Assembly (NCBI RefSeq): GCF_011769525.1
Contig: NZ_CP050440.1
Span: 1,055,501 to 1,119,500 of the forward strand
Direction: 5' to 3'
Length of the DNA stretch: 64,000 nt
Source: Tolypothrix sp. PCC 7910
Lineage (GTDB): Bacteria; Cyanobacteriota; Cyanobacteriia; Cyanobacteriales; Nostocaceae
Shown here: positions 1-64,000 of the stretch, piece after piece
Numbering within the stretch: the first letter of the stretch is position 1
Layout: every line of letters starts with the position of its first letter
Notes under the pieces: generated by a model
Databases searched by the model: none
The model's input: only the letters and a program-made list of their open reading frames with translations
Told to the model about the DNA's origin: nothing
Translations under genes and position numbers: made by a program

Positions 1-2
1 TT

Positions 3-287
3 AAAGACTTTTTATTAGCGTTACGCGATGAGGTAATCTCGTTCCGTAAGCCTGTTGCTTATGTTCATGGTGACTCACACTACTACCGTGTTGACAAACC
101 ATTTTTAGATGCTCAAGGTAGAAGGCTTGAGAACTTTACTCGTGTTGAGACATTTGGTGACAATCAGGGGAATGGCACCAACGATGTACAGTGGATCAAA
201 GTTACTGTTGATCCTCGTAGTCGAGAAGTATTTTCCTATCAGCCACAGATTGTTCCTAGCAATCGAGTAGCGGTTCCGGCTCCGTAA
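3..287 (+). CDS. C-terminal part of an unknown protein, possibly metallophosphoesterase-related
   Basis: An open frame enters from the left edge and stops with TAA at 285-287, giving 94 residues. The fragment contains VHGDSHYYRVDKP followed by ENFTRVETFG and a beta-rich tail ending in RVAVPAP. The Gly-Asp-Ser-His stretch recalls the late metal-ligand histidine motif of calcineurin-like phosphoesterases, and the tail looks like an accessory beta domain. That family guess is inference: the catalytic N-terminus lies outside the window, so no metal-binding Asp/Asn motifs can be checked. No terminator immediately follows; the next 1.2 kb has no convincing gene. Confidence 0.6.
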   Translation, partial: KDFLLALRDEVISFRKPVAYVHGDSHYYRVDKPFLDAQGRRLENFTRVETFGDNQGNGTNDVQWIKVTVDPRSREVFSYQPQIVPSNRVAVPAP

Positions 288-342
288 TTAAGGATTGTGT
301 TACGGTAGCTATTACTGTTACCAAGTAAGTCAAAAGTTGAAG

Positions 343-362
343 AGACGCGATTAATCGCGTCT
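343..362. repeat. short interspersed palindrome AGACGCGATTAATCGCGTCT
   Basis: A perfect 20-bp palindrome within the typical cyanobacterial context GAGACGCGATTAATCGCGTCT-GTAC. A near copy (GAGACGCGATTCATCGCGTC) lies at 22691-22711. There is no T-run after it, so it is classed as an interspersed repeat rather than a terminator. Confidence 0.75.
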
Positions 363-910
363 GTACACAAAAATCAAAATAACTTTATTATAGAAATCCG
401 CTCTTCTCAGGTTAAATGAATTGATAAAACAAATTTGAGCAGTAATGGAATTCCCTCAAGCAATCTAATATCTCTGCTAAGAATAAAAATTTGTATTTAT
501 TCTGTTGCCTGCAAAATGGTCAAATAAAGCTCTTGATGACCAGAATTTCAATCATGAGATATGGCACTACATCAATTTTCTCTATTAACTGCTAAATCAA
601 TTGCAGAACGTCAGATGAGTTTGACAGCCTACTGATTAGCTGTTGTACTGAATAAGTTGTTTGGAAAATCAATTCGCTTTTGTATAAATATAATCAAAAA
701 GACAATAATAAAAGTGCTTGATAATATTTAAAACTCATCAAGCACTAAAATTAGCTGAAAGTTTTGGCATTTATCATAAACATCATACAGTCTTATATGT
801 GTGAAATAAAGCGATTATAGAGTAATAAAGAAAATAATTTTTATCAAAAGCTTGCTTAATTTTGCTATGGAATTTACCTTTCTAGACTATATATGATATC
901 TATGCTTTAG

Positions 911-1054
911 TTCTTTATATTCTGGTTAAGCTTTCTTTTTTTACGAAGGAAAACCCATACTTAATAAGTATGGGCTTTGTTAGGGATTTATATGTAAGAG
1001 GAAAGAACTCCTACATAAAGTCACTCTTTAACCCTTGTAGGAGAGTTCTTTTTT
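911..1054 (+). repeat. non-coding unit A: conserved box, hairpin and terminator-like hairpin
   Basis: The unit starts with a 25-bp box (911-935) containing CTGGTTAAGCTTT, then a hairpin CCCATAC-N7-GTATGGG (954-974), and ends with a stem GAACTCCTACA / TGTAGGAGAGTTC (1005-1048) followed by six or more T. The same order of elements returns about 180 bp downstream. The 288-1506 interval holds no convincing protein gene, and the repeat of structured modules suggests small transcribed RNAs. Strand is taken from the position of the T-run. Confidence 0.5.
1005..1054 (+). terminator. Rho-independent terminator-like hairpin
   Basis: Stem AAAGAACTCCTACA pairs with TGTAGGAGAGTTCTTT across an 18-20 nt loop and runs into a T tract at 1049-1054. 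It could end a small RNA starting near the 911-935 box, since no protein gene ends close by. Confidence 0.55.
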
Positions 1055-1089
1055 ATACATTATACATAATATACAAGTGATTACTTTGG

Positions 1090-1255
1090 TTCGTTATATA
1101 CTGGTTAAGCTTTGTATTTTTCTGAAAAGTATTGCTCGCTCACTCAATCTGAAACATAAATAACCCATACCTGCTAATGAGGTATGGGCTTGGATAATTA
1201 TAGCTATGAAATATATAAGAAGAACGTCCTGTGTAGTTATTATTTAACTCTCTAG
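1090..1255 (+). repeat. non-coding unit B, diverged copy of unit A
   Basis: The box at 1090-1114 matches the unit A box at about 23 of 25 positions. It is followed by hairpin CCCATACC-N9-GGTATGGG (1164-1188) and a weaker GTCCT...AGGAC hairpin near 1228-1260. Hairpin stems differ between units while pairing is kept. Confidence 0.5.
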
Positions 1256-1307
1256 GACATTGTGTTTGTGTCTTTTATAAAGATATAAGATTGATTTCTG
1301 TAATAAG

Positions 1308-1440
1308 TTATCTTTTGGTTAATTCTTTCTTATATTTTGAAAAGAATAATTGAGTATTAGATATTAGGGTATAACAATATTACTAACTATGAGAAAAAGC
1401 CCTAGAAGCTTTCTACATCACTCCATAGGACTATACATTT
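1308..1440 (+). repeat. non-coding unit C, most diverged copy
   Basis: TTATCTTTTGGTTAATTCTTT (1309-1329) resembles the conserved box of units A and B. The CCCATAC hairpin is no longer clear. A CCTA...TAGG pairing near 1403-1430 may be the relic of the second hairpin. The assignment rests on order and spacing and is tentative. Confidence 0.3.
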
Positions 1441-1506
1441 GCTTGTCCGGTTAATATGACTATATATAAGGAATGTATTTAACAAGTTAATACTTGGTTA
1501 ATATTA

Positions 1507-1959
1507 TCAATTCTTGCTGGAGCGATTAGGCTGAATTATAGCAATCCTAAATTGAAAAGTTTGCTCAACGGGGGGAACCCCCGCACGCAACTTTTCGCTT
1601 TTTGAACCAACAAAAGTCTCTAACTCATCGAGTTCACCAACTAATGGTATTTCATCAATCGGTGGAGCGTCTGGAAGCTTAGAGCCAACTTGTTTTACCC
1701 AGTTAATTACAGTTGTGTGATAGCGAAGCGTTAGCGAGTCCACGAGCGTCTGAACCCCTTTATCGCGCTCAATTGCCCTCAATCCCATACCGTTAACATA
1801 CGATCGCAGACAACTTTGCTTGACTTCATCTGGATACCCTTTTGGTGGACTATAAACATCTATAAATTGACGACTACAATCAACACAAATGTGATTCTGT
1901 TTACCTCGGCGCTTACCATTTTTTCTAATCCTAGCCGATTCGCAGTATGGACAATGCAC
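1507..1959 (-). pseudogene. IS1-family transposase remnant (N-terminal half)
   Basis: The first ~125 residues follow IS1-type transposases: a zinc-binding MHCPYCESARIRKNGKRRG...CVDC segment, a helix-turn-helix region with YVNGMGLRAIERDKGV, and GELDELETFVGSK at the start of the DDE catalytic region. After GSK the frame enters a palindromic repeat (near 1560-1600) and stops, so the catalytic C-terminus is missing. Eleven codons between KGV and HTTVI (about 1728-1760) match a short interspersed repeat inserted in frame. It lies 68 bp downstream of the last NRPS gene and may mark the break point of that cluster. Confidence 0.8.
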
Positions 1960-2027
1960 AGTATACTACCTCAATTCATCCCTTTATTATGCAATGCCGG
2001 CATAGCGATCGCTAATTTGGGGGTCTC

Positions 2028-5000
2028 TCAAAATTCCACTTCTTCTCGTTGAATTCCCATAGTTTCAGCGTTATTTATACCTTTTGCTGTCCAATAAATT
2101 GTGTCTATATATCTAGATAGTTGTTCTACAGTCGGTGCTTCAAACAAGTTGCGTACAGACAAATCTATTTGGAAGGTGTCACGGATACGGGAAGTTAGCA
2201 CAGTCGCCAGGAGAGAATGACCGCCCAATTCAAAGAAATTGTCGTGGATACCTACTTGCTCTTTTCCCAAGATTTTAGCCCAAATTTCGGTTAGTAACTT
2301 TTCAACTTGCGATCGCGGTGCCACATAATCTTGATGATTGAGAGTAATTGTATCAGGCGTAGGTAAAGCGCGGCGATCCACTTTGCCATTAAGTGTTAGC
2401 GGTAGAGATTCCAGTACCATATATGCTCTGGGCACCATGTATTCTGGTAACTTTTCTTTGAGAAATTGACGAAGTAAGGAAGCAAAGCTTTGCATCTCTA
2501 ACATCAGTATCTGTTCGTGCTTGGGAACAACATAAGCCACCAAGTACTTATCATCAGGTACATCCTCACCAGCAATTACAACTGTTTCTCTCACTGCTGG
2601 ATGTTGGCTCAACACCGCTTCAATCTCTGACAACTCAATGCGGAAGCCGCGAATCTTTACTTGATTGTCAATGCGACCTAAAAATTCAATATTGCCATCT
2701 GGTAAATAGCGGGCTAAGTCACCCGTTTTATAAAGACGTGTTTTTGATTTATTACTAAAAATATGAATAATAAATTTTTCGGCAGTTAACTCAGTTTGAT
2801 TTAAATATTCTCGCGCTAGTCCCTCTCCACCAATATATAATTCGCCAGTAACGCCAATAGGCACAGGTTGTAAATGGGGATCTAATATATAAATCTGCGT
2901 GTTTTGAATGGGGCGACCAATAGGAAAAGATGTGACTGATTCTGGTAATTCTTCTACATAATAGTAAGATGAAAAAGTTGTATTTTCTGTGGGGCCATAA
3001 ACATGAATTAAATTTTTTGGCTTCCCATGCTTTATTATCTTTTTAACCCATCTTTTATCAACCGTCTCCCCACCAAAGAGTAAACATCGTAAGGATGCAA
3101 AAGTTTCGGGAAGGTCTCTAGCAATCTGTTGAAATAAAGCCGTAGTCAAAAAGAGAATGCTAATATGCTTTTGTTGTAGTTCTAATGCAAAATCATTCAG
3201 TGAGAGAATGACATCTCTACTAATTCCTATAAGTTGAGCGCCGTTAAGTAGCGCTCCCCAAATCTCGAAGGTTGCTGCATCGAAGGAAGTGTTTGAGACT
3301 TGGGCAATTTTATCCGATGGTGATAATTTTATATAGTTAGTATTGCACACTAACCGATTTACAGCTTTGTGAGGTACAGCCACTCCCTTAGGCTTTCCTG
3401 TAGAGCCAGAAGTGTAAATAACATAAGCTAAATTATCACTATTTAAATCGCTTTTGGGATTGTCTTGCTTTTCTTGGGTAATAAATTCCCAGTCTTTATC
3501 TATAGAAATAATTTGATTTGAAAAACCTTGAAAATGCTTAAGTAGATTTTCTTGTGTTAACAATATTGAAACCTGGGCATCTTCCAGCATGAACTTTAGG
3601 CGTTCTGGAGGATAGCTAGGGTCTAAAGGAAGATATACTCCTCCTGCTTTCAGAATGCCTAACAATCCGATGATCATTTCTATAGATTGTGAAATGGAAA
3701 TGCCGACTAAAGTTTCTGAACTTACCCCTAATTTTTGTAAATATTGTGCTAATTTATTACTACGACTATTCAACTCTTGATAGGTGAGTCGCTCGTTACC
3801 AAAGATTACTGCTATCTCATCAGGATGCTGCTGTACCTGTTCTTCAAATAAATGATGGATACACTTATCTGAAGGATAATCTGCTTGGGTATTATTCCAT
3901 TCCACTAATAACTTATATAACTCAGATTCACTTAATAGTGGTAAATTTGCTAGACGTTGCTCTGGATTTATCACAATACCTGATAACAGAGTTTTAAAAT
4001 GTTCCAAAATCCAGCTAATGGTAGCTTTATCAAACAAATCTGTCTTGTAAAGCATCACACCTCGGATACCTTCAGAATACTCCCAGTTTGCACCCCATAA
4101 GCTCCTAAAATCCTCAGAGCACTTCCACAAGTGTAGTTCCAAATCAAATCGTGTTTTTTTAAAATCAATATTCATAAAACTAGGCACTAATCCAGGCAGT
4201 TCTAGTGCCGACATTGGCGAATTCTGGAAACTAAACACTACTTGAAATAACGGATGATGGCTTAAGTTTCGCTCTGGATGCAGTTCTTCAACTAGCTTTT
4301 CAAATGGTAAATCTTGCTGACTATAAGCTCCTAGTGTTACCTCTCGTACTCTGCCTAGTAGTTCTCGAAAAGTGGGGTTTGCAGATAAGCTTGTACGTAA
4401 AACTAAACTATTGACAAAAAAACCAATTAAACCCTCAATTTCGCTACGGTTACGATTAGCAATTGGTGAACCTACCGCAATATCTTCTTGATGAGTGTAG
4501 CGGTAGAGTAAAGTTTGAAATGCTGCCAGCAGCGTCATAAATAAGGTAACACCTTCTTGCTGTGAAAGTTTTTCTAGTGCATCAGTTAACTTTTTTGGTA
4601 ACTCTAGAAATTGTGTTGCTCCTTGATAGCTTTGTATAGCTGCTCTTGGTTTGTCGGTGGGCAGATGCAGCCCAGAAGTACCGTTTAATTGCTGCCGCCA
4701 GTAAGCTAACTGCGTTTGGAGTACTTCTTTTTGTAGCCACTCGCGTTGCCAGTGAGCAAAGTCGGCGTACTGAAGAGGTAGTTCTAATAGAGGGGAAGGT
4801 TGATTTTGTGCAAAAGCTGCGTACAGCGCTCCCATCTCCCGAATCAGCACCCCAATAGACCAATCATCGCAAATAATGTGGTGCATATTCAGTAATAGAA
4901 TATGTTCTGTCTGGGAAAGCACAAGCAACTTCACTCGCAGCAATGGCCCGGAGGATAAATCAAAGGGATGTTCTATCTCTGCGGTAACAATGCTTTTTGC

Positions 5001-5303
5001 TTCAACTTCCCTTTCATCAGCTGGTAATTGCTGGAGGTCTAATACAGAAATAGGTATTATTAAGCTGGGTGCGATCGCCTGTAGGGGTTGCCCATCCAAC
5101 ACGATAAATGTAGTGCGTAAAGTTTCATGGCGGCGGACAATTTCGTTAAAAGTCTGCTCCAGTGCCGTTAAGTTAAGCGAACCTGTTAAGCGAATTACTG
5201 TCGGTACATTATAAAGAGTATTGTTCGGGATCAACTGGTCAAAAAACCATAACCGCTGTTGAGCAAAAGATACTGGAAAAACGAAGACCTCTTCAGAAGA
5301 CAT
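2028..5303 (-). CDS. non-ribosomal peptide synthetase module, C-A-PCP
   Basis: A 1091-residue single-module NRPS. Residues ~8-450 form a condensation domain with HHIICDDWS (canonical HHxxxDG has Gly where this has a second Asp). Residues ~470-980 form an adenylation domain with YTSGSTGKPKG, FDAATFEIW, YGPTENTTF and KIRGFRIE. A carrier domain with FFELGGHSLL is near 1020-1085. Specificity residues read by eye are D-A-F-F-L-G-V-T-F plus the invariant Lys, which resembles Ile/Val-type codes; this is inference. There is no thioesterase or epimerase. The tail ends in REEVEF, like subunits that pass their product to a further synthetase, but none follows. It starts 8 bp after the previous NRPS gene, so the two are co-transcribed. 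Residues near 390-410 of the C domain carry a short unusual insertion. Confidence 0.95.
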   Translation of the reverse strand: MSSEEVFVFPVSFAQQRLWFFDQLIPNNTLYNVPTVIRLTGSLNLTALEQTFNEIVRRHETLRTTFIVLDGQPLQAIAPSLIIPISVLDLQQLPADEREVEAKSIVTAEIEHPFDLSSGPLLRVKLLVLSQTEHILLLNMHHIICDDWSIGVLIREMGALYAAFAQNQPSPLLELPLQYADFAHWQREWLQKEVLQTQLAYWRQQLNGTSGLHLPTDKPRAAIQSYQGATQFLELPKKLTDALEKLSQQEGVTLFMTLLAAFQTLLYRYTHQEDIAVGSPIANRNRSEIEGLIGFFVNSLVLRTSLSANPTFRELLGRVREVTLGAYSQQDLPFEKLVEELHPERNLSHHPLFQVVFSFQNSPMSALELPGLVPSFMNIDFKKTRFDLELHLWKCSEDFRSLWGANWEYSEGIRGVMLYKTDLFDKATISWILEHFKTLLSGIVINPEQRLANLPLLSESELYKLLVEWNNTQADYPSDKCIHHLFEEQVQQHPDEIAVIFGNERLTYQELNSRSNKLAQYLQKLGVSSETLVGISISQSIEMIIGLLGILKAGGVYLPLDPSYPPERLKFMLEDAQVSILLTQENLLKHFQGFSNQIISIDKDWEFITQEKQDNPKSDLNSDNLAYVIYTSGSTGKPKGVAVPHKAVNRLVCNTNYIKLSPSDKIAQVSNTSFDAATFEIWGALLNGAQLIGISRDVILSLNDFALELQQKHISILFLTTALFQQIARDLPETFASLRCLLFGGETVDKRWVKKIIKHGKPKNLIHVYGPTENTTFSSYYYVEELPESVTSFPIGRPIQNTQIYILDPHLQPVPIGVTGELYIGGEGLAREYLNQTELTAEKFIIHIFSNKSKTRLYKTGDLARYLPDGNIEFLGRIDNQVKIRGFRIELSEIEAVLSQHPAVRETVVIAGEDVPDDKYLVAYVVPKHEQILMLEMQSFASLLRQFLKEKLPEYMVPRAYMVLESLPLTLNGKVDRRALPTPDTITLNHQDYVAPRSQVEKLLTEIWAKILGKEQVGIHDNFFELGGHSLLATVLTSRIRDTFQIDLSVRNLFEAPTVEQLSRYIDTIYWTAKGINNAETMGIQREEVEF

Positions 5304-5311
5304 ATTGATTC

Positions 5312-8300
5312 TTATTTTAAAATTTGTGTTTTCTCAATACAGGCTTTTAGCTGTCCGGCGAGAACCTGGATCTGAGGTTTTCTCAGCATAGTTAGGTGAT
5401 TACCAGGAATATGATGAATTTCTGTTCCTTCTGCGGCTAGCTGATTCCAACCCATACTCGGCTCTTTCTCGGTAATGGTTGACTGAACTTTTGTTCTGAA
5501 AAAATGAATTTGCTTAGGGTAGACTTGCGGAACGTAGTTAAGAACTGCTTGGCTATTAGCATAGAAAACACGAAGTATAGAAGGAATTGCTAACTCGCTT
5601 AAAAGTCTTAACTGGGATTCTTCAGATATAAGGTTGGCTGTTGCATCCTCTTTGAGAATGAAGTGGGAGAACAGATTTCTTTGGAGTAATTGCACAAACT
5701 TATTAAAATTAGGAACCTGAGAAATTAAACTGTTGATTCTGTTCTTCCCAGGAGCCGTAATTAAACACAAATAATCGAGGAAAAAAGGCCATATATATCG
5801 CATTACTGTAGTCAAAAGAAACTTAAAACTCTTAGTTAAAGAAGGTATATTTTCCTGAATTGGTGCTACAGTATCAAGCACAGCAAGTAGAGCTACTTCT
5901 TCCCCAGACTTTTGTAGTTGTTGAGCCATCTCAAAAGCAACCCAACCTCCGAAAGACCAACCTCCCAAAAAATAAGGGCCTTTAGGCTGTACTGAGCGCA
6001 ATGCTTCAATGTAGTGGCTAGCCATATCCTCAATGCGAGTTAATGGAGTTTCTCCATCAATGCCAATGGATTGTAACCCATAAAATGGTTGATTCTTTCC
6101 TAGATGATGAGCTAATTCGTAATAAGGAAAGACAACGCCAAAAATTGGATGAACACAGAAGAAAGGTGGATTTGAACCAGTCGGTTGAATCGAAACCAAG
6201 GGAGACGAAGGGATAAAATCTGTTTTTGAAGATAGAGAAGTTGCTAAACTTTCAATTGTTGGATTTAAAAATAAAGTAGACAATGGCACTTCGCTATCAA
6301 ACTGTTTATTTATCTGCTGTAAACAACGTACAGCTAGTAGTGAATTTCCTCCTAAATCGAAGAAGTTGTCATGTATACCTACATCCTCAATGTTAAGGAT
6401 TTGAGCCCAGATTTTGGACAAGGTTGACTCAGTTGGAGTACGAGGAGCAATAAAGGCTTCATCTCTTGAGTAGCTCGGAGTCTCTAGTGCTGTTAGTGCA
6501 TAAATATCGACTTTGCCATTAGCAGTTAGTGGTAGAGCATCCAGTACTACAAAAGCTTTAGGCACCATGTATTCTGGTAATTTTTCTTTTAAAAAATTGC
6601 GTAGTAGAGACGCGAGATTTGGTGTCTCTACATTAGGGACAATATAACCTATTAAGTACTTACCAGATACATTCTCTTGAGCAATTACTACTGCTTTTTG
6701 GACATTTTGATGCTGACTTAGTACTGTTTCAATTTCTGATAATTCAATGCGGAAGCCGCGAATTTTTACTTGATTATCGATGCGACCTAAAAATTCAATA
6801 TTACCGTCTGGTCGATACCGAGCTAAATCGCCTGTCTTATAAAGTCGCGCTCCCTTTTGCTGATTAAAAGGATTGGGAATAAATTTTTGGGCTGTCAATT
6901 CAGGATGGTTAAGGTAGCCTCGTGCTAGTCCATCACCATCAATATATAATTCACCTGTAATTCCAATTGGTACAGGTTGTAAATGCTTATCTAATATATA
7001 AATTTTAGTGTTAGTAATAGGGCGACCAATGAAAGGTTTTTTATTGACAGATTTAATTTCTGCAACTGTTGACCAAACGGTTGCTTCAGTAGGCCCGTAA
7101 GCATTAAAAAACCTCCGGCTAGAACTCCACCAACGTTTTACTATATCATCGGTGCAGGATTCACCTGCACAAATAATAGTTTGTAATGTAGAAAGTGATT
7201 CTGTAGGTAAGACTGCTAATACTGCAGGTGGAGGGATGACATGAGTAATAGCTTTTTCGCGCAATAGTTGGAGCAAAGGTTGTCCGGGTAGAAGGGATTC
7301 TTTATTTGCTAAATAAAGAGTTGCTCCTGTTTGCAGTGCCATAGCAATCTCAAAAATTGAAGCATCGAAACTCAATGATGCAAATTGCAAAATACGGTTA
7401 CTCGATTGCAAGTTAAAAGTCTCAATCTGAGCTTCTACTAAATTAGATAATCCCCGGTGTTCAATTAAAACACCTTTAGGCTTCCCAGTAGTGCCAGAGG
7501 TGTAGATGACATAAGCTAAGTTTTCAAATGTGACACAGTTGGTTGGATTTTCTTGCCTATTTTGTGTAATAGCTGCCCAATCTTTATCTATACAAATAAT
7601 TGGCTTCGAGAATTCCTCAAAATGCTTGAGTAACTTTTCTTGTGTGAGTACTACTGAAACTTGTGCATCTTCTAGCATGAATTTAAGACGCTCTTGAGGT
7701 AGGCTTGGATCTAAAGGTAGGTATGCTCCACCAGCTTTGAAGATGCCTAATAGCCCGATTATCATCTCTTGCGAACGCTCTACACAAATGCCAACTAAAG
7801 ATTCAGTTTGTAACCCAATTGTTTGAAGATGATGTGCAAGTTGGTTGCTGCGTATATTTAACTGTTTGTAGCTGAGTTGTTCGTCGCTGAATACTAGCGC
7901 GTTCGCGGAGCGTGCGTTTAACGCGATCGCATCGGGATTTTGCTCTACCTGTGCTTCAAACAACTGATGAAAACACTTGTTATGCGGGTAAGTCTTCTTA
8001 GTGTTGTTCCAATCAATTAATAGCTGTTGTCGTTCGCCTTCAGTAAGCAAAGGCAAATCTGAAAGCCGCTGTTTTGAATTGACAACAATACTTTCTAACA
8101 GTGTTTGGAAATGTCCCACCATTCGAGTAATGGTGCTTTGATCAAATAAATCGGTGTTATACACCACTTGTCCTTTGAGAGTTTCCAAGTCTTGCCACAG
8201 ATGGAACTCTAAATCAAACTTTGCAGTTTTGCTGTCGAACTCGAATAGCGAAAGCTTTAACCCAGGTAACTCTAGTGCTTCAATGGGAGTATTTTGCAGG

Positions 8301-9487
8301 CTAAATACAACCTGAAATAAGGGATGGTGGCTTAAATCTCGCTCTGGGTGAAGTTCCTCCACCAGCTTTTCAAAGGGCAAATCCTGATGAGCATATGCTC
8401 CCAAAGTTACCTCTCGCACTCGATTTAATAATTCTCGAAACGTCGGGTTCCCTGATAAATCGGTACGTAGCACTAAACTATTGACAAAAAAACCAATCAA
8501 CCCTTCTAGTTCGCTACGGTTACGATTAGCAATAGGTGAACCTACTGCAATATCCTCTTGTTGCGTGTAGCGATAGAGCAAAGTCTGAAACGCTGCCAGC
8601 AGAGTCATGAACAAAGTCACACCTTCTCGGTAGCTAAGTGCTTCTAGTGCTTGAGTTAAGGACTGTGGTAGCTCTAGAAATTGTTTTGCACCCCTGTAGC
8701 TAGGAACTGCTGATCTTAGTCGGTCGGTGGGGAGATTCAGCACTGAAAGCCCATCTAATTGTTTTTGCCAATAAGCTAACTGGGTTTGTAGAGGGGAGGT
8801 GCCGTTTGCCCCCACTCCTTGCAGCCACTCTCGTTGCCATTGGGCGAAATCTGCATATTGAATGGGTAGTTCTGGCAGGGGCGTAGATAGGGAGTTGTTA
8901 GAAGCGTCAAAAGGGGTTGCAATCAGACATCCCTCATCATCTGCAAAGGCTTTGTATAATACCCCCAGTTCTCTAATTAGTACTCCCATTGACCAGCCAT
9001 CAGCAACAATGTGATGTAGATTTAGCAGCAGCACATATTCTGCTTCATCTAGTTTTAGCAGCTTCACTCGCAGCAATGGCCCGGTGGTGAGATTGAAAGG
9101 ATATTGAGCCTCTTGGGTTGCGATTTGCCGCATTTGTGTCTCAAGTTCTTGGCTTTTGAAATTGCGTAGATCTATTAAGGGTAGAGATATGGTTAAGCTG
9201 GGTGCAATTACCTGCACTGGTTGCTGGTCTACCATAACAAACCTAGTGCGTAAGATTTCGTGGCGACGTACAATTTCGTTAAATGTCTGCCTTAAGGCTG
9301 TGAAGTTGAGGGAACCTGTCAGGCAAAGCGCTGTTGACACGTTGTAAAATGGATTGCCCGGTGCTAACTGGTCGAGAAACCACAATCGCTGCTGGGCGAA
9401 AGAAGTGGGAAAAACGAAAACCTCTGCTTCTTGAGAAAAATTGAGTTCTTCATCATCTGTGAGACTACTGAGAATATACTGGCTCAT
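5312..9487 (-). CDS. non-ribosomal peptide synthetase module with thioesterase, C-A-PCP-TE
   Basis: A 1391-residue NRPS. The condensation domain (~20-470) has a canonical HHIVADGWS. The adenylation domain (~495-1000) has YTSGTTGKPKG, FDASIFEI, YGPTEATVW and KIRGFRIE. The carrier domain has FFDLGGNSLL (~1050-1065). The thioesterase (~1115-1390) has the nucleophile elbow GWSFGG and a late GNHLTM histidine. Specificity residues read as D-A-F-I-I-A-A-V-W plus Lys, nearest to codes for aromatic residues; this is low certainty. A releasing domain in the first gene of the pair, before another module, breaks usual collinearity. The A domain contains an in-frame interspersed repeat at 7896-7930. The promoter must lie in 9488-9955, divergent from the kinase. 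Confidence 0.95.
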   Translation of the reverse strand: MSQYILSSLTDDEELNFSQEAEVFVFPTSFAQQRLWFLDQLAPGNPFYNVSTALCLTGSLNFTALRQTFNEIVRRHEILRTRFVMVDQQPVQVIAPSLTISLPLIDLRNFKSQELETQMRQIATQEAQYPFNLTTGPLLRVKLLKLDEAEYVLLLNLHHIVADGWSMGVLIRELGVLYKAFADDEGCLIATPFDASNNSLSTPLPELPIQYADFAQWQREWLQGVGANGTSPLQTQLAYWQKQLDGLSVLNLPTDRLRSAVPSYRGAKQFLELPQSLTQALEALSYREGVTLFMTLLAAFQTLLYRYTQQEDIAVGSPIANRNRSELEGLIGFFVNSLVLRTDLSGNPTFRELLNRVREVTLGAYAHQDLPFEKLVEELHPERDLSHHPLFQVVFSLQNTPIEALELPGLKLSLFEFDSKTAKFDLEFHLWQDLETLKGQVVYNTDLFDQSTITRMVGHFQTLLESIVVNSKQRLSDLPLLTEGERQQLLIDWNNTKKTYPHNKCFHQLFEAQVEQNPDAIALNARSANALVFSDEQLSYKQLNIRSNQLAHHLQTIGLQTESLVGICVERSQEMIIGLLGIFKAGGAYLPLDPSLPQERLKFMLEDAQVSVVLTQEKLLKHFEEFSKPIICIDKDWAAITQNRQENPTNCVTFENLAYVIYTSGTTGKPKGVLIEHRGLSNLVEAQIETFNLQSSNRILQFASLSFDASIFEIAMALQTGATLYLANKESLLPGQPLLQLLREKAITHVIPPPAVLAVLPTESLSTLQTIICAGESCTDDIVKRWWSSSRRFFNAYGPTEATVWSTVAEIKSVNKKPFIGRPITNTKIYILDKHLQPVPIGITGELYIDGDGLARGYLNHPELTAQKFIPNPFNQQKGARLYKTGDLARYRPDGNIEFLGRIDNQVKIRGFRIELSEIETVLSQHQNVQKAVVIAQENVSGKYLIGYIVPNVETPNLASLLRNFLKEKLPEYMVPKAFVVLDALPLTANGKVDIYALTALETPSYSRDEAFIAPRTPTESTLSKIWAQILNIEDVGIHDNFFDLGGNSLLAVRCLQQINKQFDSEVPLSTLFLNPTIESLATSLSSKTDFIPSSPLVSIQPTGSNPPFFCVHPIFGVVFPYYELAHHLGKNQPFYGLQSIGIDGETPLTRIEDMASHYIEALRSVQPKGPYFLGGWSFGGWVAFEMAQQLQKSGEEVALLAVLDTVAPIQENIPSLTKSFKFLLTTVMRYIWPFFLDYLCLITAPGKNRINSLISQVPNFNKFVQLLQRNLFSHFILKEDATANLISEESQLRLLSELAIPSILRVFYANSQAVLNYVPQVYPKQIHFFRTKVQSTITEKEPSMGWNQLAAEGTEIHHIPGNHLTMLRKPQIQVLAGQLKACIEKTQILK
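7896..7930. repeat. interspersed repeat inserted in frame in an NRPS A domain
   Basis: The stretch GCGCGTTCGCGGAGCGTGCG plus the following TTTAACGCGATCGC is typical Nostocales interspersed-repeat sequence. It encodes about eight extra residues (NARSANAL) between DAIAL and VFSDEQLSY, where the sister NRPS in this window reads DEIAVIFGNERLTY. Confidence 0.65.
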
Positions 9488-9955
9488 AAGTGAATGGCAA
9501 ACAGTTGTGGTGGAATTTGGAAAACTTTTTCTCAGTTCATCTTGTTGTCAACGCTCCAAGAGGAGTTGAGCTATGAAGAATTAATGCTTGTCAAATCAGG
9601 AAATCGGTTATCAGTGATGCCCGTTTAACAAGCAGTGGCTTTGAAAATTTTGGCGATGAAAACTTCTTAAATGCCCGCTCAAAATAGAGATAGTTGTCCT
9701 GGCGATACATTTCCCCTCCGTCGCGTATGAAAACTGAGCAGTATCCCCTATTTTATAGGTGGCATCTGTAGTCAATCTATGTCCAGAGTAGTAGAAAAAT
9801 TTTTATGCTGGTAAGAGTTCAAATTTTCAACATTCGGTCAAATCAGGGTAATAACGCTAACAATATGGTTCAAAAACAGTTTTAGCCGCAAATTAAGCGA
9901 TCGCATCTGGTCTCAGTTTTAAAACTCTGTTCGCTGCATTACATATAGGAATATT
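9488..9955. other. intergenic region upstream of the NRPS genes
   Basis: About 470 bp of AT-rich sequence between the NRPS start codon and an ISKra4 remnant. It must hold the NRPS promoter. I could not pick a convincing -35/-10 pair, and the TTCTCCCC repeat found further right is absent here. Confidence 0.4.
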
Positions 9956-10111
9956 TCAATCACCACTGACGTAAAGAGAACAAAGAAGTAAAACAGCAAG
10001 AGCACTATCAAGACTCCATCGAGCGCCAGTAATGTCCATTTTGTCTTTGATCAGGTAACGGCAAGCCCCCTCAATCCCCCCTTGGACTGATACAATCTCT
10101 ATACCCAGTTG
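9956..10111 (-). pseudogene. ISKra4-family transposase remnant (C-terminal end)
   Basis: The minus-strand translation contains VQGGIEGACRYLIKDKMD, then ITGARWSL and a terminal LCSLYVSGD before a stop at 9956. GACRYL-KD-M--TGARWS is the well-conserved C-terminal signature of ISKra4-type transposases in cyanobacteria. Only about 50 residues remain; the upstream part of the transposase is gone and the frame runs into the start of the kinase gene. Confidence 0.75.
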
Positions 10112-10148
10112 GTCTTGATATCTATCCAGGGGTAATAAGGAATCGCTG

Positions 10149-13100
10149 ATGAGTGCTAAACAGCTAGAGCAGGTAAAGCAATTACAAGCTACCCTTACCA
10201 AGATGGAAGTAACGCTAAATGCGATCGCTGATGCTGTAGTCTGGTTAGGGGAAGACCGATGTATTCAATGGTGCAATGCTCAGTTTCAGTGTTTGGTCAA
10301 CCAATTTGATGGTGCTGTCTGCGGTTTGCAGTTAACAGACTTATTACCTTTAGCACAAGCAGGACGAGCAGTTGCAGCACAATTATATCCAGATGCGCGG
10401 ATATTAAATGGAGAGTACGCCACCACAACTTATCAATTACTACAAAATGACCGTACCTTAATCTTAGAAATCTCTGGTAACTGTACGGTATTGCCTGATG
10501 AAAAATTTGCTGTATTGGTAGTTAGAGATATTACTAAGGCTCAACAAACTCAAGAATCACTGCAAGAAGCTGAGGAGCAATTACAAACATTAATTAATGC
10601 CACACCCGATATTATTTGTTTAAAAGATAGTGAGGGTAAATGGCTACTTTCTAACCAAGCTAACCTAGAATTTTTAGAACTGCGAGGCGTTAATTACCAA
10701 GGCAAAACTGACGCAGAATTAGCACGATTTAGTAATTTTTATTATGATACCTTAACCAATTGCTATCAAACAGATGAGCAAGCTTGGCAATTGGGATTTG
10801 TACATCGAGTAGAAGAAATTGTTCCGCGTCCTGATGGTACAGTCAGCAGTTTAGACATGATCAAAGTGCCTGTATTTCACCAGGATGGGAGACGCAAGGC
10901 GTTGGTAGTTTTAGGGCGTGATATGAGCGAACGCCAACAAACTCAGGCAGCTTTAGAAAATTCTCTATCTTTATTAAGCGCTATCTTAGAATCGATTCAA
11001 GATGGCATTTTAACAGTAAATAGTTTCGGAGATATCACTAGTTATAATCAAAAGTTCTTAGAAATGTGGTCAATTCCTCCAGAACTTTTGACAGAACCAA
11101 ATCATCCTACTAGATTGGCTTATTTAGCAAATCAACTCCTAGATCCAGAGGGATTTTTACAGCGAGTTAGAGAATTATATGCCCACCCAGAATTAGATAC
11201 ATACGATTTATTAGAATTGCGCGATGGCAGAGTATTTGAGCGATATTCTTGTCCGCAACGCATCAAAGAGCAAATTATTGGTAGAGTTTGGAGTTTTCGC
11301 GATGTCACCGAACGCCATAAGGCGGAAGTAGCACTGCGACAAAGCGAGCTGCAATACCGGAGTGTGTTTGAAGCGATTAATGATGGATTATTTATTACAG
11401 ATATAGAGACAGAAACAGTTGCCGAAGTTAACCCTGCAGCTTGCCAAATGCATGGTTATTCTTACGAAGAATTTATTACTCTGCATCCATCAGTCTACAT
11501 TCACCCAGGCTCGCATCCGGTGTTTCATGAGTTTATTGAAACAACAAAAGCCGGAGGGCAATTTTATGGACAAGCAGTTGATGTTTGCAAAGATGGCAGA
11601 TTAATTGATGTGGAAGTGAAAGGCACGACTTGCATTTACAATGGCAAGCGTCACGTTTTGGCAATTGTGCGCGATATTAGCGATGTCTACGACGAGCTTC
11701 GCTTACGCAAACGCACTGAGAAAGCTTTACGTCAAAGCGAAGTTCAGTATCGCGATTTGGTGCAAACAGCCAATTGTATTATTTTACGTTGGGATGCTAA
11801 CGGTAATGTCATCTATTTAAATGACTACGGTCAAAAACTGTTTGGCTTTGATTTAAACGAAATTACAGGACGCAATGTTGTCGGTACAATTGTGCCGGAA
11901 ACTGAAACCTCTGGGCGCGATTTACAGTGGTTAATGGTTGATATTTGCCAGCACCCAGAAAATTATCTCTTCAACGAAAATGAGAACTTATGCAAAAATG
12001 GCGATCGCGTCTGGATTGTTTGGGCAAATAAACCAATATTAGATGAGCAAGGAAATTTAATTGAGATTCTCTCAGTGGGAACCGATGCTACAGAACGCAA
12101 ACGCATCCAAGCTGCTTTGCAAGCAAGTGAGTTAAAATTCCGCACTATTGTAGAGAATGCAAATGACTTAATTTTTACCATCTCTCCCGAGGGAATTTTT
12201 ACTTACCACTCCCCAAATGTAACTCCCATTATGGGTTACAGCCTGCCGGAAATCGAGGGACATTCTGTAATTGAATTTACCTACCCAGAAGATTTAGCCA
12301 TTAGCGCTGTAGGTATACAAAAAGCCATAGCCGGAGAAAAGCAGACAGGTATTGAGGTGCGATTAAGACATAAAAACAATAGCTGGCGCTGGTTTAGTTT
12401 TAACACTTCCACTATTCACACTCCCAATGGTGAAATTGCGATCGCAGGTGTCGGGCGTGACATCACAGAACGTAAAGAATCGGAAGAAGCCTTGCGTCGC
12501 AGTGAATTGAAATACCGCAATATATTTGAAAATTCTCAAGTGGGGATTTTCCGCACCCGTCAACAAGATGGATTGATTGTGGATGCTAATCAACGCGGTG
12601 CGGATATCTTGGGTTTCGCCACTGCTAGTGATTTGATTGGCAGATATTTCACGACCGAATTGTATGTTAATGCAGACGATCGCACGCGGATGTTAGCTGA
12701 ATTAGCAGAGTACGGCGAAGTTCGCAATTTTGAAATCGCCTTACGCCGCCTTGATGGTTCTACTGTTTGGGTATTATTATCAGTGCGCCTCAACGCCGAA
12801 GAATCCTGTTTAGATTCCGTCTTTACCGATATTAGCGATCGCAAACAAGCAGAAGAGGCTTTGAGAGTTGCTAAAGAAGCAGCCGAAACTGCAAACCGTG
12901 CCAAAAGTGCTTTCTTAGCGAACATGAGTCATGAACTGCGTACCCCTCTCAATGCCATCTTAGGTTATTCGCAGTTGATGGAGCGAGATACTAGTCTCAA
13001 CTCAAAGCAACGTGAATCTTTAGCTACTATCAACCGTAGTGGAGAACATTTACTTAATTTGATTAATGACGTACTGGAAATGTCCAAAATTGAAGCTGGA

Positions 13101-14345
13101 CAAATGGTATTTCATCCAGAAGACTTTGATTTATATCTGTTGCTGCAAACACTGCAAGATATGTTCCAAGTACGGACACAAGCCAAGCGATTATTCCTCA
13201 AATTTGAAATCGCCGCCAATCTTCCCCGTTATATCCAAACAGATGAAGGCAAACTGCGCCAAGTTCTGATTAACCTTTTAGGTAACGCTGTTAAGTTTAC
13301 TCAAACAGGCGGGGTAACCTTGCGAGCGAAGTTGGGGGATGAGGAGGATGAAGGAGAATTAAAAAATACCCATTCCCCATTCCCCATTCCCCATTCCCCA
13401 TTCCCCCTAATCTTTGAAGTACAAGATACTGGACGGGGAATTGCACCAGAAGAAATACATAACCTGTTTCAGCCGTTTGTGCAGACATCCAGCGGTATTC
13501 AAACTAAGGAAGGTACAGGATTAGGGCTAACTATCAGCCGACAATTTGTCCGGTTAATGGGGGGCGATATTCACCTCAATAGTACTCTGGGGCAGGGATC
13601 TACTTTTAGCTTTGACATTCAAGTCACTTTAGCGGAACCATTAGCAGTTAAACCCCAGTTCCATAAAGGACGTGTACTCAAGCTAGATGCAAATCAACCA
13701 ACTTACCGTATTCTGGTAGTTGATGACCGTCAAGAAAACTGCAACTTAATTGTGCAGCTTCTTGGTAGTGTGGGTTTTGAAATTGTAGCGGCTCGTAATG
13801 GACAAGATGCGATCGCTCTTTGGGAAAGTTGGCAACCCCACCTAATTTTCATGGATATGCGAATGCCTATTATGAATGGTTACGACGCAACAAAAGAAAT
13901 TAGAGCCAGAGAAAAAAATACAAATACAAATCATCGCACAGTGATTATTGCTTTAACTGCTAGTGCTTTTGAAGAACAACAAGCAAGTATTTTAGCCGCA
14001 GGTTGCGACGACTTAGTCCGCAAACCATTCCGCGAACATATAATCTTTGAAAAGATAGCTGAATATTTGCAAGTGCGGTACATTTGCTCAGAAGATTGTA
14101 ACGAAAATGCTATAAATAACCAGCAAGAGAATGAGCAATCTACTATTTTGGATCTTCACTCTGCTATCAAGTTTATGCCTAATGAATGGATAGCAGAACT
14201 TCAGCAAGCAACCATTGCAGTTGATAGCGATCGCATTTTGCAATTAATTGAGCAAATCCCCCAAACTCATGCTGAATTGGCAGATAAATTAACAAATTTA
14301 GTCCGGAGTTTCGGCTTTGATGAGATTTTAGAATTGACCGAATAA
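10149..14345 (+). CDS. hybrid sensor histidine kinase with seven PAS domains and a C-terminal receiver
   Basis: 1398 residues with no clear membrane segment, so probably a cytoplasmic sensor. Seven PAS units follow each other (roughly 18-135, 143-255, 275-385, 402-510, 530-640, 655-770, 785-890), most introduced by a Q(Y/F)R or LxxIL helix. The HisKA motif NMSHELRTPLNAILG is near 925; the HATPase has LINLLGNAVKF, DTGRGI and GTGLGLTIS. A receiver (~1183-1310) has VVDDRQEN, phospho-acceptor FMDMRMP and a KPF lysine. The C-terminal ~70 residues are helical. Two repeat-derived in-frame insertions are visible: VYDELRL near residue 512 and THSPFPIPHSPFP near 1073-1086. The signal is unknown. It is the nearest large kinase left of the lipid cluster but carries no TTCTCCCC box. 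Confidence 0.93.
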   Translation: MSAKQLEQVKQLQATLTKMEVTLNAIADAVVWLGEDRCIQWCNAQFQCLVNQFDGAVCGLQLTDLLPLAQAGRAVAAQLYPDARILNGEYATTTYQLLQNDRTLILEISGNCTVLPDEKFAVLVVRDITKAQQTQESLQEAEEQLQTLINATPDIICLKDSEGKWLLSNQANLEFLELRGVNYQGKTDAELARFSNFYYDTLTNCYQTDEQAWQLGFVHRVEEIVPRPDGTVSSLDMIKVPVFHQDGRRKALVVLGRDMSERQQTQAALENSLSLLSAILESIQDGILTVNSFGDITSYNQKFLEMWSIPPELLTEPNHPTRLAYLANQLLDPEGFLQRVRELYAHPELDTYDLLELRDGRVFERYSCPQRIKEQIIGRVWSFRDVTERHKAEVALRQSELQYRSVFEAINDGLFITDIETETVAEVNPAACQMHGYSYEEFITLHPSVYIHPGSHPVFHEFIETTKAGGQFYGQAVDVCKDGRLIDVEVKGTTCIYNGKRHVLAIVRDISDVYDELRLRKRTEKALRQSEVQYRDLVQTANCIILRWDANGNVIYLNDYGQKLFGFDLNEITGRNVVGTIVPETETSGRDLQWLMVDICQHPENYLFNENENLCKNGDRVWIVWANKPILDEQGNLIEILSVGTDATERKRIQAALQASELKFRTIVENANDLIFTISPEGIFTYHSPNVTPIMGYSLPEIEGHSVIEFTYPEDLAISAVGIQKAIAGEKQTGIEVRLRHKNNSWRWFSFNTSTIHTPNGEIAIAGVGRDITERKESEEALRRSELKYRNIFENSQVGIFRTRQQDGLIVDANQRGADILGFATASDLIGRYFTTELYVNADDRTRMLAELAEYGEVRNFEIALRRLDGSTVWVLLSVRLNAEESCLDSVFTDISDRKQAEEALRVAKEAAETANRAKSAFLANMSHELRTPLNAILGYSQLMERDTSLNSKQRESLATINRSGEHLLNLINDVLEMSKIEAGQMVFHPEDFDLYLLLQTLQDMFQVRTQAKRLFLKFEIAANLPRYIQTDEGKLRQVLINLLGNAVKFTQTGGVTLRAKLGDEEDEGELKNTHSPFPIPHSPFPLIFEVQDTGRGIAPEEIHNLFQPFVQTSSGIQTKEGTGLGLTISRQFVRLMGGDIHLNSTLGQGSTFSFDIQVTLAEPLAVKPQFHKGRVLKLDANQPTYRILVVDDRQENCNLIVQLLGSVGFEIVAARNGQDAIALWESWQPHLIFMDMRMPIMNGYDATKEIRAREKNTNTNHRTVIIALTASAFEEQQASILAAGCDDLVRKPFREHIIFEKIAEYLQVRYICSEDCNENAINNQQENEQSTILDLHSAIKFMPNEWIAELQQATIAVDSDRILQLIEQIPQTHAELADKLTNLVRSFGFDEILELTE
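11684..11708. repeat. interspersed repeat inside the kinase gene
   Basis: GTCTACGACGAGCTTCGCTT and the next few bases resemble the CTACGAGAAGCTTCGCTAACGC class of Nostocales repeats. They add about seven residues between ISD and RKRTEKAL, where PAS linkers normally run straight through. Confidence 0.55.
13370..13404. repeat. short tandem repeat, five CATTCCC heptamers, in frame
   Basis: Five perfect CATTCCC heptamers lie inside the HATPase coding region. Thirty-five bases plus flanks keep the frame and encode a Ser/Pro/Phe/His-rich loop between the N box and the G boxes. Such heptamer arrays are common between cyanobacterial genes and rarer inside a catalytic domain. Confidence 0.85.
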
Positions 14346-14379
14346 AAATAAAATCATAAGATTCAGCAATTCAACAGGT

Positions 14380-14491
14380 AGGGGCAGGGCACCGATTAAA
14401 TATCGGTTTTATCGAAAGTTTGTGGATGCCGTGCCCAGATTCATAAATATTTTGTAATATTTCCAAATCAATGGGCACGGCAACAATTAAA
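14380..14491. repeat. REP palindromes downstream of the RAYT gene, first module
   Basis: The module runs GGGCACCGATTAAATATCGG, then TTTTATCGAAAG, then GGATGCCGTGCCC; about 70 bp later GGGCACGGCAACAATTAAAT follows. Inverted halves GGGCACGGCA and TGCCGTGCCC pair into a long hairpin. The same module recurs at 14567-14717, 15450-15560, 19910-19980 and 29293-29355. Confidence 0.85.
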
Positions 14492-14493
14492 TT

Positions 14494-14717
14494 GATGTTT
14501 TTTGGAGTTAAATGTCATCCCAATAATGTTCGGTAATATTTATGAATAACAAGTATATTATTTATGGTAGGGGCACGGCACCGATTAAATATCGGGTTTA
14601 CCGAAAGTTTATGGATGCCGTGCCCTCATTGCTAAATGTTTGGTGATATTTTCAAATCAATGGGCACGGCACCGATTAAATGTCGATTTTATCGAAAGAT
14701 TGTGGATGCCGTGCCCC
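14494..14717. repeat. flanking array copy A, including a duplicated RAYT 5' end
   Basis: The first ~177 bp match 15380-15556 almost base for base. The start of this copy, read on the minus strand, contains the first eight or nine codons of the RAYT gene (start codon near 14516), then its upstream region and the REP palindromes at 14567-14622 and 14660-14717. The two copies bracket the RAYT gene in direct orientation, 886 bp apart. Confidence 0.85.
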
Positions 14718-14780
14718 TACAGAACATCTATCTGTCGCCAAAATTCTTTGAATTTGTATGATTTTATAAGTGATGTAAAT

Positions 14781-15404
14781 TTAAAAATATAAACCTAAAT
14801 CTAATTGCTCATGTGGTTGGCGAGCAGGATTTTCTTCATCCTCTGTCCACGCACAAGGATTATTTATAATATATTGACGCACATTATCTAATCTATCTTG
14901 CCGGATAATACTTTCGTAATAATCTCGTTGCCAAATAGGGGGATATGGATTTTTTCGCATTAAGTTAATTCGTTTGGTAACAGCTGATTTAAAACCACGA
15001 ATTATTGTAGTAATTGAACCTGCAATAGGCTTACCAAACTGTTCATTTTTTTGATTATTGTTATTTTGTAGGGGCACGGTATCAGAAAAATTATCTGCGG
15101 ATGGAAATGATTGTGATTGCCGTGCCTCCATAGCATCAGTAATGATGAGTATCCCATGCAGATGATTTGGCATGACTACAAAAGCATCTAATCGAATGTG
15201 AGAAAATCGACGCGGAAGAGCCTGCCAAAACTTATAAGCAATTACACCCAACTGATTATATTGCATTTCCCCATTAACTACATTGCCAAACCAACATTGC
15301 TTTTTATATGTACAAATTGTTGTGAAATACGCGCCGATTTGAGTATAGTCATATCCTGGTAAACGAATAGAACGGCGATGATGTTTTTTGGGGTTAAATG
15401 TCAT
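14781..15404 (-). CDS. REP-associated tyrosine transposase (RAYT, Y1 family)
   Basis: A 207-residue single-domain HUH-type nuclease related to IS200/IS605 TnpA. The metal-binding HLH sits in VVMPNHLHGI (residues 81-83). The candidate nucleophile tyrosine is in RDYYESI (162-163), followed by the usual YIINNP helix. RAYTs act on REP/REPIN palindromes rather than moving as a full IS. Here such palindromes surround the gene. Residues 92-112 are translated from a REP sequence lying inside the gene (15069-15131), making a loop between HUH and Tyr motifs longer than usual. The start is the ATG at 15404; the first ~25 bp of coding sequence belong to the duplicated flank. Whether it is active is unknown; both motifs are present. 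Confidence 0.9.
   Translation of the reverse strand: MTFNPKKHHRRSIRLPGYDYTQIGAYFTTICTYKKQCWFGNVVNGEMQYNQLGVIAYKFWQALPRRFSHIRLDAFVVMPNHLHGILIITDAMEARQSQSFPSADNFSDTVPLQNNNNQKNEQFGKPIAGSITTIIRGFKSAVTKRINLMRKNPYPPIWQRDYYESIIRQDRLDNVRQYIINNPCAWTEDEENPARQPHEQLDLGLYF
15069..15131. repeat. REP palindrome inside the RAYT reading frame
   Basis: TAGGGGCACGGTATCAGAAA at one end and GATTGCCGTGCCTCCA at the other form the same inverted halves as the extragenic REPs, about 63 bp in all. The insertion keeps the frame and encodes EARQSQSFPSADNFSDTVPL. Confidence 0.8.
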
Positions 15405-15600
15405 CCCAATTATGTTCGGTAATAGTTATGAATAACAAGTATATTATTTATGGTAGGGGCACGGCACCGATTAAATATCGGGTTTACCGAAAGTTTATGG
15501 ATGCCGTGCCCTCATTGCTAAATGTTTGGTGATATTTTCAAATCAATGGGCACGGCAACAATTAAATGTCGTTCTTCCCAAAAGATTTTGGATGTTCCCT
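15380..15600. repeat. flanking array copy B upstream of RAYT
   Basis: A direct repeat of 14494-14670 with only a few mismatches, overlapping the RAYT start codon at its left end. It contains a complete REP pair at 15453-15511. Its right end diverges after 15560 (REP half GGGCACGGCAACAATTAAAT and a decayed partner). Confidence 0.85.
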
Positions 15601-15634
15601 ACATTCAGGTTTTACGATATTCCCTAAATAATAT

Positions 15635-15668
15635 ACTTCTCCCCTTGCTATGCAGAGGAGAAGTTTTA
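15635..15668. terminator. hairpin between the RAYT region and the VOC gene
   Basis: ACTTCTCC (15635-15642) pairs with GGAGAAGT (15657-15664) and is followed on the plus strand by TTT. On the minus strand it lies about 65 bp after the VOC stop codon and could end that transcript. Confidence 0.5.
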
Positions 15669-15729
15669 AGTTCAGTATAATGCTTAAAATTTAATCAATT
15701 AACAACTCAGTCAATGTTGTTTACATGAC

Positions 15730-16212
15730 TTACACTTTAGCTAAGGCAAGTTCTGCTGTAAACATTTTTTTGGTTTCTGGGTGAGTTGTAAATTTTAAGT
15801 ATTGAGTTGCCATTTCTGGTGTTAGCAGTTCAATCATGAGTCTGTTTTCTACCCAGAACTCAATCACATCAAAAAAGGTTTCACGGGTACAACGTAAAGT
15901 GCGCCAACCTTCGCGATCGCCAATTTTTTCAATTTCTTCTTGGCTAGCAGGTACAGAAATCGCTGCATGAATATCTACAAACTTAGGAGAAGTAGCAGTT
16001 TGGACAAATTCGCATTGTTGATCGCCTTCGCCTGGTTCTAATTGGGTACCTGAAGGATAAAGTTCGATGGCTGTACCATGTTCATCAAAAGGTATAACCA
16101 TATAGCTACCTGGATGAGGAGGGAAGGGAACAGCTTCCGCTTTTAAAATTTCTGCAAAAACTTGAGCAACGTGGTGAGGGTTGTTAACAGCAAATGAAAT
16201 ATGGTGAATCAT
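15730..16212 (-). CDS. VOC-superfamily (glyoxalase/dioxygenase-like) protein
   Basis: 160 residues beginning MIHHISFAV, the typical first strand of a vicinal-oxygen-chelate fold with a metal-ligand histidine. GTAIELYP around residue 50 has a candidate metal glutamate, and a second half (VDIHAAISV ... LMIELLTPE) matches the duplicated beta-alpha-beta-beta-beta unit. The substrate cannot be read from the sequence. The N-terminal half has a GSYMVIPFDEHG turn seen in uncharacterised cyanobacterial members. It has its own TTCTCCCC direct repeat 40 bp before the start and is the leftmost member of the proposed regulon. Confidence 0.8.
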   Translation of the reverse strand: MIHHISFAVNNPHHVAQVFAEILKAEAVPFPPHPGSYMVIPFDEHGTAIELYPSGTQLEPGEGDQQCEFVQTATSPKFVDIHAAISVPASQEEIEKIGDREGWRTLRCTRETFFDVIEFWVENRLMIELLTPEMATQYLKFTTHPETKKMFTAELALAKV

Positions 16213-16251
16213 AAAGTAACCTGAGTTCGATGTTTTATAGATTAGGAGACA

Positions 16252-16275
16252 ATCGGGGAGAACTAGGGGAGAAAA
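16252..16275 (-). promoter_or_regulatory. direct-repeat operator/promoter box 1 (before the VOC gene)
   Basis: Read on the minus strand: TTCTCCCC-TAG-TTCTCCCC-GATT, then six bases and TAATCTATAAAACATC (16225-16245), in which TATAAA is a good -10. The two half-sites start 11 bp apart, one helical turn, as in PhoB/RcaC-type boxes. It lies 40 bp from the start codon. Confidence 0.75.
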
Positions 16276-16292
16276 ATTTAACTTTGACAGAC

Positions 16293-16838
16293 TTACTGAG
16301 GTCGTCCATAATGAGCCTGACCTTGACCATCGGAAGTCTCAAGTAAAAGGACATCTTGTCCATACTCGTTTTTATCAATTGACCATTTGTAGGTTTCCGG
16401 CTTGGCTGTATTTTTTCCGGTATAGGTGCGTCCAGAATTGCAAATTTGTCCCTTGGATGAACTTTCTGTAGGTTGGAAGGTGAGTTGTTGATCGTTGACG
16501 CTAATTTTTCCTTTCTCTTCGATGAAGAGGTTAGACGCGCAGTTGTAGGTGCTGATTTGAATTAACCTGCTTCTTTGGTAGTTACCATTAGCTGCGACTA
16601 TAAAGCGATCGCTTGAACCATTGGGTGCTGCTGACTGTCCCGTAATTTGGTCTTGGTACTGGATAGAAGAAATTCGACCGTAAAGCCACTCGCCTTGAAG
16701 TTCAGCAGGTATCGCAGCGTCATTTTTACCAGCTTGACTAGCACTAGGATAGACGAACAGGCTAGTACTGAGGGTTAAACCCAAAGCCGCGAGAAGACGT
16801 GCAGTTTTTGGGATTGAAGATAATTTTTGGCTCGTCAT
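16293..16838 (-). CDS. secreted protein of unknown function
   Basis: Taking the ATG at 16838 gives 181 residues with a classic signal peptide: basic start (MTSQKLSSIPK), hydrophobic ALGLTLSTSLFVYPSAS, and likely cleavage at SQA-GK. The mature part has LQGEWLYGRISS, resembling small lipocalin-like or META-like beta barrels, and two Cys about 50 residues apart (YNCASN and GQICNSG) that could form a disulphide. A longer frame starts at 16967 but would bury the signal peptide and include the promoter box, so the inner start is preferred. An AAAGG precedes it at a suitable distance. Function not recognised. Confidence 0.75.
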   Translation of the reverse strand: MTSQKLSSIPKTARLLAALGLTLSTSLFVYPSASQAGKNDAAIPAELQGEWLYGRISSIQYQDQITGQSAAPNGSSDRFIVAANGNYQRSRLIQISTYNCASNLFIEEKGKISVNDQQLTFQPTESSSKGQICNSGRTYTGKNTAKPETYKWSIDKNEYGQDVLLLETSDGQGQAHYGRPQ

Positions 16839-16880
16839 ATAATTTTTACCTTTTGATTGTTGTTTTGAGAATAAAAAATA

Positions 16881-16904
16881 ATCGGGTAGAAGTAGGGGAG
16901 AAAA
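16881..16904 (-). promoter_or_regulatory. direct-repeat box 2 (before the secreted protein)
   Basis: Minus strand: TTCTCCCC-TAC-TTCTACCC-GATT, one mismatch in the second half-site, 43 bp from the chosen start codon. The downstream TAATCTATAAA element is weaker here (TTATTCTCAAAA). Confidence 0.65.
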
Positions 16905-16988
16905 GATTATTTTGTCTAAAAAAATTGCCAGCAGTTGTACTAACTGATGGCAAACGAAATTGAGCATTATTGAGTTTAAGGTTCAAAT

Positions 16989-17441
16989 TTAAGCAATAAA
17001 CCGCAGATTATACTTCTCTAAAATTGGCTGCACCTTTTCCATGTCTAGTGTCAAGCTATTTGCTACTTCACCCATTTCTTCATAAAAAGTTTTGGCGTTA
17101 CCAGGTGCAATAAAAACTAAAAATTTAGCAAAAGCTGAACGAATCTTGAAAGCGTGGGCAGTATCGGCAGAAATATTCACAAAATATCCTGGGGTTGCTG
17201 CTACGGTTTGTTTACCAACTTGTAATTCTACCTCACCTTCTAGAATGTAGAATGCTTCTTCCCAAGGATGAGTATGTAAAGGCGGGCCGTTGTTTTCTGT
17301 GTCTGTAAATTCGTAAATTGTCCAAGCTCCATTAGTCGTTTCACCAGTTGCTTTGGTGGTAAAATGTCCGCCTATAACAGAGAATTTGTTACCTTCTCCT
17401 GGTGCTATAACTGTTGGTTTATGCATGAGTAAATTTGACAT
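16989..17441 (-). CDS. cupin-domain protein
   Basis: 150 residues with a single conserved cupin barrel. [20 protein letters not shown] (residues ~52-71) contains the His-X-His and Glu ligands of motif 1, and DTAHAFKI provides the motif 2 histidine. The arrangement resembles quercetin-dioxygenase-like and storage-type small cupins; the substrate is unknown. A good ribosome site (TAGGAG) precedes the ATG. It is in the same direction as the secreted and VOC genes, but each of the three has its own box, so they are separate transcription units of one regulon. Confidence 0.85.
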
Positions 17442-17494
17442 ATTAGCTACTCCTAGCTCTTTAAATAATTTGATATTTTTTAGATTAGAAATGA

Positions 17495-17518
17495 ATCGGG
17501 GAGAACTAGGGGAGAAAA
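17495..17518 (-). promoter_or_regulatory. direct-repeat box 3 (before the cupin)
   Basis: Minus strand: TTCTCCCC-TAG-TTCTCCCC-GATT, then six bases and TAATCTAAAAAATATC, exactly the spacing of boxes 1 and 6. It is 54 bp from the cupin start, inside the gap shared with the divergent kinase gene. Confidence 0.75.
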
Positions 17519-17625
17519 TTAAGCTATGAAGAAGTTTTCTGTAAAAGATTATTAAGCTATTGAATTGACGATAAAATTTCTATTCATAATTAAGAGCCTG
17601 ATTCTGGCTCAGAGTTAATATTGCG

Positions 17626-19155
17626 ATGCCCACCCAGCTATTCAATTCTCCAAAAGCAGACATACTAGTAATTGATGATACACCGGAAAACCTGAATCTT
17701 TTATCTGCCATGCTCACCGAACAGGGGTATAAAGTTCGCAGCGTGACTAAAGGTTCTACAGGTTTGCGGGGAGCGAATGCAGTTCCCCCCGACTTGATTT
17801 TGCTGGATGTTAATATGCCGGAGATGAATGGTTATGAGGTTTGTCAACAATTAAAGACAAGCGATCGCACTCGTGACATTCCAGTAATTTTTATCAGTGC
17901 TTTGGGTGATGTACTGGATAAGGTGAAGGCGTTTGCAGTTGGCGGGGTGGATTACATCACCAAGCCTTTTCAACTAGAAGAAGTGTTAGCCAGAATTGAA
18001 AACCATTTAACGATTCGCAACCTGCAAAAGCAACTCCAAGCGCAAAATCAGCAATTACAGCAGGAAATACGCGATCGCACTAAGGCTGAGGAGAAGTTTG
18101 CCAAAGTCTTTCGTTCTAGTCCCAACCCAATTGCGATCGCCACAATTTCAGAAGCGCGGTTTCTCGATGTTAATCCCAGCTTCCTGAAGATGAGTGGCTA
18201 CAGTGTAGATGAGGTAATTGGGCATACCGTCACGGAAATTGATTTAGGCAAAAATACAGTAGCAATCAGCCTAACAATTCAACGTTTACCGGAAAGTGGT
18301 TCGCTGTACAATCTGGAATTTGAATTCTCTACCAAATCTGCGGAACTCAAGACAATCTTACTATCCATCGAATTAATCGACTTGGCGGGAGTACCCTGTG
18401 CTTTATTAATTGCCAATGACATCACCGAACGCAAACGCCTAGAAAATGAGTTTATCTCTTTAGTTAGTCATGAGTTGCGGACACCTTTAACTTCCACTAT
18501 GGGAGCATTAGATTTGTTGGGTTCAGGACAATTGGGAACTTTAACTGCACAGGGGCAAAAAGTTTTGAGCATTGCTACCAATAACACCGAACGTCTCATC
18601 CGGTTAGTGAACGATATTCTCGATTTAGAACGGATGAAATCGGGCAAAATCTTCATGCGTAAAGCCAAGTGTAATGCTGCTGAACTGCTGATTACAGCCA
18701 CAGAAGCTATGCAAGCAATGGCGGATAAACTTCAAGTTAAACTAATTGTTAATCCTGTAGCGGTGGAACTTTGGGCAGATGCGGATCGCCTATTGCAAAC
18801 CTTCACCAACCTACTCAGCAACGCTATTAAGTTTTCTGAACCTGGGGATACAGTATGGATTGGTGCCACACTTTCAGAAAATCAAAGTATTGAGCCTCAA
18901 GCCGATGCACCTAGTTATCTTTTGATTACATTCCAAGATGAAGGACGAGGAATCCCGGAAGATAAATTACAAATCATCTTTGAACGTTTTCAACAGGTTG
19001 ATGCTTCCGACTCCCGCAACAAAGGCGGAACAGGTTTAGGACTAGCTATTTGTCGGAATATTGTGCAGCAACATAACGGTAAAATTTGGGTTCAGAGCGC
19101 TTTAGGGGAAGGTAGCACCTTTTACGTACTTTTACCTTTAGCTGACTCTAATTAG
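17626..19155 (+). CDS. receiver-PAS-histidine kinase
   Basis: 509 residues, soluble. An N-terminal receiver (~12-130) has VIDDTPEN, the phospho-acceptor motif ILLDVNMPEMNG and a TKPF lysine. A coiled linker (QLQAQNQQLQQEIRDRT) leads to a PAS domain (~160-275). HisKA (VSHELRTPLTS, His near 283) and a complete HATPase (LLSNAIKF, DEGRGIP, GGTGLGLAIC) follow. Receiver-first kinases of this kind usually act within a relay. It sits beside a lone receiver and in the middle of the TTCTCCCC-box genes, so it is a good candidate to phosphorylate a regulator of that set; this is inferred from position only. Confidence 0.93.
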   Translation: MPTQLFNSPKADILVIDDTPENLNLLSAMLTEQGYKVRSVTKGSTGLRGANAVPPDLILLDVNMPEMNGYEVCQQLKTSDRTRDIPVIFISALGDVLDKVKAFAVGGVDYITKPFQLEEVLARIENHLTIRNLQKQLQAQNQQLQQEIRDRTKAEEKFAKVFRSSPNPIAIATISEARFLDVNPSFLKMSGYSVDEVIGHTVTEIDLGKNTVAISLTIQRLPESGSLYNLEFEFSTKSAELKTILLSIELIDLAGVPCALLIANDITERKRLENEFISLVSHELRTPLTSTMGALDLLGSGQLGTLTAQGQKVLSIATNNTERLIRLVNDILDLERMKSGKIFMRKAKCNAAELLITATEAMQAMADKLQVKLIVNPVAVELWADADRLLQTFTNLLSNAIKFSEPGDTVWIGATLSENQSIEPQADAPSYLLITFQDEGRGIPEDKLQIIFERFQQVDASDSRNKGGTGLGLAICRNIVQQHNGKIWVQSALGEGSTFYVLLPLADSN

Positions 19156-19173
19156 CATCTGCTTACTGCTCTA

Positions 19174-19195
19174 ATCTCCCCCATTTCTCCCCGAT
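19174..19195 (+). promoter_or_regulatory. direct-repeat box 4 (before the lone receiver)
   Basis: ATCTCCCC-CAT-TTCTCCCC-GATT on the coding strand, 67 bp before the start of the response regulator. One mismatch at the first base of the left half-site. It overlaps the region just after the kinase stop codon. Confidence 0.65.
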
Positions 19196-19261
19196 TGCAT
19201 TTTAGAATAGCTCTATAGTTATCAAGCTAGTCAGCATCACATATCATGCAAGGATGGCACC

Positions 19262-19654
19262 ATGAGCAGAAATATCTTGATTGTTGATGACGAAGAAGAC
19301 GTACAGGCGATCGCAAAATTGGGTTTAGAATTGGGTGCTGGTTGGAATGTGTTGACAGCTTGTTGTGGACAGGAAGCATTGAGTATTGCTGCTCAATCAC
19401 CAGTTGATGTCATCCTTTTAGATATGATGATGCCGGATATGGATGGACGTACCACTCTACAAAAATTAAAGGCTAATCCTGCTACTAAGGAAATTCCGGT
19501 TATTTTACTAACTGCCAAAGTTCAAGAGTCAGATCAAGATTGCTTTACTGGGTTATATGTCGCTGCTATCTTTGCCAAGCCTTTCCGTCCTTTAAAATTA
19601 GCAGGGCAAATCAGTGAAGCATTAGGCTGGGCTTATAGCGAAATAGATAGTTAA
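19262..19654 (+). CDS. single-domain response regulator
   Basis: 130 residues made of one receiver: acidic pocket IVDDEEDV, phospho-acceptor VILLDMMMPDMDG, the Thr in LLTAK and the KPF lysine. No output domain, so it works as a phosphate shuttle or partner-binding switch. It lies about 105 bp after the receiver-PAS-kinase and has its own direct-repeat box, which suggests that it is part of the feedback circuit of the cluster. An AAGGATGGCACC leader gives a plausible ribosome site. Confidence 0.92.
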   Translation: MSRNILIVDDEEDVQAIAKLGLELGAGWNVLTACCGQEALSIAAQSPVDVILLDMMMPDMDGRTTLQKLKANPATKEIPVILLTAKVQESDQDCFTGLYVAAIFAKPFRPLKLAGQISEALGWAYSEIDS

Positions 19655-19685
19655 ATAGGTCGGCGAAATCAAAGATAATTGGCTG

Positions 19686-19795
19686 AGGCTGTCATTCTTA
19701 CAAAGTTCTGATGCCTGCGGCAACCCCTTCGGTGTACGGAGGCAACCTCCGCTCAGACTTTGCGCTTTGTTCTTGGTCATTTGTCATTGGTAAGG
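19686..19795. repeat. interspersed repeat block
   Basis: GGCTGTCATTCTTACAAAG, a variable GC-rich palindromic core, CTCCGCTCAGACTTTGCGC and TTGTCATTGGTAAGGATTTC. The same order recurs at 39383-39560, with a different core, and its right end alone recurs at 41567-41640. Confidence 0.75.
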
Positions 19796-19861
19796 ATTTC
19801 AAGAAACAGTAATGAAGAACAGTAGGATGCGTTAATAACGCATCCCCCAAGGCTTTTGGTG

Positions 19862-19990
19862 CTAGAAGATAATACCAATTCAAATAATGTTTGCAACAGA
19901 TAAAATCTTTGTAGGGGCACGGCATCCACAATCTTTTGGCATATCAAATATATTACAGGTGCCGTGCCCCTACCCATCTGTCGCTCATCT
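19862..19990. repeat. REPIN-containing MITE-like element
   Basis: Two REP halves in inverted orientation (GGGGCACGGCATCC ... GGTGCCGTGCCCC) around TTTTGGCATATCAAATAT, flanked by ATACCAATTC and CATCTGTCGC. The reverse complement matches 29284-29365 almost throughout, including the loop, so both derive from one mobile REP dimer. Confidence 0.75.
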
Positions 19991-20009
19991 GATTCTCATC
20001 TAATTCTCA

Positions 20010-20032
20010 TTTCTCCCCTACTTCTCCCCGAT
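20010..20032 (+). promoter_or_regulatory. direct-repeat box 5 (before the COQ4-FAAL genes)
   Basis: TTCTCCCC-TAC-TTCTCCCC-GAT, perfect in both half-sites, 46 bp before the GTG start of the COQ4-like gene. AATTTAAAAAACAT follows where the other boxes have TAATCTATAAA. Confidence 0.7.
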
Positions 20033-20077
20033 CGCTCTGTAATTTAAAAAACATAAGCAGCATGGGAGATAAATCAA

Positions 20078-20818
20078 GTGCAAATTATACAAAATCTTAA
20101 AAAAGAGCTAAAAAAGCTGATATTCGCCTATCGCTTCATGCGAATCGTCCAGCTACCTTACGGTTCCTTTGGCGCAGGTGGCAATTTATCTGATGCAGCC
20201 ATTGATCCTAAAAGTCTCAATCAAATTGTCCAGTTTCTCTCGCGCACGGAAAGGGGAAGAATAGCCCTAGCTGAAAAAAAGTCCCTCGGTAAGATTGATT
20301 TACAGCAACTTCATCAATTACCTAGCAACACCTTGGGCTATATTTACGCCGATCATCTGCTGAGAAACGGCTTAACTCCGCCACCAGTACGGGAACATAC
20401 TTCAGATACCTATAGATATTTGTTCAATTATGTGATGGAAACTCATGACATCTGGCACGTAGTTACTGGTAGCAATACAGACAAAGCTGGCGAAATTCAA
20501 GTAGAGACATTTTCTTTAACTCAGTTCTATCCAGCGCGGTTTTGGGTGGTGTTATTGGCGAAAAATTTCCTCAAAACTGCAATTGAAGATATGGATTTGT
20601 GCAGTCAGCACATGGAGGCTTTTGTGCGTGGCTGGATTATCGGACAACAAGCACAACCTTTGTTTGGTGTTCCTTGGAATACTTTATGGGAAAAGCCTTT
20701 AGACGAAATCCGCGCTGAATTAAATATTCGTCCTTATTTAGGTTCAGAACTAGAAGCTGCTATTCAGTGGCGCGGTGAGGAAATTACTGCTAAATCTGAA
20801 TTGGTAGGAGTCAAATGA
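20078..20818 (+). CDS. COQ4-like protein
   Basis: 246 residues, GTG start with GGGAGAT eight bases upstream. ETHDIWHVVTG then an acidic residue gives HDxxH-X11-E (His-Asp-Ile-Trp-His, with Glu twelve residues on), the zinc motif of COQ4, which supports ubiquinone-head-group processing in other organisms. Cyanobacteria do not make ubiquinone, so the role here must differ; lipid or quinone-like substrate binding is a reasonable inference. The stop codon overlaps the start of the FAAL gene (ATGA), so the two are translationally coupled. First gene of the acyl-lipid operon. Confidence 0.85.
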   Translation: MQIIQNLKKELKKLIFAYRFMRIVQLPYGSFGAGGNLSDAAIDPKSLNQIVQFLSRTERGRIALAEKKSLGKIDLQQLHQLPSNTLGYIYADHLLRNGLTPPPVREHTSDTYRYLFNYVMETHDIWHVVTGSNTDKAGEIQVETFSLTQFYPARFWVVLLAKNFLKTAIEDMDLCSQHMEAFVRGWIIGQQAQPLFGVPWNTLWEKPLDEIRAELNIRPYLGSELEAAIQWRGEEITAKSELVGVK

Positions 20819-22581
20819 GACATACACCAATGGATGCGAGTGTGACTACTTTGGTGGATCTGTTGGAGTATCGAGCCACTGATCAGCCACAGCAAACAGC
20901 TTATACTTTCCTCGCAGATGGAATTACCGCCGATAGCAGTTTTACATATAGGGAATTGCATCAAAAAGCCCAGGCGATCGCAGCATATTTGCAAAGCCAA
21001 AAAGCTTACCAAGAGCGAGTTCTATTACTTTATCCACCAGGATTAGATTTTGCGGCGGCTTTCTTTGGTTGTTTGTATGCAGGTGCAGTGGCGGTTCCCG
21101 CTTATCCTCCGCGCCCGAATCAATCTATTTCACGACTCCAAGCGATCGCAGCGAATGCTCAAGCTAAGATTGCACTCACCACTCAAGCAGTTTTAGCCCT
21201 GGTGCAGCCACAGTTACAAGAGTTTACCGATTTGCGATCGCTACAATGGCAATCTACCGATAATCTCAATCAAAACTGGGCGCAGGATTGGCGACGAGTG
21301 GAAGTTAGTAGCGATACCCTCGCCTTCTTACAGTACACTTCCGGCTCCACTTCCACACCAAAAGGTGTGATGATTAGCCACGCTAATTTACTGCACAATT
21401 CTTCTTTAATTTATCAATCATTTCAGCATTCTCCAGAGAGTCGGGGTGTAATTTGGCTACCTGCTTACCATGACATGGGCTTGATTGGCGGTATCTTACA
21501 ACCGCTTTACGGTGGTTTCCCTGTCTTTTTGATGTCGCCAATGATATTCTTACAAAAGCCTTTTTACTGGTTGCAAGCGATTTCACGTTATCAAGCAACT
21601 ACCAGTGGCGGCCCTAACTTTGCTTATGATTTATGTGTGCGTAAAATTACCCCAGAACAACGCGCCACTCTCGACTTGAGCAGTTGGGAAGTGGCTTTTA
21701 ATGGTGCGGAACCCGTACGCGCAGAAACAATGGAGCAGTTTGCTACTCTATTTGCACCTTGTGGCTTCCGTCGCGAAGCGTTTTATCCCTGCTATGGTAT
21801 GGCAGAAACTACGTTAATCATTGCTGGCGGAGATAAAGCTGCTTTACCAACTGTGAAAACGGTAGAGGAAAATGCTTTAAAACAGCATCAAATAATTCCT
21901 AGCGATAATCATCTTAATAGCCAAAATATTGTTAGTTGTGGGCAAAGTTTAGCAAATCTGCAAGTTGTTATTGTTAATCCAGAAACCTTAACTCCATGTT
22001 CACCCAATGAAGTCGGGGAAATTTGGGTGTCTGGCGCTAGTGTGGCGCAAGGATATTGGCATAATCCCCAAGCAACAAAAGAATATTTTCAAGCATACTT
22101 AGCAGATAGCCAACAAGGGCCATTTTTACGCACAGGAGATTTAGGCTTTTTACATCAAGGCGAACTCTTCGTTACAGGCCGACTCAAAGATTTAATCATT
22201 ATTCGGGGACGCAATTATTACCCCCAGGATATCGAATTAACGGTTGCTCAAGCTCACCCATCCCTACGACTTGGCGCTGGTGCGGCTTTTACCATTGAGC
22301 GCGAAAATGGAGTACGGCTAGTAATTGTGCAAGAAGTTGAGCGCCAATACCTACGCCACCTCAACGTTGCAGAAGTAGTAGGAAAGATTCGGGAAGCGGT
22401 TTTACAACAACATGAATTACAGATTCATACTGTAGCGTTGATTAAAACAGCCACTCTCCCGAAAACTTCTAGCGGTAAAGTCCAGCGCTATGCTTGCCGA
22501 GAGCAGTTTTTAGCTCAAAAATTAGAGATTTTGCCAAATTTAGCGCAGATTGCAAGTATCAATCATCCTTTATCTGCATAA
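20815..22581 (+). CDS. fatty acyl-AMP ligase (FAAL)
   Basis: 588 residues of the ANL superfamily. FAAL hallmarks are FFGCLYAGAVAVPAYPPRP, LQYTSGSTSTPKGVMISH, WLPAYHDMGLIGGILQPLY and SGGPNFAYDLCVRKI, with the family-specific insertion after TGDLGFL. A C-terminal lysine lies in KTSSGKVQRYACR. FAALs activate a free fatty acid as the adenylate and pass it to a carrier protein, not to CoA. The carrier gene at 24982 and desaturases in between make a FAAL-desaturase-ACP set like the JamABC type used to make unsaturated acyl-ACP. An alternative start lies five codons downstream (MDASV). Confidence 0.93.
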   Translation: MRHTPMDASVTTLVDLLEYRATDQPQQTAYTFLADGITADSSFTYRELHQKAQAIAAYLQSQKAYQERVLLLYPPGLDFAAAFFGCLYAGAVAVPAYPPRPNQSISRLQAIAANAQAKIALTTQAVLALVQPQLQEFTDLRSLQWQSTDNLNQNWAQDWRRVEVSSDTLAFLQYTSGSTSTPKGVMISHANLLHNSSLIYQSFQHSPESRGVIWLPAYHDMGLIGGILQPLYGGFPVFLMSPMIFLQKPFYWLQAISRYQATTSGGPNFAYDLCVRKITPEQRATLDLSSWEVAFNGAEPVRAETMEQFATLFAPCGFRREAFYPCYGMAETTLIIAGGDKAALPTVKTVEENALKQHQIIPSDNHLNSQNIVSCGQSLANLQVVIVNPETLTPCSPNEVGEIWVSGASVAQGYWHNPQATKEYFQAYLADSQQGPFLRTGDLGFLHQGELFVTGRLKDLIIIRGRNYYPQDIELTVAQAHPSLRLGAGAAFTIERENGVRLVIVQEVERQYLRHLNVAEVVGKIREAVLQQHELQIHTVALIKTATLPKTSSGKVQRYACREQFLAQKLEILPNLAQIASINHPLSA

Positions 22582-22583
22582 TC

Positions 22584-22711
22584 TCCGTAGGGTGTGTTGT
22601 CGCGTAGCGCAACGCACCGACGCATCTGGAATCTTTTATGGTGCGTTAGCCTGCAGCATAACACAAATCGATTTACATTTAAATCCTGTAGAGACGCGAT
22701 TCATCGCGTCT
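22584..22711. repeat. interspersed repeats before the first desaturase
   Basis: GTAGGGTGTGTTGTCGCGTA...AACGCACC with a partner GGTGCGTTAG (22584-22650), then palindrome GAGACGCGATTCATCGCGTC (22691-22711). These separate the FAAL stop from the desaturase start. The bases just after, ACTCCACGATTTATCCCT, faintly resemble the right half of the TTCTCCCC box. Confidence 0.6.
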
Positions 22712-22752
22712 TTACTCCACGATTTATCCCTGGATTAGTATCAGTTGAGAAT

Positions 22753-23700
22753 ATGGAAAGCAGTATTAGCGTTGAATCCGCGTTATTGAAAAAGAGAACC
22801 ATGAGCAACAGCTACATTAAGTTGTTGCAAAAGCGGCATTTTTTATTGTGTGACGTTCTGCCTTTTGTTGGGTTTATTGTAGCGATCGCCTGTTTATGGG
22901 GCAAGCCTATTAGTGTAGTTAATATCACCATTTTTCTGGGGATGTGGTTTCTCACATCTGTCGGAATTACCGTTGGCTATCACCGCTACTTCACTCACCG
23001 CGCTTTTCAAGCACATCCAATTATCCGGATTCTGCTAGTAATTCTCGGTTCTACTGGTGCGGAAGGCCCCGTACTTTCTTGGGTAGCCAACCACAGACAC
23101 CACCATCGCTATAGCGACGAAATTGGAGACACTCATTCTCCGCATTTACACGGTACAGGCTGGAGAAATCAACTTTACGGATTTTGGCACGCTCATCTGT
23201 GGTGGAAAGTTGAGTATGATTATCCCAACCCACTTTACTATGCACCGGAACTGCTGCGAGACAAAACAATTTACAAGCTTAATCAACTGTATTTTGTTTG
23301 GGTAATTTTGGGGCTAGTTTTCCCAGCGATTGTCGCTTTTAGCCTTACAGGTAATTGGATTGGTGCTTGGCATGGTTTTTTGTGGGGTGGAGTCATTCGT
23401 CTATATTTAGGACAGCACACCACTTGGTGCATTAACTCTATCTGTCATCTTTTCGGTACTCGGAGTTTTGATACCAAAGATAAAAGCACAAATAATCTAT
23501 GGCTAGCTTTACCTACCTTTGGCGAATCTTGGCACAACAATCATCACGCTTTTCAAAACTCAGCTAAGTTTGGCTTGCAATGGTGGCAGATTGATATTGG
23601 CTATTGGGTAATTGTGGCGTTGCAATATCTAGGTTTAGCGTGGGATGTGAATCAACCTACACCAGAAATGATGCAATCAAAAAAAGTGCGATCGCTATAA
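22753..23700 (+). CDS. membrane fatty-acid desaturase (delta-9/DesC type)
   Basis: About 315 residues from the ATG at 22753. The three histidine boxes of acyl desaturases are present: HRYFTH (TVGYHRYFTHRAF), HRHHH (ANHRHHHRYSD) and HNNHH (GESWHNNHHAF). Four hydrophobic stretches give the usual two membrane hairpins, and the di-iron site faces the cytoplasm. A longer frame reaches 22594 but its first 53 codons are translated interspersed repeat, so that start is rejected; ATG 22801 is another option. In context the substrate is probably the ACP-bound chain made by the FAAL, or a lipid-bound one. Confidence 0.9.
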   Translation: MESSISVESALLKKRTMSNSYIKLLQKRHFLLCDVLPFVGFIVAIACLWGKPISVVNITIFLGMWFLTSVGITVGYHRYFTHRAFQAHPIIRILLVILGSTGAEGPVLSWVANHRHHHRYSDEIGDTHSPHLHGTGWRNQLYGFWHAHLWWKVEYDYPNPLYYAPELLRDKTIYKLNQLYFVWVILGLVFPAIVAFSLTGNWIGAWHGFLWGGVIRLYLGQHTTWCINSICHLFGTRSFDTKDKSTNNLWLALPTFGESWHNNHHAFQNSAKFGLQWWQIDIGYWVIVALQYLGLAWDVNQPTPEMMQSKKVRSL

Positions 23701-23720
23701 ATAATTAGTGTAATTCAAGC

Positions 23721-24770
23721 ATGAATCTATATAAACCTGTGGAGCAGAATTTAATTATGAATAGCACCGCGCAAAAACAGCAAATACATACAGATCAATA
23801 CTATATTCAAACCATCCGTCCTTTTATCCCAAAAGAAGCTTTTCAAAAAAAGCCAAGTTCTCTCTGGTATTTTCTCATTCAGTTTTCGGTATTTATATCA
23901 GCAATTGCCTTAACACGCTACTCCAATAATATTTGGATATTTTTGCTTGCCAGTTTATTATCAGGAAATTGCTTGCCAGGTCTAGTTTTTTTTGCTCATG
24001 ATTTGAGTCATGGCTCAGTTATGGCAAAATCTTGGCAGAGACATTTTCTAGAAGTGTTAATTTGGGCAATAAATTTTATCCCCTTAACAATGTGGATACA
24101 TATTCATCATCGAACGCATCATCCTAATGCAGCAACATTTAAAGACCCTGATCGGCGATGGTTAACCTCAGAAAAAACTCTCATTAAGTGGATTTACACT
24201 TGGATATTCTATCCCCAAAAAAACAAATTCATACTTAGATTCATTAATCCTTTCGCCTATATTCACTTTGTCTTTTACATCTTGCGTAATTTCATAGCTG
24301 TTTTTATCTCACCAAAAAGCAAGCTTTATATAGTTCCTTATCAAGTACCATATACTCTCAAAGAAAAATGCTCAATTCTTATTGAAACAGGTATTATCAT
24401 TTTAATTCAGGCTATAATTTTTGCAGCCGTTCAATGTAACTGGTTAAAGTACCTATTTGTCAGCATATTACCTATATTAATTGCTTCAGTGATCGAAGTC
24501 ATTTATGTAGCGACGAATCATTTCCTCAATCCTATAAAAGCGCAAAATAATTCTGTGCAAGGTACTACATCTGTAATAGTACCTCCCTTGTTCAATGTAA
24601 TTCATAACAATTTCTCTTATCACACCGAACATCATCTATTTCCAACAATGCACCCTTCTTACTATCCATTAGTCAGCGATTTGCTGAAAAGGCACTTCCC
24701 ACAAGACTATAACCAATTAACAATTACAGAAGCTTGGCGGCGTTTATGGAATTCTCAGGCTTTTGATTAA
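23721..24770 (+). CDS. second membrane fatty-acid desaturase/hydroxylase
   Basis: 349 residues, 20 bp after the first desaturase. Histidine boxes HDLSH, HHRTHH and HTEHH mark a FADS-superfamily enzyme of a different subfamily from its neighbour (delta-12/omega-3/beta-carotene-ketolase-like lineage). Hydrophobic helices lie near 50-100 and 210-255. An ATG 12 codons inside (MNSTAQKQQ) is an alternative start. Two desaturases in one FAAL cluster suggest a polyunsaturated or acetylenic chain. The 24804-24853 hairpin ends this transcript. Confidence 0.9.
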   Translation: MNLYKPVEQNLIMNSTAQKQQIHTDQYYIQTIRPFIPKEAFQKKPSSLWYFLIQFSVFISAIALTRYSNNIWIFLLASLLSGNCLPGLVFFAHDLSHGSVMAKSWQRHFLEVLIWAINFIPLTMWIHIHHRTHHPNAATFKDPDRRWLTSEKTLIKWIYTWIFYPQKNKFILRFINPFAYIHFVFYILRNFIAVFISPKSKLYIVPYQVPYTLKEKCSILIETGIIILIQAIIFAAVQCNWLKYLFVSILPILIASVIEVIYVATNHFLNPIKAQNNSVQGTTSVIVPPLFNVIHNNFSYHTEHHLFPTMHPSYYPLVSDLLKRHFPQDYNQLTITEAWRRLWNSQAFD

Positions 24771-24803
24771 GGATGTCATAGCAGTTTGCAAAAATAAGGT
24801 GAT

Positions 24804-24853
24804 AAAAATATGGGGTAGAGGCGCGTATCTGTGCGTTCCTACCCCATATTTTT
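24804..24853. terminator. strong bidirectional hairpin after the second desaturase
   Basis: AAAAATATGGGGTAG (24804-24818) pairs perfectly with CTACCCCATATTTTT (24839-24853). The flanking A and T runs fit a Rho-independent terminator in both directions. The loop carries GCGC/TGCG, and the core GGGGTAG...CTACCCC also looks REP-like. Confidence 0.7.
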
Positions 24854-24900
24854 GTGTTGTAACCATTATTTGAATTGATATAAAGTTTATGCCTGGTATC

Positions 24901-24940
24901 TTCTCCCCTACTTCTCCCCGATTTATCCCTAATCTATAAA
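24901..24940 (+). promoter_or_regulatory. direct-repeat box 6 and -10 (before the acyl carrier protein)
   Basis: TTCTCCCC-TAC-TTCTCCCC-GATT (24901-24923), six bases, then TAATCTATAAAGTATC with TATAAA at 24935-24940. Spacing from half-sites to -10 is the same as in boxes 1 and 3. There is no separate TTGACA, so the right half-site occupies the -35 position, as at PhoB-activated promoters. It is 60 bp before the start codon. Confidence 0.75.
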
Positions 24941-24981
24941 GTATCAAAGAAATTCGACTGATACTTAATAAGGTTTTCACG

Positions 24982-25293
24982 ATGGAAGTCACTAGCACTA
25001 TCACCAATAATTCATTAGAATCGCAACAAAATACTCTGAGTGCAGAGGTAATTCAAGAATCGATAGTTGCTTACATTGCCGAACTTTTAGAAGTTGAGCC
25101 ACAACAGGTAAATGTCAAGGCTTCTTTTACTCAATATGGTTTAGATTCACTATCTGTAGTTAGTTTGATTTCCCATTTAGAAAGTTTAACCGGACAGGAT
25201 TTATCACCCACTTTATTATATGACTTGCCTAGCATCGAAGTTTTATCCCAGCGTTTAGCATCAGGCACAACAAAACTTGAGGTTGCTCTCTAA
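24982..25293 (+). CDS. acyl carrier protein
   Basis: 103 residues. The phosphopantetheine attachment serine is in YGLDSLSVVSL (near residue 57). The sequence before it (ESIVAYIAELLEVEPQQVNVKASF) and after it (LPSIEVLSQRLAS) are the usual helices. A discrete carrier beside a FAAL is the expected acceptor of the activated acyl chain. The N-terminal ~20 residues are Ser/Thr/Asn-rich and probably disordered. The methyltransferase follows after 45 bp with no promoter seen between. Confidence 0.93.
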   Translation: MEVTSTITNNSLESQQNTLSAEVIQESIVAYIAELLEVEPQQVNVKASFTQYGLDSLSVVSLISHLESLTGQDLSPTLLYDLPSIEVLSQRLASGTTKLEVAL

Positions 25294-25338
25294 ATTGCAA
25301 GTCAAACTACCAAGTAATTATTCACAAACATAAACATC

Positions 25339-26223
25339 ATGACTACTCTAAATACTGCCACTCCTGGAGCTTCACATCAAGCGATTCAACATCATTACGA
25401 TGTTGGCAATGATTTTTATCAACTTTGGCTAGATAGCACTATGACTTATTCTTGTGCTATTTGGGAAGAAGGGGAAACAGAGTCAGTGCTAGAATTAGCT
25501 CAAATTAGAAAAGTAAATTTTCATATCAATCAAGCTAAAGCTAAAAATGCTAAGCGGGTTTTAGATATAGGTTGTGGTTGGGGTACAGTACTGCAACGTT
25601 TAGTAGATGTACATGGAGTTGAGCAAGCTGTAGGTTTGACATTAAGTGAAGCGCAAAAAGATTGGATTGCTGCTAAGAAGCATCCGCAAATAGAAGTTAA
25701 TCTCGAAAGCTGGTTAAACTACTCACCCACAGAACCTTTTGATGCCATTATTTCTATTGGCGCTTTTGAGCATTTTGTGAAGCCGGAATTGTCGAGTAAT
25801 GAGAAAATTGATGTTTATCGTACTTTCTTTAATCGCTGTCATGAATGGTTAAAGCCTGGGGGTTCGATGTCGATTCAAACCATCGCCTATGGTAAAAGAA
25901 AACCAGAAGAAGTACAAAAAAGTTTAGGCGCTCAGTTTGCCAATCAAGAAATATTTCCCGAATCTGATTCACCGCGACTGACAGAAATTACCGCCGCCGC
26001 AGAAGGAATTTTTGAAGTAATTTCAGTTCGCAACGATCGCATGGATTATGTCCGTACTCTTCAAGCGTGGTTAACTAACTTTAGAAGCAAGCGTACAGAA
26101 GTGATAAATTTGGTTGGTAAAACTGTATTTGAGCGCTACGAACGTTATCTATATCTGGCACTTTTAGGCTTTTTGACTGGCGATTTATTACTTTTACGGT
26201 TAACTTTTCGCCGGATTGATTAA
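25339..26223 (+). CDS. SAM-dependent methyltransferase, cyclopropane-fatty-acid-synthase-like
   Basis: 294 residues. IQHHYDVGNDFYQLWLDSTMT is the N-terminal signature of the CFA/mycolic-acid methyltransferase family (quoted in part: HHYDVGNDFYQLWL). The SAM site is VLDIGCGWGTVLQRL, followed by GLTLSEAQ and an ISIGAFEHF stretch with the Glu-His pair typical of the family. It lacks the longer N-terminal domain of bacterial Cfa, like mycolic acid methyltransferases. In context it probably methylates or cyclopropanates a double bond introduced by the desaturases; substrate unproven. Confidence 0.88.
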   Translation: MTTLNTATPGASHQAIQHHYDVGNDFYQLWLDSTMTYSCAIWEEGETESVLELAQIRKVNFHINQAKAKNAKRVLDIGCGWGTVLQRLVDVHGVEQAVGLTLSEAQKDWIAAKKHPQIEVNLESWLNYSPTEPFDAIISIGAFEHFVKPELSSNEKIDVYRTFFNRCHEWLKPGGSMSIQTIAYGKRKPEEVQKSLGAQFANQEIFPESDSPRLTEITAAAEGIFEVISVRNDRMDYVRTLQAWLTNFRSKRTEVINLVGKTVFERYERYLYLALLGFLTGDLLLLRLTFRRID

Positions 26224-26325
26224 AATCTCTAGATTGTCGTTAGTCATTTGTCCTTTGTAATTACAAATGATAGTTAACAGGCTCTGAGACATCAAACAGA
26301 ATTATCATATAGAATGTTCAAGAAA

Positions 26326-26799
26326 ATGACAAATAATTTAGTAGGTACTTGGAAACTGGTTAGCTGTGAAACGAGAACAGCAAATGGTCAAATTTTTTAT
26401 CCTTTGGGTGAAAACCCCAGTGGCTACATCATTTATACAGATAATGGATATGTTTCTGTAGCGATGATGAGAGCGAATCGCCTTCAATTTCAAGCTGGGG
26501 ATATTGCTGCTGGTACTGTGGAAGAAAAGGTGGCGGCGGCTGATAGTTATGTTTCCTACTGTGGAACTTACGAAATCCAAGACAATCGAGTTGTGCATCA
26601 TGTGGAAGTGAGTTTCTTCCCGAACTGGGTAGGAGCAAATCAAGTCCGGTATGTGCAATTAAATGGTGAGTTATTGACTTTGAGTACACCTCCTATACTT
26701 GTTAATGGTGTTGAGATTGTTGGTAGCTTAGTTTGGCAGCTTGTAGGTAACATAAAGCCAGAAAAAGAATTAGTTACTTCTCATGTCACAGTACATTGA
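26326..26799 (+). CDS. lipocalin-like domain protein
   Basis: About 157 residues from ATG 26326 (ATG 26314 is possible). It begins NNLVGTWKLVSCETR and has GYIIYTDNGYVSVAMMR, both typical of the small lipocalin-like barrel (GTWxLVS family) often found in polyketide and fatty-acid clusters. Such proteins bind hydrophobic intermediates or act as cyclases/isomerases; no catalytic residues can be named. The 3' end overlaps the hydrolase gene by 17 bp, showing tight coupling. Confidence 0.8.
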   Translation: MTNNLVGTWKLVSCETRTANGQIFYPLGENPSGYIIYTDNGYVSVAMMRANRLQFQAGDIAAGTVEEKVAAADSYVSYCGTYEIQDNRVVHHVEVSFFPNWVGANQVRYVQLNGELLTLSTPPILVNGVEIVGSLVWQLVGNIKPEKELVTSHVTVH

Positions 26800-27655
26800 A
26801 GTTGGCGAACATCGATTAATGGCGCTAGGTGGGAATCAAAATCAATCAGGGATACCAATTATTTTTCTACATGGAATAACGCTATCTGCTAACTTTTGGA
26901 TACCGAATTTACCTGCTATTGTTAGAGAAAATATACCTTGGTATTCTCTGAGTTTACCTGGTCATTATCCAGACTACTATCAACCTGAATTATTAACAGC
27001 AAATATGCTAGCCGATATCCTAATGAATGCAATTCAGAAGTTGGTAGGTAAGCAGCCAGTGGCTTTAGTCGGATACTCAACAGGTGGGTTTGCGGCTTTA
27101 AATCTCGCGGCTCATTTTCCTAGCGAAATTAAAGGTGTTTTCTGTATTTCTGGCTTTTGTGAAGGACAATGGCATGGTTTTTTGGGATGGTTACAGCGGC
27201 GATCGCAAAATGGTGTAATGGGTAAGTTACTTTGTAAAATGCTCTGCAAAGCACTCACGCTCAATCAATTTAGCTACAAGTTGGGGTGTAGTATCAACGC
27301 AAGCGATCGCAAAGCTTATTGGAATGCACCTACCCTACAAACAACTGTTGACGCAGTTTATCCAGATGTCATCAAACACAATCTCAACAATATTGTTAAC
27401 TTGTTTGAGTGGTTCGCAGATATGGATATTAGCCATCTGTTACCCAAGATTCAAGCACCTACTTTGATTTTAAGTGGCGATCGCGATCCAGTTATCCCCC
27501 TGGCGCAAGCAAAATTCATTGCTAGTCAAATTACTGAGGCTGAACTAATTGTATTCGAGGGGATGGGACATATGTTTTTTGCAGAGCGATCGCTAGCTTA
27601 CCAAAATCTTTTAACAAGTTGGATAATAGGAAAGAAGCTATATATTCCTGAGTAA
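26783..27655 (+). CDS. alpha/beta hydrolase
   Basis: 290 residues of the alpha/beta-hydrolase fold. The oxyanion loop is IFLHGITLS, the nucleophile elbow is GYSTGG (Ser near 96), a late acid is in SGDRDPVIP, and the catalytic His is in GMGHMFF. A cap region (~125-190) separates strands 6 and 7. No signal peptide, so it acts in the cytoplasm. As the next gene after the carrier, methyltransferase and lipocalin-like genes it is a candidate to release the finished chain from the carrier, acting as a stand-alone thioesterase; this is inference. Confidence 0.85.
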   Translation: MSQYIEVGEHRLMALGGNQNQSGIPIIFLHGITLSANFWIPNLPAIVRENIPWYSLSLPGHYPDYYQPELLTANMLADILMNAIQKLVGKQPVALVGYSTGGFAALNLAAHFPSEIKGVFCISGFCEGQWHGFLGWLQRRSQNGVMGKLLCKMLCKALTLNQFSYKLGCSINASDRKAYWNAPTLQTTVDAVYPDVIKHNLNNIVNLFEWFADMDISHLLPKIQAPTLILSGDRDPVIPLAQAKFIASQITEAELIVFEGMGHMFFAERSLAYQNLLTSWIIGKKLYIPE

Positions 27656-27860
27656 TAAATGTTGATAAGCTAATTGGTATTTAAGTTGTAATCAAGGTGA
27701 GCAATATGTCTGCTCTACAAGGAATTGATAAATTTACATCTGCAAATTACATGTCTTGTAACTGATGAAAATGCTTTGATAAAGTCGCATTTTGTACGAA
27801 CCGCAGAGAACGCTGAGAACACAGAGATCAAAGATTAAGAATAAGAGATTTTGAGGAATT

Positions 27861-29261
27861 ATGAATATGACTATCGAGCGCGTTTGTATTATTGGTGCTG
27901 GTTCATCTGGAATTGCTGCTGCTAAAATCTTGCATGAGCGCGGTATTCCCTTTGACTGCTTTGAAAAAGGATCTGGGATTGGTGGTAACTGGCGCTATAT
28001 GAATGATAACGGGATGTCTTCAGCTTATAAGTCCTTGCATATCAATTCATCTAAAGGACAAATGGCTTACTCTGATTTTCCTATGCCGGAGGATTACCCG
28101 CAGTATGCCAATCATAGCCAAGTTCTGCAATATTTCGAGTCTTATGTTGACCATTTTGGGTTTCGAGACAAAATCACTTTTAAAACGGAAGTTGCTCGTG
28201 TCGCGCCAGTTGGTGATGGTACTTACGATGTGACTATCAAAAACGTTAACGGGGAGCGAACACAGCGCTATGGTGCAGTAATTGTGGCTAATGGTCATCA
28301 CTGGTACCCAAATATGCCAAAGTTCCCTGGAGAATTTACAGGGAAAACAATGCACACCCACGACTATAAAACTCCAGTGGGGATGGATGACAAGAATATT
28401 TTAGTTGTAGGTGTCGGTAATTCAGCTTGTGATATCGCTTGTGAAACTTCACGAGTAGCAAATCAAACTTACCTTTCCACTCGTCGCAGTGCCTATGTAT
28501 TACCGAAGTATATTTTAGGCAGAACTCTTGATAGTTATCTCACACCTTTGTTTTTTGCCTTGCCATTACCATTGCGGCGATTATATGGTCAAATACTGTT
28601 ATACCTAGCTCGCGGGTTGCAATCTGCATACGGGTTTCCTAATCCCACCCATAAATTCTTGAGCGAACATCCGACAATCTCCTCAGAATTACTGAATTTT
28701 GTAGGCTATGGTAGGGTAAAAATCAAACCAAATATTAAAGAACTTGCAGGCGATCGTGTGCGTTTTGAAGATGGTACAGAACTGCCAATAGATATCATTA
28801 TTTACGGTACAGGCTATAAAATTGCTTTTCCGTTTTTTGACAAAGACTTCATTAATCCCGAAGACAATGAATTTCCCCTGTACAAGCGAGTTGTACACCC
28901 AGAACATCCCAATCTTTACTTTATTGGTTTGTTGCAGCCGATAGGTGCAATTATGCCTTTAGCTGAGTGGCAATCGAAGTGGATTGCAGAAGTGATAGCC
29001 AAAAATGTGAGTTTACCCAGCACAGCACAGATGTTACGGCATATAGATAAGGAACGGCGACTGATACAAAAACAATATGTCAATTCCAAACGCCACACAA
29101 TGCAAGTAGATTTTTGTCCTTACATCAATGAAATTAAAAAAGAAATCAAAAAAGGACGCAGATATAACAATTCAAAATTCAACATACCCTTTGGCAAGCG
29201 CAAAGCGCTACAAAATTCAAAATTAATAAATCCAGAATTTTCCAGGATGTCCGAGATTTAA
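27861..29261 (+). CDS. flavin-containing monooxygenase
   Basis: 466 residues of the FMO/Baeyer-Villiger class. FAD-binding IIGAGSSGIAAAK (~10-22), the fingerprint FTGKTMHTHDYK (FxGxxxHxxxY/W), and a second Rossmann motif VVGVGNSACDIA for NADPH. It could hydroxylate or insert oxygen in the acyl product. The gap of 205 bp from the hydrolase has an interspersed GAACCGCAGAGAACGC-type repeat, so co-transcription is less sure. The C-terminal ~30 residues come from low-complexity and repeat DNA (including AAGCGCAAAGCGCT near 29195-29215) and are probably a late extension. Confidence 0.88.
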   Translation: MNMTIERVCIIGAGSSGIAAAKILHERGIPFDCFEKGSGIGGNWRYMNDNGMSSAYKSLHINSSKGQMAYSDFPMPEDYPQYANHSQVLQYFESYVDHFGFRDKITFKTEVARVAPVGDGTYDVTIKNVNGERTQRYGAVIVANGHHWYPNMPKFPGEFTGKTMHTHDYKTPVGMDDKNILVVGVGNSACDIACETSRVANQTYLSTRRSAYVLPKYILGRTLDSYLTPLFFALPLPLRRLYGQILLYLARGLQSAYGFPNPTHKFLSEHPTISSELLNFVGYGRVKIKPNIKELAGDRVRFEDGTELPIDIIIYGTGYKIAFPFFDKDFINPEDNEFPLYKRVVHPEHPNLYFIGLLQPIGAIMPLAEWQSKWIAEVIAKNVSLPSTAQMLRHIDKERRLIQKQYVNSKRHTMQVDFCPYINEIKKEIKKGRRYNNSKFNIPFGKRKALQNSKLINPEFSRMSEI

Positions 29262-29442
29262 TACCATTTTGAAAAAAGAATGCGACAGATGGGTAGGGGC
29301 ACGGCACCAGTAAGATATTTGATATGCCAAAAGATTGCGGATGCCGTGCCCTTACAAAGAATTTATTGAAAGCGGCGGGAAACTCCATCCCCTTGTGGGT
29401 GGAGTTTTTCATCTGTCACAAACATGATATGAATTAGTATAA
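29262..29442. repeat. REPIN-containing MITE-like element
   Basis: Starts TAATACCATTTTGAAAAAAG, contains the REP pair GGGGCACGGCACC ... GGATGCCGTGCCC (29293-29355) around TTTGATATGCCAAAAG, a GGGAAACTCCATCCCC segment, and ends CATCTGTCAC ... ATGAATTAGTATA. The core is the reverse complement of 19910-19985. It lies just after the monooxygenase stop codon. Confidence 0.7.
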
Positions 29443-29480
29443 TCTATTACCAATGCGAACCTGGCATTAAAGTAAAGTCT

Positions 29481-29504
29481 GCCGGGCAGAAGATTCTGTC
29501 CGGC
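29481..29504. other. small GC-rich hairpin in the regulator leader
   Basis: GCCGGGCAGA-AGAT-TCTGTCCGGC forms a 10-bp stem with one mismatch. It lies 170 bp before the response-regulator start, followed by GAGTTTTAC, so it may be a weak terminator or a leader structure. Confidence 0.35.
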
Positions 29505-29675
29505 GAGTTTTACATGAAAGTCAAGCTGTTGATTCCTATACAAGTATCAATTTCACAGTGGTACAAAAGAACCAATACACATTATGATGATCAATATAGG
29601 TCTAGGTGCATATTCCCTTCTGTCTCCTGCCTTGCTATAACGATAATTTTTAGCACCGAGTTACTTAATTGATTA

Positions 29676-31961
29676 ATGAAAATCTTGCTGATTGAAGACG
29701 ACGAGATTTTAGTAAGTGTCTTAGCGAATTCTTTAACCCAAAATAACTATGTTGTTGACATCGCGCCAGATGGATATGCGGGTTGGGAATATAGCCAAGC
29801 TTATAACTATGACTTGATATTAATAGATGTGGGATTGCCGAAACTGGACGGTATTAGTTTATGTCAACGCTTACGTTCTGCTGGCAATTCCACTCCGATT
29901 TTGTTAATTACCGCCAAAGATGCAACTAGCGATCGCATTCGTGGGCTTGATGCTGGTGCTGATGATTATCTCATCAAACCTTTAGATTTAGGAGAACTGC
30001 AAGCCAGAGTGAGGGCACTGTTACGTCGGGGGGATACTCCTGTTTCTCTATTGCTGGAAATTGGAGGATTACGTATCGATCCAAGTAGTTGTCAAGTAAC
30101 ATTTAACGATAAGCTGCTGGATTTAACACCAAAAGAATATAGCTTACTAGAGTTATTTATCCGCAATCCTTCCCGAGTTTTCAGCCGGGGCAATATAATT
30201 GAGCATCTCTGGACTTTTGACGATCCTCCTCAAGAGGAAAGTGTTAAATCGCACATTAAGGGCTTGCGGCAAAAGTTGAAAGCAGTTGGCGCAGTAGATT
30301 GGATTGAAAATGTATATGGTTTAGGATATCGATTGCACCCTGCTGTGAAAGAAGCAAGGGAGCAGAGAAGAGAGGAGAAAGCAAAATTACCCGTCTCTAA
30401 TATTCAACAGCAATTCAACCAAGCAATGAGTAAGTTGTGGCATCAATATGAAGGGTTGATGCAGCAACGGATGACGGTACTACAAGAAGCAGCCACCGCA
30501 CTGACTGGGGAGTTACCTCAAGAGTTACGCAAATCCGCAGAAAAAGAAGCCCATAAGCTAGCTGGTGTCTTAGGAATGTTTGAGCTAGAGACGGGTACTC
30601 AGATAGCGCGGGAGATTGAACAAATTCTGGGGAAAAATGCCAAATTATCTGCGGCTCAAAAAACGCAATTGCGATCGCAAATTCCAGAGTTGGGTAACTT
30701 AATTAACTTGATGGGGCAAAAGTCCCATCCAACTACCACTTTAATTGCAGAGGAAATTAGTCAGCGATTGTTATTAATTGACCCCAATCCGCAACTGAGT
30801 TCGCAGTTACAACAACTTGTTGAGAACTTAAGTATAAGCTGGCAGCAAATTACTGAGTTAGAGGAAGCCAAAAACCTACTACAAACAACATCACCAGATT
30901 TAGTGGTGCTAAATTTCAGTGAAGTGGGACATCGGCAAGAAAGTTTGGCGCTGTTATCAGATTTAGCTACTCGGACTCCGCCTATACCCGTTTTGGTACT
31001 AGCTGCTGATGAATTGGCAGAACGCGTAACTTTGGCGCAGTATGGCGCACGGGGTTTTCTGGCTCAACCTGTAACATCTGTTCAAATTTGGGATGTTGCA
31101 TCTCAACTATTACAGCGCACTCACGATTTACGAGTGAATGTCTTGGTTGTAGATGACGATCCTGTAATTATAGCCGCATTGCGTTCAATGTTGGAACCTT
31201 GGGGTATGCGGGTGACAGCATTAGACAAGCCGTTACGTTTCTGGGAGGTGCTGCAATCTACCACACCAGATTTGTTGATTTTGGATGTGGAAATGCCCGA
31301 TATCAGCGGCATAGAATTATGCCAAGCAGTTCGCACAGATCCGCAATGGCAGGAATTGCCGATTGTGTTTCTCACCGCACACCGCGACATCGAAACCGTA
31401 CAGCAGGTGTTTGCGGTTGGGGGAGATGACTATGTAATTAAACCAGTGGTAGGCGCAGAACTGTTAGCGCGCATTAATCATCGCTTAGAACGCAGTCGCT
31501 TACTCCAGTCGCTTTCCACTAAAGATCCGCTCACCGGATTAGCAAATCAGTTACAGTCTAGCCGCGACTTGCAGCAGTTAATTGCTCAAGCTCAGAAACA
31601 TCAGCATTCCCTTTGCTTGGCGATATTGAGTGTGACTGATTTACGCCAAATCAATAGCAAGTATGGGCATGAAACTGGTAACCAAGTATTGCAACGATGG
31701 AGTCGTCTATTTCAATCAGCATTTTGTAGCGACGAAGTTCTCGGTTATTGGGGGAATGGAGAATTTGTCATTGGATTTTCTGGGTTAACAAAACTAGAAG
31801 TAAAAGACCGCTTGGGTAATATTTTAACTACTATCCGCCAGCAAATATTCACCGCAGCCAATGGCGATCGCTTTCAAGCAGTTTGCAATTGTGCTGTGGT
31901 TGAGTATCCTCAAGATGGACAAAACATTCAATTTTTATATCAAGTTGCAATTGGTCTTTAG
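29676..31961 (+). CDS. RcaC-like multi-domain response regulator (REC-OmpR wHTH-Hpt-REC-REC-GGDEF-like)
   Basis: 761 residues. Domains in order: receiver 1-115 (LIEDDE, LILIDVGLPKLDG, TAK, KPL); OmpR/PhoB winged helix ~125-225 (LDLTPKEYSLLELF, SVKSHIKGLRQKL, YGLGYRL); Hpt ~245-345 with EKEAHKLAGVLG; a degenerate receiver ~365-480 (LLIDPNPQLS); a full receiver ~488-605 (VVDDDPVI, LLILDVEMPDISG, TAH, KPV); and a GGDEF-like domain with DPLTGLANQLQ but YWGNGEFVIGF at the active loop, so cyclase activity is doubtful. The receiver-wHTH-Hpt-receiver order is that of RcaC, which binds direct repeats with an 11-bp period. It is the only DNA-binding regulator in the lipid cluster and the prime candidate for the TTCTCCCC boxes. 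Its own promoter lacks the box. Confidence 0.93.
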   Translation: MKILLIEDDEILVSVLANSLTQNNYVVDIAPDGYAGWEYSQAYNYDLILIDVGLPKLDGISLCQRLRSAGNSTPILLITAKDATSDRIRGLDAGADDYLIKPLDLGELQARVRALLRRGDTPVSLLLEIGGLRIDPSSCQVTFNDKLLDLTPKEYSLLELFIRNPSRVFSRGNIIEHLWTFDDPPQEESVKSHIKGLRQKLKAVGAVDWIENVYGLGYRLHPAVKEAREQRREEKAKLPVSNIQQQFNQAMSKLWHQYEGLMQQRMTVLQEAATALTGELPQELRKSAEKEAHKLAGVLGMFELETGTQIAREIEQILGKNAKLSAAQKTQLRSQIPELGNLINLMGQKSHPTTTLIAEEISQRLLLIDPNPQLSSQLQQLVENLSISWQQITELEEAKNLLQTTSPDLVVLNFSEVGHRQESLALLSDLATRTPPIPVLVLAADELAERVTLAQYGARGFLAQPVTSVQIWDVASQLLQRTHDLRVNVLVVDDDPVIIAALRSMLEPWGMRVTALDKPLRFWEVLQSTTPDLLILDVEMPDISGIELCQAVRTDPQWQELPIVFLTAHRDIETVQQVFAVGGDDYVIKPVVGAELLARINHRLERSRLLQSLSTKDPLTGLANQLQSSRDLQQLIAQAQKHQHSLCLAILSVTDLRQINSKYGHETGNQVLQRWSRLFQSAFCSDEVLGYWGNGEFVIGFSGLTKLEVKDRLGNILTTIRQQIFTAANGDRFQAVCNCAVVEYPQDGQNIQFLYQVAIGL

Positions 31962-32082
31962 GAAGGCTTCCAACTACAAACATATACTATTGTTTTATGC
32001 TTATAGAGACATCTACTCTGCCAAAACCTTGACCATAGGTACAATAAGTATTTGTTTCAGGATTAAAATCTACAGGTGGATG

Positions 32083-32292
32083 CTATGTAGGATATATTTT
32101 GCCATTTTTGCACCTTATCCTTCGCCCAGAAGCCAAATCAATTAAAGCGCATAGTGCTATCAATACCTTTGCCAATTTACGAGGGTTAATTCCTGTATTA
32201 ACGCCTTTTTCTCTAGGGTTTGGCAAAAACAAGCTGATCGCGGCGATCGCACAAAGAGCGACCTTCAAAAGAATCGGATACATAACCACCAA
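32083..32292 (-). CDS. possible small membrane protein
   Basis: A 69-residue frame with one hydrophobic helix (YPILLKVALCAIAAISLFL) and a basic tail ending GRRIRCKNGKIYPT. It contains a GCGATCGC. An overlapping plus-strand frame of similar length exists, and neither has a recognised family. Listed because the 31962-32515 gap otherwise holds only a hairpin. Confidence 0.25.
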   Translation of the reverse strand: MVVMYPILLKVALCAIAAISLFLPNPREKGVNTGINPRKLAKVLIALCALIDLASGRRIRCKNGKIYPT

Positions 32293-32366
32293 ACTCTTCT
32301 AAATTGGGGCTTGAGAATCAGGCGATCACCTTTTTATTTAGGTCAAATATTATTCATGCACTCTTT

Positions 32367-32404
32367 GAGGACGGTATTTCAACTGATGTTGAAATACCGT
32401 CCTC
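32367..32404. terminator. perfect 17-bp hairpin between the regulator and katG
   Basis: GAGGACGGTATTTCAAC pairs perfectly with GTTGAAATACCGTCCTC across loop TGAT. It lies 112 bp beyond the katG stop (minus strand) and 400 bp beyond the regulator stop, and probably insulates both converging transcripts. Confidence 0.65.
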
Positions 32405-32515
32405 ATATTTGTTTCTAGCTTCCACCCACGTTCAGGATTTCTGCTGTTTTAGTCCCACAATCGCCAAATGAGCGAAGTTACGCCGAGGAAACCTCGAAAA
32501 CCTTCTCGCTCTCGA

Positions 32516-34936
<2,421 letters not shown>

Positions 34937-34940
34937 CTAG

Positions 34941-36329
34941 TTACAAATTGGGATAAAGGTTTGGGCAAAGTGGCATATCATCTTCAATCAAAAGTCGTGC
35001 CAGGCTAGGTAATCCTTCACCGTAAGTCGGGTGGATATGCACCGATTGTTCTAACACCTGCCAAGTTGCATCCGCTGCCATCAGGGATAAAAATACATGC
35101 ACCAATTCTGCTGTTTCATAGCCAACCAGGGTTGCGCCTAAGATTTTGTCAGTGTCGCGATCAATTACCATGCGGTAAAACCCTAAGTCATGTCCCCATT
35201 CAATTCCACGGGCAATCTGATCTATTGGTAGGGTGACAGCACGGGCGTTAATACCCTGCTTCTGTGCTTGCTCTAGCGTCATTCCTACCCGTCCAACTTG
35301 TGGTTCCGTGTACACCGCATAACCGAGAACGCGATCGCTGCGGGTGCGTTGTTCCCCGCATAAAATGGCTTTCAAGCGACGGTAATCTTCCCAAGAAACA
35401 TGGGTAAAGGCTGGTTGTCCGGCAGCATCTCCGATGGCGTAAATTCCTTTAGTGGTTGTCTGAAATTGATCGTTGATTTTGATAAAGCCTTTTTTATCCA
35501 GTTCTACCCCTGCGGCTGCAACATTCAATGCATCCGTGTTGGGTTTGCGCCCAATCACCACCATTAAAGCTTCACCCTCAAGGGTTTCGCCGTTACTCAA
35601 GGTGAGCGTAAATATATTATTGTTAAAGTCAACTCGTTGTACATTGACCTGAAAGTGCAGATAAATCCCATCTTGCTGTAATGCTTGTGCCAAGGTTTGA
35701 CTAACATCTGGTTCTTCTTGTGCCAACACGCGATCGCCTCGCACAATTAGATGAGTTTCACTGCCTAAACGAGCTAACCCTTGCCCCAATTCCAGCCCAA
35801 TATAACCTGCACCAATCACTAGTAATCGCTTCGGTAGTTCCTTTAAATCAAAGAAGTTGCGATTGGTAAGATAGGGAGTTCCGGCTAAACCAGGTATATC
35901 TGGGATCAGTGAAGATGTACCAGTATTGATGACAACTAGTGGTGCTTGAACGGTGATATCTTTGCCTGTGACGATACCTTCTCCAGTGAACGAGGCTTCA
36001 GCGCCAACTACTTGCACTCCAGCATTTTCTAAACGCTGACGAACCCCTTGATTAAAGCGATCGCGAATACCTCTAACTCGCTCCATCACTATAGGAAAGT
36101 CAACCTGAACCTGAGTGTGAATCCCCAGTTTGGCAGCCTGACGGGCGCGGCCTGCGGCATGGGCAGCTGCTAAAAACGCTTTAGAAGGAGTACACCCGTA
36201 GTTAATGCAACTACCGCCTAACGCATCTCGTTCAAAAAGTACAACATTGTGTCCCGCTTTGGCAAAATCTGCGGCCAAAGGAATGCCACCTTGTCCGCTA
36301 CCAATCACAATTAAATCTGCGGTTTCCAT
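34941..36329 (-). CDS. class I pyridine nucleotide-disulphide oxidoreductase (mercuric-reductase-like)
   Basis: 462 residues. FAD-binding VIGSGQGGIPLAADFA, redox-active disulphide GGSCINYGCTPSK, NAD(P)-binding VIGAGYIGLELGQGLARLG and the FAD motif IYAIGDAAG. The C-terminal interface has HIHPTYGEGLP, the His-Glu pair that assists the thiol of the partner subunit. Mercuric reductase would end with a Cys-Cys pair and often has an N-terminal MerA metal-binding domain; both are absent (tail is LCPNLYPNL), so mercury reduction is unlikely. A dihydrolipoamide-dehydrogenase-like or general disulphide/quinone reductase is more probable. It is in the same direction as katG, about 230 bp upstream. Confidence 0.88.
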   Translation of the reverse strand: METADLIVIGSGQGGIPLAADFAKAGHNVVLFERDALGGSCINYGCTPSKAFLAAAHAAGRARQAAKLGIHTQVQVDFPIVMERVRGIRDRFNQGVRQRLENAGVQVVGAEASFTGEGIVTGKDITVQAPLVVINTGTSSLIPDIPGLAGTPYLTNRNFFDLKELPKRLLVIGAGYIGLELGQGLARLGSETHLIVRGDRVLAQEEPDVSQTLAQALQQDGIYLHFQVNVQRVDFNNNIFTLTLSNGETLEGEALMVVIGRKPNTDALNVAAAGVELDKKGFIKINDQFQTTTKGIYAIGDAAGQPAFTHVSWEDYRRLKAILCGEQRTRSDRVLGYAVYTEPQVGRVGMTLEQAQKQGINARAVTLPIDQIARGIEWGHDLGFYRMVIDRDTDKILGATLVGYETAELVHVFLSLMAADATWQVLEQSVHIHPTYGEGLPSLARLLIEDDMPLCPNLYPNL

Positions 36330-36362
36330 CTCTACGCCCCCTCATCCTTGAGTAACAGCGAT

Positions 36363-36392
36363 GTCTCCGACAAGCCGCCTTGCGGCTACGCA
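36363..36392. repeat. short interspersed repeat
   Basis: GTCTCCGACAAGCCGCCTTG and the following CGGCTACGC; GCCGC/GCGGC can pair. It belongs to the same class as the repeats inserted in genes elsewhere in the window. Confidence 0.5.
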
Positions 36393-36517
36393 CTCACCCC
36401 CAGTTTACGGTCAAATACCATGCACAGAACTAATAAAATCTTGAACAAAAGTCATCGATTTTCTGTCTAATAAGTTTCAGCTAGATCCTTGGGTGTCAAT
36501 TTCCAGACTTTTTGTAG

Positions 36518-36925
36518 CTTAACCGCTGCAATGGCTCGGTGCTGGATTTAGGAACAGGGCCAGGAACCCAAGCGATCGCCCTCGCTGAACGAGGATTCCA
36601 AGTGATGGCAACAGATTTGTCAGAAGCAGCCATTAATCAAGCAGCAGCAAAAGCAAACCAGAAGGGTTTAGAAATTTCGTTTCGGCAAGATGATATTCTC
36701 AACAGTTGTCTGGAAAAATCTTTCGATTTGATTCTCGACAGAGGATGCTTCCATGTTCTGCCACCCCAAAGCTATGGTACTTACGTGCAAACAGTCGAAA
36801 CTTATTAAAGCCTAAGTGCTACCTGTTACTGAAATGCTTCTCTCAAGAGGAAACAAGAGAACAAGGCCCTTACCGCTTTACGCCAGACGAAATTCAGCAG
36901 ATATTTAAAACAATATCTCCAAGCG
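36518..36925 (+). pseudogene. broken class I SAM-dependent methyltransferase
   Basis: VLDLGTGPGTQAIALAERG (motif I) and VMATDLSEAAINQAAAKA (acidic loop) open the SAM-binding fold, continuing to FDLILDRGCFHVLPPQSYG. About position 36780-36790 the frame shifts: LLKPKCYLLLKCFSQEE and YRFTPDEIQQIFKTI continue in another frame. The N-terminal helix is cut off by a TAG at 36515 and the C-terminus is lost where the convergent molybdoenzyme gene ends. It resembles small thiopurine/tellurite-type methyltransferases, but too little is left to be sure. Confidence 0.75.
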
Positions 36926-36927
36926 GA

Positions 36928-39204
36928 TCAATGTGGCGATCGCTGTTTTCCATACACTACCACTGGCACCCGTTTGTAAGCAGGCGTACCGCAGCGTGTT
37001 TCTGTTCTGGCTTTAAAAATGACATTCACTTCCGGATAAAACATCAACGCTGCACCTTCGCGCACAGCACCGTAAATCACTTCTATGTTCTCTAGTTTGT
37101 CGGCATCGCCCTGTACTGTGACGAGATCATGTTGGGCTAACCCAATCTTTTGTGCATCTGTGCGATTCATCAAAATGCAGTGGCGATGGGGCATTCCCCG
37201 GTACTGATCATCAATTTTGTAAACCACTGTGTTGTGTTGGGAATAGCTGCGTCCAGTCATTAATGCCAGCACGAGACTATTTGCGCTTTCATCAATGTCA
37301 AAGTCTAATGGTTGAGGTAAAGCCAGATTCGGCAGTGGGGTAGTCAACATTTTTGCCTTACCTGACGGCGTTTTAAAATGGGGTTCGGTGACGATGCGCC
37401 CGGAGATGATAAACTCTTCTTTGGTGTCGTCAATCGTCGCGATTTTTTCATAGCCGGGAATGGTTGTGGCAATCAGTTGCCGCACGTAGCGAGTATCTTG
37501 CAGTTTGCGCCATTCGACAGGATAATCACCCAGTAGGCGATGTGCCAGTTCAGTTAAAAACTCGACTTCGGAAATTAAATCTGCATTCTTCAAGTGAGTT
37601 TTGCCTTCATCATTGAGGCGCACAAAGTTGTTACCCGATTCAACGGTGGTTTTGTGGGGGTTTTCAAATCGGTTGAGGACGGGAATAATGATTGTGTTCG
37701 TTTTCGCCAATCCGTTAAAATGCCCAATATTGGGTTTAGTAGCGAGATAGATAATAGTATCAATATTACCCAATGCTCGTTTTGCCTGTGCTGAGTCAGG
37801 ATTAGCACCATAGATATTACCACCTACACAGATGAGACTATCCACTTTGCCCGCTTGGGCTGCTTCGATGAGGTCACGAGTGTGATAACCCTTGGGTAAA
37901 TTTAGCGATCGCCCCAACAACTGCTCCAAGGCTTGCTTGATTTCTTCTTTGAGTTTCACAGTTACACCCATTGAGCCAAAGCCCTGGACGTTGGAATGTC
38001 CCCGCACAGGCATAACTCCGGCTCCCATTCTGCCAATCTGACCGCTAATTAACGCTGTATTGGCGATGCTGTAGACATTATCAACACCATTGGTATGTTG
38101 GGTAATTCCCATAGCCCAACCAAAGACCACAGCTTTTGATGTGCCGATGATGGTTGCGGCGGCTGCAATTTCTACTTTGGATACGCCGCAGGTAGTAGTG
38201 ATAGTTTCCCAAGAAAGCGATCGCACCTGTTCTAATACTGCTTCCCACCCTTGGGTGTATGCTTGCAAAAAGTCATACTGCACAAACCCCTGTTCAATTA
38301 GCGCTTTCTGAATGCCCACAAACAGCGCTACATCACTACCCGGAATCGGCTGAAGATATAATGAAGCAATGTCAGAACCAGGAATTAGAGATTTAATTGG
38401 GAATGCCGGAGAGCCAAATTTCACCAATCCAATTTCCATCACGGGATTGATCACAATCACTTTGCCACCCTTGTCCCGCAGTTTGATCAACTCATTCATC
38501 AAACGTGGATGGTTATAAGCGGAATTTGACCCTGCTAATACTACACAATCTGCCTGCTTCAAGCTTTCTAGGCTGACAATTGAGGTGTTTGTGCCAAACA
38601 TCTCCTTGAGTGCGGTTGTGGAAGGAGCATGGCACAGATCTGAGCAATCTGCCAAATTATTGGAACCTAGGGTTCGCAGCAGCAGTTGTAGTAAAAATGC
38701 CGCTTCGTTGGAGCCACGCCCGGAACTGTAGGATGCAACTCGCTCTGGTGGTTTCTTAAATGCATCTGTGGCGATCGCATAAATCTCTTCCCAAGAAATG
38801 CGCTCATAATGGTCACTACCTGAGCGTCGAATCACTGGGAAGCTCAGTCTTCCCAGGCGATCTGCTTCCATAGAGGATAGCTGTTGTAGGTCAGTAATTG
38901 TGTGGGAATCAAAGAAGTGGACTGGAACCGGAGGTTGGATTTCGGCTGAAATTGCTTCTACACTTTTCATGCAGCGTTGCAGTTTCTCACCCGCTTCATT
39001 GGTGAATCCGCCTTTTTGTCCACCAGTCCCCCAGGAGCAGGACAGGCAAGCACTTTTGTGAAACAGGGTTTTCCAAAGATGTGGCCCTTCTGGTGACAGT
39101 GTGTGCTTTGCCCAATACTCAATTACAGGCAACCCACCGCCAATTTCTGGGGTATTTTCATTGGTTTCGTGGAAGGGCGGTTGGGGCTGAGGGTTGGTAT
39201 CCAT
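36928..39204 (-). CDS. FdhF/YdeP-family molybdopterin oxidoreductase
   Basis: 758 residues of the DMSO-reductase superfamily. KSACLSCSWGTGGQKGGF near residue 50 is typical of the YdeP branch, which lacks the full N-terminal 4Fe-4S motif of formate dehydrogenase. The bis-MGD-binding core has SYSSGRGSNEAAFLLQ, SDLCHAPSTTAL, VLAGSNSAYNHPR and GWAMGITQHTNGVDN. The C-terminal pterin-contacting region has LALMTGRSYSQHNT and NRTDAQKIGL. Substrate unknown; YdeP is linked to acid resistance in E. coli and formate activity is not assured. It stands alone on the minus strand. Confidence 0.9.
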   Translation of the reverse strand: MDTNPQPQPPFHETNENTPEIGGGLPVIEYWAKHTLSPEGPHLWKTLFHKSACLSCSWGTGGQKGGFTNEAGEKLQRCMKSVEAISAEIQPPVPVHFFDSHTITDLQQLSSMEADRLGRLSFPVIRRSGSDHYERISWEEIYAIATDAFKKPPERVASYSSGRGSNEAAFLLQLLLRTLGSNNLADCSDLCHAPSTTALKEMFGTNTSIVSLESLKQADCVVLAGSNSAYNHPRLMNELIKLRDKGGKVIVINPVMEIGLVKFGSPAFPIKSLIPGSDIASLYLQPIPGSDVALFVGIQKALIEQGFVQYDFLQAYTQGWEAVLEQVRSLSWETITTTCGVSKVEIAAAATIIGTSKAVVFGWAMGITQHTNGVDNVYSIANTALISGQIGRMGAGVMPVRGHSNVQGFGSMGVTVKLKEEIKQALEQLLGRSLNLPKGYHTRDLIEAAQAGKVDSLICVGGNIYGANPDSAQAKRALGNIDTIIYLATKPNIGHFNGLAKTNTIIIPVLNRFENPHKTTVESGNNFVRLNDEGKTHLKNADLISEVEFLTELAHRLLGDYPVEWRKLQDTRYVRQLIATTIPGYEKIATIDDTKEEFIISGRIVTEPHFKTPSGKAKMLTTPLPNLALPQPLDFDIDESANSLVLALMTGRSYSQHNTVVYKIDDQYRGMPHRHCILMNRTDAQKIGLAQHDLVTVQGDADKLENIEVIYGAVREGAALMFYPEVNVIFKARTETRCGTPAYKRVPVVVYGKQRSPH

Positions 39205-39382
39205 CTGGTTGCAGCGACAAATCAGTTCATTTTGTGCAATTTAACGCAATTTACTGGACACGAGAATTCCTCATTAGGTAGATTTTTGCGTTTTATACTA
39301 GTATAGGACGGAATCTGGGCTCTTTGATTGCAGTTAGGACGTTTCCTTATAAGTAGGGCGGTGCAATTAAAAGATAACTGCC

Positions 39383-39602
39383 AAGGGCTGTCATTCTTAC
39401 AAAGTTCTGATCGGAGGAAACCTCCGCTCAGACTTTGCGCTTTGTCCTTTGTCATTGGTGAGCCACTGCGTTGGACGGGTTCCCCGGCTTGTTCGCGTAG
39501 CGTCTCCCCTTGGGAGAAGCAAGTGGCGACATTGGTAAAGGTTTCAAGGCTATTTACGTTTGGTAACATAGTTTGGTTTATTTCCACCGACTTACTTAAG
39601 CT
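39383..39602. repeat. composite interspersed repeat block
   Basis: GGCTGTCATTCTTACAAAG, GGAGGAAACCTCCGCTCAGA, a TTCGCGTAGCGTCTCC / GGGAGAAGC segment, then TTTACGTTTGGTAACATAGT and ACTTACTTAA. The first half matches 19686-19790; the last part matches 41590-41640. It fills the gap between the molybdoenzyme and aspartoacylase genes. Confidence 0.7.
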
Positions 39603-39628
39603 GTATTCAGCAGAGTATATTCCCCTAA

Positions 39629-40531
39629 TTACCAAGGCGATTCATAATTTTTTATTTCTAAATCCCTTTTTTCAGTCACACACATTGCAATCCCCTTTTC
39701 GTAATAGGCTGCTTCATTAATAAAAACTGGATAGACAATTGAGTCGCCTTCATAGGGAATTTCTTGACCATCAAATGTTAAAAAAATAGGCTCGCCAGGA
39801 TGCAGTGGTTGATAATCTCTAAATTGCAATCTTGGGTGAATCATGGCCTGAATTTCTCCCAATTCATTTCTGGGATAGTCTAGTGTCTGGATGTTATGAT
39901 AAGCTGTCAGCGTATCATTTACAGGCAGTGGCATTCTTTGATTGTAGGCTTCCAAGTAATCTAAAATTACGTGAATAATTGCTTCCGTTTCCTGGAATAA
40001 AGCGGCATCTAAAACACCTTGAGCAACCGCACCAACCTCAAGCGTACAGCCAAATTGACAAATTGAATCGAGATGAGACCTTTCTTGATTTTTAGTTGTT
40101 GAATAAAGTACTTTAACTTTGGGGCTTATCGATGTCAGGTAAGCTGCTAATTGAATATTTAATAAATTCTCATTACCTAAAATAATAGACAGTCCCATAT
40201 TAGCCGTAGAACTGTGTAAATCTATGACGAAATCTGCTGGCTGGCTACCTTTAGCGCCAAAGGTTTGATGAATTACCTTAGCTCGTTGGGCTTCATAACT
40301 AGACAAACTAGGGTTTTCTAAATCTTGGGAAAGAAAACAGCGATTGAGGTCGGTATCAGTATAGCGTTTCCCAATTGCATAGGCTTTAGGATTAGCAATC
40401 AGTGTCAGGGTTTCAAAACTTGAGCGCTGAATCAAATTAGGCGATCGCTCAAATTTTTTCACTAAATAAATTCCTGTTATTTCATTTCCGTGGGTTCCAC
40501 CGACAATCACAACACGTTTGATCTGACTCAT
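39629..40531 (-). CDS. aspartoacylase / succinylglutamate desuccinylase family
   Basis: 300 residues from ATG 40531 (MSQIKRVV); the frame extends five codons further. Zinc-dependent carboxypeptidase-like deacylase. VIVGGTHGNEITG carries the zinc His and Glu, DTDLNRCFL the substrate-binding Asn-Arg, and DLHSSTANMGLS the second zinc His. A general base Glu lies in GCTLEVGAVAQG. The full-length pattern fits N-acetylaspartate/N-acyl-amino-acid hydrolases of the AspA branch. It is divergent from a LysR gene with 141 bp between starts, which suggests control by that regulator. Confidence 0.9.
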   Translation of the reverse strand: MSQIKRVVIVGGTHGNEITGIYLVKKFERSPNLIQRSSFETLTLIANPKAYAIGKRYTDTDLNRCFLSQDLENPSLSSYEAQRAKVIHQTFGAKGSQPADFVIDLHSSTANMGLSIILGNENLLNIQLAAYLTSISPKVKVLYSTTKNQERSHLDSICQFGCTLEVGAVAQGVLDAALFQETEAIIHVILDYLEAYNQRMPLPVNDTLTAYHNIQTLDYPRNELGEIQAMIHPRLQFRDYQPLHPGEPIFLTFDGQEIPYEGDSIVYPVFINEAAYYEKGIAMCVTEKRDLEIKNYESPW

Positions 40532-40631
40532 ATTTATAGCGGTCACCCTGATAGCCTGATTTTAATTTTGCACAATAGCCCTTGTTTGTGACTATAAACG
40601 AAAGCAACTATATTGAAGATACTTTTTTAAC

Positions 40632-40662
40632 AACTAAAGTATATTTTAAAAATATAGTAGTT
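40632..40662. promoter_or_regulatory. candidate LysR operator
   Basis: An extended dyad: AACTA ... TATATTT-TAA-AAATATA ... TAGTT. It sits 10 bp before the LysR start codon in the divergent aspartoacylase/LysR gap and includes an AT-rich T-N11-A type core. Autoregulation is inferred from position. Confidence 0.5.
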
Positions 40663-40672
40663 CTGGCAAGCA

Positions 40673-41560
40673 ATGGAACTTCGACATTTGCGGTACTTTA
40701 TTGCTGTGGCTGAAGAAAAGAACTTTAGCTATGCAGCGCAGCGTTTGCATATTGCACAACCTCCCCTTAGTCAGCAGATTAGCGCATTAGAAGCGGAAAT
40801 TGGCGTAAAACTCTTTAATCGCAAAAAGCGTCCCCTGCAGCTAACATCTGCAGGACAAGTATTTTTAGCAGAAGCAAGGTTAGTTTTAACTCAAGTCGAA
40901 CATGCAATTATTCAAACACAACGCGCCAGCCGCGGTGAAATTGGAGAGTTGATAGTAGGCACAAATAGTTCTATTGCCAATAGCTTGCTTCCTGATATGC
41001 TGCGAATATTCCGCGATCGCTTTCCCAATGTCAAGCTAGTACTGCGCGAACTCACAGCCGCACAGCAAATTCAAGAACTACACAATCGTCGTCTGGATAT
41101 CGCTTTTGATCGCTTACTCAATTCCTATCAACAGAATACTGCTTTGTGTTATCTACCAATTGCGCGCGAGTCTTTGGTGATTGCATTACCAAAAACACAT
41201 CCCCTAGCTTCTCAGTCACAAATTCCTCTGCAAGACTTAGCAAATGAACCTTTTGTTTTACCTTCTACAGAATTAGTTCCTTCCTATACTGAGATTATTC
41301 ACCTGTGTCAGCAAGCAGGTTTTTTTCCCAATGTCGTTCAAGAAGCCACCTGGATGATTACAGTTCTCAGTTTAGTTGCAGGTGGGGTGGGAGTAGCACT
41401 TTTGCCCAGCAATGTCCAAAATCTTCAACGCAAAGGTGTTGTTTATAAACCTATCCAAGACGCAAATCTCACCAGAGAAATTGTAGTTCTTTGGCGGCAA
41501 GAAGATACCTCACCTGTCTTGCACGAGTTTCTCAAGGTAATTCAGGAATTGACAGATTGA
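40673..41560 (+). CDS. LysR-family transcriptional regulator
   Basis: 295 residues. The winged helix-turn-helix is MELRHLRYFIAVAEEKNFSY then AAQRLHIAQPPLSQQISALE. A linker helix follows, then a periplasmic-binding-protein-like effector domain (IGELIVGTNSS ... LVAGGVGVALLPSN). AQPPLSQQI places it near the BenM/CatM/CbbR-like group that responds to aromatic acids or small metabolites. The likely target is the divergent aspartoacylase gene. No ligand can be read from the sequence. Confidence 0.92.
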   Translation: MELRHLRYFIAVAEEKNFSYAAQRLHIAQPPLSQQISALEAEIGVKLFNRKKRPLQLTSAGQVFLAEARLVLTQVEHAIIQTQRASRGEIGELIVGTNSSIANSLLPDMLRIFRDRFPNVKLVLRELTAAQQIQELHNRRLDIAFDRLLNSYQQNTALCYLPIARESLVIALPKTHPLASQSQIPLQDLANEPFVLPSTELVPSYTEIIHLCQQAGFFPNVVQEATWMITVLSLVAGGVGVALLPSNVQNLQRKGVVYKPIQDANLTREIVVLWRQEDTSPVLHEFLKVIQELTD

Positions 41561-41637
41561 CGCGCTTTGTCATTGGTAAGGATTTCCAGCCTGTTTACGT
41601 TTTTCAACATAGTTTGGTTTATTTCTACTGAACTTAC

Positions 41638-41765
41638 TTAACCTGAGTTTGGGATAACCTGAAACCCTCATTAAGCCGTTGCTTGATTCTGGGATATGTC
41701 AACGTGCTTGCGTTGTTTCAGGTATTTAAGCTTGAATAAACCTCCTGAACCCGAACTGACGTTAC
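41638..41765. repeat. MITE-like element with terminal inverted repeats
   Basis: Left end TTAACCTGAGTTTGGG (41638-41653) is an imperfect inverted match to right end CCCGAACTGACGTTAC (41750-41765), about 12 of 15 positions. The inside (about 95 bp) has no frame. It fills most of the gap between the LysR and adhesin genes. Confidence 0.45.
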
Positions 41766-41775
41766 TTACAAATTT

Positions 41776-44700
41776 TTATCTTTTAGCAGCGCAGCTAGAA
41801 TAATTTAGCCAGGAAGCAGAAGATTTAGGTGTATGAGATATGAGTGTAACTTCGCCATTATCGTTGAATACCCAACCAGTTGCAGGCATAATTAATACCG
41901 ACTTTGGTTTGACTGGGTTTACTGTAGCCTGAGTTGTATTTCCCGGCTCTGTTGTACTATTTCTCAGTCGGATATCTTGCCAGACAGTATCACTACTGAG
42001 CAATTCGTCAGGTTTAGGAGGTAAACCGCCATGTCCTATATCAGTAAATGCACTAGCTACTTTTCCATTGACAGCACCACAGCTTTGAGCAATTTGCTGG
42101 GAAGGATCAGAAGCATTTGTGGGTAAGGAAACGATTCCTTTGCTGGGGTCAATATCTGGGGAACTGATGCTGACTATACCGTTTAACTGCGGGTTGGTTT
42201 GAGAAATGGCTGTAATATCGTTGCTGGCTAAAAATTGCGGGTTCAGTTTTTCTGGGTCGGTTGTACCTAATTTTTGCTCAAGTTCTTGTCGGGTGAGGGT
42301 GGCTAATCCAATTACGCCTTTAGCGTTGATTTCGATAGTACCGCCGCTACCGGAAAAAGCGTTGGCAGCGATATCATTATTTTCCGAAGCTGGAGAGATG
42401 ATAAAGCCTTGGTTAGGATCTAGATTAATTGCGATCGCACCTCCGTCACCACCCGCACCCTGTCTCCCTGCGGTAGTAGATACAACACTCTGGCGGCGAA
42501 ACAGCAGCAAATCTTGCAAGTTGAGGTTTATACTACCGCCTTGACCGCTATTTGTATCGGCTGTAATTGCGGCTTGATTATCCAGAGTCAATCGGTTAGC
42601 TGTAATGCTAATATTCCCAGCCACACCCGTACCCTGGCTATCTACAGAAATTCTCGCAGTATCTTGAATAGTCACTTGCTGCGGGTCAATGTTGATTGTA
42701 CCGCCGTTGCCAGTAGAGTTTGCTTCTGTATTGGCGAACAGTCCACTATATTGATTAATGGGGCCAAGTATTCGCCTAATTTCACCCTCAGTTTGCGGTA
42801 AAACGAAATTATAAGCATATTGAAATTGACTGAGTTGCTGTTGCAGTTCATTTAGTTTTTGAGCAAAAACAGGGTCTTGAACCGCAAGGATAATTTCATC
42901 AAAGTTATTTAAGTCATCAATTAAGTTACTAATTGGTTGCAGTAATATCCTAAGTTCTGGGTTATTGGCAATTAGTGAAAAATCGTAGCTATTTTTAAAT
43001 TCTGCAATTCGTTGTTTCAGTTCATTGAATAGTTGAGCATAATTTTGGTTAGCTAGTAAGGCAGTCAAATTATTAATTAAGTTATTAATAGGGTCAAATG
43101 TCCGTTGACTTCCTGGGTCATTTTCAAAAGTAAGGGCATCGTAAATAGATTTCAAAATATCAATTCTTGTTTTCAGTGCATTAAGTCGTTGTTCGTATTC
43201 ATAATTTTGCCCAGCAATTGTAATATTATTAGTCGCATTAATTTTAACGTTACCTGCTTGTCCACTTCTATAAGCATTAGTGACAATTTGACCGCCGCTT
43301 GTAAGTTGAAGATTATTCACATTAATATTGATATTGCCACCATTACCGCTACTTTTAGAAGGAGCGCTTAAAACTCCACTATCACTAATATTTAATGTTC
43401 CAGTTTTGATAGTAATATTGCCACCAGAGCCAGCATCATTTTTCTCGCTCTCAGTATTCACAGATAAACCACTAGAAAATTTAATCGCAGGTGCTGAGCC
43501 GGATATAGTAACAGAAGCAGCGGCTTGGTTTTCATCGTTGAGAGGATTAATAATAATATTGCCACCATTGCCACTAGCAAATGTTTCGGCATTAATTCTT
43601 GCTCCTTCTGTAAGAGCTAGAGATTGCGTTTTAATATTGATATTACCAGCATTACCGCTACCAAAAGTTTGAGCATCTATTCTGGATGTATCGCTTAAAG
43701 AGAATGATTGAGCGGTGATATTAAGATTACCTGCGTTACCACTACCAAACGTTGTAGCTTGAATTATAGATTCTTTACTGAAAGCAAGTTCCTGAGCTTT
43801 AATATTAATATTACCTGCATTTCCCCGCAGATACGTTCTCGCATTTAAAATAGAGTTGTCGGTAAAACTTACTGTTTTATCTGCTGTAATATTAACGTTG
43901 CCGCTATCTCCCACACCCAAACTACTAGCATTGAGAAAAGAACTGTTTGTTAAATATAAAGCAGAAGCAGTAATATTAATATCTCCGCCACCTCCGCCTG
44001 ATTGCTCAGATAAATTTTGGATATTTACTGTCAGCTTGTTGCTACCAGTATTGATACTACTTTGTGATAATGAGACTGTTCCAGCAGTTGAGTTAACAGC
44101 TATACTCCCGGCTTTGCCATTGCCGAGAGTATTAGTAAAGAGAGAACTGTTATTTAATAAAGATACTGAGCCAGCTACAATATTAATATCTCCACCCTTG
44201 GCTGAACTATTAGTTAAAGTTTCGAGATTACTGTTATCTAGTAATAAATTTCCCAAAGATTTAACTATAACATTGCCGACTTCGTTACTATCATCAAAAT
44301 TACTATTATTGATGCGAGAATTTGTAATACTGACTGTTTGCGGTGAAAAATCTGCATATTCTGAAGCACCAATCAATATTTTACCGAGGTTACCTGTAGT
44401 TGCAATTTTGCTATTCTCAATTTTGACTTCCCCTCTAGCACTAATAGCAATATCTCCTGCATAGCCAGAGCCAAAATTGTTATTATTTAAATTAGAATTA
44501 TTTAAGTATACAGAACCGCTGGTAGAGTTGATGGTAATGATACTATAATCATCATTATTAGAATTACTATCAACTTTGATATTACCTACATTAATATCAC
44601 CAGAGGAGGTAATAGCTATATCTCCACCCAAACCTAGTAAATTATTATAAATAATATCTGTTACTTTGATAGTATTTTGAGCTTCTAGGGTTAAATTTCT

Positions 44701-45351
44701 GCCTACTTGTAATTGACCTTGTAAGTCAAGATTACCAGCTATCAGAGTCAAATCTTGCCCAACTTCTAAGTTTCCAGTATTATTAATAGTTGCAGATAAA
44801 TTCGCGCCAAATTGTACCCCTGGACGCAAGCTAACTGTTAGCAGTGGCGCAGCTTCGGGATTGGTAGCACTGAACTTTAAGCCATTTTCAAATACAAAAC
44901 TATTGGCTGTTGTCGCCAAAAATGAACCTGCAATATCTAAGCGCACATTTGACCCAAAAATGATACCATTGGGATTGAGAAAAAATAGATTTGCTTGACC
45001 ATCTACACCCAAAGTCCCAAGAATATTTGAAGGTTCATTACCTGTAATTCGAGTGAAGATATTTTCAATACCTGTAGGATTAGCAAAGTAGACTCGTTGT
45101 CCATCACTAACATTAAATTTTAAGAAACTCTGGAATAGGTTTGTACCTCTGCTAGCACCACCTTCAATTAAGTTTGTAGGTAATCCTTGAATCGTAGCAT
45201 TTGGTGTAACTATGGAACTTTCTGCACCTAATGAGCTATCTGGTATAATTTGAGCGCTGGCAAAATCCTTCAATCCAGTAGTAAAACTAGTTATTACCAA
45301 TAAAATTACTAACCTCAATTGCCATAATTGCTGACGAGTACATAAAATCAT
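41776..45351 (-). CDS. filamentous-haemagglutinin-type exoprotein (two-partner secretion)
   Basis: About 1191 residues from the ATG at 45351 (frame begins at 45381). A signal peptide (LRLVILLVITSFTTGLKDFASAQ) leads to a TPS domain with LFQSFLKFNV, VYFANPTGI and FFLNPNGIIFG, the signal for export through a TpsB partner, which is not in this window. The rest is a right-handed beta-helix made of ~20-residue turns of the GNIxIxA type (SGNAGNINIKTQSLALT and so on). A block near residues 715-875 is quite different: charged, Leu/Gln-rich and helical, with three related segments (LKxRIxxxKxxYDxxL...IxNLIxxL). The C-terminal part ends with a conserved LMPATGWVF region and a Cys pair. Confidence 0.88.
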   Translation of the reverse strand: MILCTRQQLWQLRLVILLVITSFTTGLKDFASAQIIPDSSLGAESSIVTPNATIQGLPTNLIEGGASRGTNLFQSFLKFNVSDGQRVYFANPTGIENIFTRITGNEPSNILGTLGVDGQANLFFLNPNGIIFGSNVRLDIAGSFLATTANSFVFENGLKFSATNPEAAPLLTVSLRPGVQFGANLSATINNTGNLEVGQDLTLIAGNLDLQGQLQVGRNLTLEAQNTIKVTDIIYNNLLGLGGDIAITSSGDINVGNIKVDSNSNNDDYSIITINSTSGSVYLNNSNLNNNNFGSGYAGDIAISARGEVKIENSKIATTGNLGKILIGASEYADFSPQTVSITNSRINNSNFDDSNEVGNVIVKSLGNLLLDNSNLETLTNSSAKGGDINIVAGSVSLLNNSSLFTNTLGNGKAGSIAVNSTAGTVSLSQSSINTGSNKLTVNIQNLSEQSGGGGGDINITASALYLTNSSFLNASSLGVGDSGNVNITADKTVSFTDNSILNARTYLRGNAGNINIKAQELAFSKESIIQATTFGSGNAGNLNITAQSFSLSDTSRIDAQTFGSGNAGNINIKTQSLALTEGARINAETFASGNGGNIIINPLNDENQAAASVTISGSAPAIKFSSGLSVNTESEKNDAGSGGNITIKTGTLNISDSGVLSAPSKSSGNGGNININVNNLQLTSGGQIVTNAYRSGQAGNVKINATNNITIAGQNYEYEQRLNALKTRIDILKSIYDALTFENDPGSQRTFDPINNLINNLTALLANQNYAQLFNELKQRIAEFKNSYDFSLIANNPELRILLQPISNLIDDLNNFDEIILAVQDPVFAQKLNELQQQLSQFQYAYNFVLPQTEGEIRRILGPINQYSGLFANTEANSTGNGGTINIDPQQVTIQDTARISVDSQGTGVAGNISITANRLTLDNQAAITADTNSGQGGSINLNLQDLLLFRRQSVVSTTAGRQGAGGDGGAIAINLDPNQGFIISPASENNDIAANAFSGSGGTIEINAKGVIGLATLTRQELEQKLGTTDPEKLNPQFLASNDITAISQTNPQLNGIVSISSPDIDPSKGIVSLPTNASDPSQQIAQSCGAVNGKVASAFTDIGHGGLPPKPDELLSSDTVWQDIRLRNSTTEPGNTTQATVNPVKPKSVLIMPATGWVFNDNGEVTLISHTPKSSASWLNYSSCAAKR

Positions 45352-45506
45352 GTCAGTATTGCCCCAAAAGCCTTTGTGCAACTTATACCAATTAAAAAAA
45401 AGAATGCGATAGATGGGTAGGTTCAGTAAATCGCAAAGTTTTGCTTAACGGCGATCGCTAATTCCCGTCTACGTATAATCTAGCTTTAAATTATACTATA
45501 GCAATC

Positions 45507-45785
45507 CTAAATGAGTTGTGACAAAAATGAACAATACATAAATATTTTCGGAAAATTAGAACCTTGATAATTGGTAACGAGTTCAAATAATCTTTTGACT
45601 TGGTTCAATGATTTGCATAAGTAGTAAAATTCTCTGATAAAGTTTTTAGCGTACAACCAAATATCCTCTATAGGATTTTATGTTGGTTCATTAGATGCAA
45701 ATCTTATGCAAGTAACTTTCCACTCATCTTCACTGAACCATTGATGATTGGTGGACTGTTTAATCAACCAGAAGTGGCTTTTTTA
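45507..45785 (-). pseudogene. IS630-family transposase remnant
   Basis: The minus-strand translation gives RFASNEPT-stop-NPIEDIWLYAKNFIREFYYL, then CKSLNQVKRLFELVTN and a tail ending SQLI-stop at 45507. NP(I/V)E--W---K is the last DDE-motif segment of IS630/Tc1-like transposases. Internal stops and a frameshift upstream (WFSEDEWKVTCI in a neighbouring frame) show it is dead. The terminal TATAGCAATCCTAAA also occurs beside the IS1 remnant near 1540. Confidence 0.75.
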
Positions 45786-46036
45786 TAATTAAACATTCGC
45801 AGCTATTAAATAAATTTGATAAATACGCACCAATGGTAGAACTTGTGTCTCAAGGCGAAGGCATATTATTCCACATTTAGACGGTTAATAATTGCGAAGA
45901 ATGTATAATTAATAATTATTCACACTTTTCTATGAAGCAAGCATAATTCTATATTCAAATAGATTGAACTCATCGACGCATCTCACCCAAACTCTGAAAA
46001 CCCACTGATTCTGTTGAGATGCGTTGCTAAATAAGC

Positions 46037-46930
46037 CTAGCTTTTAGGTTTTAGTTTTGGCTTTTCTATGACTGTGGCTGGACTTGTTTCTATGGGGTCA
46101 AGTTTTTTGGGAACAACTTTCGGCTGATTAGTTCCCTTCATCTGTTCGTTAGCGGTTCTTTGGCGCTTAAAAGCTAACTTGTTCTTCAGTACCTCTGCCT
46201 TATCTTTTTTACCTGCCTTCAAATACTTTGGCGGTTCATCCTGTGGCATACCTAAAAGAGAATCAAACCCAAACATATCTTTACCAGGGATAAACCTAGC
46301 TTTGATACTGACAAACATTGCCTTTCCTTGCTGCTCTTTTTCCAACTTTGGGTTAAACCTAAAAGGCTTTACAGGTGAATCTTTCCACATCAAGGGAATA
46401 TGAGCAGCTTTCATAAAATTGACCTTACTGCTTAACTGAGCTTGTTTGATGTACTCCAAGCGTTGATCACTAAAATTCCTCATTATCGTGATGCATGGTG
46501 TTCTACAAACTGGGATGAATTGCCATAAACCCGAAAGCTTAAATTCCAGGTCGTCTAATTCCTGTGAGATTGAATTTTCTACATTATCGTTCTCGAAGGC
46601 AACCAGTTGGAATGCTATCTTATGTTGCTGCTCTCTGCCTGGATAATGTGTAATTTTGGGGTAAACAATCAATTTCTGTTTACTAATACCTGTAGATTCT
46701 ATCTGTTTCCGCAGCCCATGAAAAGATGCTAATTTGCTCCATGATGAGCCATGAGGAAAGAGGTTGTACTTGTACTGCCCTATGGTGATGTTTGCAATGT
46801 ATTTATCTCTGTCCTCATCTTTGATAAAAGCAACATCCCCTGTAATTACGCCAATTGCTTGAAATATCCCAGATTGCGTTTGTTCTTCGGTCTGTGCGGC
46901 CTGTTCTATTTCTGTTTGTTCGTTGGTCAT
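46037..46930 (-). CDS. unknown protein, possibly plasmid- or replicon-related
   Basis: 297 residues from ATG 46930 (MTNEQTE); the frame extends 14 codons upstream without a good ribosome site. An N-terminal acidic Gln/Glu-rich tail precedes a folded part starting FQAIGVITGDVAFIKDEDRDKYIANITIG, with YKYNLFPHG and KLIVYPKITHYPG, suggesting an OB-like beta barrel. The C-terminus is Lys/Pro-rich and disordered. No family recognised. It stands alone, with an IS630 remnant upstream in coordinates and a decayed frame beyond its start, which hints at a formerly mobile neighbourhood. Confidence 0.7.
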   Translation of the reverse strand: MTNEQTEIEQAAQTEEQTQSGIFQAIGVITGDVAFIKDEDRDKYIANITIGQYKYNLFPHGSSWSKLASFHGLRKQIESTGISKQKLIVYPKITHYPGREQQHKIAFQLVAFENDNVENSISQELDDLEFKLSGLWQFIPVCRTPCITIMRNFSDQRLEYIKQAQLSSKVNFMKAAHIPLMWKDSPVKPFRFNPKLEKEQQGKAMFVSIKARFIPGKDMFGFDSLLGMPQDEPPKYLKAGKKDKAEVLKNKLAFKRQRTANEQMKGTNQPKVVPKKLDPIETSPATVIEKPKLKPKS

Positions 46931-47023
46931 TTTGATAAAATCCCTAATTTTGCTACTGAAAAAGCTATGCAATCAATACATAGCTTTATTTTAAGCCTGA
47001 CAACTCTGTTACTGATTTAATCA

Positions 47024-47248
47024 TTAATTGCACTGATGCAGGTAAAGATTAATATTTAATTCCCTCAAAAAATAACAAATTGAATCACACCCCATTGACC
47101 ATTTATTAACCAACAGGGATCTGATGGGAGCAAGTTCTTCAACAATTTCCGGTTTTAAACTTGCTGCTACTTCTGACTTTAAGGTACGTAAAGCTACCAT
47201 TGGCGCAGGTAAGTCACGAACTATATCTGCAATGTTAGCAGTTATATC
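47024..47248 (-). pseudogene. decayed or truncated coding sequence
   Basis: An open minus frame of 74 codons bounded by stops, with protein-like sequence DIVRDLPAPMVALRTLKSEV, then AASLKPEIVEELAPIRSLL. No start precedes the conserved-looking part; an internal ATG lies at APM. The antisense frame also has an ATG but is less protein-like. Probably the tail of a lost gene; family not recognised. Confidence 0.35.
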
Positions 47249-47288
47249 TCAATGATGATATCCTAATAATCGGCGATAATTTAACGAG

Positions 47289-48176
47289 CTAACTACGCCA
47301 TCGAAGTGTCTTTTCTTTAATTGGATTAACGAAAGACCGCCTCTGCATTTGAGCACGAGCAAATTCTGCTTTCAATCTATAGTACCAACGGACTTGAGCA
47401 TCAGCATCTCCAACTAAAGTTAAGGGTGAATTATATTGCAAGCCTATTTGTTGTTTAAGCAAAACTTCTCTATCTTGATTGAGAAAACTGCGCGTAAACC
47501 ACAGCAACAATGGTTGAAGAATAGGAAACCAAGGTAAAGTTGTGTAGAACATAGTTGTTTCCTCAGTTTCAGTTTCGGAAATGGGAGTAATTACTGTTAG
47601 GTTACAGACTAGATGTTTCTCGGTAAACACTTTCTCAATCCGAATTCCTGGCAAACGAAACGAGATTTCGATCTGTGGATTACGTCCAAGTAACCGATAG
47701 AAAAAAGTTTGTTGTTCTAGTGGATGCTTCCGCATAGTAAAGCCGTACAAAGATGGGTCAAAAGTTTTGACTACCTCGTTGAGTGTTTGTGGAGAACGCC
47801 ACCACCACGCCTGATGAACGAAAGCAATATGAGCAGGATCAATCAATCCGAATACAGCATGATCGACATTACAAGGAAAGCGGATCGATTCAACGGCTTG
47901 GTGAGTTTGGTCGGCAAATTCAGGGATTCGGGGAATGTCTTCTAGTACTAAGGAAGTCTCATCATTTGACATATAAATCCAAATATTGCCTTGCGCCTCT
48001 TTGATGGGATAACTTTTCGTTTCACTTGTCTTAGCAAAGACTGCACCTGAGCGATCGCGACTAAAAATGATTTGCTCGTTTAAGAGGGTTTTTGAAAGTA
48101 TTTGTCCAGGTTTTAGCTGTTTACTCGGTAATGCATAGTACCAAGTATTTCTTAAAAACAAAGGTATTGTAGCCAT
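47289..48176 (-). CDS. Rieske-type oxygenase homologue lacking the Rieske domain
   Basis: 295 residues. The start, MATIPLFLRNTWYYALPSKQ, is typical of cyanobacterial ring-hydroxylating oxygenases of the PAO/vanillate-demethylase class. Such enzymes then carry CxH and CxxH ligands of a [2Fe-2S] Rieske cluster. Here SGAVFA is joined directly to KTSETKSYPIKEAQGNIWIY, so roughly 60-70 residues with all four ligands are missing and the frame is intact. The mononuclear iron site DHAVFGLIDPAHIAFVH (Asp/His-His) remains. Without the cluster, electrons cannot reach the iron by the usual route. It may be a recent in-frame deletion allele or a repurposed protein. Confidence 0.85.
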   Translation of the reverse strand: MATIPLFLRNTWYYALPSKQLKPGQILSKTLLNEQIIFSRDRSGAVFAKTSETKSYPIKEAQGNIWIYMSNDETSLVLEDIPRIPEFADQTHQAVESIRFPCNVDHAVFGLIDPAHIAFVHQAWWWRSPQTLNEVVKTFDPSLYGFTMRKHPLEQQTFFYRLLGRNPQIEISFRLPGIRIEKVFTEKHLVCNLTVITPISETETEETTMFYTTLPWFPILQPLLLWFTRSFLNQDREVLLKQQIGLQYNSPLTLVGDADAQVRWYYRLKAEFARAQMQRRSFVNPIKEKTLRWRS

Positions 48177-48674
48177 CTGAGAATTTGGGTTAAAACAATT
48201 GTAATTTTAGTTGATGCGGTTAAAAGTTTTATGAGCTTACGCAAAGTTGCAATAAACCCTCTTTCTAACCCTTCTAACTTCTAGCTGGTAAAGCAATTGG
48301 ATTTAACTCTAATTCTGGATGTTCTCCATTTCACTGATTTTTAAACAATAATACCGGATATCCCCAATGGTTTTTTACCAAAAAGGTGTGTGGGTTCGCA
48401 GACTTAATGAAATTTTCCGAATACAATAATCAGGGTTTTGGCGGATTTGTTGCGGACAAGGGTGAAATTTGCCGCCAAAATAACCAGCAAGGGCTTAATT
48501 GATTATTGTACCTGCAAGCGATCGCTCATTCATTACCGAGGAGTTTTTCAAAGCAACACTCACCCAGTTCTCAAGGATACAGAAAATCACAAGGGATTAT
48601 ACTTGTATTTTCTCCGCGAAATATACAATTTAAGTGCGTAAGAGCTTATCTGTCGCATTTTTTTCAAATTGGTA
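48177..48674. other. intergenic region without a recognised gene
   Basis: About 500 bp with short frames only. The end nearest 48675 carries TTATCTGTCGCATTTTTTTC and TTGGTATTAC, matching the ends of the REPIN-type MITEs at 19862 and 29262, so a decayed MITE end is likely. Nothing else seen. Confidence 0.4.
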
Positions 48675-50132
48675 TTACGTGTACCGCCGCGACAAACGCC
48701 GCCAAAGCAAAAGTAATAAGATAGCGATGATAAATCCGCTAAGGGTGTAAATTTCTGTTGTTGCTGGGACTAGCCACCAAGGTTCTTCGTTTGGTTCCTC
48801 TGTAATTGTTTTTACCTCTTGGGTTTTCTTTCCTTCTTTTGTATCTAATTGTTGTACTGTCTTGACTTCTTTGATTGTCTTTACGCCTTCTGTCCTGGAT
48901 TCTAGATGGAAAGATTTAATTAGGTAGGATCTGACAGGGTTATCGTTATCTTCGCCCAATCCTGGTAAAGCAGCGACAAAAGAGCCAAAAGTCCAACCCG
49001 CAGCTAATAGGCTAACGAAGGTTTGAAAATTGCGATCGCGTTCAGCGTTTTCTACTTCAACGCGGCTGCGAACAGCGTTAATGGTATCTGAAAGTAATTT
49101 TAAACCTCGTTCTAGGTTTTCTGAATCTTTTGTTATCTGGAAGCGATATTTGTGTTTAACTAATTTACTGAACTCTGTTAAAAACCTGACTTCTGTTTCT
49201 TGATTGACTACAATTTTTTGAGATTTTTGTTTAATTCTGCCTATCCGTTTTTCATAATTACTTAAGTTAATATCAATTGTTCCACCCTGAAAATCAATGA
49301 TAGTTAATTCTCTGGTATATTCATTGAGTGTATTTTGCACATCAATTAATGTTGTACGCAGTATATTTAATTCGCTGCCCTGCTTTCTGGCTTTTTCAAC
49401 CGTGTTACTACCAGCTTGGATTTTAGAAAAATAAGCTTGCAGAGAATGTTTTAATATCCGACTTTGACTATAAGCCCAAAATATTTTGTGCCTATAATAG
49501 AATAAACGCATCCAATCAGCATAAAATTTACCAGATAAATTTAAAGTATTTTCGTCAGGATATATTACTATAATAAAATGCTGATTATTTTGCGTAATTT
49601 CAAAAATATCTGCTCCTAAAAAATGCCCTTGACCTTGTAAATCTCCTTCCCAATCGAAACCTGGCATTAATGCTTGATAGCAAGCTTGAGCAATATCTTC
49701 TGGGCTTTGGGTTTGCTCGGCAGGTAACCAGCCAGAGAGCATCCAAGTTTGCCCAATATTAGCTGTCTGACCTTTTAAAGTTTGCTCAATTTCTGCTTTA
49801 ATATTGGCAAAACATTGAGCAGGTTGAGCATCAGTTTTATCTCTGAAAGCACATTCTAGAAGTAGACCATAACTATCACCAAGTAGTACAGGGTAAACAT
49901 AGCCTTCATATTTTTCACTTTCATGTTTTGTTGGTGCATATACATCTTTTAGCAGATGAACATATTCACCTTGTAACTCTTGCCCATTTTCTAGCAAAAA
50001 GGGGCGAATATATTCAGGTATTTTCTGAAAAAAAGATTGTTGATTCTGCCGAATCTCGTCTGAAGTATCGCCTAAACTATACTTCAAATCATAAAGAAAG
50101 AGGTCAATAGTCGGATAAATAAGTGCAGTCAT
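48675..50132 (-). CDS. membrane-anchored helical protein of the caspase/WD40 locus
   Basis: 485 residues, family not recognised with certainty. Residues 1-215 are mixed alpha/beta (MTALIYPTIDLFLYDLKYSL, EGYVYPVLLGDSYGLLLECAF). Residues ~215-370 form long helices with heptad-like spacing (QSRILKHSLQAYFSKIQAGS...). A weak hydrophobic segment VSLLAAGWTFGSFVAALPGL is near 375-395 and a clear membrane helix LSGFIIAILLLLLW is at ~464-477, followed by RRLSRRYT. A Glu/Lys/Thr-rich linker joins them. The helical-then-membrane layout recalls CorA-like or CATRA-type proteins of bacterial conflict systems, but that is only a structural analogy. It is 78 bp after the small gene and co-directional with it. 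Confidence 0.75.
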   Translation of the reverse strand: MTALIYPTIDLFLYDLKYSLGDTSDEIRQNQQSFFQKIPEYIRPFLLENGQELQGEYVHLLKDVYAPTKHESEKYEGYVYPVLLGDSYGLLLECAFRDKTDAQPAQCFANIKAEIEQTLKGQTANIGQTWMLSGWLPAEQTQSPEDIAQACYQALMPGFDWEGDLQGQGHFLGADIFEITQNNQHFIIVIYPDENTLNLSGKFYADWMRLFYYRHKIFWAYSQSRILKHSLQAYFSKIQAGSNTVEKARKQGSELNILRTTLIDVQNTLNEYTRELTIIDFQGGTIDINLSNYEKRIGRIKQKSQKIVVNQETEVRFLTEFSKLVKHKYRFQITKDSENLERGLKLLSDTINAVRSRVEVENAERDRNFQTFVSLLAAGWTFGSFVAALPGLGEDNDNPVRSYLIKSFHLESRTEGVKTIKEVKTVQQLDTKEGKKTQEVKTITEEPNEEPWWLVPATTEIYTLSGFIIAILLLLLWRRLSRRYT

Positions 50133-50210
50133 TTAAGGAAATAATTTTATATTTTTCAATATTGGTAAGATGCGTTAGGAATGCTGTCCTAACACATCCT
50201 GAACGACAAA

Positions 50211-50693
50211 TTAGTTATTTTGACTAAGATTTTGGCTTAAAAATTGTTGGAATTGTTCAAAACCATTTAATTTTTTAGCAGTTTCCGCAGGGTTAGAAGT
50301 TGTCATTACCCTAATAGCCATATTAGTAATTTCATTGCTTCGCAAATCAGAAGCGCTAACTTGGGGAATAGCACGGGTTGTCGGTTGAGGCTTCTGTTTT
50401 GGTGCAGCTTGTTCGAGTTCAGCTTCGTTAGGTAGTAAATTGAGGGGAATGCGATCGCCTAAATTATCTAATTGCGATTTTGCGGCTTGAAAGCGTTGAT
50501 TTAAAGTGGCGTTAGCTTGAATCGTCATCAACAGACGGGGTGCGATGAGTATCTCCCAGGCTTTTGGGTTAGCTGAAAGTTGTTCAGCAGCTTGGTATAA
50601 ATCAGATTGTTCTGTATCGCTTAAGGAAATGTCAGAATCCTTCAAAGCCAGCATTAGTGCTAATAAAGTATTGTTAAGTTCAGTAGATTCCAT
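50211..50693 (-). CDS. small helical partner protein of the caspase/WD40 locus
   Basis: 160 residues, no family recognised. The N-terminal ~85 residues form an all-helical domain (TELNNTLLALMLALKDSDIS, then SDTEQSDLYQAAEQLSANP and ILIAPRLLMTIQAN), a Pro/Gln-rich linker follows, and the C-terminal ~45 residues are helical again (NEITNMAIRVMTTSNPAETA). It lacks membrane segments and catalytic motifs, which fits an adaptor or regulatory role. It is transcribed with the membrane protein and diverges from the caspase gene across 64 bp, suggesting a shared control region. Confidence 0.75.
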   Translation of the reverse strand: MESTELNNTLLALMLALKDSDISLSDTEQSDLYQAAEQLSANPKAWEILIAPRLLMTIQANATLNQRFQAAKSQLDNLGDRIPLNLLPNEAELEQAAPKQKPQPTTRAIPQVSASDLRSNEITNMAIRVMTTSNPAETAKKLNGFEQFQQFLSQNLSQNN

Positions 50694-50757
50694 GAGGAAA
50701 ATTACGAATATTTGAAGTTACATGATTAACATTAAGTTTATTCGATACTTAAATTAA

Positions 50758-53700
50758 TTGGCGACTATGGAAAGAGAAGCACTGGTGATCGGGATTAATC
50801 GCTATCCGACGCTAATTGAAAAAGCTAGCGATCGCCCGCCGCATCTCCAAGCGCCAGCAATTGATGCTGAAGCCATAGCCCAAGTCTTGGAAACGTACGG
50901 CAAGTTCCATGTCGAGCGATTACCAGCAGCTTATAATCAGGATGGATCTTGGTTTGTCGATCCGCAACAGCAGCTAACAATTAAAGAATTAGAAACAGCA
51001 ATTGTCCAACTCTTCAACCCCCCTGGACGTAGCATTCCTGATACAGCTTTGCTATTTTTTGCTGGGCATGGTTTACGCAAAGATATTGGTGGAGTCATAG
51101 AAGGCTTTTTAGGCACCAGCGATACTTGTCCCTTGATGGGAGATTGGGGACTTTCTCTAGACTGGTTACGTAAACTCTTACAATCTTCCCCAGTGCGGCA
51201 GCAAATAGTTTGGTTAGATTGTTGTCATAGCGGCGAATTTATTAATTTCCATGATGCCGATCCGGGCAGTTTTGAAACTAAGGATAGATGTTTAATTGCG
51301 GCTTCTCGTGGCTTTGAAGTCGCTTATGAAGACTTGAGTAGCAATCATGGGATTTTGAGTGCTGCATTAGTAGAAGCGTTAAAACCAGAAAATCATGCTG
51401 AAGACTGGGTGACAAACTACTCACTGGTAGACTTAGTTCAGCAACAGCTAAAAACTGCCCGTCAGCGTCCTATTTTTCACAACACTGGCGGCGAAATTAT
51501 CCTCACGGGACAAAAAGAAAAAATTGACCGTGCGGTGTTAATGGCAGAATTCTGCCCCTATAAAGGTTTAGCAGCTTTTGAATTTAACGATTCAGACCCC
51601 AAATATTTTTACGGACGCACTGCTTTAACCGATTCGCTGTTAGAAAATATTAGGCAAGGAAATTTTTTAGCAATAATTGGGGCTTCTGGAAGTGGTAAGT
51701 CTAGCGTAGTGAAAGCAGGTTTACTTTATCAGCTGAAATTAGGTAAAAGATTAGGCGGAAGCGATCAATGGGTAATCAAGATTTTTCGCCCTGGAGAACA
51801 TCCCCTGCAGAGTTTAGCTAGAGTATTTGGCTATGTGGAAGAGTTAGCAACGGCTGAAGAATTACTCAAAAAAGGTGCAAGCGGATTAACGCAATTAGTT
51901 CAAACCACATTGCGATCGCTAGAATTATCCCATGAACTAGAACCTGATGCTAACACTCAGCGTTTCATCCTGGTAATTGACCAATTAGAAGAAGTTTTTA
52001 CTCTCTGTCAAAATGAAAGGGAGAGACAGCGGTTTTTTGAATGCTTTTTAGGGGCATTAAATAATTCTCTGTTGACAGTCGTAGTGACAATGCGGGCAGA
52101 TTTCTTTGGCAAATGTGCAGAACAGGAATATGCAGGATTAGCACAGAAAATTCAAGCCAATCTCATCACTGTCACTCCCATGAATAAAAAGGAGTTGACA
52201 GAAGCTATTACCCAACCTGCTTATCAAGTAGGTTTAGAAGTGCAGCGAGAACTAGTAGAACAAATGTTAGCCGATGTCGAAGGCCCTGGTACTTTGCCTT
52301 TGTTGCAATACACCCTGACAGAATTGTGGCGCAAGCGAGAGGTCAACCGCTTAACGCTGGCAGAATATAGCCGAATGGGAGGAGTGAAAGGTACGCTACA
52401 AAAACGGGCAGATGAAGTTTATGATGCGTTCGAGACTAAAGAAGAACAAGCAACTGCTAAACGCATATTTATCGAATTAACTCACTTGGGAGAGGGAATA
52501 GAAGATACCCGCAGACAGGTATTTAAAACAGAATTAATCAACTCCCAGGAATCTGCAGCAGTAGTGGAACAAGTACTGAGCAAATTGGCAGATGCGAGAT
52601 TAGTCGTCACATCTGAACTACAAGCAAGGGGTGAGAGTGAAAAGACAGTGACAGTAGTGGATGTAGCCCATGAAGCACTAATTCGCTATTGGCCAAGGTT
52701 GCGTTCTTGGGTAACAGAAAACCGAGTCGCAATCCGTATTGAACGTAAGATTGAAGCAGCAGCACAAGAGTGGGAAAGTAAAAACAAGTCGAAAGATTAT
52801 CTATTTACCGGGCCAAAATTAGCAGAAGCAGAGAATTTCTTACAAGAATATGGGGAACTCGGTTTACTTTCGCATTTAGCATCGGAATTTGTCCACAAAA
52901 GCATTCTGCAACGCCGGCGAAATAAATGGTTCCAGTTAGGCGCAGTAGGTTCTTTTGTAGCAGTAGTAGCTATAGGAGCGATCGCATCTACAATTTTTGG
53001 CTTAGAGTCGCGCAAACAGGAAGCTATTGCTAAAGAACAAGCTGAAAACGCCAAAACTCAAGAAGCTAAAGCGAAAAAATTTGCCGAGGAATCCCGTCAG
53101 CAAGAAGCTATTGCTAAAGAACAAGCTGAAAACGCTAAAACTCAGGAAGCTAAAGCTAAAGAATTTGCCAAGGAATCGCGTCAGCAGGAAGCTATTGCCA
53201 AACAACAAACTGCGATCGCTAAAACTCAAGAAGCTAAAGCTAAAGAATTTGCCAAGGAATCGCGTCAGCAAGAAGCTATAGCCAAACAACAAACTGCGAT
53301 CGCCAAAACTCAGGAAGCTAAAGCTAAAGAATTTGCTCAAGAATCCCGTCAGCAGGAAGCTATTGCTAAACAACAAGCAAAAATTGCTAGTTTGGGTGAA
53401 AAAGCTGCAAATATTAAGTATCTACTATCAATACAAACAAATGTAGAACCATTAATTTTAGCAATTCAGGCAACTGGTGAAAGTCAGTCATCCCTTAACA
53501 AAGTGCTGAGTGAAGTTCAATCTAGTTTATCAGAAGCAATAGAAGTTATTCATGAGCGCAATGTTCTCTCCGGTCATACCAATTATGTCAATGCGGTAGC
53601 GTTTAGTCCCGATGGCAAGTATATTGTCAGTGGCAGTTGGGACAACACACTCAAGTTGTGGGATGCAAATGGCAAGTTGCTCCACACCCTCAATGGTCAT

Positions 53701-55770
53701 ACAAGTTTGGTCAATGCGGTGGCATTCAGTTACGATGGCAAGTATATTGTCAGTGGCAGTGATGACAAGACACTCAAGTTATGGGATACAAACGGCAAGT
53801 TGCTCCACACCCTCAACGGTCATACAGAAGCTGTCTATGAGGTGGCATTCAGTTACGATGGCAAGTATATTGTCAGTGGCAGTGATGACAAGACACTCAA
53901 GTTATGGGATACAAACGGCAAGTTGCTCCACACCCTCAACGGTCATACAGAACGTATCTCAGTACTGGCGTTCAGTCCAGATGGCAAGTATATTGTCAGT
54001 GGCAGTTGGGACAAGACACTCAAGTTATGGGATATAAACGGCAAGTTGCTCCACACCCTCAACGGTCATACAGAACGTATCTCAGTACTGGCGTTCAGTC
54101 CAGATGGCAAGTATATTGTCAGTGGCAGTTGGGACAAGACACTCAAGTTATGGGATATAAACGGCAAGTTGCTCCACACCCTCAACGGTCATACAGAACT
54201 TATCTCGGTACTGGCATTCAGCCCCGATGGCAAGTATATTGTCAGTGGCAGCCGAGATCAGACACTCAAGTTATGGGATACAGACGGCAAGTTGCTCCAC
54301 ACCCTCAATGGTCATACAAGTTTGGTCAGTGCGGTGGCGTTCAGTCCAGATGGCAAGTATATTGTCAGTGGCAGTTGGGACAACACACTTAAGCTGTGGG
54401 ATACAAACGGCAATTTGCTCCACACCCTCAATGGTCATACAAGTTTGGTCAGTGCGGTGGCGTTCAGTCCAGATGGCAAGTATATTGTCAGTGGCAGTTG
54501 GGACAACACACTCAAGTTGTGGGATACGGACAGCATATCACTCCGCATCCTCAACAGTCATACAAAACTTATCTCGGCACTGGCGTTCAGTCCAGATGGC
54601 AAGTATATTGTCAGTGGCAGTGATGACCACACACTGAGGTTATGGGATACGAACGGCAATTTGCTCCACACCCTCAACGGTCATACAAAACTTATCTCGG
54701 CACTGGCGTTCAGTCCAGATGGCAAGTATATTGTCAGTGGCAGTGATGATAACACACTGAGGTTGTGGGATACGAACGGCAATTTGCTCCACACCCTCAA
54801 TGGTCATACAAGTTTGGTCAATGCGGTGGCGTTCAGTCCAGATGGCAAGTATATTGTCAGTGGCAGTGATGATAACACACTGAGGTTGTGGGATACGAAC
54901 GGCAATTTGCTCCACACCCTCAACGGTCATACAAAACTTATCTCGGCACTGGCGTTCAGTCCAGATGGCAAGTATATTGTCAGTGGCAGTGATGACCACA
55001 CACTCAAGTTGTGGGATACGAACGGCAATTTGCTCCACACCCTCAATGGTCATACAAGTTTGGTCAGTGTGGTGGCGTTCAGTCCAGATGGCAAGTATAT
55101 TGTCAGTGGCAGTCATGACAAGACACTCAAGTTATGGGATACAAACGGCAAGTTGCTCCACACCCTCAACGGTCATACAGAAGTTATCTGGGCACTGGCG
55201 TTCAGCCCCGATAGCAAATATCTTCTCAGTGGTAGTTGGGACAAGACGCTCAAGTTGTGGGATACAAACGGCAAGTTGCTCCACACCCTCAACGGTCATA
55301 CAGAACGTATCTTGGCACTGACGTTCAGTCCCGATGGCAAGTATATTGTCAGTGGCAGTCATGACAAGACGCTCAAGCTGTGGGATACAAACGGCAAATT
55401 GCTCCACACCCTCAATGGTCATACCGATGATGTTCATACGCTAGCATTCAGCCCCGATGGCAAATATCTTCTCAGTGGTAGTTTGGACAATACGGTACGG
55501 TTATGGCTTGGTAGTAATTGGCAAGATTGGTTAAAAGTGGGGTGCGATCGCTTACACAACCATCCCGCCCTTGTACATGCCAAAACTGAGGAAGCTAAAG
55601 GCGCAGCCCAAACCTGTCTCAACTATGCTAACTGGAGCAATACCGAAAAAGCTCAATTTCTGGTTAACCAAGGTCAAGCCTTAGCGCAGTTGGATGGAGA
55701 CATTAAAGGTGCTAACGCTAAATTTAATCAAGCCCGAAAATTAGATCCAAGTGTAACTATTCCCCGTTGA
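50758..55770 (+). CDS. caspase-STAND NTPase-coiled coil-WD40 protein (NLR-like)
   Basis: 1670 residues. The N-terminal caspase-like peptidase (1-~245) has the catalytic His in FFAGHG (His104) and Cys in DCCHSGEF (Cys156). A STAND-type P-loop NTPase follows from CPYKGLAAFE (~264): Walker A GASGSGKSS (~308), Walker B FILVIDQLEEVF (~402), then a winged-helix region. A membrane helix (AVGSFVAVVAIGAIASTIFG) is near 730-750. Next come 4.5 copies of a ~28-residue coiled-coil repeat (QEAIAKQQTAIAKTQEAKAK) at ~751-881. Sixteen WD40 repeats of ~41 residues (~937-1585) and an ~85-residue tail end the protein. The likely role is a ligand-triggered protease switch, like animal and fungal NLRs or bacterial antiphage STAND proteins. 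Proposed, not proven: WD40 senses, NTPase oligomerises, caspase executes. Confidence 0.93.
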   Translation: MATMEREALVIGINRYPTLIEKASDRPPHLQAPAIDAEAIAQVLETYGKFHVERLPAAYNQDGSWFVDPQQQLTIKELETAIVQLFNPPGRSIPDTALLFFAGHGLRKDIGGVIEGFLGTSDTCPLMGDWGLSLDWLRKLLQSSPVRQQIVWLDCCHSGEFINFHDADPGSFETKDRCLIAASRGFEVAYEDLSSNHGILSAALVEALKPENHAEDWVTNYSLVDLVQQQLKTARQRPIFHNTGGEIILTGQKEKIDRAVLMAEFCPYKGLAAFEFNDSDPKYFYGRTALTDSLLENIRQGNFLAIIGASGSGKSSVVKAGLLYQLKLGKRLGGSDQWVIKIFRPGEHPLQSLARVFGYVEELATAEELLKKGASGLTQLVQTTLRSLELSHELEPDANTQRFILVIDQLEEVFTLCQNERERQRFFECFLGALNNSLLTVVVTMRADFFGKCAEQEYAGLAQKIQANLITVTPMNKKELTEAITQPAYQVGLEVQRELVEQMLADVEGPGTLPLLQYTLTELWRKREVNRLTLAEYSRMGGVKGTLQKRADEVYDAFETKEEQATAKRIFIELTHLGEGIEDTRRQVFKTELINSQESAAVVEQVLSKLADARLVVTSELQARGESEKTVTVVDVAHEALIRYWPRLRSWVTENRVAIRIERKIEAAAQEWESKNKSKDYLFTGPKLAEAENFLQEYGELGLLSHLASEFVHKSILQRRRNKWFQLGAVGSFVAVVAIGAIASTIFGLESRKQEAIAKEQAENAKTQEAKAKKFAEESRQQEAIAKEQAENAKTQEAKAKEFAKESRQQEAIAKQQTAIAKTQEAKAKEFAKESRQQEAIAKQQTAIAKTQEAKAKEFAQESRQQEAIAKQQAKIASLGEKAANIKYLLSIQTNVEPLILAIQATGESQSSLNKVLSEVQSSLSEAIEVIHERNVLSGHTNYVNAVAFSPDGKYIVSGSWDNTLKLWDANGKLLHTLNGHTSLVNAVAFSYDGKYIVSGSDDKTLKLWDTNGKLLHTLNGHTEAVYEVAFSYDGKYIVSGSDDKTLKLWDTNGKLLHTLNGHTERISVLAFSPDGKYIVSGSWDKTLKLWDINGKLLHTLNGHTERISVLAFSPDGKYIVSGSWDKTLKLWDINGKLLHTLNGHTELISVLAFSPDGKYIVSGSRDQTLKLWDTDGKLLHTLNGHTSLVSAVAFSPDGKYIVSGSWDNTLKLWDTNGNLLHTLNGHTSLVSAVAFSPDGKYIVSGSWDNTLKLWDTDSISLRILNSHTKLISALAFSPDGKYIVSGSDDHTLRLWDTNGNLLHTLNGHTKLISALAFSPDGKYIVSGSDDNTLRLWDTNGNLLHTLNGHTSLVNAVAFSPDGKYIVSGSDDNTLRLWDTNGNLLHTLNGHTKLISALAFSPDGKYIVSGSDDHTLKLWDTNGNLLHTLNGHTSLVSVVAFSPDGKYIVSGSHDKTLKLWDTNGKLLHTLNGHTEVIWALAFSPDSKYLLSGSWDKTLKLWDTNGKLLHTLNGHTERILALTFSPDGKYIVSGSHDKTLKLWDTNGKLLHTLNGHTDDVHTLAFSPDGKYLLSGSLDNTVRLWLGSNWQDWLKVGCDRLHNHPALVHAKTEEAKGAAQTCLNYANWSNTEKAQFLVNQGQALAQLDGDIKGANAKFNQARKLDPSVTIPR
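53020..53390 (+). repeat. 84-bp tandem repeats encoding coiled coil
   Basis: Four and a half copies of an 84-bp unit beginning with CAAGAAGCTATTGCTAAA or a close variant. Each encodes 28 residues rich in Glu, Ala, Lys and Gln. Copies 3 and 4 are nearly identical at DNA level and contain GCGATCGC, implying recent duplication. Confidence 0.9.
53568..55512 (+). repeat. sixteen ~123-bp WD40-coding repeats
   Basis: The unit encodes GHTxxxxxxAFSPDGKYIVSGS, then xDxTLKLWDTNGKLLHTLN (quoted as two parts). The stretch GATGGCAAGTATATTGTCAG recurs in 13 or more units without change. Variation concentrates after GHT (NYVN, SLVN, EAVY, ERIS, ELIS, SLVS, KLIS, EVIW, ERIL, DDVH) and after SGS (W, D, R, H or L before Asp, and N, K, Q or H after it). 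Units 4 and 5 are virtually identical. Confidence 0.95.
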
Positions 55771-55902
55771 GGGCTTGTGTGTGGGTGCTGGTTTGCAGAT
55801 AAGATGAAATGTGAACAACGAAGTTATAGGGGTTTGGGGCATCGAGATTCGCGCATAAAGTGACATCGTTTGTGGGGTAAGCGTTTGAGCCAGTTAGCGT
55901 GT

Positions 55903-56050
55903 CTAGAGTGACAAAACAAGGTTAATATCAAAATCTGCTATTCTGCGCTCTAGCCAGCTATTAAATAACTGCGAAAGAATTGTTGCATGAAGTTCCTCAT
56001 CTAATATCATGTCCGGCAAATTACCCATAATATAGAGAGAGGTGCATGAA
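55903..56050 (-). pseudogene. frameshifted remnant, possibly of a peptidylprolyl-isomerase-like protein
   Basis: Minus strand: MGNLPDMILDEELHAT in one frame, then after one extra A, LSQLFNSWLERRIADFD and a stop. An LDxEL...I..QLF..WL pattern near a C-terminus is seen in cyanobacterial parvulin-like proteins. The fragment is short, so identity is a guess. The rest of 55771-56242 shows nothing. Confidence 0.3.
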
Positions 56051-56242
56051 TTGGTGCGATCGCAACTTTCAATTATGCTGACTCTGTAGCCTGACTTTGT
56101 TAACCAAACTCGTTAGCTTGTTAACTAAAGTCCCGATTTTGTTAAAGAAATTTTAATTTTGAATTCTGTCATAGTGAAGAAACTGGATTGATTGGCTGTT
56201 GTTCTGTAGAAGAAAATTTATCCACTAACAATCCTACTGAGA

Positions 56243-57646
56243 CTAAGCCTGCATCGTGATCAGCGTGAAGTAAGCTACAGCAATACCTGCCAGAACTAGA
56301 CTAGATCGCATCCCTTGTCGATTTCTCTGAGCAATGGTTGCAACCGCATGAGCAATAAAGCCTGCTGCCATGCCATCGGCGATCGAAAAAGTTAGGGGTG
56401 TAATTAAAATGACTAGGAATGCCGGAATTGCTTCTGCTAAATCATTCCAATTGATCAAACGCACACCACTCATCATTAAGACACCAATCATCAGCGGAAT
56501 AGGAGCAGTAGCAAACGCAGGAATCGCGGCAAATAGGGGCGTGAACAACGTCGAAATGAGAAAGAGTAACCCAACCACGATCGCGACGAATCCACTACGA
56601 CCGCCTTCAAAGATGCCAGAAGCAGCTACTAGATAAGGCATGACAGGAGTACTACCCACGATCGCACCAAAGACGGTTCCGAGTGCGTTGGATAATAAGG
56701 CTTGTTTGGAGCGGTATAGTTCACCGTCGGGCTGGATGCAGTCAATTTGTCGCCCTAACACATTGAAACTCATCGCATCGGATAGGGACATAAATAGCAG
56801 CACAAAAACGACTGCCACAAAATTTCCCAGTTGCGACCAGGTGAGATATTGTACTCCAACGATCGCTTGTCCAATCAAGTCTTGAGGCAACTGGGGCAGG
56901 GCAAGAATGCCTTTAGGAAGGGGTGCAACTCCTGTCAGCCAACCGAGCGCAGCAGTGCTAAAAATCACAAATAGGAATGCGCCTTTGACCTTCCTCACCG
57001 TGAGCAGTGTCGTCAATAAAATCCCAAAAATTGCAATCAGTGTAGCAGGCTGTTTCAGTGTTCCTAGACTAGTCAGCGTGGCAGTATTGGCGATGATAAT
57101 CCCTGCACCGACCTGAAGAGAAGCTACTTTTCCCGACAGCGCAATATATGAGAGAAACAGACCCAAGCCAATCACCATCGCCTGTTTTAGCGAATTGGGA
57201 ATGGCATTATACAGTTGGCGACGGAGTGGACTGACAGACAAAGCTGTGAAGAGAATTCCCTCAACTAGGACAGCGGTTAGTGCCAATCGCCAATTCATTC
57301 CCATGCCTAGCACGATAGAGAAGGTAAATAGTGCAGCGGCTCCAGTCGCTGATCCCAAGACAAAAGGATAGTTAGTTAGTAGTCCAATTAGGAAGCTAGA
57401 TACCGCAGCACAAAGAGCAAGTGCCACCAAAATTTGCTCAAATAAATCTCCAGCCTGCTGTAGAAATATCGCATTTCCTAAAATATGAGCATTCACGACC
57501 AGAATCGGAGCCGTCGTCATAAAGATAGTAAAACCAGCTAGTAATTCTGTGCGGAAGTTCGTTCCCAACTGTTTAAACCGGAAGAATTGACTAATGCGAT
57601 CGCGCCAGGATAGGGGCTTGGAAAACGGGATTGCTTGTCTGTTCAT
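56243..57646 (-). CDS. NCS2-family purine/pyrimidine permease (AzgA/GhxP-like)
   Basis: 467 residues and about 12-14 hydrophobic helices. GTNFRTELLAGFTIFMTTAPILVVN near the start is the signature of the AzgA-type branch (NTEILAGLTTFLTMAYI in relatives), and GSATGAAALFTFSI plus a late SLSDAMSFNVLGRQ (helix 8 region) fit nucleobase:cation symporters. It probably imports adenine, guanine or hypoxanthine at the inner membrane. Asp substitution for the more usual Thr/Glu in SDAM is noted, so the exact substrate is open. It stands alone; no purine-metabolism genes are near. Confidence 0.88.
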   Translation of the reverse strand: MNRQAIPFSKPLSWRDRISQFFRFKQLGTNFRTELLAGFTIFMTTAPILVVNAHILGNAIFLQQAGDLFEQILVALALCAAVSSFLIGLLTNYPFVLGSATGAAALFTFSIVLGMGMNWRLALTAVLVEGILFTALSVSPLRRQLYNAIPNSLKQAMVIGLGLFLSYIALSGKVASLQVGAGIIIANTATLTSLGTLKQPATLIAIFGILLTTLLTVRKVKGAFLFVIFSTAALGWLTGVAPLPKGILALPQLPQDLIGQAIVGVQYLTWSQLGNFVAVVFVLLFMSLSDAMSFNVLGRQIDCIQPDGELYRSKQALLSNALGTVFGAIVGSTPVMPYLVAASGIFEGGRSGFVAIVVGLLFLISTLFTPLFAAIPAFATAPIPLMIGVLMMSGVRLINWNDLAEAIPAFLVILITPLTFSIADGMAAGFIAHAVATIAQRNRQGMRSSLVLAGIAVAYFTLITMQA

Positions 57647-57905
57647 AGAGTATTGAAGGGTTGGTGTAATGCCAAGCTGCTGCCTGACTTATGAACCGAT
57701 GTAATTTTGATAAATGCTAATCAGTTTGATGCCAATTTCTTCAGTCTTGTAAGCTGAGCAGAAACACACAAGAGATATTTGCAGCGATATGAAAAATCTA
57801 GATTTGCTGTTGTAAGCGAAGATTTATAACTTGTTTGAAGCTTCTCTTAATCGTTGAATTTAGATATTTTTGTGATTTAAAGAATCTTGATTTTCCAAAT
57901 ATCAT

Positions 57906-57937
57906 AGGTTGGGTGTAGGCTTTGCGTAACCCAACCT
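57906..57937. repeat. short interspersed inverted repeat
   Basis: AGGTTGGGT ... ACCCAACCT, 14-base loop containing CTTTGCGT. A common cyanobacterial palindrome. The remainder of 57647-58085 is AT-rich and shows nothing more. Confidence 0.6.
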
Positions 57938-58085
57938 ACGCTTGTATTTCGATAAGCGGAGCTTAATACAAAAGGCATATCGCCCTAAGACTGTTTCTAC
58001 AAAAATAGCAATCGCTGGACTTTCAAGACAGTTTTACAAGGAGTGCGATCACACTTAAATCTTATTGAGAATGAAATGAGGTTGC

Positions 58086-58316
58086 TTAGTGACATCCAAC
58101 TACTGTTTGACCGCTTCTCCAAGAAAGTGCATTTCTAAATGCACAACAAGCCTGACAATTAAAACGACCCTTTATAGGTCTGTCACTACCCATGTAATCA
58201 CCTATTAAGCTGTTATTTACACTTCCACAGCCAGAGGGATATATTCCTCTGGTTTGAGAAAGGTTTGTCATATTGATATTTCTCAAGATTGGTTGAGCTT
58301 AAATTGGTAGTTTCAT
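58086..58316 (-). pseudogene. RiPP-like precursor peptide with a nonsense codon in the leader
   Basis: Preceded by an excellent ribosome site (CAGGAGAAAAAGTT), ATG 58316 opens MKLPI, then TAA where the paralogue at 58744 has CAA (Gln), then in frame AQPILRNINMTNLSQTRGIY and a C-terminal part with GCGSVNN, CQACCAF and a final VVGCH. Without the stop it would be a 76-residue peptide: short leader, Gly/Ser/Asn- and Cys-rich core. A single C-to-T change explains the stop. Restart at TTG 58286 or ATG (MTNLSQ) is possible. The shared leader, size and nearby PatA/PatG-type protease point to a precursor, but the modification class is unknown. Confidence 0.6.
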
Positions 58317-58579
58317 AACTTTTTCTCCTGATTTGAGAATTGATTGATTGTGAATACGACTTACAGTTCGGAAAATTCCTCTAGTTTTTGATTCCCCATA
58401 ATCTCAGCAATTCTGAGAAGAAATAAGTTGCTCTCAGAATTGCTGACTAAGGGGCAAAACTAGCCGATTGGAGTTTTAGATTGTATTTCTCTCAAATGAG
58501 AAATGTTATATCTCCATCAGCAGAGAAATGAGTAGTTAATACTTTCACCAATGAGGAAAATATTCATTTACTTCGAGTC

Positions 58580-58744
58580 TCATTCCGTCCCCGCAAGCTT
58601 GCCTGCAATGTGACATGCTGTACGTTCGGGTTCGGGCATAAGATCGCAAAGGTTAATTCCAAATATGGCGGCGTTAACCAGGTTCTGCATATGTGCTGTG
58701 CTAACACCACGCTTGATTGGTTGTGCTTGAATTGGAAGTTTCAT
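58580..58744 (-). CDS. RiPP-like precursor peptide
   Basis: 54 residues, too short for routine gene calling. AAGGAGAAATACTC precedes the ATG. The peptide begins MKLPIQAQPIKRGVSTAHMQ, continues NLVNAAIFGINLCDLMPEP and ends ERTACHIAGKLAGTE. The first ten residues match the upstream-strand paralogue 264 bp away (MKLPI-x-AQPI), and AQPI.R recalls the QPVIR element of cyanobactin leaders. Two Cys occur in the second half. It lies 290 bp downstream of the PatA/PatG-type protease and in the same direction. Whether the C-terminus is a core peptide or a worn-down one is unclear. Confidence 0.6.
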   Translation of the reverse strand: MKLPIQAQPIKRGVSTAHMQNLVNAAIFGINLCDLMPEPERTACHIAGKLAGTE

Positions 58745-58799
58745 GAGTATTTCTCCTTAGTTTTCATTTTGAGTGTTCACCCTGCGAGGTACGAGCAGG

Positions 58800-58935
58800 A
58801 AAATCCCTCCCTCACAGATCGAGTATTGTCTTACAACCGGCAGACGCAGCCAGGAAGAATGGAATTACAAGTCGCTAACCCGCCGTTTTGACAACAGAGA
58901 GCGCATTGTAACTGAAAGTTTTGTGAGGGATTGAC
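58800..58935. repeat. possible small element with inverted ends
   Basis: AATCCCTCCCTCACA (about 58802-58816) and TGTGAGGGATT (about 58922-58932) are imperfect inverted copies enclosing ~105 bp between the precursor gene and the protease. No frame inside. Weak evidence. Confidence 0.3.
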
Positions 58936-58942
58936 CCCCATC

Positions 58943-59029
58943 ATGTCTAAAATTTTCGCCGTGTTGGCTTTTCTGATTATCGGTGGAGTTTGTATGGGCA
59001 GTAGCATAATTGACTATTCCTACTATTAG
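58943..59029 (+). CDS. possible 28-residue hydrophobic peptide
   Basis: MSKIFAVLAFLIIGG, then VCMGSSIIDYSYY. One hydrophobic helix with a Cys resembling a lipobox region, convergent with and 6 bp from the protease stop. A TTGAGGGATTGACCCCC stretch gives no clear ribosome site. Could be a small membrane peptide or chance. Confidence 0.2.
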   Translation: MSKIFAVLAFLIIGGVCMGSSIIDYSYY

Positions 59030-59035
59030 GTTTTA

Positions 59036-60946
59036 TTAGGTAGCTATAGACCAGGATCGCAGTTCACCAATCGTGACTGGAATTACGTCGCTGACATCGA
59101 CCGTGAATCGATAGACTCTTCCAGATCGTCGATTATCTTCTAGGTTGAAGAACTGTAGCTTCACATCGTAGCAATCTGAATCAGGGCGACAAATGGGACT
59201 CTTCTCTACCGTAATGCTGTCTAGTCCAAGATCGCCTGTCGCTGCATCAGCCATCAATGTTGCCGCCTGGAAGGCATTGGTCGCCGAGAAGTTGAGCGCC
59301 CGTTCCTGTGGGGTAATGCCCAGGTTACGGTATTCGTAATAGATACGTTCAAGATACTCTCGCAGCTTACGTGTCACATCCTCCTGCGATGCTGTCGGTG
59401 TAGCTTGCATCAACGAGTCGATTAAGGCTGGAACCGTCCAACTGGCCATGCCTCGCACTTGCGGGATAATGGCGGGAACGGTTTGACCGGACATCAACCT
59501 AACACTGCCTCCGATATACCCTGGAACTGATACCCGCTGGATGTGATTGTCCGCCAAAAATTCACGAAGCCGATCATAAGTTAAAGAGGCATAGGGACCC
59601 GCAGGCAAGATCGCATAGATTGGTGTAGCATCAAGATTCAGCGTCCAAATCAGCGATTGTGCTTCCCAAGGGTTTTGCTCCAGATAGTCCAGCAGATTAA
59701 TCCCCGCAGGTATGGCTTGGGTAAAAGAATCTTGACGGGCTTGAGTCCCGAAATCATAATTTAACTCTCCTAAAGCATAAACTAACTGAATTTGCTTGCT
59801 ACCACTACAAGAAGCACACTCAGACGGAGCTACTGAAGAATTTGCTTGGTTGCTAGCAGTAATCATCATTGGGGTTGCTTTCATTGGCATAGTTGTTGAT
59901 TGATTCATTTCCGCAGCCTGAACACCAATGGCTGAAGACTGGGGAATGGGTTGTTTCAAATCAAATTCAATCACTTCACTCGGTTGCAGTTGTGCGATCG
60001 CATTGTCAACTTCAGTAGGTTGCATCATGATTTCATCTAGTTTGTGGTTTGTCATGGGTTGAAGTTTTCCTTTGGTAATGAGGGCGTATGCTCCAGAAAT
60101 ATTCAAGCTACCAACCAGACAGCGACGGCTATCTGACCCTTTCGACAGGTTGCAAGGTAAGGCACTTTGGAGAATCGCATCACGGATAGCATGAGGATTG
60201 AGCTTTTCCCCTCGTTGCAGTTGAATACTTAACAACAGAGCCGCAATACTCGATACGATGGGAGTCGCAAAGCTTGTTCCCGTTTTAACCGCAGTCCCAT
60301 CCCCAGGGACAGCACCCAAAATGTTTTCACCGAGAGCGAGAATCCCTTGGTTTTGGTAAGCCTGACCCCAATTACTAAATCCAATGGGATTGCCTTGGGC
60401 ATCCATTGCCCCTACTGCCAGTACCGACTCAAGGGCAGCCGGAACATGGAGACAATCACAGCCATCGTTACCCGCAGCAGCCACAATCAAAACGTTATGT
60501 TCTTGGCACAATCGAACCGCATTCGCCAGTAATGTATCAGATTCAGCCGATGCAGCCAACTGACCACCACTAATGTTGATCACATTGGCTCCTCGCTCGA
60601 CGGCTTGCGTAATTGCCCGTGCAAGGTCTATTTGGGAACAAGGTGCAAGTCTTCCTTCTTTCCCATCAGTAAATACAGGTACAATTAAGCCTCGACAATG
60701 AGGTGCAATACCACGAACAGCACTGTTATGTTGACCAAAGATGATGCTAGCAACATGAGTTCCATGCTGGGATGCAAAACCTCGATCTGGGATACCAGAA
60801 ACTAAGGTTGGAAGCTGAGTTAGATTAGCTCCGTCAAAGCAGGGGTGAGATTGGTCAACGGGCCCGTCAAGTACAGCAATGCATATATTAGGATGACCAC
60901 CAACCTTGTCATCAGCAAAATTATTTATGTTAATCTCTAACATCAT
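59036..60946 (-). CDS. PatA/PatG-family subtilisin-like protease
   Basis: 636 residues. The N-terminal subtilase domain (~15-290) has catalytic Asp in IAVLDGPVDQSHP, His in ASQHGTHVASIIFG and Ser in KTGTSFATPIVSS, with AAAGNDG as the oxyanion region. A Met/Gln/Ser-rich linker (~310-380) and a CASCSG motif precede a second domain (~385-636) with YALGELNYDFG, VRGMASWTVPALID and RALNFSATNAFQA, characteristic of cyanobactin-maturation proteases. Such enzymes cut leader or follower from RiPP precursors; the two MKLPI peptides downstream are candidate substrates. No YcaO cyclodehydratase, prenyltransferase or PatG macrocyclase is visible, so the pathway is incomplete here or of another type. Confidence 0.85.
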   Translation of the reverse strand: MMLEININNFADDKVGGHPNICIAVLDGPVDQSHPCFDGANLTQLPTLVSGIPDRGFASQHGTHVASIIFGQHNSAVRGIAPHCRGLIVPVFTDGKEGRLAPCSQIDLARAITQAVERGANVINISGGQLAASAESDTLLANAVRLCQEHNVLIVAAAGNDGCDCLHVPAALESVLAVGAMDAQGNPIGFSNWGQAYQNQGILALGENILGAVPGDGTAVKTGTSFATPIVSSIAALLLSIQLQRGEKLNPHAIRDAILQSALPCNLSKGSDSRRCLVGSLNISGAYALITKGKLQPMTNHKLDEIMMQPTEVDNAIAQLQPSEVIEFDLKQPIPQSSAIGVQAAEMNQSTTMPMKATPMMITASNQANSSVAPSECASCSGSKQIQLVYALGELNYDFGTQARQDSFTQAIPAGINLLDYLEQNPWEAQSLIWTLNLDATPIYAILPAGPYASLTYDRLREFLADNHIQRVSVPGYIGGSVRLMSGQTVPAIIPQVRGMASWTVPALIDSLMQATPTASQEDVTRKLREYLERIYYEYRNLGITPQERALNFSATNAFQAATLMADAATGDLGLDSITVEKSPICRPDSDCYDVKLQFFNLEDNRRSGRVYRFTVDVSDVIPVTIGELRSWSIAT

Positions 60947-60972
60947 TGCGAGTCCTTATATAGTTGCCAGCA

Positions 60973-61053
60973 TCATAGGTGGATCGCTGTGCCGCAAGCC
61001 GGGCAATTTTGCAATGCATCATCGGTAAACAGGCTACAACTAGGGCAACGCAT
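60973..61053 (-). CDS. zinc-ribbon fragment or microprotein
   Basis: 26 residues, MRCPSCSLFTDDALQNCPAC then GTAIHL. Two CPxC knuckles ten residues apart form a minimal zinc ribbon. The frame is open upstream (SAIRGIVQF) into the inverted repeat at 61071, so this may be the tail of a larger protein cut by the IS4-like element. It starts 107 bp upstream of the protease in the same direction. Confidence 0.4.
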   Translation of the reverse strand: MRCPSCSLFTDDALQNCPACGTAIHL

Positions 61054-61070
61054 AAACTGGACAATACCCC

Positions 61071-62785
61071 GAATGGCACTAAGAAAAGCTATAAGCTATG
61101 TAGAATAAGCAGCACAGCTTTTAACGCTCTTAAACATGGAAGGATAGCTCAGGAGATTGTGCTTGATGCAGAGTGCAAGAGTTGCGTTCACGAAGTGTGC
61201 CGCAGGTATCGATTTGTTGAGAGAGCTTTTTGGGATATTGTACCGACCCATAGTGCGATCGCCCCGTGGTCGATTACGAAACAAGTATGTAGGGGTGGGC
61301 AAAAATTTTTGTAGGTAGAAAAAGCTTACTCGTTCATGAAATACTTTCTTTGATACAAGTAAGCCAATAGCATAACTACTACTGTGACACTAAGAGTACA
61401 AATTCTCAAGGATAAATTGAGTCAAAGTTTAGGACTGCCTTTTCAAGAATTATTGCCAGAATCTGCAATTAAACAAGCAATTTCGGAGTTGAAAATTAAA
61501 TATAAAAAGCGATTATTTGACCCAATAATAACGTTGTGGGCATTTTTATCGCAAGTACTGGACACTGACAAAAGTTGCCACAATGCTGTGAGTAAAATAA
61601 TTGCACATCTAGCAGAAGAAGAGGTAGAGATTCCTTCAAGTGATACAAGTGGATACTGCCAAGCCAGAGCAAGGCTTCCAGAGAAATTATTAGAAAAACT
61701 GTTCAACTCCTCAGCAAAAAATCTAGAAGAGCAAATGACAGAAGACCATTTATGGTATGGCCGCAACATCAAAGTAATAGATGGGTCAACAGTGTCTATG
61801 CCGGACACAGTAGAAAACCAAAAAGAATATCCTCAACCAAGTAGTCAAAAGCCCGGATGTGGGTTTCCAATTGCCAAAATCGGTGTGATATTCAGTTTAG
61901 TGACGGGAGCCGCCGTTGCTTTGTGCATAGATGTTCTGAACACTCATGATATTAAATTAGCAAGAAAACTGTACAGTTTTCTTAAACCCAATGATGTCCT
62001 GTTAGGTGATAGAGCTTTTTGCGCTTATGCTGATATAGTTACTATTACAAAACTTGGTTGTGACGCTGTATTCCGTAAGCATCAATCTCGCACAACCACT
62101 ATGCGAAAAGGTAAAATTGTTGGTGATTGTGACAAGCTTGTTACTTGGCATAAACCTAAAAGATGCCCCAAGGGATTAAGTAAAGATGAATTTGATGCTT
62201 TACCTCAAAGTATAACTGTGCGAGAGATTTACTATTACATTGTTATTCCTGGTTTTCGCACAGCACGGGTTAGCTTAATTACTACTCTTTTAGATAAATC
62301 AACTTATTCTACTTTAGAAGTTATTGGACTTTACGGCAAACGCTGGGATGTTGAACTTGATTTAAGACATTTAAAAACTACTTTGGGTATGGATATTCTC
62401 CGATGTAAAACACCCTCAATGGTACGTAAAGAAATTCATGTTTATTTACTCGCTTACAATCTACTTCGTAGTTTAATGTGGCAGGCTGGGACTACTTACA
62501 ATACTCCTCCCTTACGTTTATCATTGCAGGGTACTCGTCATCATTTAATTAATTTTATTGATAAATTAGAGGCGGTTACTCTTCAAAAACGTCGGCGAAT
62601 TTACCGCACTTTGCTAAAAGTTATTGTTCACAAACCAGTTCCTGACCGCCCCGCCAGAACTGAGCCACGCGCCAGAAAACGTCGTCCGAAAGCTTACCCT
62701 TCAATGACCAAGCCCCGGCATGAATTACGTAAACAATTACAAACTGCTTAATTGGTAAGCTTTACAGCTTTTCTTAGTGCCATTC
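61071..62785 (+). mobile_element. IS4-like insertion element
   Basis: Left GAATGGCACTAAGAAAAGCT (61071-61090) is inverted at the right end as AGCTTTTCTTAGTGCCATTC (62766-62785), 20 of 20 bases. It encloses a full transposase. No target duplication is evident. The ~290 bp leader before the transposase is long for this family; a shorter alternative boundary (AAAGCTTAC near 61323 and GTAAGCTTT near 62755) is possible. Confidence 0.75.
61384..62751 (+). CDS. IS4-family transposase
   Basis: 455 residues, intact. DDE catalytic residues appear in KVIDGSTVSMPDT (first Asp), VLLGDRAFCAY (second Asp) and LYGKRWDVELDLRHLKTTL (Glu in the Y-x2-R-W-x-VE-x6-K motif typical of IS4). The N-terminal helical domain includes SDTSGYCQARARLP. 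The Arg/Lys/Pro-rich C-terminus ends KPRHELRKQLQTA. It starts with GTG at the position given; the first methionine-like codon fits TLRVQIL onset. It moves by cut-and-paste. Being complete and bounded by perfect repeats, it may be active. Confidence 0.93.
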   Translation: MTLRVQILKDKLSQSLGLPFQELLPESAIKQAISELKIKYKKRLFDPIITLWAFLSQVLDTDKSCHNAVSKIIAHLAEEEVEIPSSDTSGYCQARARLPEKLLEKLFNSSAKNLEEQMTEDHLWYGRNIKVIDGSTVSMPDTVENQKEYPQPSSQKPGCGFPIAKIGVIFSLVTGAAVALCIDVLNTHDIKLARKLYSFLKPNDVLLGDRAFCAYADIVTITKLGCDAVFRKHQSRTTTMRKGKIVGDCDKLVTWHKPKRCPKGLSKDEFDALPQSITVREIYYYIVIPGFRTARVSLITTLLDKSTYSTLEVIGLYGKRWDVELDLRHLKTTLGMDILRCKTPSMVRKEIHVYLLAYNLLRSLMWQAGTTYNTPPLRLSLQGTRHHLINFIDKLEAVTLQKRRRIYRTLLKVIVHKPVPDRPARTEPRARKRRPKAYPSMTKPRHELRKQLQTA

Positions 62786-62804
62786 CGCTCTAAGGCATTG
62801 ACAG

Positions 62805-63029
62805 TTGCAGAAAATTTGTAGGTTCACTATCGATGATGAGCGCACTGAATACGAAGGGCAAACTCTGCGTGAGCATATTGGTTTACCTCGTCCTGTCAAT
62901 CAGTTCACCGCAAATGCAGCTGCTCGAGAATTAGTCAGTCTGTACCGTGATCGCTTTTCCACGATTGGATTATTTGAAAATATTCTTTATCCGCAAATTC
63001 CTGAAACTCTCAAAACTCTGCGCGCCTAT
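62805..63029 (+). pseudogene. HAD-family hydrolase fragment (phosphoglycolate-phosphatase-like)
   Basis: The frame includes LREHIGLPRPVNQFTANAAA, then LVSLYRDRFSTIGLFENILY and PQIPETLKTLRAYA, matching the cap domain of Gph-type HAD hydrolases (YRxRF...GL.EN.LYPG.PE.L..L). The catalytic DxDGT N-terminus is missing, likely removed at or before the IS4 insertion, and the frame ends abruptly in the EamA fragment. Confidence 0.65.
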
Positions 63030-63200
63030 GCCCAGAACAGCGATCGCTGCCAAACCGAGCCTTAGAGTCATGGGTTCTTGGAGTAAGGGGATGGCGACAA
63101 GTGCTGCCAGCATCGGCACACTCAGTTGTACCACCGCTGCCTGCGTTACTTGCAAGCCTGGTAAGGCATGATACCAAATGGCATAGCCCATCCCGGATGC
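63015..63200 (-). pseudogene. EamA/DMT transporter fragment
   Basis: Minus strand: MGYAIWYHALPGLQVTQAAV, then VQLSVPMLAALVAIPLLQEP and MTLRLGLAAIAVLGIGA, which is the last two or three helices of an EamA-type drug/metabolite transporter. No start or upstream helices. It abuts the HAD fragment in convergent orientation, so the two truncated genes were joined by a deletion or rearrangement. Confidence 0.7.
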
Positions 63201-63438
63201 ATCGCTCCAGCGGCGATCGCAAAGCAGGCCGCATAGGCAATTCATGCAACCGTCGCCGTAAATTGGCTTTTGCATCCTTATCTGTTCCCTCTGGTATAAC
63301 TTCCGCCTTTTATATATACTGCCTTGATTGTGAAAAATGTGATTATTAGCTGTAGATGTTGGTTCAAAACGGGAGTCAATAATAAATCATTTCCCACCCA
63401 TACATACAGATTTATAAACTTTTGCTAAAAAATACTTG

Positions 63439-63468
63439 GGTAGGGGCGTGCAACTGTACGCCCCTACC
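63439..63468. repeat. REP-like hairpin
   Basis: GGTAGGGGCGT-GCAACTGT-ACGCCCCTACC, perfect 11-bp stem, related to the GTAGGGGCACGG class. Possibly also a terminator for the convergent small gene. Confidence 0.65.
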
Positions 63469-63537
63469 TGTTTAGTTTATTAAGCGGAAAAAAGCTGTAA
63501 TTTTTGACCGTTATTTAGCAAAGCGTAAATTTAATTA

Positions 63538-63867
63538 CTACCACCAAATACGATTGCCGTTTTCGTCAACTCTTGCTTGTCGAATTACATCAGAAATTTC
63601 TTCAGCGTCTTTAACATGGTGAAGTGCTTTCTTTTCACCATTTGGTTCATCAACAACGAAGTAAGTAGGAACTTTAATGTGATCGCCTGTAATGTCTGGT
63701 GAATCTACAGCAACTTGTTGAGCCTTCTCTTCCACTGACTGAGGTTCGTCAGCAATTCTATCTCCAGGATTGGCTGTTAAGTTTCTTTCTTTTACATTGG
63801 GCTCGTCTTGGGCATGCCAATCTTCGCTTACTGGTTGTTTAATCTGCTCGTTTGGTTCATTAGTCAT
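63538..63867 (-). CDS. small conserved cyanobacterial protein of unknown function
   Basis: 109 residues. The first ~65 are acidic and disordered (NEPNEQIKQPVSEDWHAQDE), the rest forms a compact segment with YFVVDEPNGEKKALHHVKDA and ends VDENGNRIWW. No catalytic motif, signal peptide or membrane helix. The Glu/Asp/Gln-rich composition resembles stress-related hydrophilic proteins; function unknown. A short AT-rich upstream region follows to the window edge, with nothing else seen. Confidence 0.75.
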   Translation of the reverse strand: MTNEPNEQIKQPVSEDWHAQDEPNVKERNLTANPGDRIADEPQSVEEKAQQVAVDSPDITGDHIKVPTYFVVDEPNGEKKALHHVKDAEEISDVIRQARVDENGNRIWW

Positions 63868-64000
63868 AACTATTGCGGTGATTTAAAACTATGCATTTAC
63901 TAACATCAATTTAGAGAATAAAATGCCTCAAGAGTTCTTTCTCTAGAGAGAGTTTGAGAATATTAATTTAAGGCAGATGTCTGAAGTTATATATTCATCA

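What the first reader, a model, noticed from the sequence alone, without database searches (positions are those of the whole stretch)
16252..24940. A six-site regulon: TTCTCCCC-N3-TTCTCCCC boxes before six transcription units of the acyl-lipid cluster
The direct repeat occurs at 16252-16275, 16881-16904, 17495-17518 (minus strand) and 19174-19195, 20010-20032, 24901-24922 (plus strand). In every case it points the same way as the gene it precedes and ends 40-67 bp before its start codon. Half-sites start 11 bp apart. In boxes 1, 3 and 6 the spacing to TAATCTA(T/A)AAA is identical. I saw no copy elsewhere in the 64 kb. This fits an OmpR/PhoB-class activator replacing the -35 element. It ties a VOC protein, a secreted protein, a cupin, a lone receiver, COQ4-FAAL and ACP-methyltransferase genes into one circuit.
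Basis: partly seen in the sequence, partly recalled or inferred. Interest (0 to 1): 0.88.

Follow-up and report, generated by a model that had tools for sequence, protein, structure and literature searches.

The report
Six-promoter switch for secreted-metabolite genes
Six promoters in this cyanobacterial gene cluster share one activator-binding site laid out like the classic phosphate-control box, and comparison of many genomes points to one nearby signalling protein as its likely reader, a switch that related species use for peptide-antibiotic-like genes as well.

Summary
In 8.76 Mb, 21 sites lie within two mismatches of the repeat; only our six carry a -10 element (TAN3T) 10 bp downstream, 0 of the other 15 do. 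The layout (8-bp repeats, 3-bp linker, 10 bp to -10, no -35) is that of a Pho box and holds in 53 of 56 non-redundant promoters from 27 genomes. The best candidate reader is the window's own response regulator, 29676-31961 (REC-wHTH-Hpt-REC-REC-degenerate GGDEF), probably fed by kinase 17626-19155 and lone receiver 19262-19654. Key evidence: 25 genomes with a Ser192 regulator have TTCTCCCC boxes, 18 with Ala192 have TTCTTCCC in both half-sites. Residue 192 aligns with PhoB Val197, which contacts bases. This is one evolutionary event, no binding was measured, and 6 of 15 further box genomes had no close regulator. The acyl-lipid genes are this group's cargo (5 of 32 genomes read); elsewhere box-led genes include RiPP leader peptides and RiPP exporters. 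Signal and product are unknown. Nine literature searches showed no description; only open-licence papers are held.

The parts
16252..16273 (-). Box 1, before VOC-like gene 15730-16212; -10 TAATCT first base 16244, predicted start of transcription about 16232
16881..16902 (-). Box 2, before secreted-protein gene (start 16838); -10 TATTCT first base 16873
17495..17516 (-). Box 3, before cupin gene 16989-17441; -10 TAATCT first base 17487
19174..19195 (+). Box 4, before lone receiver gene 19262; -10 TAGAAT first base 19203; a box precedes this gene in 17 genomes
20011..20032 (+). Box 5, before COQ4-FAAL (GTG start 20078); -10 TAATTT first base 20040
24901..24922 (+). Box 6, before ACP-methyltransferase genes (start 24982); -10 TAATCT first base 24930
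29676..31961 (+). Proposed reader of the box: response regulator REC-wHTH-Hpt-REC-REC-degenerate GGDEF; Ser192 in the recognition helix
17626..19155 (+). Histidine kinase REC-PAS-HisKA-HATPase, probable kinase of the relay; orthologues in 32 of 145 family genomes, each of which has a box of one type or the other
19262..19654 (+). Lone receiver, probable phosphate shuttle and itself a box target; found in 31 of 34 neighbourhoods chosen by the kinase
10149..14345 (+). Second, multi-PAS hybrid kinase (PAS repeats-HisKA-HATPase-REC), possible further input; found in 22 of 34 neighbourhoods
15730..16212 (-).
16293..16838 (-). Target: 181-aa protein, secreted by its look (signal-like N-terminus, by eye), no Pfam or NCBIfam match
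16989..17441 (-). Target: cupin
20078..20818 (+). Target: COQ4-like protein
20815..22581 (+). Target: fatty acyl-AMP ligase, overlaps the COQ4 gene
24982..25293 (+). Target: acyl carrier protein
25339..26223 (+). Target: cyclopropane-synthase-like methyltransferase, likely co-transcribed with the ACP gene

Best explanation
The six repeats are binding sites of one OmpR/PhoB-class activator. Two molecules bind head to tail on the two half-sites at about -41 to -23, over the place of the missing -35 element, and bring RNA polymerase to a -10 element 10 bp further on. The activator is most likely the window's own response regulator at 29676-31961. Inferred chain: kinase 17626-19155 (perhaps also hybrid kinase 10149-14345) passes phosphate by way of lone receiver 19262-19654 and/or the Hpt domain to the first receiver of the regulator, which then binds and switches on all six units together. 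One unit is the lone receiver itself, a feedback loop. Shown by sequence: site, geometry, genome-wide specificity, conservation, co-occurrence and coupled change of site and recognition helix. Inferred: phosphotransfer route, direct binding, activation rather than repression, signal and product.
For: Genome scan: 6 of 21 near-matches have the -10 at the fixed offset, all six ours. TAN3T at one offset in 53 of 56 non-redundant promoters, 0-4 at each other offset tried; 113 of 115 sites in a second count. Geometry equals the E. coli Pho box as given in PMC1906773 (passage). All 32 kinase-positive genomes of 145 have a box: 18 box A, G201 its core, 13 of Ala type with box B (12, G355). No other DNA-binding family recognised among those conserved in at least 6 of 34 neighbourhoods. 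Coupled change: 85 sites of 20 Ser192 genomes are 72 CC, 0 TT at half-site position 5, with CC in every genome; 30 sites of 14 Ala192 genomes are 30 TT. Whole-genome scans of 145: box A in 18 of 19 Ser, 0 of 14 Ala, 13 of 112 others; box B in 13 of 14 Ala, 2 of 19 Ser (one half-site only), 9 of 112 others. Prediction written first for 7 distant genomes: 4 had a close regulator and 4 fit; of 8 more with known boxes 5 had one and 5 fit. Residue 192 aligns with PhoB Val197. In 4 Ala-type genomes a box (1-2 mismatches) lies directly before the regulator gene (G229, G311, G330, G355).
Against: No binding, transcript or mutant data. The Ser-to-Ala change is one event on one branch (99/97), so it cannot separate this regulator from another protein that changed at the same time. 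Three further columns of the DNA-binding domain (137, 149, 173) also separate the 20 Ser from the 14 Ala proteins, so 192 alone is not proven. 6 of the 15 genomes (G271, G260, G251, G479, G389, G499) have a box but no close regulator was found. In some searches and 9 of the 112 genomes counted as without the regulator have a box, mostly single imperfect hits; two of them (G302, G338) proved to have the regulator. Many Ser-type loci were fetched because they held box A, which biases the 72 CC count (the whole-genome scan does not share this bias). 8 of 85 Ser-type sites have A or G, and 5 have T, in one half-site. In the window no box precedes the regulator gene itself. G346 and G324 have box and regulator but no kinase at the limit.
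Confidence: 0.83

Rival explanations
1. The box is read by another OmpR-family regulator (or one unlinked to the cluster), and the linked REC-wHTH-Hpt protein only travels along.
For: These genomes hold many receiver proteins (28-320 first-look candidates per listed genome); the coupled change is a single event; 6 of 15 genomes have a box but no close regulator.
Against: No other DNA-binding family recognised among the conserved neighbours of the kinase (small or weakly conserved genes would be missed); the switch is at the base-reading position itself; box directly before this regulator's gene in 4 genomes; all 9 further genomes that have the regulator fit.
Confidence: 0.12
2. The motif is the extended promoter of an alternative sigma factor, not an activator site.
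For: Fixed spacing to a -10-like element; no ordinary -35.
Against: Two like half-sites one helical turn apart; when the motif changes, the same base changes in both half-sites (30 of 30 Ala-type sites; 13 of 13 class-wide matches concordant although the pattern allowed mixtures, 5 of them ours), as expected of two copies of one protein; the -10 is the ordinary TAN3T; no sigma gene recognised among conserved neighbours.
Confidence: 0.03
3. Interspersed or chance repeat without function.
For: The half-site is simple, and some genomes carry tandem arrays with similar cores.
Against: Six sites in 8.8 Mb, all before genes in the same direction, kept in orthologous promoters down to the -10.
Confidence: 0.01
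4. Same protein and sites, but a repressor that blocks RNA polymerase by sitting on the -35 region (overlaps with the best explanation as to the reader).
For: The site overlaps the -35 region.
Against: No -35 hexamer is present to be blocked, and the spacing equals that of activated Pho promoters.
Confidence: 0.07

Closest known systems
PhoB / Pho box (E. coli); SphR in cyanobacteria
   Same: 8-bp direct repeats, 3-bp linker, 10 bp to TAN3T (PMC1906773 passage); wHTH alignable to PhoB without gaps; same base-reading position
   Different: Half-site TTCTCCCC, not CTGTACTA or CTTAACCT; regulator has extra Hpt, two more receivers and a degenerate GGDEF; targets seen are not phosphate genes
RcaE-RcaF-RcaC (chromatic acclimation, L box)
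   Same: Kinase, lone receiver and DNA-binding regulator in a relay (PMC8256508 passages); RcaC's REC-wHTH-Hpt-REC layout and direct-repeat L box are recalled, from no call
   Different: No bilin photoreceptor domain found in the two window kinases; different box; different targets
RfpA-RfpC-RfpB (far-red acclimation)
   Same: Kinase, small receiver as likely phosphate shuttle, DNA-binding regulator with two CheY domains (PMC6424891 passages)
   Different: Phytochrome input and photosystem targets there; no RfpB box in the passages I saw
NHLM/Nif11/LanM RiPP clusters
   Same: Single box-led genes in relatives match TIGR03794, TIGR03796, TIGR03898 and TIGR03793 above their cut-offs; a LanM follows one box-led leader gene
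   Different: Not among the box targets of the window's genome

Membership tests
PhoB-class activator promoter | Two 8-bp direct repeats with 3-bp linker | tested here: met
PhoB-class activator promoter | Repeat ends 10 bp before a -10 TAN3T | tested here: met
   6 of 6 in window; 53 of 56 non-redundant; geometry from PMC1906773 (passage)
PhoB-class activator promoter | No -35 element; activator takes its place | tested here: met
   best TTGACA match 1-3 of 6 at spacings 16-19 in all 56; that the activator takes its place is inferred
PhoB-class activator promoter | Reader is REC + Trans_reg_C protein that binds when phosphorylated | tested here: inconclusive
   domains and invariant Asp51 found; binding not testable here
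RcaEFC / RfpABC-type relay | Linked kinase + lone receiver + multi-receiver DNA-binding regulator | tested here: met
   window; regulator within 12 kb of the kinase in 16 of 34 fetched neighbourhoods, some of them cut short; in the window it lies just outside that span
RcaEFC / RfpABC-type relay | Phytochrome or cyanobacteriochrome photosensor in the kinase | tested here: not met
   Pfam finds REC, PAS-type, HisKA and HATPase domains in the two window kinases, plus two weak matches that are not photosensors; homologues not scanned
RcaEFC chromatic acclimation | L-box target sequence (recalled) | tested here: not met
   box is TTCTCCCC-N3-TTCTCCCC
Cyanobacterial Pho (SphR) regulon | CTTAACCT repeats before phosphate genes | tested here: not met
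   consensus from PMC1906773 (passage)
Active diguanylate cyclase | GG(D/E)EF motif in the regulator's last domain | tested here: not met
   reads GNGEF in the window protein; the third position is Gly in 33 of 34, one gap

The most novel reading that the evidence does not exclude
A portable control circuit for secreted specialised metabolites in cyanobacteria: kinase, lone receiver and PhoB-geometry activator stay together while the genes under the box are exchanged (acyl lipid here, lanthipeptide-type peptides and their exporters, FAAL-led polyketide-like or RTX proteins elsewhere). Its specificity was recoded once in evolution, by Ser192 to Ala in the recognition helix together with C to T at the same place of both half-sites in every target promoter, so that the two versions are now insulated from each other.
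Probability: 0.5. Interest if true: 0.82.

Novelty: new variant of a known kind. Interest (0 to 1): 0.7.

Why it matters
It proposes a reader and a promoter code for orphan lipid and peptide gene clusters of Nostoc-type cyanobacteria, so box searches can predict co-regulated silent clusters and a single gene might turn them on. It also offers a natural record of how a one-residue, one-base change may rewire a whole regulon, testable by reciprocal swaps in a reporter strain.

Tried and rejected
Erythromycin as signal: PMC6424891 (section 10 part 1 and section 13 read; passages) reports up to 15,000-fold rises, largest for a crystallin gene and also large for a bacteriocin-processing peptidase gene, in rfp mutants of Chlorogloeopsis fritschii PCC 9212 grown with erythromycin. 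In G295, a genome of that genus, the only PF00030 (crystallin) match, next to a C39-peptidase-like sequence (by eye), has no box in the 19 kb around it (best PWM score 4.7, boxes score above 24), so I dropped the link. I did not show that it is the same locus.

Light acclimation (RcaC or RfpB itself): no photosensor domain in the window's kinases, other box. Phosphate: other box and targets. Plasmid collection: the listed matches fall on the neighbouring katG and an oxidoreductase gene (20 of 44 records listed). Structure models of the secreted and VOC-like proteins could not be made.

Literature: nine searches. TTCTCCCC with cyanobacteri (10 papers, listing seen) and TCTCCCCTAG (22 papers, 10 listed) showed no paper on such a box. 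Only open-licence PMC papers are held, so absence is weak.

Rows dropped or moved: the G368 regulator fragment has no DNA-binding domain and was left out. G283 and G314 were first labelled paralogues (42-50% identity) and were moved to the Ala type because the tree puts them inside that clade. Six true paralogues (45-48%) were kept as an outside group. One search used 96 of 111 boxes (score at least 30, enough flank), thinned to 56. The 61 named loci were used for their titles and contig lengths only.

Full report
Check. The six repeats are real, correctly placed and oriented. Shuffles of the window give 0.30 matches on average where 7 are found. The window lies in an 8,761,534-base genome in 7 contigs; within one mismatch that genome has seven sites, our six and one inside a 133-aa frame. 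Of 21 sites within two mismatches, six have TAN3T at the fixed offset: exactly the six of the finding.

Anatomy. From 56 non-redundant promoters of 27 genomes the unit is (A/T)TCTCCCCTA(G/C)TTCTCCCCGATT, six more bases, then TAN3T. TAN3T sits at one offset in 53 of 56, at each other offset tried in 0 to 4. If the last T of the -10 is at -7, the half-sites lie at about -41 to -34 and -30 to -23, over the absent -35. PMC1906773 (passage) gives the E. coli Pho box as 8-bp direct repeats with a 3-bp linker, 10 bp upstream of TAN3T/A: the same geometry.

Comparison. Stretches were taken first from 54 regions chosen by box matches or, in five cases, by COQ4 matches, then from 40 regions chosen mostly by kinase and regulator matches. 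The box precedes the lone receiver gene in 17 genomes, the cupin in 12, VOC in 11, the secreted protein in 7 (two of them distant relatives, 32% and 43%), COQ4 in 5 and ACP in 5. The acyl-lipid genes were seen in five of the 32 genomes read (G000, G334, G244, G366, G021). Elsewhere box-led genes are small leader-like peptides (a group of 7 genomes; in G271 the likeness rests on an upstream extension only; the two scanned score 27.9 and 32.1 bits for Nif11, just under the 32.3 cut-off), NHLM secretion proteins (6 genomes; one scanned, TIGR03794 above cut-off), an NHLM ABC exporter (G346, TIGR03796), a mersacidin-type lantibiotic (G346, TIGR03898), an NHLP leader peptide (G273, TIGR03793), and in G242 a GH44 glycosidase and an RTX protein. 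In G295 a leader-like gene is followed by a LanM and, behind two more boxes, a HlyD-type gene; two further boxes lie roughly 0.4-0.7 kb upstream of genes, one set with a FAAL followed by ketosynthase-like sequence (by eye), the other with nitric-oxide synthase and a desaturase. By matching contig lengths G295 is Chlorogloeopsis fritschii PCC 6912 and G347 Nostoc carneum NIES-2107.

Regulator. Among protein families (at least 90 aa, over 40% identity) within 12 kb of the kinase in 34 genomes, those in at least 6 genomes are the kinase (34, by selection), the lone receiver (31), the multi-PAS hybrid kinase (22), the regulator (16; the window's own lies just outside the span), VOC (12), cupin (11), the secreted protein (8) and three frames that by their coordinates lie antisense to kinase or receiver genes. 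The regulator is the only DNA-binding one recognised. All 32 kinase-positive genomes of the 145 scanned have a box of one type or the other. Of the 31 genomes with box A, 18 have the kinase and 18 the Ser-type regulator. The regulator's Asp51, His293 and Asp537 are invariant in 34 of 34; its second receiver has no Asp in any of the 34, and the GGDEF motif is degenerate.

Coupled change. Regulators fall into Ser192 and Ala192 types. In Ala genomes no box A stood before the receiver gene, but four of them showed a variant with T for C in both half-sites (G303, G094, G269, G320). A scan of the same 145 genomes for this variant found it in 13 of 14 Ala genomes and in 2 of 19 Ser genomes, there in one half-site only; the fourteenth, G355, has it at two mismatches before its regulator gene. 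Box A is in 18 of 19 Ser genomes by the longer pattern (the nineteenth, G201, has the core) and in 0 of 14 Ala genomes. On sites in hand: Ser 72 CC, 0 TT of 85, CC in 20 of 20 genomes; Ala 30 TT of 30, in 14 of 14 genomes. A class-wide scan of 291 genomes for the composite promoter, mixtures allowed, found 13 sites in 9 genomes, all concordant: 7 CC (5 of them the window's own) and 6 TT. I then wrote down the prediction for the 7 genomes new in that scan. Four of the 7 had a close regulator and all four fit (Ser in G402; Ala in G483, G541, G516); G479, G389 and G499 had none. Of 8 more genomes chosen for known boxes, five had one and fit (Ser in G021, G242, G231, G302; Ala in G338); G271, G260 and G251 had none (identity over the first 240 residues 67-80%). 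Together that is 25 Ser genomes and 18 Ala genomes without an exception, and 6 box genomes without a regulator found. The Ala type is one clade (99/97) inside the Ser type, so this is one event kept since, not many. Columns 137, 149 and 173 of the domain also separate the first 34 regulators; only 192 lies in the recognition helix, at the place of PhoB Val197 (ungapped alignment; the numbering follows from Thr194, Val197 and Arg201 of the paper fitting TVDVHIRR). Val197 is reported to touch thymines in both half-sites (PMC3973317 passage). Loss of a hydroxyl where C becomes T, with its methyl, is chemically reasonable; this is inference.

Mechanism and limits. The parts match a phosphorelay like RcaE-RcaF-RcaC or RfpA-RfpC-RfpB, but without a photosensor domain in the kinases here, so I do not file it under either. 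Feedback differs: the box leads the lone receiver in 17 genomes of Ser type and the regulator itself in G229, G311, G330 and G355 of Ala type. Direct binding, activation, signal and end product are untested. The desaturase, lipocalin, hydrolase and monooxygenase genes between and after the boxed units may belong to the boxed operons; this was not tested.

Noticed in passing
window 2028-9487: Two NRPS modules (C-A-T and C-A-T-TE) beside the multi-PAS hybrid kinase; no box within 3 mismatches near them.
   Followed up: no
window 59036-60946: PatG-like S8 protease with PatG_C domain; such proteases mature cyanobactins (recalled).
   Followed up: no
window 29676-31961: Regulator carries a degenerate GGDEF (GNGEF) and a receiver without its Asp, both conserved as such across orthologues.
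   Followed up: partly
G143, G052, G071, G220: Tandem arrays, mostly with a 138-bp period, carry TTCTCCCC-like cores; by their layout they are not promoters.
   Followed up: no
L064-L068 (G201): In G201 the box ends in CTTT instead of CGAT at all 5 sites read, perhaps a third dialect.
   Followed up: no
L060 (G281), L061 (G245): Three half-sites in a row at 11-bp steps without the -10 at the fixed place.
   Followed up: no
window 22594-23700: The desaturase frame's first start gives a long N-terminal extension over repeat-like DNA; the true start is probably further in.
   Followed up: no
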